Below, in pieces: positions 1 to 37,923 of a stretch of 37,923 nt of DNA. The first letter of the stretch is position 1. The number at the start of each line of letters is the position of its first letter. The notes below the pieces were generated by a model that saw only the letters and a list, made by a program, of their open reading frames with translations, searched no databases and had not been told where the DNA came from. The DNA lies in the IMG/VR virus record IMGVR_UViG_3300008952_003571, positions 1 through 37,923 of that record. One strand, given 5' to 3'. The stretch comes from a virus. The position numbers were made by a program, and so were the translations under genes.

Positions 1-337
1 GAAAATAAAAAGTGCAAGCAGGTTAGATACGACCTTAACAGTTCAAAACAATAGTTGCTAATAACAACACACACTTCGAAGCAGTCGCTCTAGCGGCTTA
101 ATCGATGGGGGCTTCTCAAAGCCTTCCTACCCAATTTGAGATAGCAGGTAGATGCCTGCGAAACTAAAAAATCGGAATGGGTTTCCTGCTTTTAGCAGGT
201 GGGATGCAACATGACAGTAAGCATGGTAGGAAGTCTGTCTATCTTTGTAGTTTTGTGATAGTAAAACTAACAAGCTTGTGAATGACTTTTATGGGATTTT
301 ATTTTGGACGCGGGTTCGACTCCCGCCGCCTCCACCA
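1..337 (+). ncRNA. ssrA: tmRNA (ssrA), 5' end outside the window
   Basis: Transfer-messenger RNA for ribosome rescue and proteolytic tagging. Two diagnostic parts are visible. A short reading frame at 57-101 encodes ANNNTHFEAVALAA followed by TAA, ending in the ALAA degron expected of a tag. At 306-337 there is a T-arm (GCGGG, loop TTCGACT, CCCGC), the 3' acceptor strand and an encoded CCA. The 5' acceptor strand lies upstream of base 1, so the gene is partial. The region between tag and T-arm would form the pseudoknot part. The next gene starts only 33 bases after the CCA on the same strand, as expected for a gene embedded in a phage cluster. A host ssrA beside an integrated element is the alternative; no integrase is seen. 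Confidence 0.93.
57..101 (+). other. tmRNA tag-peptide reading frame
   Basis: The resume codon GCT at 57 opens a 14-residue frame, ANNNTHFEAVALAA, ended by TAA at 99-101. The hydrophobic C-terminus ALAA is the form recognised by ClpXP/ClpAP in many bacteria. The upstream sequence ACAATAGTT has the layout usual just before a resume codon. The asparagine run at the start of the tag resembles tags of several proteobacteria. Confidence 0.9.
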
Positions 338-370
338 TTTTAAAGGAAATAAAATTATAACGGAGAAACT

Positions 371-553
371 GTGGATTATATCCAGAAAAAGGGAAAGAGA
401 TTCGACAAGACAGAAAGAAGAAAAAAGATAGCAGATTTAAACTTTAAAGCCCAACTAGAAGATTTGTGGTATCTGCTCGAGAAGAAAATGAGATTAGGAA
501 ATGATTATTTATTTAAGATAAACAAGGAAGAAGATTTAGAAGATGAACATTAG
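371..553 (+). CDS. Small charged hypothetical protein
   Basis: A 60-residue, strongly charged protein beginning at GTG 371 behind CGGAGA. Its first third is lysine/arginine-rich (KKGKRFDKTERRKK), the middle carries a leucine-rich helical stretch (QLEDLWYLLEKKM), and the C-terminus is acidic. It starts 33 bases after the tmRNA and overlaps the next small gene by 11 bases, so all may share one transcript. I do not recognise a family. Size and composition suit a small phage early protein that binds nucleic acid or protein. No signal peptide or membrane segment is visible. Confidence 0.55.
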   Translation: MDYIQKKGKRFDKTERRKKIADLNFKAQLEDLWYLLEKKMRLGNDYLFKINKEEDLEDEH

Positions 554-689
554 AGTTTGTGACTTTTGTCACGCATGCGTATACAGTGACGAATGTGAAA
601 AGCGTGGTGATGATGTCGTTTGTCACATGTGTATAAATGAAGAAGAAATAGACAGTAGTGACAACGAAAAAATAGCTAATATTGAATAG
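543..689 (+). CDS. Small zinc-ribbon-like protein
   Basis: A 48-residue ORF from ATG 543 to TAG 687-689, overlapping the end of the preceding gene. It contains CDFC, HAC, a further cysteine (DEC) and then CHMC, about four to six candidate metal ligands spaced like a treble-clef or zinc-ribbon fold, followed by an acidic tail (NEEEIDSSDNEK). The cysteine pairing and the overlap with its neighbour argue for a real gene despite the small size. Exact function is unknown. Small zinc proteins of this type in phages are often transcription or host-takeover factors, but that is only an analogy. Confidence 0.5.
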   Translation: MNIRVCDFCHACVYSDECEKRGDDVVCHMCINEEEIDSSDNEKIANIE

Positions 690-761
690 GGCGCTTGGCG
701 CTATAGAACTCTATGTAATGTGTTGTTTGCAAAGAGTACATACTCGAGGGGAAAACAAACC

Positions 762-941
762 ATGTTCATAAAAAATTACATATTAAAATTAGTTGAATTA
801 AACATATGGATAGTAAAAAAAATAGACAATTTGCTATCATTGTTGTCGGATAAACTACGTACTCATGAGGTGGTAGTGGATGAAGTTCCTGAAAGATGTC
901 CGTGCTGTGGGTATACTCCCTGCGATTGCGACGATCATTAA
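762..941 (+). CDS. Small protein with cysteine-rich C-terminus
   Basis: A 59-residue ORF. I choose ATG 762, preceded by GAGGGG at 745-750, over a GTG at 720 that lacks a ribosome binding site. The body is a long aliphatic helix (ILKLVELNIWIVKKIDNLLSLL), possibly amphipathic or membrane-associating. The C-terminus is CPCCGYTPCDCDDH, a compact metal-knuckle motif with five cysteines in 11 residues. Its end overlaps the start of the vWA lipoprotein gene by 62 bases in another frame. Function is unknown. Confidence 0.5.
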   Translation: MFIKNYILKLVELNIWIVKKIDNLLSLLSDKLRTHEVVVDEVPERCPCCGYTPCDCDDH

Positions 942-1842
942 GGGAGCCAAAAGTGCTGCTTTTATACTTTTTACTTTATTTTTAGCCTGTACCACTGACT
1001 ACGGCGTCCATACTGAAATAGTAGAAGCGGTTGATGCATCTGATATGACAGTAGTGGTGGACTCTTTAGTTCAAGCGTCCACTCCTGCTAGTATAGATGT
1101 GTTGATTGTTTTAGACACTTCTGGTTCTATGAGTGACAACTATGAACAAGTGAGCAGAGGAGTAGAGATACTAAGAGGCGATATTGAACTCATTACTTTT
1201 GATTATCAAATCGCCTTCATCAATTCGTCACTTATAGAAACTTATTTTGCTGGGCCGTATGATATATATTCCTCTGCTATTGATTTTTTATTAGCGCCCT
1301 GGACGCTAGAAATGGATCGTTATGAAACAGGGTTTTATGCAGCATATGAATTTACAACAATGACAGAGGAAGGAGCCAGCTTCTTCAGACCAAATGCTGA
1401 TAAATTATTGATTTTTATTTCCGATGAAGATGAACAGTCAGCATTTACAGCAGATATTTTTCATTATTGGCTCAAAGATCAGTTTCAATATGTGCAACAT
1501 GATATTGTAGCAATTGTGAATACGGGCACTGGCGATTGTGAGAGTAGTTGGTCAGCTTATATAGGTGAGAAGTATATTGATTTAAGTGCTTATTATGGAA
1601 AAACAGCAACCGATCTTTGCAGCGATTGGGAGCTAGCCTTGGCTGATAGTACATTTTTAGTGGGACCTGTTAATTATGTTAATTTAAGCCAAGAGCCTGT
1701 CGAAGATACTATTGTGGTTTACCTCGATAAAATTATAACCGAAGAATGGTACTATTTATCGGAGACAAATACGGTTTATTTTGATTTTGAACCTCCGGAG
1801 GGATCATTGATTGAAGTGGGATACATCGTCTATAATAATTAA
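880..1842 (+). CDS. von Willebrand factor A-domain lipoprotein
   Basis: A 320-residue protein. The N-terminus has basic residues, then a hydrophobic stretch (AAFILFTLFLAC) ending in a lipobox with cysteine 37, so a lipidated exported protein is predicted. A vWA domain starts near residue 72. The MIDAS motif D79-T-S-G-S binds a divalent metal and mediates protein-protein contact in this family. Further domain hallmarks include the region around FISDEDEQSA. The ATG at 880 is preceded by GAGGTGG. The signal peptide has an unusually long n-region (about 25 residues). Exported vWA lipoproteins are unusual cargo for a phage. Possible roles are surface binding, superinfection exclusion or envelope modification; none is shown by the sequence. 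Confidence 0.8.
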   Translation: MKFLKDVRAVGILPAIATIIKGAKSAAFILFTLFLACTTDYGVHTEIVEAVDASDMTVVVDSLVQASTPASIDVLIVLDTSGSMSDNYEQVSRGVEILRGDIELITFDYQIAFINSSLIETYFAGPYDIYSSAIDFLLAPWTLEMDRYETGFYAAYEFTTMTEEGASFFRPNADKLLIFISDEDEQSAFTADIFHYWLKDQFQYVQHDIVAIVNTGTGDCESSWSAYIGEKYIDLSAYYGKTATDLCSDWELALADSTFLVGPVNYVNLSQEPVEDTIVVYLDKIITEEWYYLSETNTVYFDFEPPEGSLIEVGYIVYNN

Positions 1843-2083
1843 CGTTTTATTGATGGGATTAGGCATGAGCTTGACCATCGTATTGTATTATATTGGAAAA
1901 TTTATTAAATTTGTAAAAGAAGACAATGCTCAGCGCCGCCTCTTGCGAGAAGCCGCTGAAAGAGAAAAATTGGAAGAAATAAATAAAGTAATTGAAAATA
2001 TGTTAGAATATAAAGCAGTAAACGAAAGATACAATCACCCAAATGTAATTAATTTTTCAGATTACCAGCGTAGAGATGATTAA
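1811..2083 (+). CDS. Small membrane protein with cytoplasmic helical tail
   Basis: A 90-residue protein with one transmembrane segment at about residues 8-32 (IIINVLLMGLGMSLTIVLYYIG), followed by a highly charged, probably coiled-coil tail (RRLLREAAEREKLEEINKVIE). I use TTG 1811 because GGAGGG lies 9 bases upstream, whereas the in-frame ATG 1853 has no ribosome binding site and would cut the membrane segment. The gene overlaps the end of the vWA gene by 32 bases, suggesting translational coupling and a joint function at the membrane. No family recognised. Confidence 0.6.
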   Translation: MKWDTSSIIINVLLMGLGMSLTIVLYYIGKFIKFVKEDNAQRRLLREAAEREKLEEINKVIENMLEYKAVNERYNHPNVINFSDYQRRDD

Positions 2084-2094
2084 TCGAGGACAAT

Positions 2095-2334
2095 ATGGCT
2101 GATTGGTCAGCAATAAGTAAAATAATACTTTACATTTGCGCAACAGTGGTTATAATATTTACAACTCATTCGTGTGAGTTGCGTACTCAAATTATACAAG
2201 AGTGTGAACAGTCATGCTCTGGAATGGGCAATCGGATACTTTCTGTTACGAATCGCGAATGCATATGCACCGGTGCCACAGTTACTGAAAGCAAACAAAA
2301 CGATGAAATTTGGTTAATCCCTAGGAATGAATAA
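2095..2334 (+). CDS. Small membrane-anchored cysteine-rich protein
   Basis: A 79-residue protein starting at ATG 2095 behind CGAGGA. A hydrophobic segment (KIILYICATVVIIFTTHSC, about residues 9-27) is followed by a domain with regularly placed cysteines (C27, then QECEQSC and ECICTG) that could form disulfides outside the cytoplasm. The segment could be a signal anchor or an imperfect lipoprotein signal ending at C27. It ends in a TAATG overlap with the phosphomannomutase-like gene. No family recognised. Confidence 0.6.
   Translation: MADWSAISKIILYICATVVIIFTTHSCELRTQIIQECEQSCSGMGNRILSVTNRECICTGATVTESKQNDEIWLIPRNE
2129..2156 (+). promoter_or_regulatory. Possible internal sigma-70 promoter
   Basis: TTTACA at 2129-2134 and TATAAT at 2151-2156 are separated by 16 bases, matching the bacterial housekeeping promoter at 11 of 12 positions. 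It lies inside the small cysteine-rich gene and would start transcription near 2163, ahead of the phosphomannomutase-like and nucleotidyltransferase genes. In AT-rich DNA such matches also occur by chance. Confidence 0.3.
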
Positions 2335-3137
2335 TGACCCCACCTAACACGATAGTCTTGTTTGACGTTGACGGCACTCTAACCGAGGCGCGCCTACCGA
2401 TATCCATTTCCGTTATTATCGCATTGAGAGAGTTATGTCGCTATACTGAAATTGGCTTTGTGACAGGAAGTGGGATGGAATATATAAAAGAACAATTGTG
2501 GCCGGCATTAAATGACCCTATTATTCGCAACAATTGCCACTTGCTTCCGTGCAACGGAACTGAATATTGTATTCCTGTCGGAGAAGAAGGGCTTTCGTTT
2601 CAGACCATTCACAAAGCATCGATGATTGAAGAGATAGGAGAAAAAGACTTTTATAAATTAATGAGAATTCTGTGTCGTCTTCAAGGAGAGGTAGTAGAAG
2701 AAGGATATGGGTTGCCTATTACAGGCAACATGTTCCACAATCGCGCTTCAATGATAAACTGGTGCCCAATTGGCAGGAACGCGAAGCCTCCGGAGCGCGA
2801 ACAATTTAAAGCGCTCGATAAGCTTTATGGTATTCGCAAAAAGTATATTGAAACTTTAAAAGAGAATTGTAAAAAAGAAGGAATAGGTGTTAATATTAAA
2901 TTGGGAGGAGATACGTCTTTCGATATATATCCTCCGGGCTGGGACAAAACATATGCCTTAAAACATTTTAATAAACACGAATGGGATTTTTGGTTTGTAG
3001 GAGATCGCTGCAGCCCTACGGGAAATGATTATGAGATTTTTAACTTTCTTCATAGAAAGGGTCGCGCCTTTGAAACAAGCGGACCAGGAGAAACAGTTGA
3101 GATAATTGATTTTTATATTTTAAACGAGGTAATATAA
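2334..3137 (+). CDS. Eukaryotic-type phosphomannomutase-like HAD enzyme
   Basis: A 267-residue HAD-superfamily protein resembling the alpha-phosphomannomutases (PMM1/PMM2 family), which interconvert mannose-6-phosphate and mannose-1-phosphate. Visible hallmarks are the nucleophile motif DVDGTLT (D11, D13) with a following arginine, NWCPIGRNA near residue 143, the substrate-loop signature GGDTSFDIYPPGWDKTYAL near residues 188-206, and the metal-binding loop VGDRCSPTGNDYEIF near residues 221-235. Its length is close to the usual 245-260. Product mannose-1-phosphate would feed GDP-mannose and then Gmd and Fcl encoded about 26 kb downstream. This type is rarer in bacteria than the ManB/AlgC type. 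A sugar-phosphate phosphatase is the alternative, but the motif set favours PMM. Confidence 0.8.
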   Translation: MTPPNTIVLFDVDGTLTEARLPISISVIIALRELCRYTEIGFVTGSGMEYIKEQLWPALNDPIIRNNCHLLPCNGTEYCIPVGEEGLSFQTIHKASMIEEIGEKDFYKLMRILCRLQGEVVEEGYGLPITGNMFHNRASMINWCPIGRNAKPPEREQFKALDKLYGIRKKYIETLKENCKKEGIGVNIKLGGDTSFDIYPPGWDKTYALKHFNKHEWDFWFVGDRCSPTGNDYEIFNFLHRKGRAFETSGPGETVEIIDFYILNEVI

Positions 3138-3138
3138 T

Positions 3139-3636
3139 ATGACAATAGCTGATGGAATGTTTGATAAGGAAAAAGACAATGAGAATCCTACGGTAATGGT
3201 ATCTGGGGGATTTGATCCGGTGCATGCGGGACATATTCGTATGATCCGTGCCGCCGCAGAATATGGTGATGTGATTGTAGTTGCCAATTCTGATGAGTGG
3301 CTTTATAGAAAAAAGGGCTTTGTGTTTATGGAACTAGCTCGGCGCGTAGAAATTCTTAATGCCATTAAAGGAGTTATTTTGGTAGATTCCGTAGACGATT
3401 CAGATGACACTGTTTGTGAAGCTATTCGTCGCCTAAAGCCAACATATTTTGCTAATGGGGGCGACAGGGGGAGAACTAATACCCCAGAACAAGATATTTG
3501 CGAAGAATTAGGTGTAGAGCTTTTGTGGTCGATTGGTGGAGATGAAAAATTAGCCAGTTCGTCTGATTTGGTGAAAGATGCTCGCGAATTTACGATACCC
3601 CCTAAGCGTGCAAAATCTAAACATTCTGAGAAATAA
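3139..3636 (+). CDS. HxGH-family nucleotidyltransferase
   Basis: A 165-residue protein of the cytidylyltransferase-like superfamily. The nucleotide-binding motif GGFDPVHAGH ends at H32 (H29-x-x-H32), and the second signature is degenerate around the C-terminal SSSDLVKD stretch. Family members transfer CMP or AMP to phosphorylated alcohols or sugars (RfaE/HldE C-domain, TagD, GCT types). The GGDRGRTNTPE motif resembles uncharacterised phage and bacterial RfaE-like members. It begins one base after the phosphomannomutase-like gene, so it probably acts on a phosphorylated metabolite of the glycan pathway. The true substrate cannot be read from sequence. Confidence 0.75.
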   Translation: MTIADGMFDKEKDNENPTVMVSGGFDPVHAGHIRMIRAAAEYGDVIVVANSDEWLYRKKGFVFMELARRVEILNAIKGVILVDSVDDSDDTVCEAIRRLKPTYFANGGDRGRTNTPEQDICEELGVELLWSIGGDEKLASSSDLVKDAREFTIPPKRAKSKHSEK

Positions 3637-3663
3637 TTTAAATAAGTCCATAGTTATGTATAG

Positions 3664-4254
3664 ATGGTGGGAAAAACGTTAATTTTGTTAATAGGACTTT
3701 TGGCGGCATGCACACCAGAACTACAACAAGAAGAGATACCGGCTGACACTTCTCTCGATGAGGTTGAAGAACTTGTATTCGGCGTACAATCGGATGGAGT
3801 TTGTGCTCATGGCATGGGGGATGATATTTGCGATCTTATATTAAAGGATCAAAATGACGATGTGTGGCGTCTCCATGATTTGAAAGGAAATGTGATAGTG
3901 TTAGATTTTTCTGCAATGTGGTGCGGACCTTGCCAAAATGCTGCAGCTACCGTGCAACAAACTCAAGATGATTATGAACTCGAAGGGTTTAACTATGTCA
4001 CTGTTTTAATTGATGATCCTACTGCTGATGTAGTCGATCTTGATGATGTACAATCTTGGACAGACTCGTATGGCATTACGACTGCTACTGTTGTGCAGGG
4101 TGATCGTGATCTTATTAGTGCGGACACACATGAAGGTTACCCTATTGTGTCGTGGCCAACTTTTGTATTTATAGATCGAGATTTAAATATTTACTGGGGC
4201 ATTTACGGCTTCAATGAGGAATATATTCGAACCGTAGTTGAAGAGATGTTATAA
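3664..4254 (+). CDS. TlpA/thioredoxin-like lipoprotein
   Basis: A 196-residue protein with a short lipoprotein signal peptide (MVGKTLILLIGLLAAC, lipid cysteine C16), a linker of about 40 residues and a thioredoxin-fold domain. The redox motif is WCGPC at residues 86-90, and the cis-proline region is SWPTFVFID near residue 160. TlpA/ResA-type proteins reduce or exchange disulfides in the periplasm. An additional cysteine pair (VCAHGMGDDIC, near residues 47-57) lies before the domain. The gene follows the nucleotidyltransferase at a short gap and is followed by a strong promoter. It might act on the cysteine-rich membrane protein or vWA lipoprotein encoded nearby, which is inference from neighbourhood only. 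Confidence 0.82.
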   Translation: MVGKTLILLIGLLAACTPELQQEEIPADTSLDEVEELVFGVQSDGVCAHGMGDDICDLILKDQNDDVWRLHDLKGNVIVLDFSAMWCGPCQNAAATVQQTQDDYELEGFNYVTVLIDDPTADVVDLDDVQSWTDSYGITTATVVQGDRDLISADTHEGYPIVSWPTFVFIDRDLNIYWGIYGFNEEYIRTVVEEML

Positions 4255-4259
4255 AGCCC

Positions 4260-4287
4260 TTGACAATCATACAAAATATAATATAAT
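4260..4287 (+). promoter_or_regulatory. Consensus sigma-70 promoter upstream of tRNA-Asn
   Basis: TTGACA at 4260-4265 and TATAAT at 4282-4287, separated by 16 bases. The predicted start of transcription is near 4294. This would drive a structured leader, tRNA-Asn and the following small genes. It begins 6 bases after the stop codon of the lipoprotein gene. Confidence 0.75.
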
Positions 4288-4414
4288 AAAAGAGACAACA
4301 AGAGTCGATCCGCTATATCGTCGGAGTTTAAATTAACGATACGTGGCTGCCGAACGTCATGCCGGCAGGGGTTTCCGGTCATCCTAGGTTGCGCACAGAA
4401 AACCGGTCACTTTT
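4288..4414 (+). other. Structured non-coding leader between promoter and tRNA
   Basis: About 127 bases without a plausible gene. Two perfect hairpins are visible: TATCGT/ACGATA (4316-4321 with 4336-4341, 14-base loop) and CTGCCG/CGGCAG (4347-4352 with 4363-4368, 10-base loop). The heptamer CCGGTCA is directly repeated at 4375-4381 and 4403-4409. The segment is richer in G+C than its surroundings and runs into the tRNA. It may be a separate small RNA, a leader removed during tRNA maturation, or a worn RNA gene. I could not fold it into a second tRNA or match it to a known RNA class by eye. Confidence 0.4.
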
Positions 4415-4487
4415 TGGGGTGTAGCATAAATGGCAGTGCATCTGGTTGTTACCCAGAAGGTTGGTGGTTCGACTCCACCCGCCCCAG
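4415..4487 (+). tRNA. tRNA-Asn (GUU)
   Basis: Full cloverleaf read directly. Acceptor TGGGGTG pairs with CGCCCCA (one T-G wobble) and discriminator G73. The D stem is GCAT/GTGC. The anticodon stem TCTGG/CCAGA has loop TTGTTAC, giving anticodon GTT. The variable loop is AGGTT, and the T arm is GGTGG TTCGACT CCACC. U1-A72 and G73 are typical of tRNA-Asn. No CCA is encoded, so the end must be added by the host enzyme. A phage tRNA-Asn would support decoding of AAC/AAT, which are frequent in this AT-rich gene set. Confidence 0.92.
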
Positions 4488-4513
4488 AATTATATCCTCA
4501 CAGTTGGGCGGTT

Positions 4514-4807
4514 ATGTATAAAGAAGGCGACATTGTATTAGTGCGCTCTCCAGCAGGTGCTGGCATACCTTCCGTGCATGTGAAACTCGTTAAGCGCTTA
4601 GAGAGAAAGCCACAAAAAGGTAGAAATTTTGATTGGCCAGGTTATGTGGGATGGGAAGCAATACTGACCAAACCAGAAGAAGCAGATATGTTAAGAAAAA
4701 AACATTCAATTCCTTTTAAATTCCCAAACGATATTGAAACATTTGTGGATGAAGCCGATATAATAAAAAAGGTAAATAAAAAACGCAAAAGGAGAAAGAA
4801 AAAATGA
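4514..4807 (+). CDS. Small basic hypothetical protein
   Basis: A 97-residue protein. The longer version of this frame, from ATG 4430, would begin inside tRNA-Asn, so I place the start at ATG 4514 (MYKEGDIVLVRSPAGAG). The N-terminal half looks like a small beta-barrel (DIVLVRSP, VHVKLVKRLERKP, GYVGWEAILTKPEEA). The C-terminus is an extremely basic tail of about 15 residues (KKVNKKRKRRKKK), suggesting nucleic-acid binding. It overlaps the next ORF by ATGA. The ribosome binding site is weak. No family recognised. Confidence 0.6.
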   Translation: MYKEGDIVLVRSPAGAGIPSVHVKLVKRLERKPQKGRNFDWPGYVGWEAILTKPEEADMLRKKHSIPFKFPNDIETFVDEADIIKKVNKKRKRRKKK

Positions 4808-4926
4808 ATTTAAGGTCGAGGATCGCTAAAATTTTACATATTGAAAGTCCAATGCTATTAATGATTTCATTAATTATTGCTATTGGTATTTGGGCATGGG
4901 TGAAAACTCATATGGGTATGGAATAA
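4804..4926 (+). CDS. Very small membrane protein
   Basis: A 40-residue ORF starting at ATG 4804 in an ATGA overlap with the preceding gene, with AAAAGGAGAAAG just upstream. One transmembrane helix (MLLMISLIIAIGIWAWV) is preceded by a basic segment, so the N-terminus probably stays inside. Overlap and ribosome binding site support expression. Function is unknown; a single-span peptide of this size could be a holin-like or membrane-modifying protein, but nothing proves it. Confidence 0.5.
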   Translation: MNLRSRIAKILHIESPMLLMISLIIAIGIWAWVKTHMGME

Positions 4927-4965
4927 AAAACTCACTATTTACTGATGAACCCTCGATGATAACGC

Positions 4966-6303
4966 ATGGCAACTAAAAAGAACTATTTATTAGATACAAG
5001 CGTTTGTTTAACAGACGCAGATTCAATATACAAGTTTGATAATCATGATATCTTTCTGCCTCTTAAAACTTTGGAAGAAATCGATAAGCATAAAAAGCGC
5101 CAAGATTCGGTTGGTGTGAATGCTCGTAAAGTTATTCGCCTTTTAGATGAACTTCGTGAGAAAAATAATTTACAAAAAGGCGTACGTTTAGGAAAAGGCA
5201 AAGGAATTTTAAGAGTCATGTCTTACGAATCTCTTAAAGATGTTATTTTTCCTGCCGATTTAGATATTCGCATTCCCGATCATACCATTATTGCAACAGG
5301 TAAAGCAGTACAATCTGAATTCCCAAACCGCAAAACTGTTGTTGTGAGTCGCGATATTAATATGCGAGTTATTTGTGACTCTATTGGAATCCTCTCAGAA
5401 GATTATATCTCAGAGAAAGCAGTTACATCATCTGAAGAACTTTATCAAGGGTTTAGCGAATTTTTAGTTGATGAACAATTAATTGATAGGTTTTATAGTG
5501 AGGAAGAAGTAATAATTCCGGAAGACGAAGCTCCAGGACCTTGGTATCCCAACCAGTATCTGTTGTTGATATCCAATAGTAATCCCAAAAAGAGCGCATT
5601 AGCATGCTTTGAGAGCTACGAGATGCCCCTTAAAAAAGTAATCCATAACCGCTTACCGGATTGGAAAATTAATTCAAGGAACAAGGAGCAGGCGTTTGCA
5701 ATTGATATGTTGTTGGATCCTAAAATTAAGATCGTAACAATGGTTGGTCGCGCCGGTTCTGGCAAAACGCTATGTGCGATTGCCGCAGGACTACAACAGA
5801 CCATTGGACTGAGAACTGAAAATAACCATTATAGTCGGTTGATAGTATCTCGCCCCGTCCAGCCTATGGGAAAAGATATTGGTTTTTTGCCTGGCACGAT
5901 GGAAGAAAAAATGCTTCCATGGCTAATGCCCATTCAAGATAATTTAAAATTTTTGATGGGGGATAAAACCAATTTGGAAATGTACCTACAACAAGGTAAA
6001 ATTGAAATTGAGGCACTTACGTACATTCGAGGACGTTCTATTTCGAATGCGTTTATAGTGATCGATGAAGCGCAAAATCTCACAAAGCATGAAATTAAAA
6101 CAATCATCACTCGCATTGGCGAGGGAAGCAAAATTGTTTTAACTGGTGATATCGAACAAATTGATAATGCATATGTCAATGAAACATCGAATGGTTTAGC
6201 GCATGCCGTAGAAAACTTTAAAGATTACCATATTTCAGGGCACGTTTCCTTTAAGAAAGGCGAAAGGTCCGATTTGGCCACATTAGCTTCCAAAGTGTTA
6301 TAA
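4966..6303 (+). CDS. phoH: PIN-PhoH family ATPase
   Basis: A 445-residue two-domain protein. Residues 1-130 form a PIN nuclease-like domain (LLDTSVCLTD with D10, later acidic residues including DHTIIA and VSRDINMR). Residues 235-445 are a PhoH ATPase with Walker A GRAGSGKT near 261-268 and Walker B FIVIDEAQN near 362-370, followed by LTGDIEQID. PIN-PhoH fusions (PhoH2 type) couple an RNase-like domain to an ATPase/helicase. PhoH genes are widespread in marine phages, though their role there is unsettled. The gene is followed by a promoter and a downstream gene pair. Length is normal for the fusion type. Confidence 0.9.
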   Translation: MATKKNYLLDTSVCLTDADSIYKFDNHDIFLPLKTLEEIDKHKKRQDSVGVNARKVIRLLDELREKNNLQKGVRLGKGKGILRVMSYESLKDVIFPADLDIRIPDHTIIATGKAVQSEFPNRKTVVVSRDINMRVICDSIGILSEDYISEKAVTSSEELYQGFSEFLVDEQLIDRFYSEEEVIIPEDEAPGPWYPNQYLLLISNSNPKKSALACFESYEMPLKKVIHNRLPDWKINSRNKEQAFAIDMLLDPKIKIVTMVGRAGSGKTLCAIAAGLQQTIGLRTENNHYSRLIVSRPVQPMGKDIGFLPGTMEEKMLPWLMPIQDNLKFLMGDKTNLEMYLQQGKIEIEALTYIRGRSISNAFIVIDEAQNLTKHEIKTIITRIGEGSKIVLTGDIEQIDNAYVNETSNGLAHAVENFKDYHISGHVSFKKGERSDLATLASKVL

Positions 6304-6308
6304 ATAAT

Positions 6309-6337
6309 TTGACATTATTTGGCGAATGTGATATAAA
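6309..6337 (+). promoter_or_regulatory. Sigma-70 promoter, overlapping a T4-late-like box
   Basis: TTGACA at 6309-6314 and TATAAA at 6332-6337 with exactly 17 bases between. The -10 region reads TATAAATA (6332-6339), which is also the consensus of T4-type late promoters read by gp55. The predicted start near 6344 leaves a leader of about 13 bases containing GGAGA before ATG 6357. Confidence 0.72.
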
Positions 6338-6356
6338 TATAACATGGAGAAACGAT

Positions 6357-6647
6357 ATGAGCAACACAACTGACGTACCAACAATTACAGAACAACAAGC
6401 GCATGAAAACCCAATGCTGGCAATGACGGTAGAGGGCGATTCAGAGCTTAAGGAATATCTAGTAGAATATGTTGGCTCAAAGTTAGACAACGAAGAAGTC
6501 ACAGTTAACATGATTGCCGAAGTGCTAGCCGCAGACTTTCCGGAATTTACATTTGCTTTTGCTGAAGAAAATTTCCTACGAGGCTACCAACAGGGACTAG
6601 ATGATGCTGAATTACTTACGAGAAAACCACAAACAGAAGACAAATAG
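6357..6647 (+). CDS. Small acidic hypothetical protein
   Basis: A 96-residue acidic protein starting at ATG 6357 with GGAGA 6 bases upstream. A longer frame from TTG 6309 would begin in the promoter -35 box and is rejected. The C-terminal two-thirds is helical (LKEYLVEYVGSKLDNEEVTVNMIAEVLAADFPEF, then a segment with FLRGYQQGLDDAELL). No signal, membrane segment or metal site is visible. It directly precedes, and slightly overlaps, a metalloprotease-like gene. The protein could be a partner or inhibitor of it, which is inference. I do not recognise the family, although similar short acidic proteins are common in T4-like phages. Confidence 0.65.
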   Translation: MSNTTDVPTITEQQAHENPMLAMTVEGDSELKEYLVEYVGSKLDNEEVTVNMIAEVLAADFPEFTFAFAEENFLRGYQQGLDDAELLTRKPQTEDK

Positions 6648-7296
6648 TGTGCAGGATTTTTACACATCCACCGGAATTCAGGTGTATATTAAAGATCCGC
6701 TGGCTGCTAATATAAATGTAGAAGAGGTTATAGCGAAAGTAGAAGAACATGTTCCTAAACATCTCTTAGAAGAAGTGGAAATGATTGTTGTAGGATGGTT
6801 TAAAGAATTTGATGAAAGAAATTTAAACGCTTTTTATAGTGATGGTGCTTTATATATTTCTAATTTGCAAGATGACGACGCAGACATGTTTGATGACATT
6901 GTCCACGAAATTGCCCATTCGCTCGAAGAGCCTCACGGATATGAGATTTATGGAGATAAAAATTTAGAAAAAGAGTTTTTGTCTAAACGATTAGCCTTAA
7001 AAGATATTTTATGGGCCCATGGGTACAAGGCGCCCTCCTTATTTTTTATGAATTCTGAATATGATAAGGAATTTGACGAATTTCTACATGAAAAAATTGG
7101 ATACGATAAATTGGCATTATTAATGCAAGGGCTTTTTGTGAGTCCTTATGCTGCTACGTCGCTTAAAGAATATTTTGCAACCGGGTTCGCAGAATTTTAT
7201 TTGGACCCCAACCACAATTTCTTACAGCAAGTTAGCCCGGTGTTATATGGCAAACTTTTTGATCTACAAAAACAAAAAAAACTTGACAACAACTAA
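6601..7296 (+). CDS. HExxH zinc metalloprotease-like protein
   Basis: A 231-residue protein with IVHEIAHSLEE near residues 100-110, giving zinc ligands H102 and H106 and catalytic E103. EYFATGFAEFYLDP near residues 190-203 could supply the third ligand (E198). This arrangement resembles ATLF/lethal-factor-like and related small metallopeptidases. The start is uncertain: ATG 6601 has AGGGA upstream but overlaps the previous gene by 47 bases, while GTG 6649 lies just after its stop. No signal peptide is seen, so it probably acts in the cytoplasm. It is not a known prohead protease type. A regulatory or host-targeting protease is possible; its substrate is unknown. Confidence 0.72.
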   Translation: MMLNYLRENHKQKTNSVQDFYTSTGIQVYIKDPLAANINVEEVIAKVEEHVPKHLLEEVEMIVVGWFKEFDERNLNAFYSDGALYISNLQDDDADMFDDIVHEIAHSLEEPHGYEIYGDKNLEKEFLSKRLALKDILWAHGYKAPSLFFMNSEYDKEFDEFLHEKIGYDKLALLMQGLFVSPYAATSLKEYFATGFAEFYLDPNHNFLQQVSPVLYGKLFDLQKQKKLDNN

Positions 7297-7311
7297 AAAT
7301 GTGGTTATAAT
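7283..7311 (+). promoter_or_regulatory. Perfect consensus sigma-70 promoter
   Basis: TTGACA at 7283-7288, 17 bases, TATAAT at 7306-7311: all 12 consensus positions match with optimal spacing. The predicted start of transcription near 7318 leaves GGAG (7325-7328) inside the transcript. This promoter lies in the 38 bases between the stop region of the metalloprotease-like gene and the nuclease gene, and probably also feeds the glycosyltransferase genes. Confidence 0.82.
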
Positions 7312-7334
7312 AAAAGGATAGTTTGGAGACTAAA

Positions 7335-8096
7335 TTGCCACATATATCATATTCGGAACTCAAAGATTGGGCGTTTTGTGCTTTTTACCACAAATTAACA
7401 CGAATTGACAAGCTCTCGGGATTCAAGGGAAACGCTTATACTGCTTTTGGAACAGCAATTCACAATGTTTGCGAGAAAAAGCTACTTCAAGAACAAATAA
7501 ATGAAGATTACTTTATTGAGCAGTTTGAGGAATGTATAAGTAAATTAGATGATGATGTAGAAATTGATAAAAAGCTTGTAGGGGAAATGCGCTTACAAGG
7601 TAAACAAATAATTCCTGAAATTGAAGATGCATTGGAAGATTATTTTGAAGAGTATGAGGTCTTGTCTGTCGAATTGCCTCTTTATGAAGTAATCGACGGA
7701 GACGAAGATTACATGTTTAAAGGTTACATCGATGCGATTGTAAAGACTCCAGACAACAAAGTACACATTTTTGATTGGAAGACTTGTTCTTGGGGGTGGG
7801 ACGCCCGCCGTCGAAGTGACAAAATGGTGACATATCAGCTTACCCTATATAAGCATTTTTTCGCGCAGAAGATGAACATTGATCCTAAAGATGTAGAAAC
7901 CCATTTCGCCCTTTTAAAGAGAACTGCGAAGAAAAACAGAGTTGAACTATTTAGAGTCACTAGCGGTCCTCGTAAAACAGCAAACGCATTAAATATGTTG
8001 CACAAGGCCCTATACAATATTAAAAATAGACGGTATATTAAAAACAGGCTGTCTTGCAATAATTGTAACTTTAGACACACTAAACATTGTCCATGA
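7335..8096 (+). CDS. Cas4/RecB-like PD-(D/E)XK nuclease
   Basis: A 253-residue nuclease of the PDDEXK_1 (Cas4/RecB C-terminal) type. It opens with ISYSELKDWAFC. The core has GTAIHNVCE, GYIDAI near residue 130 and FDWKTC near residue 147, giving the D-(D/E)xK catalytic set. A YQLTLYK motif follows. The last residues, CNNCNFRHTKHC, together with the N-terminal WAFC, provide four cysteines in the positions that bind a 4Fe-4S cluster in Cas4/AddB-like proteins. Start choice: TTG 7335 has GGAG 6 bases upstream and within the predicted transcript; TTG 7323 would have its ribosome binding site before the transcription start. Likely role is 5'-3' exonuclease in recombination or replication; no CRISPR genes are near. 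Confidence 0.82.
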   Translation: MPHISYSELKDWAFCAFYHKLTRIDKLSGFKGNAYTAFGTAIHNVCEKKLLQEQINEDYFIEQFEECISKLDDDVEIDKKLVGEMRLQGKQIIPEIEDALEDYFEEYEVLSVELPLYEVIDGDEDYMFKGYIDAIVKTPDNKVHIFDWKTCSWGWDARRRSDKMVTYQLTLYKHFFAQKMNIDPKDVETHFALLKRTAKKNRVELFRVTSGPRKTANALNMLHKALYNIKNRRYIKNRLSCNNCNFRHTKHCP

Positions 8097-8103
8097 GGTA
8101 TTA

Positions 8104-9390
8104 ATGACAAAGAAAAAGATTTTGGTCTTATCAGACCACCCCCTTTCGCCGTCAGGCGTAGGGACACAAACAAAGTATATGATTGAGGCGCTCCTAAAGA
8201 CAGGGCGCTATCAGTTTATCTGCTTAGGTGGAGCAGTTAAGCATAACGACTACACTCCCCAAAAGGTAGAGCCATGGAAGGACGACTGGGTTATCTTTCC
8301 TATTGATGGTTATGGAAATCATGATATTGTGCGCTCGCTTTTGCAAAAAGAGCGTCCAGACGCATTATGGTTTATGACTGATCCTAGATTTTATGGATGG
8401 CTATGGGAAATCGAAAATGAAATTCGAGCTAATGTCCCAATGATTTATTATCATGTTTGGGATAACTTCCCGGCGCCCTATTTTAATAGCGCTTTTTATC
8501 GTTCAACGGATGAAGTGGTCTGTATCTCAAAAGTGACGCATGCGATTTTACAAGAAGTAGCGCCAGATGTTAGTTCTTGTTATCTTCCCCATGCGGTTAA
8601 TTCTAACATTTTTCACAAATTCAAGACTCCTGAAAAAACAGAACTTCTAGAACAACTTAGAACGCGAATAACGACTCAAAGCGGCACAAAATATAAAAAT
8701 CCAAAGAAAAAGATTTTCTTTTGGAATAATCGTAATGCACGCCGCAAACAAAGCGGGACCCTGGTATGGTGGTTTAAGGAATTCTTGGATGAAGTAGGGC
8801 ACGATAAGGCATGCCTATTAATGCACACCGATCCTGTAGATCAACATGGACAGGATCTTCCGCACATTATTGAGCACTTAGGCGCCGTTGATGGACAAAT
8901 TTTGATATCGAGTCAAAAAGTAACACCAGAAGAATTAGCTAATATGTATAATGTTGCTGATTACACCATTAACATTTCCGATGCAGAAGGCTTTGGACTC
9001 TCAACGCTTGAATCGCTATCTTGTGGAACTCCTATTATTGTTAATATGACAGGAGGACTACAAGAGCAAGTAACAGATGGAGAAAATTGGTTTGGATTCG
9101 GTATCGAGCCGACGTCAAAAGCCATTATAGGCTCTGTACAAGTGCCTTATATTTATGAAGATCGAATTTCACAAAAAGATTTTAACAAGACGCTCAAAGC
9201 GGCAATAAAGCTGGGTCCCAAGAGTTATAAGAAAATGTCTATTATGGGGCGCCAACATGTTAAAGACAATTATAATTTTGATAACTATGAAAAACAATGG
9301 GTGGAAACTATGGATAACATTATAGAAAAGCACGGATCTTGGAATAATAGAGAAGGCTATGAACGTTGGCACTTGCTGGAGGTGGCATGA
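8104..9390 (+). CDS. GT-B glycosyltransferase, family 4 type
   Basis: A 428-residue glycosyltransferase with the GT-B fold. An N-terminal Rossmann domain (ILVLSDHPLSPSGVGTQTKYM) is followed by a C-terminal nucleotide-sugar domain. The E-x7-E motif of family GT4 is EGFGLSTLE at residues 295-303, followed by GTPIIVNMTGG. Probably retaining; donor and acceptor are not readable. First gene of the long glycan block, 7 bases after the nuclease gene and overlapping the next glycosyltransferase by ATGA. Length is normal for the family. Confidence 0.88.
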   Translation: MTKKKILVLSDHPLSPSGVGTQTKYMIEALLKTGRYQFICLGGAVKHNDYTPQKVEPWKDDWVIFPIDGYGNHDIVRSLLQKERPDALWFMTDPRFYGWLWEIENEIRANVPMIYYHVWDNFPAPYFNSAFYRSTDEVVCISKVTHAILQEVAPDVSSCYLPHAVNSNIFHKFKTPEKTELLEQLRTRITTQSGTKYKNPKKKIFFWNNRNARRKQSGTLVWWFKEFLDEVGHDKACLLMHTDPVDQHGQDLPHIIEHLGAVDGQILISSQKVTPEELANMYNVADYTINISDAEGFGLSTLESLSCGTPIIVNMTGGLQEQVTDGENWFGFGIEPTSKAIIGSVQVPYIYEDRISQKDFNKTLKAAIKLGPKSYKKMSIMGRQHVKDNYNFDNYEKQWVETMDNIIEKHGSWNNREGYERWHLLEVA

Positions 9391-10643
9391 GAAAAAAAGT
9401 CTTACTAAAGGGACCCCTTCTAACGCGTTCGGGGTATGGTGAGCAAACCCGTTTTGCTCTAAGGTCTCTAATGAGTCGACCCGATTTGTTTGAAATATAT
9501 ATTCAACCGCTGCAATGGGGACAGACGTCTTGGTTAGCCGATTTGGATGAAGAACGCGTCTGGATTGATCAAACTATCGAAAAGACTATAGGATACATCC
9601 AACAAAATGGCGCATTTGATATTGCAATACAAGTTACCATTCCGAACGAATGGCAAAAAATAGGGACTACCAACATTGGATATACAGCAGGAATCGAAAC
9701 AACACAAGTATCACCACAGTGGATAGAGATCGGTAACCAAATAGATAAAATTGTGGTGGTATCCAACCACGCAAAAGATGTATATCAGAAGACCGCCTAT
9801 GATGCCCACAATCAACAAACCAAAGAAGAGGTTGTGTTGCAATTGCAGACAGACATTACAGCAGTTAATTATCCAGTTAAGACCTATGAGTCACCCCAAT
9901 TGGAAGAATTGAACTTACATTATGATTTTAATTTTCTGACACTAGCTCAAATGGGCCCACGAAAAAATCTAATGAATACGATTAGATGGTTTATGGAAGA
10001 ATTTAAAGATGAAGAAGTGGGATTAGTAGTCAAGACTAACCGCGCTAAAAATTGTGTTCTCGATAGAGAATATGTTTTTAACGAAATACGCAAATTTACT
10101 ACAAGCATGGGGGATACCACATGTAAGGTATATCTTTTGCACGGAGATATGTCCGATGAAGAAATACATGCTTTATATGTACACCCCCAGTTAAAGAGTC
10201 TCGTTACTTTTACACACGGAGAAGGCTTTGGTCTTCCAATTTTTGAAGCAGCTTATAGCGGCATGCCTGTGGTGGCCACTGGATGGTCTGGGCAATTGGA
10301 TTTCTTAGTAGATGAAAACCGCAAGGAGCATTTTTATAATGTGTCGTTTGATATTGCTCCGATTCCTCAAGAGGTGGTGTGGGACGGCGTTATAACAAAG
10401 GAGTCGATGTGGGCTTATCCTCGCGAGCAGTCCGCAAAAGAGCAAATGCGCCAATGTTATAACGACATTGTTGAGAATGCTCCCGATACTCCTGCTACAA
10501 CAACTGACGAGTATCGTACGTGGCTGAACGAGAAGTTCTCTCCAGAAATCATGTATGCGCAGTTTGTAGATGCTATTATCAAGGAAGAAGAATTCGACGT
10601 AGAGTCGTGGTTGGATGGATTAGATATTCAGGAAATCGAGTGA
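9387..10643 (+). CDS. GT-B glycosyltransferase, family 4 type
   Basis: A 418-residue GT-B glycosyltransferase. I start it at ATG 9387, in an ATGA overlap with the preceding gene and behind CTGGAGG, rather than at an upstream TTG. Features are a glycine-rich N-terminal loop (KGPLLTRSGYGEQTRFALR), GPRKNL in the phosphate-binding region, and the GT4 motif EGFGLPIFE at residues 279-287 followed by SGMPVVATGWSGQLDFL. It is a paralogue-like neighbour of the preceding enzyme, so the two may add successive sugars. The C-terminus is acidic. Donor sugar is unknown. Confidence 0.87.
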   Translation: MRKKVLLKGPLLTRSGYGEQTRFALRSLMSRPDLFEIYIQPLQWGQTSWLADLDEERVWIDQTIEKTIGYIQQNGAFDIAIQVTIPNEWQKIGTTNIGYTAGIETTQVSPQWIEIGNQIDKIVVVSNHAKDVYQKTAYDAHNQQTKEEVVLQLQTDITAVNYPVKTYESPQLEELNLHYDFNFLTLAQMGPRKNLMNTIRWFMEEFKDEEVGLVVKTNRAKNCVLDREYVFNEIRKFTTSMGDTTCKVYLLHGDMSDEEIHALYVHPQLKSLVTFTHGEGFGLPIFEAAYSGMPVVATGWSGQLDFLVDENRKEHFYNVSFDIAPIPQEVVWDGVITKESMWAYPREQSAKEQMRQCYNDIVENAPDTPATTTDEYRTWLNEKFSPEIMYAQFVDAIIKEEEFDVESWLDGLDIQEIE

Positions 10644-11491
10644 AGTTTATTTTTGTGGCTGATTTCTTTGTCGAGCATATGCTCACCAAAGGGGTCATAG
10701 GGGGAGGAGAGCTTAATAATGAAGAGTGTATACGGTTATTAATTTCTCAAAAACATTCAGTAAGCAAAATGTTGTGCCACCAAATTACTCCTTCCTTTAT
10801 TAACGACAATAAAGATAGTAACTTTATTATCGCTAATTTTGTAAAGCTACACCCAGCTTGTATGGAGGCTCTCTCTCAAACAAACTATGTCATATACGAA
10901 CATGATCACAAATATCTTCAAGCGCGCAATCCAGCGCTTTATGAAAATTTTAAAGCCCCCAAAGAAGATATTGTAAATTTAGAATTTTATAAAAATGCGA
11001 GAGCGGTGTTATGTCAGTCACAATTTCATATGGGCATTGTTGAAAAAAACACCGGTTTAACAAATATAATCAATTTGGGTGGTAATTTGTGGCCCATTTC
11101 TTCTCTTAAGTTAGTTGAAGAAATTTCTAAAAAACAAAAGCATAAGAAATGCTCTATTTTGGATTCCCGAGAGCCTCATAAAAACACTCAAGAAGCAATT
11201 AAGTGGTGTTTGATAAATGATATGAAATTTGATTTAATTCGTAATCCGATTTATGCCGAATTTTTGTCTGCTTTGGGAACTAATGAAAAGTTTGTATTTC
11301 TTCCAAAAACTCCGGAGACGCTTTCGAGAGTGGCTGTAGAAGCGCGAATGATGAACATGTCATTGATTACCAACAATATGGTAGGCGCCTCCATGGAGCC
11401 ATGGTTTAAACTGAAAGGAAAAGAGCTTATAGAAGTTGTTTATAAAATGAGAGAAACTATTCCCGCCAAAGTGGTAGAGGCATTTAAATGA
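10640..11491 (+). CDS. Divergent GT-B glycosyltransferase
   Basis: A 283-residue protein beginning at GTG 10640, overlapping the preceding stop as GTGA, with AGGAAA just upstream. It resembles a group 1 glycosyltransferase: N-terminal KFIFVADFF, GGELNNEE where acceptor-binding loops sit, ILDSREPHKNTQEAI (the K-N-T of phosphate contacts) and a C-terminal VAVEARMMNMSLITN segment in place of the classic EGFGL-E motif. It is shorter than GT4 enzymes. It may have lost or changed the sugar-donor motif, so activity is less certain than for its neighbours. Confidence 0.65.
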   Translation: MKFIFVADFFVEHMLTKGVIGGGELNNEECIRLLISQKHSVSKMLCHQITPSFINDNKDSNFIIANFVKLHPACMEALSQTNYVIYEHDHKYLQARNPALYENFKAPKEDIVNLEFYKNARAVLCQSQFHMGIVEKNTGLTNIINLGGNLWPISSLKLVEEISKKQKHKKCSILDSREPHKNTQEAIKWCLINDMKFDLIRNPIYAEFLSALGTNEKFVFLPKTPETLSRVAVEARMMNMSLITNNMVGASMEPWFKLKGKELIEVVYKMRETIPAKVVEAFK

Positions 11492-12216
11492 AAACACTAT
11501 TGCTATCTTATCCACGTAGTGGAAACTCTTGGTGTCGTTATATATTGGAATCTATAACAGGGCGCCCCACCACCGGCTTCCCTCTCTTGCACCCATGGAC
11601 AGGAAACGTTAACTCACATTATTTTGGTAATGACGAATTTGATGACGACGTTATTCTTAAGCTTCATGGAGACCCAACGGAATTGTACAGGGATCGTGCA
11701 GCGCTGCTTGGGGGTCGGACTTCCTTAATTGAAAAATACCTTAACAAAGAATATGCTTTAATACTTTTGATAAGAGATCCGGTAGAAGCCATAACTCGGC
11801 ATGAGGGACACAATCCAGGTTGCCCCATAAGATCACGCGTACGGGACCCGAATTATTATTATTTTAAAAATATTAAATTATTTGATTCTTATAATGGTTT
11901 GAAAATAGCTGTATATTATGAAGATTTAATTCAAAATCCGAAGGTGTTTATAAGAAAACTAGGAGCATTTATGGGCGTAGAAAATTATGATCAAAAGGTA
12001 GAAAGTTTTATGGACAATTTTGAACCTCATAGAGAAACATCAAGACAATTATATAGTGCCAACGTCCAGAAGACACAAACCAACGGAAAGCCCGACAGCA
12101 TTAAATTCCACAGTAGCAATTATTCTCAAAATTATTTAAAAGCACAATGGGAGAAAATAACCCAATATCAAGATCCGGACGTATTGAAATACATAGAAAG
12201 ATATAAAGTATCATGA
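11488..12216 (+). CDS. Sulfotransferase
   Basis: A 242-residue sulfotransferase-family protein that would transfer sulfate from PAPS to a hydroxyl. The 5'-phosphosulfate-binding loop is YPRSGNSW at residues 8-15. The 3'-phosphate region is LLIRDPVEAI near residues 94-103. VYYEDLIQNP near residue 148 is the conserved stretch preceding the dimer/PAPS region. Length fits small carbohydrate sulfotransferases. It is linked by ATGA overlaps to glycosyltransferase genes, so the acceptor is presumably the same glycan. No PAPS synthesis gene is present, so host PAPS is implied. Confidence 0.82.
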   Translation: MKTLLLSYPRSGNSWCRYILESITGRPTTGFPLLHPWTGNVNSHYFGNDEFDDDVILKLHGDPTELYRDRAALLGGRTSLIEKYLNKEYALILLIRDPVEAITRHEGHNPGCPIRSRVRDPNYYYFKNIKLFDSYNGLKIAVYYEDLIQNPKVFIRKLGAFMGVENYDQKVESFMDNFEPHRETSRQLYSANVQKTQTNGKPDSIKFHSSNYSQNYLKAQWEKITQYQDPDVLKYIERYKVS

Positions 12217-13115
12217 AAATACTTCTAACAGCGAACAAGACATACAGAGGAAATGCCGATACGGCGTATTGGTATGTTTATCTGCCTTTAAAACAATTGG
12301 GGCACGAAGTGTATTGGTATGATACGGTCGCTCCTGTAGAAAAAGATTATAGTAAAATAATAGAGAGATTTAAGCCAGATTTAATTTTTTGTTGTTTAAC
12401 TAATAATCGCACCATTACTCCTTTTGAGCCATGGCAAGAGATTATACAAGAAACAGAGTCCGGAAGGACTAAGACATTTAACTGGTTTTGTGACGATACA
12501 TGGAGGTTTGATACATTTTCTCATGGGGCGTGTCATTGCTTTAGTGTTTGCTCAACTCCCGATCCCACTTATATAGAAAAGTATAAAGCTGTTGGTTATG
12601 ATAATATATTAGTAGGCATGTGGCATGTCAACTCAGAATTTTATCCTAAAATAGAATTTGAAGAAAAAACAATTGACATGTCATTCATCGGTGCCCCCAC
12701 TCCAACTCGGAAATTAATATTTGAACAGGTAGATGTGCCAATTCAGAATATCTTTGGAGTTTCTATGGAAGAGTTGTTTTTAAAGCACTCGCAGAGTAAA
12801 ATAGGGGTAAATTTTAGCACTAACGATAATGATCCTTTTCAAAAGACAGAGATAAAACAAAGAATTTTTGAAATCACAGCCGGCGCAGGATTATTACTCA
12901 CCCAGCACCATAGCGGCATAGAACAACTTTTTGAAATTGACAAAGAAATTATCACATTCACAACTTTAGAAGAGCTTTCCGTGAAGGCTAAATTCTTGTT
13001 AAAGAATCCAAAGATAACTAAGCACATTGCTGCAGCCGGTTATAAAAGATTTATTGCAGAACATGATTCAAAAATTAGATTAAAAGGTCTTATAGAACAG
13101 ATAGGAGAACTATAA
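12213..13115 (+). CDS. CgeB-like glycosyltransferase
   Basis: A 300-residue GT-B-like protein. It begins with KILLTANKTYRGNADTAYW and has KPDLIFCC, a nucleotide-sugar half with DMSFIGAPTPTR near residue 155, and KIGVNFSTND. The segment QRIFEITAGAGLLLT matches the R-x-FE-x-x-ACG-x-x-LLT pattern of CgeB/Glyco_trans_1_2 proteins, and is followed by LFEIDKEIITFTTLEEL. Such proteins are frequent in phage and spore-coat glycosylation loci. Overlaps the sulfotransferase gene by ATGA. The order of addition in the glycan is unknown. Confidence 0.75.
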   Translation: MKILLTANKTYRGNADTAYWYVYLPLKQLGHEVYWYDTVAPVEKDYSKIIERFKPDLIFCCLTNNRTITPFEPWQEIIQETESGRTKTFNWFCDDTWRFDTFSHGACHCFSVCSTPDPTYIEKYKAVGYDNILVGMWHVNSEFYPKIEFEEKTIDMSFIGAPTPTRKLIFEQVDVPIQNIFGVSMEELFLKHSQSKIGVNFSTNDNDPFQKTEIKQRIFEITAGAGLLLTQHHSGIEQLFEIDKEIITFTTLEELSVKAKFLLKNPKITKHIAAAGYKRFIAEHDSKIRLKGLIEQIGEL

Positions 13116-13117
13116 TT

Positions 13118-14143
13118 ATGAAAATATTTGTCCCCGATTATTCATCACATGCCGGCAAGTGGATATATGCCGGCATTGCAAACGCCTGGAAACAACTCGG
13201 ACATCAACCCATTATAGATCCAGCTAAAGTGGACACAGACGGCAATTCGACCCACCACGCCCCGATGCCTGAGCACCCACTAGAGGAAGATTATATAATG
13301 ATGTTTACTGATCATAATGCTGAAAATTCGAATTCAATATTTAGAGAAAGGGTAGCCAACAGCTATAAGTCTTTTGTTTTTGTACAACCACATATGTATC
13401 CGGCCCCATGGGGCGCCCACACCAATTATCATTCGCTAGCGTCTGATAAGACAGTACAATTTCTCAACGAGAGCGATAACGTGTATTTGTGGACATTTGC
13501 TGATATCTTGACGCCAGGTTCTCTCATCGTTGACCCTCCTCGGGATCGCCGTGGCGTAATATATCAAAAATATGTACCAGATTGTTATGCGAAATGGAAA
13601 AAGGTTCACACTGTTCCCTTGGGTTTTGATTCGGTGGGATATTTGCCGATTGCTGATCCAACTTATGCTCAATATGATGTCTCCTTCGTAGGCGGCTGGG
13701 TAGATAACGGATTTAACGAAAAGCGAGCTATTATGCTAGAAATTTTTAAGGCATTTAAACATAGTGGTTTAAAGTGTGGCTTTTTCATTAATAAAAATAT
13801 TAGCCATGATCAAGAAAATAGACTTCTTTATAATAGTAAAGTATGCCTGAATATTCACGATAAATACCAGCGCGTTTTGGGGGGCGATACCAATGAAAGG
13901 ACTTATAAATCTTTAGGACTTGGTGGTGTTATGATATCAGACAAAGTTTCTCAATTGGAAAGGCTTTTTCCCAATGTAAAAACTTCGAACGATCCTGAAG
14001 AATTAGTGAGAATGGCTAAAGAATATGTTTCGCTGCCTTCTGAAGAGTTAAACGATTTAAAAGAAGAAAATCGACAAAACATTTTGGACAATCACTGTTA
14101 TACTCATAGAATGAGTCAGTTATTAAGCGCGGAAAACGATTAA
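13118..14143 (+). CDS. CgeB-like glycosyltransferase
   Basis: A 341-residue protein two bases after the preceding gene, with TAGGAGAA as ribosome binding site. It shares the CgeB-like C-terminal half: DVSFVGGWVDNGFNEKR near residue 189, KVCLNIHDKY, then ERTYKSLGLGGVMISD near residue 263, corresponding to the conserved R-x-FE-x-x-G-x-G element. NDPEELVRMAKEYVSLP ends the fold. It is therefore a probable glycosyltransferase of the same general class as its neighbour, but too different to be a recent duplicate. Confidence 0.72.
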   Translation: MKIFVPDYSSHAGKWIYAGIANAWKQLGHQPIIDPAKVDTDGNSTHHAPMPEHPLEEDYIMMFTDHNAENSNSIFRERVANSYKSFVFVQPHMYPAPWGAHTNYHSLASDKTVQFLNESDNVYLWTFADILTPGSLIVDPPRDRRGVIYQKYVPDCYAKWKKVHTVPLGFDSVGYLPIADPTYAQYDVSFVGGWVDNGFNEKRAIMLEIFKAFKHSGLKCGFFINKNISHDQENRLLYNSKVCLNIHDKYQRVLGGDTNERTYKSLGLGGVMISDKVSQLERLFPNVKTSNDPEELVRMAKEYVSLPSEELNDLKEENRQNILDNHCYTHRMSQLLSAEND

Positions 14144-14158
14144 ACTCAAGAAGAAAAA

Positions 14159-14899
14159 ATGAATAATTTAAAAATGTCTGCTATTATACCTTGTTATAAT
14201 GCTGAAAAATGGATTGATGAATGTTTAAGGAGCGCTCTAATCCAAACATATGAAAATATGGAAGTTATTTTTGTTGATAACGAGAGCACGGACGATAGCT
14301 ATCAAATAGCAAAAAATGTACAGAAGGAATATCCCGAATTAAAAATATCATCCGCGCCAAACATATATCGATATTCTTGGACCGAACCAGTTGAAGAAGC
14401 CTTGACGATGGCAACGGGAGATTATTTTACAATAGTTGGCGCTGATGATTATCTAAAAGAATGTTATATTGAAAATGTAATGAAGATAGTTTCTACAAAC
14501 CCAGATAAAATCAAGTTATTGCAATCTCCGATTAAAGGCGTTAAAGGAGATAAAGAGCAATTTTTGGAAGAAATAAGGCATTCCTATAAAAATTTGGATG
14601 AATTTAAAAGACTATTGTTTGAAAAGTGTCCCGTAACAACCCCCACAATGGTTTATAAAAAAGAATTACACGATAAAGGAATTATTCGCTGGAATTCAAA
14701 AGAGTGTTTAGGCGCCGCCGATTATGATTTATATTTTAATATAGCGGATCACGGATTATTCATATATCCCTATCCAAATTGGATTGGATATTTCTACAGA
14801 TGGCATGAAGGACAAGCTACATGGGGAATGCACAAAGAAGCCACAAGCTATGATCAATTAATAAAAGAACGATGGTATAAAAGGTGGCTCAATGAATGA
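14159..14899 (+). CDS. Family 2 glycosyltransferase
   Basis: A 246-residue GT-A enzyme of family GT2. Hallmarks are the opening MSAIIPCYNAEKWIDECLRS, then VIFVDNESTDDS with the first aspartates, and GADDYL near residues 97-102 as the DxD-like metal site. Length fits the minimal GT2 catalytic domain, with no membrane segment. Likely an inverting transferase acting on the same glycan. AAGAAGAAAAA precedes the ATG. Its end overlaps the TPP-enzyme gene by 8 bases. Confidence 0.88.
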   Translation: MNNLKMSAIIPCYNAEKWIDECLRSALIQTYENMEVIFVDNESTDDSYQIAKNVQKEYPELKISSAPNIYRYSWTEPVEEALTMATGDYFTIVGADDYLKECYIENVMKIVSTNPDKIKLLQSPIKGVKGDKEQFLEEIRHSYKNLDEFKRLLFEKCPVTTPTMVYKKELHDKGIIRWNSKECLGAADYDLYFNIADHGLFIYPYPNWIGYFYRWHEGQATWGMHKEATSYDQLIKERWYKRWLNE

Positions 14900-16679
14900 A
14901 AAGATTAGAGTAGTTGATTATATAGCAAATAGGATTTCTGAGTTAGGAGTCGAACACATTTTTACATTAACCGGCGGCGGCGCGATGTTTTTAAATGATT
15001 GTGTTGCTAAGCATGATAAACTTAAAGCAGTTTGCAGCCATCACGAACAGGCGTCAGCCATGGCAGCCGTAGCATATGCTAAGTATACCAATAATTTTTC
15101 AGTTACGATGCCAACTACCGGATGTGGTAGCACGAATTGTATAACTGGACTTTTAGATGCGTGGCAAGATAACGTTCCATGTATTTTCATCTCTGGGCAA
15201 GTTAATAAAATGCAAACATGTTATAATTCAAAAGCTAAAATAAGACAATTTGGCGTTCAAGAAGCAAACATTGTAGAGCTTGTTAAACCAATTACAAAAT
15301 ATGCCGTGATGATTAATGAGCCTGAAGAAATAGGCTATCATTTTGATAAGGCGATATATCATGCTAGTGAAGGCAGAAAAGGTCCAGTATGGATTGACAT
15401 TCCATTAGATGTCCAGGGCGCCTTCATTGAGCCTTCTAAATTAAAGAGATTTGTGGTTGAAGAAAAAAAGGTTATTTGCGAATTAACACAATTTGAAATG
15501 CTTCTTGAAAGCTCTCAACGGCCTGTCATTTTGGCCGGAAATGGTGTGAGATTGGCTAATGGCGCAGAAGCATTACAAAAGTTTGCAGAAAAACATAATA
15601 TACCAGTTGTAACTACTTTTCTAGGTGTTGACTTAATGCCCTCCGAACATAATTTAAATATAGGACGCGTCGGCATCAAGGGTGGTCGAGCCGCAAACTT
15701 TGCAATGCAAAATTCTGATATGTTGTTATCGATAGGAACACGCTTAAGCGTCCCATCGACTGGCTATAAATATGAATATTTTGCTAGAGAAGCTAAAATT
15801 GTAGTTGTGGATATAGATCCAGAAGAACATAACAAAAATACGGTTAAAATTGATTTATTTTTAGAAATGGATGCTAAGGATTTTATGGACAAAACAGAAT
15901 TTGAACATAGAAGTAGCGATTGGTGGTCTGATACTTGTTTAAAGTGGAAGAATAAATGGCCAGTATTTTTACCAGAGCATGAAGACGATAGTAATGGAAT
16001 CAGTTTGTATTATTTCATGAAAAGGCTATCAGAATCGTTGGATTCGGAATCCGTTGTTGTGGGAGACGCTGGTTCCGCTTATTATGTTCCATCACAAGCG
16101 TTGCAAATTAAAGATCAACAAAGGCATATTACGTCCGGAGCACAAGCGGAAATGGGATTTACAATTCCTGCATGCATTGGAATTGCATTTGCTATGAAAG
16201 ATCCAAAAGTAGTAGGAATCACCGGAGACGGATCCTTTCAAACCAACATACAAGAATTACAAACGATTGTTCATTATGGTCTTCCAATTAAATTATTTAT
16301 TTGGAATAATGATGGTTATTTGTCAATAAGAACTACACAAAAGAAGTATTTTGAAGGAAGATTTATAGGGACAGATAAAAACGACGGAGTTTCATTTCCA
16401 GATACAGAAAAAATAGCAAATGCTTACGGTATAAAATATTTTTTATTTTCAAATAATGAAGAACTTGATGCCAATTTACGCAAAGCAATTGAATTTGATG
16501 GGCCAGCTATTTGTGAGGTAATGTGTAAAAAGTGGGATCAAGTACTCCCAACTTTAAGTGCGAAGAAATTAGATGATGGTAGGATGATTTCCAAACCATT
16601 AGAAGATATGTATCCTTTCTTGACACGAAAGGAATTTTATGATAATATGATAATAAATCCATTGGAGGAAAAAGAATAA
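14892..16679 (+). CDS. Acetolactate-synthase-like TPP enzyme (YerE-like candidate)
   Basis: A 595-residue thiamine-diphosphate enzyme. The catalytic glutamate is E52 (HHEQASAMAA). The TPP motif begins GDGSFQTN near residue 445 and ends in IWNNDGYLSI about 28 residues later. The central domain (residues 190-330) is the FAD/binding fold of acetolactate synthases. The C-terminal extension ends with LPTLSAKKLDDGRM and PLEDMYPFL, typical of versions found in sugar clusters. Known relatives include biosynthetic acetolactate synthase and YerE, which adds a two-carbon unit from pyruvate to a CDP-3,6-dideoxy-4-ketohexose. The RfbH-type gene three places downstream favours the YerE-like role; the adjacent PanB allows an acetolactate role. 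No small regulatory subunit is seen. Confidence 0.82.
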   Translation: MNEKIRVVDYIANRISELGVEHIFTLTGGGAMFLNDCVAKHDKLKAVCSHHEQASAMAAVAYAKYTNNFSVTMPTTGCGSTNCITGLLDAWQDNVPCIFISGQVNKMQTCYNSKAKIRQFGVQEANIVELVKPITKYAVMINEPEEIGYHFDKAIYHASEGRKGPVWIDIPLDVQGAFIEPSKLKRFVVEEKKVICELTQFEMLLESSQRPVILAGNGVRLANGAEALQKFAEKHNIPVVTTFLGVDLMPSEHNLNIGRVGIKGGRAANFAMQNSDMLLSIGTRLSVPSTGYKYEYFAREAKIVVVDIDPEEHNKNTVKIDLFLEMDAKDFMDKTEFEHRSSDWWSDTCLKWKNKWPVFLPEHEDDSNGISLYYFMKRLSESLDSESVVVGDAGSAYYVPSQALQIKDQQRHITSGAQAEMGFTIPACIGIAFAMKDPKVVGITGDGSFQTNIQELQTIVHYGLPIKLFIWNNDGYLSIRTTQKKYFEGRFIGTDKNDGVSFPDTEKIANAYGIKYFLFSNNEELDANLRKAIEFDGPAICEVMCKKWDQVLPTLSAKKLDDGRMISKPLEDMYPFLTRKEFYDNMIINPLEEKE

Positions 16680-16680
16680 C

Positions 16681-17613
16681 ATGAGTGCAAATGATATAAA
16701 CAAGGTCACAGTTTTGAGATTAAGGAGGCACAAGAGAGAAAAGATTAAGACAGTTTTAACTACTGCTTATGATTATCCACAAGCTAGAATAGCTGATGGT
16801 GCCGGTGTTGATTGTATTTTGGTTGGCGATTCTTTAGGAATGACAACTTTAGGTTATAAAACAACAATACCTGTAACAATGGACGACATGATAAGACATT
16901 CGGAGGCAGTAGCCAAAGGTGCAAAACATGCTTTTCTTATTGGAGATATGCCTTATATGTCATATCAGATTTCGAATGAAGACGCTATCGCGAATGCTGG
17001 GCGATTTGTAAGAGCCGGCATGGATTGTGTTAAAGTCGAAGGTGCGATGACAGAGCGGATTAAAGCAATTGCCGATAGTGGAATTATGGTCATGAGCCAT
17101 CTTGGCTTAACTCCCCACACTAGAGCAAAGTTGGGGGGATATCGCGTACAAGGAAAGACCGCAAAGCAAGCAGAAATTATACTCAAACAGGCAATTGATC
17201 TTCAAGAGGCTGGTTGTTCGTTTTTGTTATTAGAAGGCATGCCCCGAGAGTCTGCGCAGATTATTTCAGACGAGCTTTTAATTCCTGTTTATGGAATTGG
17301 CGCCGGCAATAAAGTAGACGGACAGTTGGTTATTTTCCATGATTTGATGGGGTTATTTTGGGAATTTAAGTCTAAGTTTGTTAAGCGATATTGTGAAGCC
17401 GGCCAAATTATGCAGGAGGCACTAAAGCAATATGCCGACGAAGTAAGAGCGGGACAATTTCCAGCACAAGAAAATTTTTATGCTATTAAAGAAGAAGAAT
17501 TAGAAAAGCTTTTGGGAGGAGGCAATTGGAAGCACGAGATCATTTATGAAAACGATCAAGGATTTCCAACCAACCATAGTGCCACTCCAAACACTATTAC
17601 GCGAAAAAAATAA
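16681..17613 (+). CDS. panB: Ketopantoate hydroxymethyltransferase (PanB)
   Basis: A 310-residue PanB homologue. PanB transfers a hydroxymethyl group from methylene-tetrahydrofolate to 2-ketoisovalerate, the first step of pantothenate synthesis. Conserved sites are all visible: VGDSLGM with D50, IGDMPYMSY with D89, VKVEGA with K118 and E120, HLGLTPH with H140, LLEGMPRESA with E185, then YGIGAGNKVDGQ. The usual family length is about 265; the extra residues are a C-terminal extension (LEKLLGGGNWKHEI onward). It begins 1 base after the TPP-enzyme gene. PanC and PanD are absent, so either it supplements the host or it makes a hydroxymethylated group for the glycan. A phosphoenolpyruvate-mutase relative is the main alternative, but the motif set fits PanB. 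Confidence 0.9.
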   Translation: MSANDINKVTVLRLRRHKREKIKTVLTTAYDYPQARIADGAGVDCILVGDSLGMTTLGYKTTIPVTMDDMIRHSEAVAKGAKHAFLIGDMPYMSYQISNEDAIANAGRFVRAGMDCVKVEGAMTERIKAIADSGIMVMSHLGLTPHTRAKLGGYRVQGKTAKQAEIILKQAIDLQEAGCSFLLLEGMPRESAQIISDELLIPVYGIGAGNKVDGQLVIFHDLMGLFWEFKSKFVKRYCEAGQIMQEALKQYADEVRAGQFPAQENFYAIKEEELEKLLGGGNWKHEIIYENDQGFPTNHSATPNTITRKK

Positions 17614-17621
17614 TCACATTT

Positions 17622-18422
17622 ATGAATATTTTGATTACCGGTAGAAACGGCTTTATTGGCAAAGAACTAACAGAATTTTTTACCAAAACGGACCATACTG
17701 TATTTGCCACATGTAGGAAAACCCTAGATGTGTCAGATGAACGCCAAGTAGATGATTTTTTTAAGAAAAACAATATTGATGTAGTCTTGCATGCTGCGAT
17801 TAGAGGGGGCGGCCGCACAAATAATGATACCTATTGCGATTTGGTGAAAAACTTAAACATGTTTAAAAATTTATTAAAACACCATAAGCGTTATAAGCTG
17901 ATGATTTCGTTTGGTTCGGGGGCAGAAACAAACAACACAACCTACTATGGGGCAGCCAAAAATCTAATTGCGCAAGAAATAACAAAACATGATGGAAACA
18001 TTGTCAATTTGAGATTATTCGGCTGTTTCGGTCCACAAGAAAGAAGTAACAGGTTCATTAAAAATTCAATCAACAGTCTTCTGTTAAATAATCCAATTAT
18101 TATTCATCAAGATAAGTATATGGATTATTTTTATATCGATGATTTAAAAAAAGTTGTTCAACATTACATCGAAAACTACACAGATGCGTTACCCAAAGAG
18201 ATAGATTTGTGCTATTCCACTAAATTGAGGTTATTGGATATAGCTGAAGAAATAAAAACCTTGACATCACGTGAGGTGAATGTTATAATTGAAGATAAAA
18301 CACAAGGCTCTTCCTATATTGGAAGCTCGTTTAAGTTAGCCGATTTAAATCTCAAATTGGGGGGCTTAAATGAGGGGATTCAAAAAATGTTTAAAGTGTT
18401 AGAGGCAACACACAATGGATAA
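17622..18422 (+). CDS. Extended SDR: NDP-sugar epimerase/4-ketoreductase
   Basis: A 266-residue NAD(P)-dependent extended short-chain dehydrogenase. The cofactor loop is TGRNGFIG at residues 6-13. Catalytic tyrosine and lysine lie in YYGAAK near residue 107. LRLFGCFGPQE and KYMDYFYIDDL follow. Size and position fit a 4-ketoreductase that finishes a deoxysugar, by analogy with abequose or yersiniose (YerF) pathways next to RfbH enzymes. Sequence alone cannot separate reductase from epimerase. It overlaps the RfbH-type gene by 8 bases, and a perfect promoter lies inside its 3' part. Confidence 0.8.
   Translation: MNILITGRNGFIGKELTEFFTKTDHTVFATCRKTLDVSDERQVDDFFKKNNIDVVLHAAIRGGGRTNNDTYCDLVKNLNMFKNLLKHHKRYKLMISFGSGAETNNTTYYGAAKNLIAQEITKHDGNIVNLRLFGCFGPQERSNRFIKNSINSLLLNNPIIIHQDKYMDYFYIDDLKKVVQHYIENYTDALPKEIDLCYSTKLRLLDIAEEIKTLTSREVNVIIEDKTQGSSYIGSSFKLADLNLKLGGLNEGIQKMFKVLEATHNG
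18261..18289 (+). promoter_or_regulatory. Perfect consensus sigma-70 promoter inside a gene
   Basis: TTGACA at 18261-18266, 17 bases, TATAAT at 18284-18289: 12 of 12 consensus positions with optimal spacing. It lies within the SDR gene, and the predicted start near 18296 is about 119 bases ahead of the RfbH-type gene. It would give that gene and the following dehydratase an expression route independent of the upstream operon. Confidence 0.65.
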
Positions 18423-19755
18423 GAAACAAGAAATTTTAAATTTAGTAAAGGAATATATTGAAGAAAAGAGGGCAAACGAAACCTGGGATGCCGGGAGCGA
18501 TTGGGTGTCCTATTCTGGACCAACGTTTGACTCTGCAGAATATGTTGCAGCAATAGAGTCGCTATTAAGCGAATGGCTTATTTATGGAAAGACCGGTAGA
18601 AACTTTGAAATGGAATTTCCTCAATTTTTAGGAAAAAAACGTGGAATCTTAACCAACTCTGGAAGTTCCGCTAATCTTCTTATGATTACTGCGGCCAAGT
18701 CTAAACGCTTCGCCAAACAACTGAACGACGGCGACAAAGTCATTACACCGGTAGTGTGTTTCCCTACCACAATCAACCCGATCATTCAGAATAATTTAAC
18801 ACCGATTTTCGTAGATGTAGAATTGCCAAGTTTAAACTTAGATTTGGATAAAGTAGAGGAGCTTTTGAAGGTAGATCCTTCTATTCGTGGGATTATGTTT
18901 GCGCATGTTTTGGGCAACCCTCCTGACATGGAGCGCTTAATGAAATTGATTAAGAAGTATGATTTAGTCTTTTTTGAAGACGCGTGTGATGCTTTGGGAT
19001 CGTTTTATGATGGCAAAAAATTAGGATCTTTTGGAGACATGTCGACCTGTTCCTTTTTTCCAGCGCATCATATGACCATCGGAGAGGGTGGTTTCGTTGC
19101 AACGGACAGTCAACTAACGCGCAGTATTTTAGCTAGTTTCCGAGATTGGGGAAGAGCCTGTTACTGTAATTCTCTCAAACCTGGAAACGTAACAGGCGGT
19201 ACTGCCTGCGGTATGAGGTTTAATAAGTGGCTTCCTGGAATGCCAGATGCGATCTACGATCACCGTTACGTCTTTGATGAGATTGGATACAACCTAAAAC
19301 CGCTCGACTTACAGGCTGCAATGGGCTTAGAACAGCTTAAAAAATTGCCGGAGTTGGATAGCGCTCGTAGAAAAAACTGGGAGCGTCTGCGAGCTATTTT
19401 CGAGCCGTATGAAGAATATTTTCATTTACCGGTCGCAACCCCCAAAGCCGATCCGTGTTGGTTTGCGTTTTTGTTGACGATTAAGAAAGATGCGCCTTTT
19501 ACGCGTTTTGATATTGTAGATCATCTCGAGTCAGCTAAGATTCAAACTCGATCTTATTTTTCCGGAAACATTTTGGCCCATCCGGGATATACCCACTTGG
19601 CTTACCCTTATGGCAATTTATATGAAACATTTCCCGTGGCACAATTGGTAACCACTCGTTCGTTTTTCTTAGGGACATATATTGGATTAACTGAGGAAAA
19701 ATTGAGCTATATCGAGAAGATGGTTAATGGTTTTTTCGAGGACCTTAAAGTATGA
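18415..19755 (+). CDS. rfbH: RfbH-type NDP-4-keto-6-deoxyhexose 3-dehydrase (E1)
   Basis: A 446-residue member of the DegT/DnrJ/EryC1 fold. In SFFPAHHMTIGEGG the usual PLP lysine is replaced by histidine (H219), the hallmark of PMP-dependent E1 dehydrases that remove the 3-hydroxyl of a 4-keto-6-deoxyhexose. Cysteines C191 (DACDALGS), C249 and C251 (RACYC) and C265 (TACGMRF) match the [2Fe-2S] site of CDP-4-keto-6-deoxyglucose dehydrase, separating it from cluster-free ColD. Length is close to RfbH/AscC (about 437). The partner reductase E3 is not in the window. With the SDR and TPP enzyme next to it, the likely product line is a 3,6-dideoxyhexose or a branched derivative. Confidence 0.88.
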   Translation: MDKKQEILNLVKEYIEEKRANETWDAGSDWVSYSGPTFDSAEYVAAIESLLSEWLIYGKTGRNFEMEFPQFLGKKRGILTNSGSSANLLMITAAKSKRFAKQLNDGDKVITPVVCFPTTINPIIQNNLTPIFVDVELPSLNLDLDKVEELLKVDPSIRGIMFAHVLGNPPDMERLMKLIKKYDLVFFEDACDALGSFYDGKKLGSFGDMSTCSFFPAHHMTIGEGGFVATDSQLTRSILASFRDWGRACYCNSLKPGNVTGGTACGMRFNKWLPGMPDAIYDHRYVFDEIGYNLKPLDLQAAMGLEQLKKLPELDSARRKNWERLRAIFEPYEEYFHLPVATPKADPCWFAFLLTIKKDAPFTRFDIVDHLESAKIQTRSYFSGNILAHPGYTHLAYPYGNLYETFPVAQLVTTRSFFLGTYIGLTEEKLSYIEKMVNGFFEDLKV

Positions 19756-20702
19756 AAATAGTCTATATTACGGGTTGTTTGGGATTTATGGGCTCTTACG
19801 CGACCCGTCGAGCATTAGAGCGCGGTTGGATGGTGCGAGGGATTGATAAAATCACCTATGCTGCTAATGTGCAACTCTTAAATGAATTTAATCAATATCC
19901 TAATTTCATTTTTGAGAAAGAAGACATTAAGGATTTAAACCACTTGTATGATTGTGACTATGTCATCAACTATGCTGCAGAATCTCATGTGGGAAATAGT
20001 ATCGTTGACAGTCGCGACTTTATTGATAGTAATGTGATGGGGGTTAAAAATCTATTAGATTTGATTAGATTCAAACAAAGTAATTGTAATGATAAACCAA
20101 TATTGCTACACGTAAGCACAGATGAGGTTTATGGCGATATAGAAGACGGCGCCCATGTTGAAGCCGATTTACTTAAACCTAGTAATCCATATTCTGCCGC
20201 AAAAGCTGCAGCAGATATGTTGATTTTTGCGTGGGCTCGAACGTATGACCTTCGTTATAATATTTTACGTCCCACTAACAACTATGGCATAGGGCAATAT
20301 CCTGAAAAGCTTATTCCTTTATCTGTTAAAAATCTTATGCGAGGCAAGAAAATAAGGCTTCATAACAATGGCACTCCGGTTCGCAATTGGCTTCACGCTG
20401 ATGATACCGCCGCCGCCATCATGACAATTATAGATTCTGGTATAACAAATGAAATTTATAATATTGCCGGTGGCTACGAACAAACGAATGCCGAAACGGT
20501 ACGTAAAATTATTGAAGCATTCTACGATACCGATGAAAAATGGATGCAACACATTGACATGTCTTTTGCGCGAGAAGGTCAAGATGTTCGCTATGCTTTA
20601 AATGATAATAAGTTACGAGAATTAGGCTGGAAACCTGAACGAGTGTTTGACACAGAGTTGTCGTCTATTGTACACTATTATAAAGAGAAATTCATATGGT
20701 AG
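19752..20702 (+). CDS. rfbB: NDP-glucose 4,6-dehydratase (RmlB/RfbB-like)
   Basis: A 316-residue extended SDR resembling dTDP-glucose 4,6-dehydratase. The NAD loop is TGCLGFMGS at residues 7-15. The catalytic motif STDEVYGD is near residue 123 with the acid/base D-E pair. YSAAKAAAD supplies Y and K near residue 148, followed by RPTNNYGIGQYPEKLIP, typical of RmlB. It would form the 4-keto-6-deoxy intermediate used by the RfbH-type enzyme, with which it overlaps by ATGA. RfbH enzymes classically take CDP-sugars while RmlB takes dTDP-glucose, so the nucleotide is uncertain. No matching NDP-glucose synthase is in the window. Confidence 0.85.
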   Translation: MKIVYITGCLGFMGSYATRRALERGWMVRGIDKITYAANVQLLNEFNQYPNFIFEKEDIKDLNHLYDCDYVINYAAESHVGNSIVDSRDFIDSNVMGVKNLLDLIRFKQSNCNDKPILLHVSTDEVYGDIEDGAHVEADLLKPSNPYSAAKAAADMLIFAWARTYDLRYNILRPTNNYGIGQYPEKLIPLSVKNLMRGKKIRLHNNGTPVRNWLHADDTAAAIMTIIDSGITNEIYNIAGGYEQTNAETVRKIIEAFYDTDEKWMQHIDMSFAREGQDVRYALNDNKLRELGWKPERVFDTELSSIVHYYKEKFIW

Positions 20703-21559
20703 ACAATAGAGAAGTAATGAGAAAATTTATAGAAGAAAACTATAATGCGACATTTTTGCCTAATGCGCACCTTGTTGGTGCCGAAGAACAACAAATGTTT
20801 AAAGACGATTTGTTAAAGGGATTAGATAAGCTTTATGGCTTAAAAGACAGTCGCATCGGAGAGCCTGCGCTAGTGATGGGATTGGGCCCAAGCCTTTTAG
20901 AAGTAGATAAAGAAAAATACAAAGATGCGATTAAAATCACATGCAACGATTTTCACAAAGTTCCCAATCTATACACAGACTTTAAACCAGATTTTTGGTG
21001 CGCAGCCAATTCTTATGACGCATTAAAAGAAGCTTTCGGGTACTGTATAGACAACGACATCAAAGCCTTTGTCACGATTCCGATTCGAACAGAGTTTTCA
21101 CAGTTGCTAAAAATATCCAGAGAAAAAAACAAAATGGATCTTGTGTACCCTTGGATGTGGGAGCAACGCGTGTTTCAAGGGCTGTTGGCACAAAAATATA
21201 GCATTAAAGAAATGTATTCTCGCTGTAACACGATTACAAATCACATGATTGCTTTTGCACTATGGCTGGGTTGTAATCCCATAAATGTTACAGGGTTCGA
21301 TTTATCTTATAGACAAGCATTAAATAAAACAGGTATGACTCATGCTGGGTTTACTGAAGAAAGAATGCAAAACGACACATTATCTGGAAAGCGAGAGTTA
21401 CCTTCCTTTGATATTCCTTCCGAACGAAGGCAAGTTATAGGCGACTTGCGATATTTGTGCGCCGTAGGAAAAAAGTATAATGTAAAGATTAATAATTTAT
21501 CATGGAAGGCGAATCGGTTGCCTTATAACTTGTCATACTCTTTAGACGAAAAGGAATAA
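20696..21559 (+). CDS. DUF115/Maf-like protein, candidate nonulosonate transferase
   Basis: A 287-residue protein with PALVMGLGPSLLEVDKEKY near residues 57-75, the G-x-GPSL signature of DUF115 (MptE-like) domains. It has CNDFHKVPNLYTDFKPDFW and WLGCNPINVTGFDL, the fold elements shared with Maf proteins and GT42 sialyltransferases. In Campylobacterota, Maf proteins transfer pseudaminic or legionaminic acid to flagellin. Lying just upstream of NeuB and NeuA homologues, this one is a good candidate for the transferase of the acid made next door. It overlaps the dehydratase gene by 7 bases. The activity is inferred from family and context only. Confidence 0.68.
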   Translation: MVDNREVMRKFIEENYNATFLPNAHLVGAEEQQMFKDDLLKGLDKLYGLKDSRIGEPALVMGLGPSLLEVDKEKYKDAIKITCNDFHKVPNLYTDFKPDFWCAANSYDALKEAFGYCIDNDIKAFVTIPIRTEFSQLLKISREKNKMDLVYPWMWEQRVFQGLLAQKYSIKEMYSRCNTITNHMIAFALWLGCNPINVTGFDLSYRQALNKTGMTHAGFTEERMQNDTLSGKRELPSFDIPSERRQVIGDLRYLCAVGKKYNVKINNLSWKANRLPYNLSYSLDEKE

Positions 21560-21563
21560 TAAC

Positions 21564-21614
21564 ATGTCACTACGCCCTTCAGAACAAATAGAGAAAATAC
21601 TTGACATAGAATAA
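21564..21614 (+). CDS. 16-residue leader-like ORF
   Basis: ATG 21564 with AAGGAA 8 bases upstream opens MSLRPSEQIEKILDIE, then stop at 21612. The composition looks like the beginning of a normal protein rather than random sequence, so this may be the 5' stub of a lost gene or a leader peptide. The -35 box of the following promoter lies inside it. No function recognised. Confidence 0.35.
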   Translation: MSLRPSEQIEKILDIE

Positions 21615-21630
21615 AAAAATGAGTTATAAT
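21601..21630 (+). promoter_or_regulatory. Consensus sigma-70 promoter upstream of neuB
   Basis: TTGACA at 21601-21606 and TATAAT at 21625-21630 with an 18-base spacer. The predicted start is near 21637, giving an 85-base leader to the TTG start of neuB. It would drive the nonulosonate segment separately from the upstream sugar genes. Confidence 0.75.
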
Positions 21631-21722
21631 ACTAAAATATACAAACATTAATCTGTCAGTCGAAAAAGTAAAGGCTTTAAAAAACACCATAGATTTTTTA
21701 ACAAGATTTAAAGGAGAACAAA
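21631..21722 (+). pseudogene. neuB leader with possible gene remnant
   Basis: The 92 bases between the promoter and neuB hold an open frame (from about 21641 to a stop overlapping the start of neuB) that reads SVEKVKALKNTIDFLTRFKG without a convincing start codon. Its protein-like composition suggests the C-terminal end of a deleted gene. It is in a different frame from the 16-residue stub upstream. The segment also carries AAAGGAG, which serves neuB. Confidence 0.3.
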
Positions 21723-22559
21723 TTGTCTAGAATATATATTATAGCTGAAATCGGCATCAACCATAACGGTAATGTTGATTTAGCTGAAGAACTTATAAGG
21801 ATATCTGCAGCGGCCGGAGCCGACGCAGTTAAATTTCAAAAAAGAACTCTTGACTTGGTCTACACTCAAGCAGAGCTTGAAAAATATCGTGAATCCCCAT
21901 GGGGCACCACAAATCGCCAACAAAAAGAAGGTTTAGAACTTGACATAGCAGATTACAGGAAACTTGAGGATTGTGCAAGCTTTCTTGGTATGGATTTTAT
22001 TGTTTCGTGTTGGGACCTAAACAGTCTGGCAGAAGTAGAAAAGAGCTTAAATACGAGTCATCATAAAGTTGCTTCTGCTTTGTCCACAGACAGAAAATTT
22101 TTACAAGCGCTTAACGAAACTGGTAAACCTATCATTCTTTCTACGGGAATGTGCACATCTGAGCAAATAGCAGCTTCTATTAATATATTAGACAATATAG
22201 ACTATGTGTTGGCATGCACGAGTACTTATCCAACAAAGCCTGAAGAAATCAATTTAAGGCACATTTCTACTTTAAAGAGAGAAAACCCGAATTTGAAGAT
22301 AGGATTCTCTAACCATTATAGCGGACACGATGCATGTGTAGGGGCTGTAGCCTGCGGCGCCGAATGTGTGGAATTTCACATAACAAAAGATAGGACGATG
22401 TACGGTTCCGATCAAGCCGCTTCGATTGAAAAACCAAAAGAATTAATTAGTGCCATCCGCACCATGGAAAAGATGCTCGGCAACGGCATAAAGAAGGTAT
22501 ACCCCTCTGAAGTCCCAGTAATGGAGAAATTAAGAAAGGTTGATGATGTTGCGCAATAA
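21723..22559 (+). CDS. neuB: NeuB-family nonulosonate synthase lacking the SAF domain
   Basis: A 278-residue synthase that would condense phosphoenolpyruvate with an amino-sugar to form a sialic-acid-like nine-carbon acid. The TIM-barrel hallmarks are AEIGINHNGN near residue 8, AGADAVKFQKR, HKVASALSTD, LSTGMCTSEQIA, GFSNHYSGHDACVGAVACGA and EFHITKDRTMYGSDQAAS near residue 221. Start is TTG 21723 with AAAGGAG 7 bases ahead. Typical NeuB proteins run to about 340-350 residues with a C-terminal antifreeze-like SAF domain; here the protein ends after the barrel at KLRKVDDVAQ. Either a naturally short subfamily or a deletion. A broken SDR fragment lies exactly at its 3' end. Confidence 0.87.
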   Translation: MSRIYIIAEIGINHNGNVDLAEELIRISAAAGADAVKFQKRTLDLVYTQAELEKYRESPWGTTNRQQKEGLELDIADYRKLEDCASFLGMDFIVSCWDLNSLAEVEKSLNTSHHKVASALSTDRKFLQALNETGKPIILSTGMCTSEQIAASINILDNIDYVLACTSTYPTKPEEINLRHISTLKRENPNLKIGFSNHYSGHDACVGAVACGAECVEFHITKDRTMYGSDQAASIEKPKELISAIRTMEKMLGNGIKKVYPSEVPVMEKLRKVDDVAQ

Positions 22560-22632
22560 AACTCTCAAAAGTAAAACTGTTTTAATAAGCGCCACCTCTC
22601 GAAGACTCGGAAAAGCTTTTTATAATGAATAA
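22546..22632 (+). pseudogene. Remnant of a short-chain dehydrogenase N-terminus
   Basis: A 28-codon frame overlapping the end of neuB by 14 bases and the start of neuA by 8. It reads LKSKTVLISATSRRLGKAFY, which aligns by eye with the beginning of an SDR (L-x-GK-x-V-L-I-T-G-A-S-R-G-L-G-K-A). The glycine pattern is damaged (ISATSRR for ITGASRG) and the frame stops at once. It looks like what remains of a deleted PtmA- or sugar-SDR gene. It may still be translated and couple neuB to neuA. Confidence 0.55.
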
Positions 22633-23308
22633 AAAAAAGATAGTTTGCCTAATTCCTGCCCGTGGAGGTAGCAAGGGTGTTCCAAAAAAGAATATAATTG
22701 ATTTTGGGGGCAAACCTTTAGTAGCCCATAGCATCGAACACGCAGTTGGATCCAAACATATTGATTTTGTGTATTTATCTTCGGATAGTGAAGAAATTTT
22801 AGAGATTGGCAAAACATATGGCGCAATACCGCTAATAAGATCACCAGAACTATCACACGACTACGCCACACTGGAAGCGCTGGTCAAAAACTTTTTAACA
22901 ATTACAAAAAACGTTGATATAATAGTGATGCTACAACCAACATCGCCCTTGCGTACTAGCCAAGATATAGACAATGCCATTGATGCGTTTTTTGAACAAG
23001 ACGTTGATTCTTTGTTTTCTGCCGTTGAGTTGGAAGATTTCTTTATCTGGAAGAGGGACACAAACGGGAGCCTCCAAAGTGTCAATTATGATTTTGAAAA
23101 CAGGCAACGAAGACAAGATATCAGTGGACAGGTTGTAGAAAATGGATCGATTTATATATTTAAACCCTCGGTTGTAATAGAAAACAATAATAGGCTTGGC
23201 GGAAAAATTGGTGTTTCTATTATGGATCCATGGAAAATACATGAAGTAGATTCATATGATGATTTAGAAATGTGTAGATTTGTTTATAACCAAAAGGTAT
23301 TAAAGTGA
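22625..23308 (+). CDS. neuA: NeuA/PtmB-like CMP-nonulosonate cytidylyltransferase
   Basis: A 227-residue nucleotidyltransferase that would activate the nonulosonate with CTP. The CTP-binding motif is IPARGGSKGVPKKNI near residues 7-21. Further hallmarks are YLSSDSEEI, LQPTSPLRT near residue 101, and ENGSIYIFKPS and DPWKIHEVDSYDDLE near the C-terminus. Length is typical of CMP-sialic, pseudaminic or legionaminic acid synthetases. Immediately downstream of neuB and followed by an aminotransferase gene with a 4-base GTGA-type overlap. Sequence does not tell which nonulosonate is activated. Some homologues (PtmE) use GTP on glucosamine-1-phosphate, a weaker alternative. Confidence 0.88.
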   Translation: MNKKKIVCLIPARGGSKGVPKKNIIDFGGKPLVAHSIEHAVGSKHIDFVYLSSDSEEILEIGKTYGAIPLIRSPELSHDYATLEALVKNFLTITKNVDIIVMLQPTSPLRTSQDIDNAIDAFFEQDVDSLFSAVELEDFFIWKRDTNGSLQSVNYDFENRQRRQDISGQVVENGSIYIFKPSVVIENNNRLGGKIGVSIMDPWKIHEVDSYDDLEMCRFVYNQKVLK

Positions 23309-24276
23309 GCGATAGATTAGTATATTTTAATGGTAATTTTGTACCAGAGTCTGAAGCAAAAATTTCAATTTATGATTCTGCATTAATGTTTGGAGATATG
23401 GTATTTGAAATGACACGTTCTTTTAATAAAGAGCAATTCAAACTCCGCGAACACTTAGAGAGACTATATGTTGGTATAAAGTATTTGCAAATTCCACTTG
23501 AAATGACAATAGATGAGATGGAAGAAGCTGTTTATAAGACCATAGAGGCGAACGAACCATTTTTCAGAGAAGATGATGAACATCGCATTATGATTGATAT
23601 TACGCGAGGTTTATTGGGACTCTATGATAAGCGTGTTGAAAGTGTTGAATCTGGCGTCAATGTTATAATTGCAGATTTTCCACTACGTTGGACAGTTGCA
23701 TCGATGGGACATTTATTTGATAAGGGAATTAATGCAGTTATTCCCTCTCAAAGAGCAATCCCTGCACGTTTGCTTGAACCAAAAATAAAAAACAGAAGCA
23801 GAATACATTATCTAATGGCAAATATCGAAGTATCTCAGTTCGCCGGAAGTGATAACTGGGCACTTTTGTTGGATGAGGACGGCTTTGTTGCGGAAGGTAC
23901 GGGAGATAATTTTTTCATTGTCAAAGATGGCGCAATTATCACCCCCGAGGGTAGAAATATTTTAAGAGGCATAAGTAGAGAATATATTTTTGAACTTGCA
24001 AAACAACATAATTTATGTTGCGTTGAAAAAAATATAGAACCATATGATGTCTATACGGCAGATGAAGCGTTTATGACAGGTACGCCGTTTTGCCTATTGC
24101 CTGTTACTAAGTTAAATGGGCGTGATATTGGTGATGGAAAGCCAGGAAAAATAACAACATTTTTACTGGATAAATGGAGTGAAAACGTTGGTGTGAATAT
24201 TGTCTCCCAGATTAAATCATATGCCGACGAGGTTAAGATGGAATCACCGTCACCCTATGAGTTTAAGAGGAAGTAG
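23305..24276 (+). CDS. Class IV (branched-chain type) aminotransferase
   Basis: A 323-residue PLP enzyme of fold type IV. It begins LVYFNGNFVPESEAKISIYDSALMFGDMVFE, the classic opening of branched-chain and D-amino acid aminotransferases. The PLP lysine is in EPKIKNRSRIHYLMANIE near residue 155, and DEDGFVAEGTGDNFFIV and GTPFCLLPV follow. Start is GTG 23305. The family interconverts branched-chain amino acids and 2-ketoacids or makes D-amino acids. It could supply 2-ketoisovalerate to PanB, or an amino-acyl group for the nonulosonate. Neither is proven. C-terminal 25 residues exceed the usual core. Confidence 0.85.
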   Translation: MSDRLVYFNGNFVPESEAKISIYDSALMFGDMVFEMTRSFNKEQFKLREHLERLYVGIKYLQIPLEMTIDEMEEAVYKTIEANEPFFREDDEHRIMIDITRGLLGLYDKRVESVESGVNVIIADFPLRWTVASMGHLFDKGINAVIPSQRAIPARLLEPKIKNRSRIHYLMANIEVSQFAGSDNWALLLDEDGFVAEGTGDNFFIVKDGAIITPEGRNILRGISREYIFELAKQHNLCCVEKNIEPYDVYTADEAFMTGTPFCLLPVTKLNGRDIGDGKPGKITTFLLDKWSENVGVNIVSQIKSYADEVKMESPSPYEFKRK

Positions 24277-25049
24277 TGGAACTTGGAATAATACAAGGTA
24301 GATTGTCGATGCCGGTCCACAATCATATGCAAGAGTTTCCACCTAATTGGAAAAAGGAATTTGAACTTCTTGATAGATGCGGGTTAAGCCATATTGAATG
24401 GTTGATTACGAAAGGTACCGCAAAGTCCAATCCAGCATTTGACGAAACTGTATCCCTTCAAGATTTGCCTATTAGTTCATATTGTGCAGATACGCTAGTA
24501 GACATAGGAGTGACCGATGAAGATTATCTCAAGGAACACTTGCAACCAATTTGTGAATCTGCGGTTCGCAACAAAATAAGCACAATTACGATTCCACTTT
24601 TGGAAGACAGTAGCGTGGAAGACCCAGAACTTAGACAAAAATTTAAAAATTTAATTGCACAATACGTAACAAAATATCCTAATTTAAAGTTTTCTTTTGA
24701 ATGTGAATTGACAATTGAGGGATTACAGGATATAATAGAATTATCTGAAAATTTTTATGTTACCTATGATACGGGTAATATTACATCATATGGCTTAGAC
24801 CATGTTGACTACATTAACGCCTTCCATGAAAGAATAAATAACGTACATTTAAAAGATAGAACCTATGATGCAAAAACAGTTTATCCCACCACAGGAGATA
24901 CTGATTTTAAATTAATTTTTAAGACGTTATCTGATGTTGGGTATGATGGGTTTTACACATTACAAACCGCTAGAGGTAAAACAGGAATAGAGGCAGTTAC
25001 AGTAATGCAACATACAAACATTTTAAGAGGACTACACAATGCAAAATAA
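24276..25049 (+). CDS. TIM-barrel sugar-phosphate isomerase/epimerase-like protein
   Basis: A 257-residue protein of the xylose-isomerase/AP-endonuclease-2 TIM-barrel family, from GTG 24276 behind AAGAGG. The opening LGIIQGRLSMP and HIEWLITKG, then SFECELTIEGL, VTYDTGN near residue 165 and HLKDRTYDAKT near residue 190 provide acidic and histidine metal ligands. Relatives appear in sialic/legionaminic-type clusters next to NeuA and SDR genes, with unassigned reactions. It overlaps the aminotransferase stop by 1 base. It contains a perfect promoter match in its second half. Confidence 0.8.
   Translation: MELGIIQGRLSMPVHNHMQEFPPNWKKEFELLDRCGLSHIEWLITKGTAKSNPAFDETVSLQDLPISSYCADTLVDIGVTDEDYLKEHLQPICESAVRNKISTITIPLLEDSSVEDPELRQKFKNLIAQYVTKYPNLKFSFECELTIEGLQDIIELSENFYVTYDTGNITSYGLDHVDYINAFHERINNVHLKDRTYDAKTVYPTTGDTDFKLIFKTLSDVGYDGFYTLQTARGKTGIEAVTVMQHTNILRGLHNAK
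24708..24736 (+). promoter_or_regulatory. Perfect consensus sigma-70 promoter inside a gene
   Basis: TTGACA at 24708-24713, 17 bases, TATAAT at 24731-24736: 12 of 12 consensus positions at optimal spacing. It is inside the TIM-barrel gene. The predicted start near 24743 lies about 297 bases ahead of the PtmA-like gene and the cupin/methyltransferase genes after it. Confidence 0.58.
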
Positions 25050-25857
25050 TATTTTCGATCTCACTGGAAAAATTGCCGTCATTACCGGTGCTGGAGGTCT
25101 ACTTGGACCAAAGCATGCTGAAGCAATTCTTGATTTTGGAGGTCGTGTAATTTTGACCGATCATCATCTTGATAGAGTCCAGCAGGCGGCCGCCAAGTTA
25201 AACGAGAGGTATGGGGAAGGTTCAGCCACAGCCTATCACATGGATGTGACGGATCCAAAGTCTGTGGCTGGTGTGGTCGATCTATGCGATAGAATCGATA
25301 TTCTAATCAACAATGCTGCTAAGGATCCAAAGGTCAAAAAAGAGGCAGGGCTAACACCCGATAGCAGATTTGAGACAATGACGTCTGAATATTGGTTTGA
25401 GGGAGTCGACGCCGCGATGAATGGTACTTTTTTCTGTTCTCAAGCCGTTTCTAATAAAATGCTTGAACATGACGGCGGTGTCATATTAAACATCTCCTCG
25501 GACCTTGGCGTTATTGCTCCCGACCAGCGTCTGTACAGAAAAGAGGATATTGAAGAAGATAGACAGAATGTAAAGCCGATAACTTATTCTGCTGCAAAAT
25601 GGGCCATTATCGGAATGACAAAATACCTTTCTGTTTATTTTGCACAGAAGGGCATTAGAGTCAATTGCTTGAGTCCAACTGGCGTCTATAACAATCATCC
25701 TGAAGCTTTTGTCAAAAAGCTTTCCAATATTATTCCAATGGGAAGAATGGCAGACATAGACGAGTACAAGGGCGCCATAGTATTTTTGTGTTCAGATGCT
25801 AGTTCATATATGACTGGTGAGAATATGGTTATAGATGGTGGCAAAACAGTATGGTAG
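25039..25857 (+). CDS. PtmA-like short-chain dehydrogenase
   Basis: A 272-residue classical SDR. The cofactor loop is TGAGGLLGPKHAEA at residues 16-29, the NAG-like motif is NNAAK near residue 91, and the catalytic serine and tyrosine/lysine lie in ILNISSDLG near residue 150 and TYSAAKWA near residue 182. The GAGGLLG form with a long insertion after NNAAKDPKVK is characteristic of PtmA-like flagellin-glycosylation dehydrogenases linked to legionaminic acid derivatives. It overlaps the TIM-barrel gene by 11 bases and the cupin gene by 7, so it is tightly coupled. The substrate is probably a sugar in the same pathway. Confidence 0.83.
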   Translation: MQNNIFDLTGKIAVITGAGGLLGPKHAEAILDFGGRVILTDHHLDRVQQAAAKLNERYGEGSATAYHMDVTDPKSVAGVVDLCDRIDILINNAAKDPKVKKEAGLTPDSRFETMTSEYWFEGVDAAMNGTFFCSQAVSNKMLEHDGGVILNISSDLGVIAPDQRLYRKEDIEEDRQNVKPITYSAAKWAIIGMTKYLSVYFAQKGIRVNCLSPTGVYNNHPEAFVKKLSNIIPMGRMADIDEYKGAIVFLCSDASSYMTGENMVIDGGKTVW

Positions 25858-26219
25858 AGGACAAGGTCAAATTACCCATGAAGGTTGTCCCAAAGGGTTG
25901 GGGTCATGAACTATGGATTGTAAATAAGGAAGAGTATTGCGGCAAGCTTCTTTTTATAAAAGAAGGAAAGCGGTGTTCTTGGCACCGTCATGTTACAAAA
26001 GATGAAGTTTTTTACCTACAATCTGGAAAGCTTCTGGTGAAATATTCGGAAGAAGACGATTTAGAGAATGCTCATGAGTTGACCCTGGTTCCTGGTGATA
26101 ATTTCTATGTATATCCCGGATTGAGGCATCAGATGTACGCATTCGAAGATTCAGAGCTTTTTGAGTTTTCCACGCAGCACTTTGATAGTGACAGCTATAG
26201 GATAATAAAGGGTGATTAA
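25851..26219 (+). CDS. Single-domain cupin, mannose-6-phosphate isomerase-like
   Basis: A 122-residue cupin. The opening VVPKGWGHELWIVN and SWHRHVTKDEVFYLQSGKL carry the metal-binding H-x-H and later E; PGDNFYVYPGLRHQM supplies the third histidine. This matches the C-terminal cupin of bifunctional mannose-6-phosphate isomerases and small sugar-modifying cupins in legionaminic-type clusters. It could act as an isomerase or epimerase, or as a dioxygenase-like modifier. It overlaps the SDR gene by 7 bases. A role in feeding mannose phosphate to the GDP-fucose branch is possible, but not shown. Confidence 0.78.
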   Translation: MVEDKVKLPMKVVPKGWGHELWIVNKEEYCGKLLFIKEGKRCSWHRHVTKDEVFYLQSGKLLVKYSEEDDLENAHELTLVPGDNFYVYPGLRHQMYAFEDSELFEFSTQHFDSDSYRIIKGD

Positions 26220-26221
26220 TA

Positions 26222-27067
26222 ATGAGTTGTCCCCTTTGTCATAGTGAGAACACTCCGCAAACAGAGGGTCTTGTAAGGGATTTACCAGAAATTCCAGTGC
26301 TCAAATGTAGCGATTGTAGCCTTGTCTTTCTTGGTAGCTTTGATCATATTCATGATGAGTTCTATGAAGGGTCAGAAATGAGAGTAGGTGAAGATATCGA
26401 TATATGGATATCAGAGACCAAAGGTGATGATGAAAGACGGTTCCGGTACCTATATGACTCCTTAAGAGGCGCAGATGTGCTTGATTTTGGCGCAGGTAAT
26501 GGTGGGTTCTTAAGGTTGGCAAAACAAGAAGCTAGCTCAGTTGCAACCGTAGAATTAGATAAGGAACTTTCTCCTCTATTTGAGCGTGATGATATTCCCT
26601 ATTATCGTTTTTTGAAAGATATTCCCGCGAATAAACAGTTTGATTTAATAACAGCTTTTCATGTCATTGAGCACTTAAAAGACCCTGTAGGTTTTTTAAG
26701 AGAAGTTTCTTCATTATTACGCTCTAGTGGTAGTCTTTATCTTGAGTTCCCTAATGCAAATGATGCTCTTGTGTCACTTTACGGCTCAAAGGCCTTTTCT
26801 AAATTCACCTATTGGAGTTGTCACCTTATGTTGTTTAACCATGAAACGATTAAAATCGCCATTAAAGAAGCTGGACTGCAATGTAGAAATATAAGACAGG
26901 TGCAACGCTATCCACTTTCTAATCATCTATATTGGTTGGCAAAAGGTCTACCAGGAGGACACAACGTATGGTCATTTCTAGACAATCAATTACTTAATAC
27001 AGAATATGAGAGAATGCTGGCTAATACAAAAGCTTGTGACACATTGTTGGTGGAGGTTTCACTATGA
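26222..27067 (+). CDS. SAM-dependent methyltransferase with zinc ribbon
   Basis: A 281-residue class I methyltransferase. The N-terminal CPLC and later CSDC form a zinc ribbon often found in methyltransferases of polysaccharide clusters. The SAM loop is VLDFGAGNGGFL near residue 86, and FHVIEHLKDPVGFLREV near residue 147 is the type 11/12 post-motif. The C-terminal part (GLQCRNIRQVQRYPLS) completes the fold. The target is likely a sugar hydroxyl, amine or carbon of the local glycan. It is two bases after the cupin gene and overlaps the HAD gene by ATGA. Confidence 0.82.
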   Translation: MSCPLCHSENTPQTEGLVRDLPEIPVLKCSDCSLVFLGSFDHIHDEFYEGSEMRVGEDIDIWISETKGDDERRFRYLYDSLRGADVLDFGAGNGGFLRLAKQEASSVATVELDKELSPLFERDDIPYYRFLKDIPANKQFDLITAFHVIEHLKDPVGFLREVSSLLRSSGSLYLEFPNANDALVSLYGSKAFSKFTYWSCHLMLFNHETIKIAIKEAGLQCRNIRQVQRYPLSNHLYWLAKGLPGGHNVWSFLDNQLLNTEYERMLANTKACDTLLVEVSL

Positions 27068-27375
27068 TTTATTACGTTGACATAGATGAAACGATTTGTA
27101 GCTATCCAGAAGAACGGGCTTATGAAAAAGCAGTTCCGATTGTTGAAAATATCAGCAGGATCAATGCGCTATACGAAGAGGGTAATACGGTTGTATATTG
27201 GACGGCCCGAGGTGCTACTACCGGGATTGACTGGGCGGATATTACCCAAAAACAATTATCCCAATGGGGAGCAAAACATCACGAACTAAAAATGAATAAG
27301 CCACATTACGACTTGTTTATATGTGATAAAGCTATAAATTCATATGAGTATTTTAAAGGAGAGGCTAACAAATAA
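27064..27375 (+). CDS. HAD-family phosphatase-like protein
   Basis: A 103-residue small HAD protein. The nucleophile motif is YVDIDETIC with D6 and D8, and motif II is VVYWTARGA near residue 44. The C-terminal HYDLFICDKAIN could provide the motif IV aspartates. This size class is found in capsule and LPS clusters as a sugar-phosphate phosphatase. In the nonulosonate context it might dephosphorylate a NeuB product or intermediate, but a housekeeping nucleotidase is not excluded. Overlaps its neighbour by ATGA and ends one base into the next start. Confidence 0.75.
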   Translation: MIYYVDIDETICSYPEERAYEKAVPIVENISRINALYEEGNTVVYWTARGATTGIDWADITQKQLSQWGAKHHELKMNKPHYDLFICDKAINSYEYFKGEANK

Positions 27376-28655
27376 TGAAAGTATATAAAGACATTAACCA
27401 CTGCAGAGTATGTGGTTCTCCAGATCTAACAGAAGTGATAAGCGTTAAAGAGCAATATTTGTCTCCTAGGTTTGTTACGACAAATGAAAACAATTCTTTG
27501 GCAAACATCCGAGTGCCACAAACTCTTGTGGTGTGTGACCGAAGCAATAGACCCGACGCGTGTGGTTTGTTGCAACTTAGAGAGACCGTCGAGCCGGATT
27601 ATTTATATCGTGAATATTTTTATCGTTCTGGTGTGAGCGACACAATGCGCAAGGATTTAAAAAATGTCGTAGATACAGTTTTAAGCAAAGTCGTTCTCGA
27701 AGACGATAATGTGGTAGTTGATATCGGCGCCAATGATTGTACAATGATTAGTTATTTTCCTTCTAACTTAGTTCGCATTGGCGTGGAGCCGGCACAAAAT
27801 ATCGATTGGACAAATGTAGACTCCGACATTAAGATTGTAAATGATTATTTTTCCCAAAATTCATTAAGCGAAACATTACAAGGAAAAAAAGTCAAAATCT
27901 TTACTTCGTGTGCGATGTTTTATGATTTAGATGATCCAAATAGTTTTGTTGCTGATATTAAGTCGCTTCTTCATGAGAATGGAGTTTGGTGCATTCAATT
28001 AAGTTATTTACCCCTAATGCTAAAGAATATAAATTTTTATGATATTTGTAACGAACATCTAGAATATTATTCTTTGCATACATTAAATTATTTAATGAAG
28101 CAAAATGGATTAGAAATCTTTGATGCTGTTGAGAACGATGTTAATGGCGGAAGCGTACGCGTGATGATCACTCACCTTGAACGTAAAGTTGAAAAAACTG
28201 ATAGTTTTGATTCATTGATTGAGGAAGAGAAGCAGATGAACCTCTTTGATAAGCAAACGTATATTAATTTTCATGAAGAGATTTTAAAATTAAAAGATAA
28301 AATTAAAAACACAATTGGCGTAGAGATTAAAAACGGCAACACGGTGCTGGGATTAGGTGCTTCCACCAAAGGAAATATGCTTTTACAGTTGTTTGGGATT
28401 GGTAAAGAAACCATTCCATATATCAGTGAGCGCAATCCTGACAAAGTAGGGCTCAAAACCTTAGGAACTGACATTGAATTGATTTCGGAAGAAAAAGCAA
28501 GACAACTTAGCCCTAGTTATATGCTTGTTTTGCCCTGGTATTTTAAAGATGAAATTGTAATCAGAGAGCAAGAATATATTCAAAACGGAGGAAAATTGCT
28601 TTTCCCGATGCCATACCCTCATATTGTTCATAAAGATGGAGAAACAAAGTTATGA
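27375..28655 (+). CDS. Sugar C-methyltransferase-like protein
   Basis: A 426-residue protein with the three-part layout of TylC3/NovU-type sugar C-methyltransferases. An N-terminal zinc-binding domain holds HCRVCGSPDL and later VCDRSNRPDACGLLQ. A SAM domain has VVDIGANDCTMISYF near residue 117 and the HLEYYSLHTL stretch near residue 229. The C-terminal Methyltransf_14 domain has VLGLGASTKGNMLLQL near residue 323 and GKLLFPMPYPHI. Relatives methylate 3-position carbons of NDP-4-ketosugars or act on related sugars. It is preceded by AAAGGAG and overlaps Fcl by ATGA. Which 4-ketosugar it uses (GDP-linked or the dideoxy branch) is unknown. Confidence 0.85.
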   Translation: MKVYKDINHCRVCGSPDLTEVISVKEQYLSPRFVTTNENNSLANIRVPQTLVVCDRSNRPDACGLLQLRETVEPDYLYREYFYRSGVSDTMRKDLKNVVDTVLSKVVLEDDNVVVDIGANDCTMISYFPSNLVRIGVEPAQNIDWTNVDSDIKIVNDYFSQNSLSETLQGKKVKIFTSCAMFYDLDDPNSFVADIKSLLHENGVWCIQLSYLPLMLKNINFYDICNEHLEYYSLHTLNYLMKQNGLEIFDAVENDVNGGSVRVMITHLERKVEKTDSFDSLIEEEKQMNLFDKQTYINFHEEILKLKDKIKNTIGVEIKNGNTVLGLGASTKGNMLLQLFGIGKETIPYISERNPDKVGLKTLGTDIELISEEKARQLSPSYMLVLPWYFKDEIVIREQEYIQNGGKLLFPMPYPHIVHKDGETKL

Positions 28656-29548
28656 AAGTCGTTGTGACGGGCGGAACTGGCTTCGTTGGACAAAGGCTCA
28701 AAAAGATAAGACCAGATTGGATATATCTTTCATCGAAAGATTATGATTTAGTTTCCACTGAAGATTGTAAAAGAATGTATTGTGAATTACAACCCGATGC
28801 GGTTTTGCATATGGCAGGAAAGGTCGGCGGCATTGGCGCTAATGATGCACATCCGGCAGAATTTTATTATTTAAATACAATGATCAATACGAATGTTATT
28901 CATCAAGGCTACTTGCATGGAGTTAAAAGAATTTTAGCGACTTTAAGCACGTGTACATTCCCAGATGTGGTAGAGAATTATCCTTTGACCGAGAGTGATA
29001 TTTTATCTGGGCCACCAGCCAAGACTAACCTTTCTTATGGCTACGCTAAGCGTTCTTTGTATGTTCAAATAAATTCATATAGAAAACAATATGGAGTAAA
29101 TTATTCCACCTTTTGTCCTTCTAATCTCTACGGACCCGGTGACAATTTTGATTCATTAAGTTCACACTTTGTGGCAGCTTTGATATCTAAAATTGCTAAA
29201 GCAAAAGATGGAGACACAATAGAACTGTGGGGTACCGGCACACCTTTACGCCAACAACTATATGTTGATGATTTGTGTGAGATAATTCCGATGCTTTTGG
29301 AAAAGCACAATGGCGACGAACCATTGATTGTTGCCCCGAATGAAAACTTAAGCATTGATGAGATGACAGAGATATTAATATCCCAAGTACACAAAAATAT
29401 TGAAATTGTTTATAATAATAAATTGGATGGACAATTTCGAAAAGACGGGAGCAATAAGCGTCTGAAAGAAGTAATAGGAGACTATCATTTTACCACTTTC
29501 CAAGAGGGCGTTTTAAAAACATATGACAACTATAGAGAGAACCGATGA
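28652..29548 (+). CDS. fcl: GDP-L-fucose synthase (Fcl/WcaG-like)
   Basis: A 298-residue extended SDR. The NADP loop is TGGTGFVG at residues 7-14. [18 protein letters not shown] is a diagnostic stretch of GDP-fucose synthases. STCTFPD near residue 107 and YGYAK near residue 129 form the catalytic site, and [14 protein letters not shown] follows. It epimerises and reduces GDP-4-keto-6-deoxymannose to GDP-L-fucose. The gene is next to Gmd (ATGA overlap) in reversed pathway order. A branch to GDP-colitose or another 6-deoxyhexose remains possible, because an RfbH-type enzyme is in the same block. Confidence 0.9.
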
Positions 29549-30543
29549 CTGAAAAAAAGAAAACAGCACTTATAACCGGCATCACCGGTCAAGATGGCTC
29601 TTATTTAGCCGATTTTTTGTTACAAAAGGGTTATCACGTTGTAGGTATTAAGCGCCGCACGTCGCTGTTGTCAACTGATCGAATTGATCACATTTTTGAT
29701 GATCTGGAAAGCGTAATAAATTTTGACATGGCTTATGGCAATGTGATTGATGCAGGCAATATCTATAGATTATTACAAGAAACTCAGCCAGATGAAATTT
29801 ATAATTTAGCTGCGCAATCACACGTAAGGGTTTCGTTTGAAACTCCCGAAGAGACTGCAAAAATTGTTGCCATGGGAACCCTTCGGCTTTTAGAAGCTGT
29901 AAGAAACGTCTGCCCAAGTGCGAAATTTTATCAAGCTTCGTCATCTGAAATGTTTGGTGACAATCCTGAAAACCCTCAAAACGAAGATACGAGATTGCTG
30001 CCTGCAAGTCCGTATGCGTGTTCAAAAGTTTTTGCTCACCATCTTTGCAGAAATTATAGAGAAAGCTACAATTTGCATGCATCTAGTGGTATTTTATTTA
30101 ATCATGAATCTCCTCGAAGAGGTGAAACATTTGTGACTAGAAAGATTACTTTAGCGGCCGCCCGAATTAAAGCGGGGATCCAAGATAAACTTTATTTGGG
30201 AAACCTTGACGCTAAGCGCGACTGGGGCTTTGCCGGCGATTTCGTGGAAGCCATGTGGTTGATGTTGCAACAAGAGGAGCCGGATGATTATGTTATAGCC
30301 ACCGGCGAAACTCATACAGTTCGTGAATTTCTTGAGGAAGTTTTCGAAATTGCAGGATTAGACATCGAGAAGCACGTCGAAATTGATTCGAGACTATTTA
30401 GACCACATGAAGTTCCCTTACTTTTGGGAGATCCTACGAAAGCGAAAAAGAAACTCGGATGGGAACCCAAAGTCAAATTTAAACAATTAGCAAAAATGAT
30501 GTACGAAGAAGATCTTAAAGTGGCTTATCGCACACACATATAA
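29545..30543 (+). CDS. gmd: GDP-mannose 4,6-dehydratase (Gmd)
   Basis: A 332-residue dehydratase. The NADP loop is [12 protein letters not shown] at residues 11-22, characteristic of Gmd. [15 protein letters not shown] is the substrate/NADP-binding stretch. Catalytic SSSEMFGD is near residue 132, YACSK near residue 156, and [20 protein letters not shown] near residue 225 is diagnostic. It turns GDP-mannose into GDP-4-keto-6-deoxymannose for Fcl. The N-terminal [10 protein letters not shown] follows the ATGA overlap. Last gene of the glycan block. GDP-mannose pyrophosphorylase is not seen, so host GDP-mannose or a gene outside the window is needed. Confidence 0.95.
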
Positions 30544-30555
30544 AGGAGAAATAGA

Positions 30556-30744
30556 ATGAACTTGAAAAAATTTGTTAAAAGCTGGTTTTCAGAACCAGAA
30601 CCAACGCCAGTAGTTGTTGAACCTGAAGTTGATCTTGCTGACTTAAAACTATCTGAACTTAGGGCAGTGGCAAAAGAGCGCGGAATGAAAGGTTATACAA
30701 AATATAAAAAAGCTGAATTATTACAATTACTTAAAGGAGAATAA
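30556..30744 (+). CDS. Small protein with Rho-N/SAP-like domain
   Basis: A 62-residue protein behind AAAGGAGAAA. After a lysine/tryptophan start and an acidic proline-rich linker (EPEPTPVVVEPEVD), the last 36 residues form LSELRAVAKERGMKGYTKYKKAELLQLLKG. This is the two-helix pattern of Rho N-terminal, SAP or HeH domains that bind nucleic acid. Such small domains are common in phage genomes near structural genes. The exact target is unknown. It marks the return from glycan genes to phage-type small genes. Confidence 0.7.
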   Translation: MNLKKFVKSWFSEPEPTPVVVEPEVDLADLKLSELRAVAKERGMKGYTKYKKAELLQLLKGE

Positions 30745-30745
30745 A

Positions 30746-30970
30746 ATGAGCAATAAAATAGAAAATATGAAGTTATCTACTCAAGCTATGGGAGCCATTA
30801 TGATGGCCCTCCAGGAGTCTTTGATGAATCAAATGGACATTGTGCCAATTTTACAGAATTTTGATTTAACAATGACGCAAGACGGGCTTATAGTGAACAA
30901 TCCCCCCACAGTGCGAGTTTCTGACAGTTCAGAGATTACTGAACAAGATTTAGCCAAAATGGTAAAATAA
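30746..30970 (+). CDS. Small hypothetical protein
   Basis: A 74-residue protein with AAAGGAG upstream. It is methionine-rich near the start (MKLSTQAMGAIMMALQESLMNQMD) and has an amphipathic helix followed by beta-like strands (DGLIVNNPPTVRVSD) and an acidic tail. It is joined to the next gene by TAATG. Similar short proteins sit beside FmdB-type zinc ribbons in phages, but I cannot name a family. Confidence 0.62.
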   Translation: MSNKIENMKLSTQAMGAIMMALQESLMNQMDIVPILQNFDLTMTQDGLIVNNPPTVRVSDSSEITEQDLAKMVK

Positions 30971-31233
30971 TGCCTCGCTATCGTTATGTGTGCACAGAAT
31001 GCTCCACGGAGCATATAATTTTTCATTTATATGAAGAAGAGCCTTTAACGAATTGCAGCACTTTAGAATGTGAAGGGCGCTTGGTACGAAGTGTTACCAA
31101 GCCCGTGGTACCCCATGTGCTTCCTGTTGAAACAACAAGTGGGAAACTAACGGAAGAATTTATAGAAGAGAGCAAGGAAGCCTTAAGGCAGCAGAAACAA
31201 GAAGCCAAAGAGAGTACCTATGAGCCGTCTTGA
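30970..31233 (+). CDS. FmdB-like zinc-ribbon protein
   Basis: An 87-residue protein. The N-terminal MPRYRYVCTECSTEHIIFH gives the first CxxC pair, and NCSTLECEGRL supplies the second cysteine pair, as in FmdB/CxxC zinc ribbons. The C-terminal KEALRQQKQEAKE is a charged helix. Phage copies are frequent near late regulators. It may bind nucleic acid or a protein partner. Overlaps both neighbouring genes (1 base upstream, 14 downstream). Confidence 0.78.
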   Translation: MPRYRYVCTECSTEHIIFHLYEEEPLTNCSTLECEGRLVRSVTKPVVPHVLPVETTSGKLTEEFIEESKEALRQQKQEAKESTYEPS

Positions 31234-31585
31234 TATAATATTATCATCTATTTTGTTTTTGTCAATTTGTTTTAATGTAGGCATTTTTATATATGCGCGC
31301 GCTTCAATCTCACGATTGCTGTTTGTGTCTGAAGAATTGGGTGATCTACAAAATATGATTGATGCCTTCGCAAAACATCTACAATCAGTATATGAGTTAG
31401 AATTGTTTTATGGAGATGTCACATTAGAACATCTTTTGAATCATGCTGTTTCTTTTAATGAGCAGCTAGAAACCTTTGAACATATTTATTCATTGACTGA
31501 AGAAGAGGTGCCCAACGAACAATTAATTGAGGACGAAGAATTTGACAGCAATGAAAAAGATACGCCGCCGCAGAGCGAAGACTAA
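31220..31585 (+). CDS. Membrane-anchored helical protein
   Basis: A 121-residue protein with an N-terminal transmembrane helix (IILSSILFLSICFNVGIFIYA, residues 6-26), followed by a long helical region (LGDLQNMIDAFAKHLQSVYELE) and an acidic tail. The pattern suggests a cytoplasmic helical domain tethered to the inner membrane. It overlaps the zinc-ribbon gene by 14 bases and the sigma factor gene by 35. Phages carry many such proteins of unknown function. Confidence 0.7.
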   Translation: MSRLDIILSSILFLSICFNVGIFIYARASISRLLFVSEELGDLQNMIDAFAKHLQSVYELELFYGDVTLEHLLNHAVSFNEQLETFEHIYSLTEEEVPNEQLIEDEEFDSNEKDTPPQSED

Positions 31586-32249
31586 GAATCATTATTTTAC
31601 TCAAGTCCATGAGGATGCAATAGTAAAATATGCCAACACGCTTGATGTAAAAATTAGAACACAGTTGTATGTAGATTATATTCAGCCGGCTTTTAATGAA
31701 ATGGTTGATAAGATAGTTTTTACTTATAAATTTACTAATCTTCCCAATTGTGATTATTTGCGGGATGAATGTAAGATCTGGCTTGTAACTATTCTAGACA
31801 AATATGATCCAAACAAAGGCTCTAAAGCCTTTTCTTATTTTTCGGTTATTACCAAAAATTGGTTTATTCACAAAGTAAAACAACAACAAAAAAAGAACAA
31901 ACGTGAAGTTGATTTAGATCATCTTCCCAAACGATATGAAGAAGAGTACCTCTCAACTAATGAATCGTACGTTACGACACGAGAAGAAGATGAGTTTTGG
32001 AGGTCGTTTTATGAGGAATTGAAATCTTGGGATGCATCCCAGATGAAAGAAAACGATTTAAAGGTCTATAAAGCCATTATTATTCTTTTTGAATCTAAGG
32101 ATGATATCGAAATTTTTAACAAAAAAGCTATTTATTTATATCTCCGCGAAATTACAGATTTGAATACCAAGCAAATTGTTAATTCTTTGAAGAAATTTCG
32201 CAAAAGATATTATAATTTCAAACAAAATTGGGAAAATGGCTTATTATGA
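31551..32249 (+). CDS. T4 gp55-like late sigma factor
   Basis: A 232-residue protein. I start it at ATG 31551 (MKKIRRRRAKTKNHYF), preceded by GAGGACGAAG, instead of a TTG at 31527. The core near residues 80-115 is a sigma region 2-like segment: TILDKYDPNKGSKAFSYF, then a helix (SVITKNWFIHKVKQQQKKNKREVD) that fits the promoter-melting helix. No region 4 is evident; a C-terminal helical part contains LNTKQIVNSLKKFRKRYYNF. gp55 of T4 works with the sliding clamp and recognises TATAAATA at late promoters. This identification suggests that late genes here use a similar system. Confidence 0.72.
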   Translation: MKKIRRRRAKTKNHYFTQVHEDAIVKYANTLDVKIRTQLYVDYIQPAFNEMVDKIVFTYKFTNLPNCDYLRDECKIWLVTILDKYDPNKGSKAFSYFSVITKNWFIHKVKQQQKKNKREVDLDHLPKRYEEEYLSTNESYVTTREEDEFWRSFYEELKSWDASQMKENDLKVYKAIIILFESKDDIEIFNKKAIYLYLREITDLNTKQIVNSLKKFRKRYYNFKQNWENGLL

Positions 32250-32548
32250 GCGTAAAAGACTTAGACACTCTCATTAACGAAGCACTGGACAACATTCGTA
32301 ATGATAGAAAAGTGGCCCGCGAATTTCTTAATGAAATCGCCAACCAAATTGCTGCGGATGCGGAACAGAACAAATACTTGAGCCCCGTTGCTGCAAAACA
32401 CATTGAAACAATGCAACGATCCAATGAACAATTGGTAAAGCTTATTGCAATCCGACGAAAAGACACTACCCAATCAGTGGAATTGACTACAGAAGACAAG
32501 GACAGTCTTTTTGATTTAATTCAAGGAGGAGTAGAAGATGCCCAGTGA
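32246..32548 (+). CDS. Small helical hypothetical protein
   Basis: A 100-residue protein starting at ATG 32246, in an ATGA overlap with the sigma gene; an upstream TTG is rejected. It is almost wholly helical: VKDLDTLINEALDNIRND, AREFLNEIANQIAADAE and NEQLVKLIAIRRK. Location between sigma and tail genes suits a late-gene accessory protein (the position of gp33-like factors varies) or a small packaging protein. I cannot assign a family. The end overlaps the next gene by 11 bases. Confidence 0.62.
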   Translation: MSVKDLDTLINEALDNIRNDRKVAREFLNEIANQIAADAEQNKYLSPVAAKHIETMQRSNEQLVKLIAIRRKDTTQSVELTTEDKDSLFDLIQGGVEDAQ

Positions 32549-33692
32549 TGCTGATGGACCTATTCCTGCGTCTGCTTTAACGGTTCCTCGCCAAGCTGCT
32601 GACTATTTGCTTAAAAAAGACAGTAGCTATAACGCCTTAGGGTCTCAAATGATATTTCAAGCACGCGTCATCGCAGTGCAGAAGACAATCGGCTCACTTG
32701 AGTCAAGGGCATTTGGCATGGTCGGGTCCAACAGCGCCGAGGGCGCCACCATTGCGTCAGTTAGAATTATAGATCCTCGTATGAGCCATGCCCGATTTTT
32801 AGCACCTGCGTGCCGTATTTCTGTTGCTCAAGGGGATCTAGCAAGTGTACGCCAACAACAAGCGCTTCTATTACAAATGGTGGTTCCAAAGAGTCAGACA
32901 CAATTTCAGCAAGTGGCACCCGGCACCATTGTAGAAGTTTTATTAAAGCCGGGAGATAATGGTGCACCATATAATTTGAAAATAGGAACGTTCATAAAGA
33001 TCGTGTCCCAGCCGCCTTCAGGGGGTCTACAAGATGAAGTTTGCGCTCCGATGTCCGACCTCTTTGATGATGCCCCCCTCGCCGCAACGCCCGGCTCGGC
33101 CGGATCCCAACACTCTCGTTCTCGTCCTGCCGCCGATCAAACCCCTGAAGCAATTGGTTCTCTAACAATAGAAAACAAGTTGAACGAATCTGTCGGTCGC
33201 AAGGATGAACCTTTATCTCCAACTGGCATAACTATACACTATACTGCCGGCGGATCTTCGGCTAGCGCCATCTCGACATTAAACCAGAAAGGTTATTCTT
33301 ATCATTTTATCATTTCGAGAGACGGCACAATTGAACAATTGGAGAGAACAGATGTGCAATCTATTCACGATCCAAAAACAAATGCTACTCATATTGGGAT
33401 TTCTTTTGTAAATTTAGGAAACCAGCCAGAGTTCGCTGGAGAATATGGAAGTCCCGCGCTGAATAAATGGATTAGCGGAGACACAACAACTGGCACAGAA
33501 GACAAGTGGGATCCTTACCCCCTTACGCAGACTCTCGCTGGCAGAAAATTGGTGAAAGAATTAAAAAAGATGTATCCCGATATAACTGATTTGGTGGGAC
33601 ACTCCGAAGTAAGTACGTCAGGTAAGCAGGATCCTGGTCCCGCTTTTCCCTTAAGCAAGTATAAGGGCTATGTCGGGTCATCTGTAGCGTAA
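32538..33692 (+). CDS. Tail/baseplate protein with N-acetylmuramoyl-L-alanine amidase domain
   Basis: A 384-residue protein behind AAGGAGGA. Residues 1-165 form a non-enzymatic domain with strand-rich segments (GATIASVRIIDP, GTIVEVLLKPGD, IGTFIKIVSQPP) that may be an OB-like fold as in gp5-type hub proteins. A linker of low complexity (residues about 175-200) leads to a type 2 amidase domain: H234 (ITIHYTAGG), H355 (VGHSEVS) and D365 (QDPGPAF) match the zinc ligands of the family, and YHFIISRDGTIEQL is its typical core. It would cut peptidoglycan amide bonds during infection or tail assembly. No signal peptide or holin neighbour, so a virion-associated lysin is more likely than an endolysin. 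Confidence 0.8.
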   Translation: MPSDADGPIPASALTVPRQAADYLLKKDSSYNALGSQMIFQARVIAVQKTIGSLESRAFGMVGSNSAEGATIASVRIIDPRMSHARFLAPACRISVAQGDLASVRQQQALLLQMVVPKSQTQFQQVAPGTIVEVLLKPGDNGAPYNLKIGTFIKIVSQPPSGGLQDEVCAPMSDLFDDAPLAATPGSAGSQHSRSRPAADQTPEAIGSLTIENKLNESVGRKDEPLSPTGITIHYTAGGSSASAISTLNQKGYSYHFIISRDGTIEQLERTDVQSIHDPKTNATHIGISFVNLGNQPEFAGEYGSPALNKWISGDTTTGTEDKWDPYPLTQTLAGRKLVKELKKMYPDITDLVGHSEVSTSGKQDPGPAFPLSKYKGYVGSSVA

Positions 33693-33725
33693 TTTGAAAC
33701 AAAGAAGCGTAAAAGGAAAAAACCA

Positions 33726-34655
33726 ATGGCAAAAATTAAATTTGCAGACTTAAATCCAGCCCTCGCGGGTGTGCGCGTCCAAGATCTTATTGATCAAGGG
33801 ATGACCGTAAATAGTGTGCCGGAAGGCGCTGGACTTATGAATACTGAGGCTTCTACTGAGAGTTATGGATATAATGTGCCACCCGGCGCCATGCCGATTG
33901 CACACGCTGGTGCTTATATAACGCTGGGTGCTGTTCCGCCTGAAGGTTTGGCCTCTGGATATTCAGCCCAAGGCGCCGCCAGCCCCACAATAGATTTAGT
34001 AGTGGGAAGAAATGCTAGCTCATTCGGAGGAAAAGGTCTCTCAGATGGTTACATTGTAGATAACAATTTTGGAACTGATGCGGCACGTATTTATATTAGT
34101 CGTTTGACTGATGTGGATAAATATTTTAGTCTTGCCAAGCGCGAAGGATCTGAACATAAAAACTCTCAACGATCTGCTGTCGCAGTTAAAGCTGATAATG
34201 TGCGACTGATAGGGAGAGAAGGGGTTAAAATTGTTACCGGCAAAATGCAAGGGGGAAACTTTGGACCGCATGGAGAAACGAACTCTCTAGGCGGCAGAAT
34301 TGAAAGTCCTGCGCCCAAAATTGAACTGATTGCCGGCAACAACTATGACAACGTTCAAGGGCTGGCGCTTGGAGAAACAACACGCGATTCATTGCGAGAG
34401 CTTCATGATATTTTACAAGACCTGTGGAGCGCTGTTTATAATTTTATCATGCTTCAAACGGCATGGGACGCGGTTATAGGGGTGAGTCCGTTCCCGTGGT
34501 ATCCTGCCGGCGCTGCTCCCAAATCAATGGGCAACATGTCAATGGTTATGAGTTCACTCTATTCTACGAAGATTAATTTGATGTTATGGGATTTCAACAG
34601 CTTAAACCCCGCCGGCAACCAATATATTGTTAGCAGAAATGTGAGATCGAATTAA
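33726..34655 (+). CDS. Probable virion protein, spike-like
   Basis: A 309-residue protein with AAAAGGAAAA before the ATG. It is rich in glycine, alanine and asparagine (NVPPGAMPIAHAG, LASGYSAQGAASP, ASSFGGKGLSDGY) and short beta repeats (VAVKADNVRLIGREGVKIVTG near residue 150, then KIELIAGNNYDN). A C-terminal helical part (LRELHDILQDLWSAVYNF) ends in MLWDFNSLNPAGNQYI. Beta-repeat composition and position after an amidase-bearing tail protein suggest a spike or baseplate component. I do not recognise a named family. No signal sequence. Confidence 0.6.
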   Translation: MAKIKFADLNPALAGVRVQDLIDQGMTVNSVPEGAGLMNTEASTESYGYNVPPGAMPIAHAGAYITLGAVPPEGLASGYSAQGAASPTIDLVVGRNASSFGGKGLSDGYIVDNNFGTDAARIYISRLTDVDKYFSLAKREGSEHKNSQRSAVAVKADNVRLIGREGVKIVTGKMQGGNFGPHGETNSLGGRIESPAPKIELIAGNNYDNVQGLALGETTRDSLRELHDILQDLWSAVYNFIMLQTAWDAVIGVSPFPWYPAGAAPKSMGNMSMVMSSLYSTKINLMLWDFNSLNPAGNQYIVSRNVRSN

Positions 34656-34674
34656 TTATATAACAAGGTAACTC

Positions 34675-37600
34675 ATGTCAGAATCTAAATTCCTACCTTT
34701 TCAGGATGCAAATGGCGACGGATTAATCGACGTTTGTGATGAAATCGTTGCGCCAGAGGTGGTGGCATGCCCTGAGTGTACTCCTAATCCAGCAGCATTG
34801 GTGCCGGATTGGTTGACTCGAGATATTTACGAGCCATTTTTAAATGAAAAGCTGTGCAAATACCAAGTTACTGTCACGACGTCTGAGACTACAACTCGCT
34901 CGCCTGAAGATGGAGACGAAGCTGCCGCTAAATTAGCTTTAGACGAGCTATATGAAGAATCTGCCGAGACTGCCATTCTGGCATTATTAACGGTTTATAA
35001 TAAAGATCAATCGTCTACTTCCGTTAGCGCGATTAAAGAAGTAATTGAATACACTCAATTTTCTTTGGATGTGCGCCCTAAATCAAGACTTAAGCTGTTA
35101 TACAGTGTTCCTAAAGAAAATCTTGATGCTTTGGATGATGCTGAAGAAGAGGAAGAAGAAGATGACGCTGAAGCTGGTGATATAATTGTCACCTTCCCTG
35201 CGAACGAATTGGGTCCCATGATGATGAGGATCCGTAAAACTCTTCGACTTTATAATCGCTACCTTAAAACTTATCGAGCGGTAGATAACAGCAACTTATT
35301 GTTTTTAGAAGATAACTCGGTATTTCCTTTAGAAATTTATGGAGATTGGGGCGGAGGCATGGCTAAGACAGAAGTGATGTCGAAAGTGTTGCCACAATTA
35401 GATGGCTTTCTAAACAATTATGGATATAATATTGGTAATGTGGGAGGTTTAGGCAATGCCGGCAGCGGAATATGGCACGGCGGCGACCGCCTAACAGAAA
35501 TTACATTTACATTTGATAGTGATTATATCATTAAAAAATTAAAGTTTTTTACTGAAGGTTGCGGCGAAAAGCCCACAATTTATACGGAAGATTCGGGCAA
35601 AATTAAAAAATTAAAGGCAGAATCGGCTTGGAAAGATCGAACTGCAATGGGATATTTGATATCTTTGAGAGAAATGGATGCAGAAATTCAAGGAAGAGTG
35701 GCACCCAACTGGATAGAATTCTTGAAGAAGTACACTTATCCCGAAATTTACGAGACAGATACAGTTGCTTATGATTCTTCTCCTGCAAGTTGTATAGGAG
35801 AAGCTTTATTTAATGAAGGGAAACAACTTGGCCAAGATATTCTGGATGAAGTTTTTAGCTTGGGAGATGCATTAGCTTATAAGTTTAAAGATCAGATATG
35901 TAAAAAATCATTAGGCGAAGCTATGGAGGAACAAGCGTCACTGGGTGTGATTTATGATCCGAATGCTCAAGAAGACGTCAACTGGTACACCATGGCACAA
36001 ATGCAAGCATTTCAAACACTTGAAGCTGATGAACAGGTGTTTATGACGTTTTGTGCCAGAGTCTTGGGAATGGGCTCTGGCTTGGGTGACGGTGACGCTG
36101 TAGCAATGTTGGACGCGTTGTGGAGTGAAGGGTTTGACGACTTTAAGCTTTGTGGTCTAATGAGCTTCCTCACAGAAGCAATTAATTGTTTAATGGGAGG
36201 TTTAACTCTAGAAGAGGCACTCACCCCCATTGTAGAAAGCGCACTCGCTGGCATGCAGATTAATAACTTTGGGGATTTGTTTATAGGTCTGCCGCCCGAG
36301 AAGCAAATCGAACTAGACGAATTGGTTAAAAAGAACCTAGAAAGTGGCAATATCTTTAAAGATGACAGTAGCTTACAGGCATTTTCTGATTCTCTAGCTC
36401 CATCCGGCGGCGAAGGCGGAGATGCTGTCGGAGAAATGGACAACGCGTGGCAAATTGTTAAACCATGGGAAGACGATAACTTGTCTGAGAGCGAGCGCTG
36501 GATGGATTCAACTGGGATGACGAGCGCAGAGTTGCAAGATCCCACCAAAGAAACTCGAACTTTAGCACAACAATTTGATGTTGGTTCTGAGGAAAACAGA
36601 AATCAGCTTAGCTCAAGTATTGTAATGCAGGCATATGTTAAAGCCCTCTTAGAGGTTTATCAAGACAATCTTTTAGAATTAGTAGATGAGATTAATAAAT
36701 TTCCTGGCGCCCAGATGATAGCCAATCTTCTTGCTTTTATAGATTGCCCACGCCCAGCGTTCTTTAATCCAAGTGTTATGGACTTCATTAAAGACATTGA
36801 ACTGCCGTTCTGTCGAGAAATGAGTGATATTAATTTCCCCAGACTTGTTAATCCTTTCGGCTGGTTTCCAAAATGGGTTGATATTGTGCAAGCGATTCAA
36901 GTAGCGTTTATGGCTGCGCTCCAGCAATTAGTCATTACTATCATAATGAAGCTCATTGTCAAGGTGTGCGAGCTAATCGGAAATGCGCTTTGTAAAGCGT
37001 TAGAGATGGCAGGCGACCTGTTAGAAGCTCTCGCGACTCCTGGGGATTGCACTCAATTTTCTGACATGGTGAGAGAGGCGCTGTGTGGCGAAAATGCCAC
37101 AGATGATGCCGTCAACGATACAATGGTCGACATGATAGGAACTTTGGGCGTTGGGGCAGCCGCTTGGGCAGATCACGATCAAACGTTGGCATTCGCAGAA
37201 GATATCGGATGCTCGGTGACACGCAAAGAACTAGCCGATGCGATGTTGGGCGAAATGTCTAATGACATGGCCGCCGCACTCGTAAGCCTTGTAGAAAATG
37301 AATATCCAGACTTTCAAGAAGCTCTTCCTCACGAAGAAGCAGTTAAAAGCATGATGAAGGGTTGTGGCAATTTGCTTCCGGCAGACTTTAAAGATGGTCT
37401 CCGCGACTTTGTCAACCAGCTTCCAGAAAACGATGTGATGCCGGCACATCCTTCGCTGTGCGCCACTCCCGAACAATTAGAAGATTTTTGTGCATTGAGG
37501 GCAGAATTGCTATCTGACCGGGCGTCTCCTGAGCAAATTGCGGAAATGTGCGACAACTTGCGAGAGACAGCGAAAGAAGATCTTGGAGATCTTTGGCGCG

Positions 37601-37923
37601 CCGCCAATGACTTTGAGGGCTATATTGAAGATAATATGCCACCAATTATATCTGATCCCGGTTGCGATAACGGACTTATACCTTTTGAGCCAGATGAAGC
37701 AATTGCCACAGTAACAGCAGCATTGGGCAACCAAATGGAACAGTTGAAAGTGGATTACGGAACCGATATGATTGGGAACGGACCCGGAGAGAAAAATTGG
37801 GGACTCGTTAATATGATTTTGTCCGACACCTTGGGGCAACCTCTTACTGTTCATAATCGCAAAGCTTCCAATAAGAACAAAGTAATGGACTTTTATACAG
37901 GCTTAACTGGAAGTAGCGGCGCC
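34675..37923 (+). CDS. Large virion-type protein, open at the right edge
   Basis: From ATG 34675, behind AACAAGGT, one frame stays open for 1083 codons to the window edge, so the protein is longer than 1083 residues. Residues 11-22 (DANGDGLIDVCD) form a calcium-binding EF-hand/dockerin-type loop. CPECTP follows. Residues 153-168 are nearly all acidic. Later parts hold many paired cysteines (GCGEKP, AFIDCPRP-like, KVCELIGNALCKA, CLAT-like and NGL stretches) and helical segments. The position after tail genes suggests a structural or baseplate-associated protein. No catalytic motif was found. The antisense reading frames in this stretch are shadows of it. Confidence 0.7.
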   Translation, partial: MSESKFLPFQDANGDGLIDVCDEIVAPEVVACPECTPNPAALVPDWLTRDIYEPFLNEKLCKYQVTVTTSETTTRSPEDGDEAAAKLALDELYEESAETAILALLTVYNKDQSSTSVSAIKEVIEYTQFSLDVRPKSRLKLLYSVPKENLDALDDAEEEEEEDDAEAGDIIVTFPANELGPMMMRIRKTLRLYNRYLKTYRAVDNSNLLFLEDNSVFPLEIYGDWGGGMAKTEVMSKVLPQLDGFLNNYGYNIGNVGGLGNAGSGIWHGGDRLTEITFTFDSDYIIKKLKFFTEGCGEKPTIYTEDSGKIKKLKAESAWKDRTAMGYLISLREMDAEIQGRVAPNWIEFLKKYTYPEIYETDTVAYDSSPASCIGEALFNEGKQLGQDILDEVFSLGDALAYKFKDQICKKSLGEAMEEQASLGVIYDPNAQEDVNWYTMAQMQAFQTLEADEQVFMTFCARVLGMGSGLGDGDAVAMLDALWSEGFDDFKLCGLMSFLTEAINCLMGGLTLEEALTPIVESALAGMQINNFGDLFIGLPPEKQIELDELVKKNLESGNIFKDDSSLQAFSDSLAPSGGEGGDAVGEMDNAWQIVKPWEDDNLSESERWMDSTGMTSAELQDPTKETRTLAQQFDVGSEENRNQLSSSIVMQAYVKALLEVYQDNLLELVDEINKFPGAQMIANLLAFIDCPRPAFFNPSVMDFIKDIELPFCREMSDINFPRLVNPFGWFPKWVDIVQAIQVAFMAALQQLVITIIMKLIVKVCELIGNALCKALEMAGDLLEALATPGDCTQFSDMVREALCGENATDDAVNDTMVDMIGTLGVGAAAWADHDQTLAFAEDIGCSVTRKELADAMLGEMSNDMAAALVSLVENEYPDFQEALPHEEAVKSMMKGCGNLLPADFKDGLRDFVNQLPENDVMPAHPSLCATPEQLEDFCALRAELLSDRASPEQIAEMCDNLRETAKEDLGDLWRAANDFEGYIEDNMPPIISDPGCDNGLIPFEPDEAIATVTAALGNQMEQLKVDYGTDMIGNGPGEKNWGLVNMILSDTLGQPLTVHNRKASNKNKVMDFYTGLTGSSGA

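Follow-up and report, generated by a model that had tools for sequence, protein, structure and literature searches.

Which sugar could be made by a group of sugar genes on a viral DNA stretch of 37,923 nucleotides (IMG/VR record IMGVR_UViG_3300008952_003571, hereafter the window), and from which donor would its branch come? An earlier note on this DNA had described four grouped genes at 14892–20702, coding for a ThDP enzyme of the acetolactate synthase/YerE type, an SDR ketoreductase, an RfbH-type dehydrase and a 4,6-dehydratase, and had read them as a possible route to a 3,6-dideoxysugar with a two-carbon branch. All four genes were found there, but a fifth gene in their midst, coding for a PanB-like protein, was absent from that list and leads to a different reading. 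With a probability of about 0.6, the unit would make a C4-branched 3,6-dideoxyhexose with a three-carbon branch from a PanB-made donor.

Gene organisation

All genes of the unit are located on the plus strand. The gene of a family 2 glycosyltransferase (14159..14899; Pfam PF00535, 85 bits) overlaps by 8 bases that of a YerE-like ThDP-dependent carboligase of 595 aa (14892..16679). The gene of a paralogue of PanB, the ketopantoate hydroxymethyltransferase (16681..17613), lies between the ThDP gene and the gene of an SDR of the extended epimerase/reductase type (17622..18422). An RfbH/E1-type 4-keto-6-deoxyhexose 3-dehydrase (18415..19755) is encoded three genes downstream of the ThDP gene, followed by an RmlB-like NDP-glucose 4,6-dehydratase (19752..20702). 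The gene of an MptE-like (DUF115-type) protein (20696..21559), which scores just under the cut-off of PF01973 (33.8 compared to 34.6 bits) and overlaps the RmlB-like gene, may be a further member. From 14159 to 21559, the spacings are − 8, 1, 8, − 8, − 4 and − 7 bases. Such overlapping or abutting genes, together with the recurrence of the same arrangement in dozens of viral contigs, indicate that the arrangement is not due to chance. Judged from its position, the glycosyltransferase is a candidate for the transfer of the product. A class IV aminotransferase is encoded about 6 kb downstream of the unit.

The E3 reductase partner of the dehydrase, which is common for this enzyme type though no strict part of its definition, was not visible to the earlier note either, and the wider search gave the same picture: no Fer2 domain was detected in the parent contig (71 kb) or in 13 other phage records, which may be fragments. 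NTP_transferase domains were likewise lacking in these 14 related records (up to 194 kb). The CDP-glucose synthase that the earlier note had suggested looking for was not found in them, nor was a dTDP-glucose synthase. No ferredoxin was visible, and PanC (pantothenate synthetase) is absent from the 14 phages.

The ThDP enzyme

The best PDB match of the ThDP enzyme is JanthE (8rph) with 434 bits, compared to 266 bits for 5ahk and 236 bits for a plant acetohydroxyacid synthase (AHAS). A tree was calculated in which JanthE and 5ahk stood for the YerE-like enzymes, besides AHAS. JanthE and 5ahk fall on the same side as the ThDP clade of the window (SH-aLRT 99%), and a grouping of AHAS with this clade was rejected in the AU test (delta lnL 166, p-AU 0.00012). 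The nearest NCBIfam models are acetolactate synthases, but the score of 365 bits falls far below the cut-off of 538 bits. Score and AU test thus exclude an identity as acetohydroxyacid synthase and support the assignment as a YerE-type carboligase instead of an acetolactate synthase. The earlier note had leaned on the action of YerE and proposed a placement by tree; the separation from AHAS and the position on the JanthE/5ahk side support this. The enzyme contains the ThDP motif GDG-ND and, like JanthE, a Thr at the site of Trp574 of AHAS. As a class marker this site is weak, as E. coli IlvB has a Gln there. A collection of cultured phages yielded only distant acetolactate synthases and PanBs of at most 46%, and in a plasmid collection only acetolactate-synthase-like matches (at most 33%) were found among the matches listed.

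The sugar-modifying enzymes

The dehydrase scored 471 bits against NCBIfam model PRK15407 (cut-off 423) and 349 bits against PDB 3bcx. The replacement of the PLP lysine by histidine seen by the earlier note was confirmed, but the residue is H218, which aligns with H220 of 3bcx, and not H219, the second His of 'HH'. The typing of DegT proteins at H219 was dropped for this reason, and the apparent 'Q' and 'V' types are to be read as His. The four [2Fe-2S] cysteines noted before are C191, C249, C251 and C265, aligned with those of E1; an insertion of six residues precedes C265. The His and the four Cys are conserved throughout the 38 E1-type relatives found in the loci. A firm grouping with AHAS combined with a dehydrase without cluster had been named as evidence against the earlier reading; neither was observed. 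DegT-family proteins detected in loci with the PanB-ThDP pair have His in place of Lys in 62 of 62 cases (38 E1-type with the four Cys, 24 without), indicating that the DegT proteins beside the pair are sugar 3-dehydrases. Examples among the 24 match ColD or cluster-less E1. These features support the earlier suggestion that the carboligase would act after the RfbH-type 3-dehydrase.

The 4,6-dehydratase was already described as RmlB-like, and it can only be called so since its score against TIGR01181 (294 bits) is below the cut-off of 365; the CDP model gave 82 bits. It has the motifs TDE at 123 and YSAAK at 147. All of its PDB matches except the weakest one are known or putative dTDP-glucose dehydratases, and no CDP-glucose dehydratase was matched in the PDB at 1e-20. 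The gene co-occurs with an E1-type dehydrase in 30 of 38 loci compared to 6 of 22 (Fisher p = 0.0001, with copies that are not independent). Based on the dTDP-type likeness, the lack of a CDP match and this co-occurrence, the nucleotide is probably dTDP.

The SDR carries the motifs TGxxGxxG and YGAAK, and its key positions are invariant in 32 relatives. The predicted model (pLDDT 95.7) is nearest in fold to GDP-fucose synthases and GDP-heptose C4 reductases, and in 40 loci the gene lies no further than 200 bp from PanB. It is likely the reductase of the branch ketone, in line with the completing role given to it before.

The PanB paralogue and its pairing with the ThDP enzyme

The PanB paralogue exceeds the NCBIfam cut-offs of NF001452 (321 compared to 272 bits) and TIGR00222 (290 compared to 208 bits), and matches PanB in the PDB with 199 bits and in fold with TMt values of 0.86–0.87. 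The catalytic residues (Y25, D45, S46, D84, K112, E114, H136 and E181) are all kept, which makes an alpha-keto acid the likely substrate here as well. Near the active site, the phage clade shows three changes, M183, Y/F200 and V213, a combination present in 0 of 84 other PanBs. This signature was considered as proof of function, but was dropped as a requirement: the PanB beside the ThDP gene of genome G220 has canonical side residues instead, showing that the signature is not required, while on the stretch read from a Marinimicrobia genome (L078), a phage-type PanB occurs without a ThDP gene. Phage-type PanB is rare among the sampled cell genomes, and 4 of the 5 that carry it also have another, more canonical copy.

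PanB and the ThDP gene are no more than 200 bp apart in 72 of 73 related loci, which were gathered by similarity search with the PanB of the window and lie in part on contigs that are near copies. The pairing was recovered starting from either gene. PanBs beside a ThDP gene occupy three places in the PanB tree, and thus recruitment to this position seems to have occurred more than once. Makers of 4-hydroxy-2-oxoacids (MhpE/MhpF, HpaI or NeuB-like) lie nearby in 10 of 19 cellular YerE-like loci, while the other 9 have no donor synthase nearby. The closest cellular relative (55% identity) nests within the ThDP clade of the window and has MhpE/MhpF in the place of PanB, with MhpE above the equivalog cut-off. 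Both a ThDP-PanB set and an MhpF-MhpE-ThDP set are found in genome G220, in a single cluster that also contains RfbG and RfbH. The near-invariant PanB partner and its replacement by 4-hydroxy-2-oxoacid aldolases in cells argue for a hydroxylated donor with four or more carbons, and hence for a branch of at least three carbons.

Proposed pathway and alternatives

Host dTDP-glucose would be converted to a 4-keto-6-deoxy sugar by the RmlB-like enzyme, and to a 4-keto-3,6-dideoxy sugar by the E1-type dehydrase, for which the host would supply the reducing power. The PanB paralogue is proposed as the donor synthase, joining pyruvate and the one-carbon unit of methylene-tetrahydrofolate to 4-hydroxy-2-oxobutanoate. 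That PanB acts on pyruvate is presumed, and a literature search found no report of it. In favour of this donor, the known YerE-like enzyme ErwE uses it but does not use pyruvate. The ThDP enzyme would decarboxylate this donor and add the 3-hydroxypropanoyl carbanion to the C4 ketone, giving a tertiary alcohol. The SDR would then reduce the ketone in the branch, which becomes a 1,3-dihydroxypropyl group, and the adjoining glycosyltransferase would place the sugar on a surface glycan. The sequences themselves show to which families the proteins belong, their active-site residues and phylogeny, how the genes pair and how partners are exchanged, whereas all substrates, the nucleotide, the length of the branch and the glycan that accepts the sugar are inferences.

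The donor could instead be ketopantoate, made by PanB in its normal reaction on 2-oxoisovalerate, with transfer of a 3-hydroxy-2,2-dimethylpropanoyl unit to yield a pantoyl-like branch. The canonical catalytic residues, the passed panB equivalog cut-off and the canonical side residues in G220 are in favour of this. We consider it improbable, as ketopantoate is already made by the host, the phage clade carries its three changes near the active site, and the cellular partner enzymes produce 4-hydroxy-2-oxoacids that lack the dimethyl group. A quaternary carbon next to the reacting carbonyl should also hinder ThDP chemistry. The two-carbon, yersiniose-like branch of the earlier note, which would come from pyruvate, with PanB serving another step or pantothenate supply, is judged equally improbable. 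YerE uses pyruvate, and JanthE, the nearest solved enzyme, accepts it; against this stand the PanB neighbour in 72 of 73 loci, its seemingly repeated recruitment, the lack of PanC in the 14 phages and the other donor aldolases paired with the cellular relatives. The branch probably has three carbons, not two.

The same three-carbon branch, and the same co-occurrence of genes, would result if the ThDP enzyme first used pyruvate to attach an acetyl branch, whose methyl ketone PanB then hydroxymethylated on the nucleotide sugar. This order is less probable still, since the residues binding the carboxylate of the keto acid and the metal in known PanBs do not vary, and free keto acids are what the MhpE, HpaI and NeuB-like partners of cells synthesise. 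Auxiliary metabolism for pantothenate or branched-chain amino acids, with an acetolactate synthase and PanB feeding coenzyme A synthesis, would fit the nearest NCBIfam models and the downstream aminotransferase, but is very improbable given the low ThDP score, the tree and AU test, the lack of PanC in the 14 phages and the company of sugar 3-dehydrases.

Taken together, the probable three-carbon branch from a PanB-made donor suggests a new way to set the branch length of a sugar. At slightly better than even odds, the PanB paralogue is a dedicated donor synthase for YerE-like carboligases, leading to an undescribed three-carbon-branched 3,6-dideoxy sugar that is widespread in marine phages, and branch length in general depends on which 4-hydroxy-2-oxoacid synthase (PanB, MhpE/MhpF, HpaI or NeuB-like) has been exchanged into the place next to the carboligase and 3-dehydrase, both of which are conserved. 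If so, an enzyme of primary metabolism (vitamin B5) was turned into a donor maker for sugar branching, and the branch source in YerE-type sugars could be read from the neighbouring gene. Structures would become predictable for the many YerE-like clusters, over 200 in number, most of whose sugars have yet to be identified (PMC12247030). Phages would then possess pathways for very unusual surface sugars, perhaps altering host glycans or decorating virions.

Comparison with known systems

Compared to E. coli PanB, the paralogue has the same fold and all catalytic residues at 39% identity. It differs by M183, Y200 and V213 in place of V, I and L, by an additional C-terminal tail of about 45 residues and by the lack of an accompanying pantothenate synthetase in the 14 phages. 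The dehydrase of the window is of the E1 type with a cluster, whereas ColD (GDP-4-keto-6-deoxymannose 3-dehydratase) is the best match of at least one non-Fe-S 3-dehydrase in sister phage loci. JanthE from Janthinobacterium sp. HH01 is the closest solved relative of the ThDP enzyme and shares its Thr, but has the cofactor motif CDG in place of the GDG of the phage enzyme, which also differs by its PanB partner. JanthE accepts pyruvate and longer 2-oxoacids as donors, while its physiological substrates are unknown (PMC12188165).

As in the yersiniose pathway of Yersinia pseudotuberculosis (RfbF/G/H, E3 and YerE), a YerE-type carboligase would act on a 4-keto-3,6-dideoxy sugar made by E1. The window differs from it by the added PanB donor synthase, a dehydratase that is RmlB-like and not of the CDP type, the lack of a detected E3 or sugar nucleotidyltransferase, and a phage as carrier. 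Judged from the chemical name of erwiniose, its donor would be 4-hydroxy-2-oxopentanoate, compared to which the 4-hydroxy-2-oxobutanoate proposed here is one carbon shorter. In the erwiniose pathway of Pectobacterium atrosepticum, the YerE-like enzyme ErwE acts on a 4-keto-3,6-dideoxy sugar with 4-hydroxy-2-oxoacids, and its donors are 4-hydroxy-2-oxobutanoate and longer acids, not pyruvate (PMC12247030).

Gene content of the window

The window, a viral record of 37,923 bases, matches the first part of a 71 kb IMG/VR contig at identical coordinates. At positions 14159–21559, seven + strand genes, none overlapping the next or separated from it by more than 8 bases, encode, in this order, a family 2 glycosyltransferase, a ThDP enzyme, a homologue of ketopantoate hydroxymethyltransferase (PanB), an SDR, an RfbH-type dehydrase, an RmlB-like dehydratase and an MptE-like protein. 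Four of the seven were named in an earlier note proposing a two-carbon-branched sugar, but PanB was not mentioned.

NeuB-like and CMP-sugar cytidylyltransferase genes (21723–23308) suggest that the same glycan also contains a nonulosonic acid. Genes for a sugar C-methyltransferase, a GDP-fucose-synthase-like SDR and a GDP-mannose 4,6-dehydratase that exceeds its cut-off, all at 27375–30543, appear to form a second sugar route in this phage. A match to PF03332 (eukaryotic phosphomannomutase family, 123 bits) at 2334–3137 seems unusual for a phage, and a weakly matching sulfotransferase-like gene (11488–12216) lies amid glycosyltransferases.

Phylogeny of the ThDP enzyme and its pairing with PanB

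The closest solved structure to the ThDP enzyme is the YerE-like JanthE (8rph, 434 bits), far above any acetolactate synthase. In the trees, the enzyme clusters with JanthE and PDB 5ahk, and E. coli IlvB, IlvI and plant acetohydroxyacid synthases (AHAS) lie across a 99%-supported branch. Constraining the window clade to join AHAS was 166 log units worse (p-AU 0.00012), a separation from acetolactate synthases that upholds the YerE-type reading of the earlier note. PDB 5ahk is annotated as acetolactate synthase II and is presumably a YerE homologue. The label 'YerE-like' is based on JanthE, 5ahk and gene context, with YerE and ErwE outside the tree.

Searches with the window PanB yielded 68 viral loci and those with the ThDP enzyme six; with same-contig repeat hits removed and three cell contigs included, 73 loci were counted. 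Both genes lie at most 200 bp apart in 72 of these, irrespective of gene order (ThDP-PanB-SDR or PanB-ThDP) and with ThDP identity down to about 33%. The sole exception is the Marinimicrobia contig L078, which carries a phage-type PanB (72%) inside a surface-polysaccharide cluster and lacks a ThDP gene in the 21 kb read. Transketolase-like genes follow the pair in loci L014, L071 and L076 (a Prochlorococcus contig), with dehydrogenase E1-like genes upstream in L014 and L071; a 3-dehydrase was not seen in these three, where the acceptor may differ.

ThDP-adjacent PanBs occupy three places in the PanB tree. One is the large phage clade, which includes relatives from Chloroflexi and Omnitrophota; the other two are the L005/L007 phages and the cell genome G220. 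Given the strongly supported branches, the label 'beside ThDP gene' must have changed three times or more, by gain or loss; PanB was likely recruited repeatedly.

The window PanB retains Y25, D45, S46, D84, K112, E114, H136 and E181, which we take to be the catalytic or metal-binding positions of E. coli PanB, and should therefore still bind an alpha-keto acid. The combination M183, Y or F200 and V213 is common to the phage clade, L005/L007 and loci L079 and L080, and occurs in none of 84 other PanBs. These positions probably line the substrate pocket, given their nearness to E181, I202 and V214; the combination is not necessary, since the G220 PanB lacks it. Phage-type PanB is rare in cells (2/386 genomes of the L076 phylum and 1/385 of the L077 class, each including the already-known genome), and 4/5 cell genomes having it carry a second, more canonical copy.

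3-Dehydrase, dehydratase and SDR

At 471 bits, the RfbH-type dehydrase clears the NCBIfam cut-off of 423, and its alignment to the E1 dehydrase 3bcx spans its length. The earlier note's His in place of Lys and four [2Fe-2S] cysteines (C191, C249, C251, C265) are confirmed, but the His is H218 (E1 H220), not H219. His occupies the lysine site in all 62 DegT-family proteins detected in phage and two near-phage cell loci with the pair, so none resembles an ordinary aminotransferase; the same detection picked up Lys-bearing aminotransferases in L078 and L080 and is thus not blind to them. On the stretch read, 12 loci had no DegT-family 3-dehydrase. Four cysteines are present in 38 of the 62 (E1 type) and absent from 24, one of which best matches ColD and another is nearest E1. 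A dehydrase nearest E1 without the cluster cysteines is encoded at L035:6100–7263, adjoining an RmlB-like gene; L037, L052, L055 and L070 are similar.

An RmlB-like gene accompanies the E1 type in 30/38 cases vs 6/22 for others (Fisher p = 0.0001, contigs not independent). The window enzyme matches dTDP-glucose dehydratases, which favours a dTDP sugar. The earlier note's suggested search beyond the window came up empty: neither an RmlA/RfbF-type nucleotidyltransferase nor a Fer2 protein (E3, the reductase partner) was found in 14 phage records, so the host would supply sugar nucleotide and electrons.

Both the TGxxGxxG and the YxxxK motif are retained in the SDR, and 32 relatives show no variation at the key positions. 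Its confidently predicted structure (pLDDT 95.7) is similar to those of GDP-fucose synthase and GDP-heptose C4 reductases, which fits a putative nucleotide-sugar ketoreductase. Remote relatives (29–33%) occur in the cellular YerE-like loci L198, L206 and L220. The yersiniose branch reductase was called uncharacterised in 2016 (PMC4753412).

Putative donor synthases beside cellular YerE-like genes

A ThDP protein of this type was present in 23/398 Pseudomonadota genomes. Neighbours were read in 19 of these loci (L196–L214), a subset being verified with Pfam, and ten have an enzyme making 4-hydroxy-2-oxoacids within a few genes: MhpE with MhpF (L196, L197, L212), HpaI-like (L197, L206) or NeuB-like (L202, L204, L205, L208, L210, L213). 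L196, the closest cellular relative (55% identity), nests inside the window's ThDP clade, and its MhpE passes the cut-off for 4-hydroxy-2-oxovalerate aldolase (371 vs 286). The NeuB-like synthases at L202:6328–7833 and L213:6687–7775, one of which carries fused SAF and cupin domains, may supply long 3-deoxy-2-oxoacid donors.

In G220, a ThDP-PanB pair, an MhpF-MhpE-ThDP set, CDP-glucose dehydratase (RfbG) and RfbH share one cluster (L220:1–19501, also with an SDR and a third ThDP gene), which suggests two differently branched sugars.

Proposed route

The protein families and their residues, the gene pairing, the phylogeny and the exchange of partners are observed, and we infer the substrates, nucleotide, branch length and purpose of the module. 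ErwE, a known YerE-like enzyme, accepts 4-hydroxy-2-oxobutanoate and longer donors but not pyruvate (PMC12247030). PanB hydroxymethylates a 2-oxoacid; with pyruvate as substrate, 4-hydroxy-2-oxobutanoate would be formed. Based on this chemistry, the pairing and the cellular 4-hydroxy-2-oxoacid makers, we propose that PanB makes the donor and that the branch has three carbons. Pyruvate aldolases are documented to form 4-hydroxy-2-oxobutanoate from formaldehyde and pyruvate (PMC10992282); no report of PanB doing so was found in the literature searched. The module would work like the yersiniose and erwiniose routes, from which it differs in its unusual donor enzyme.
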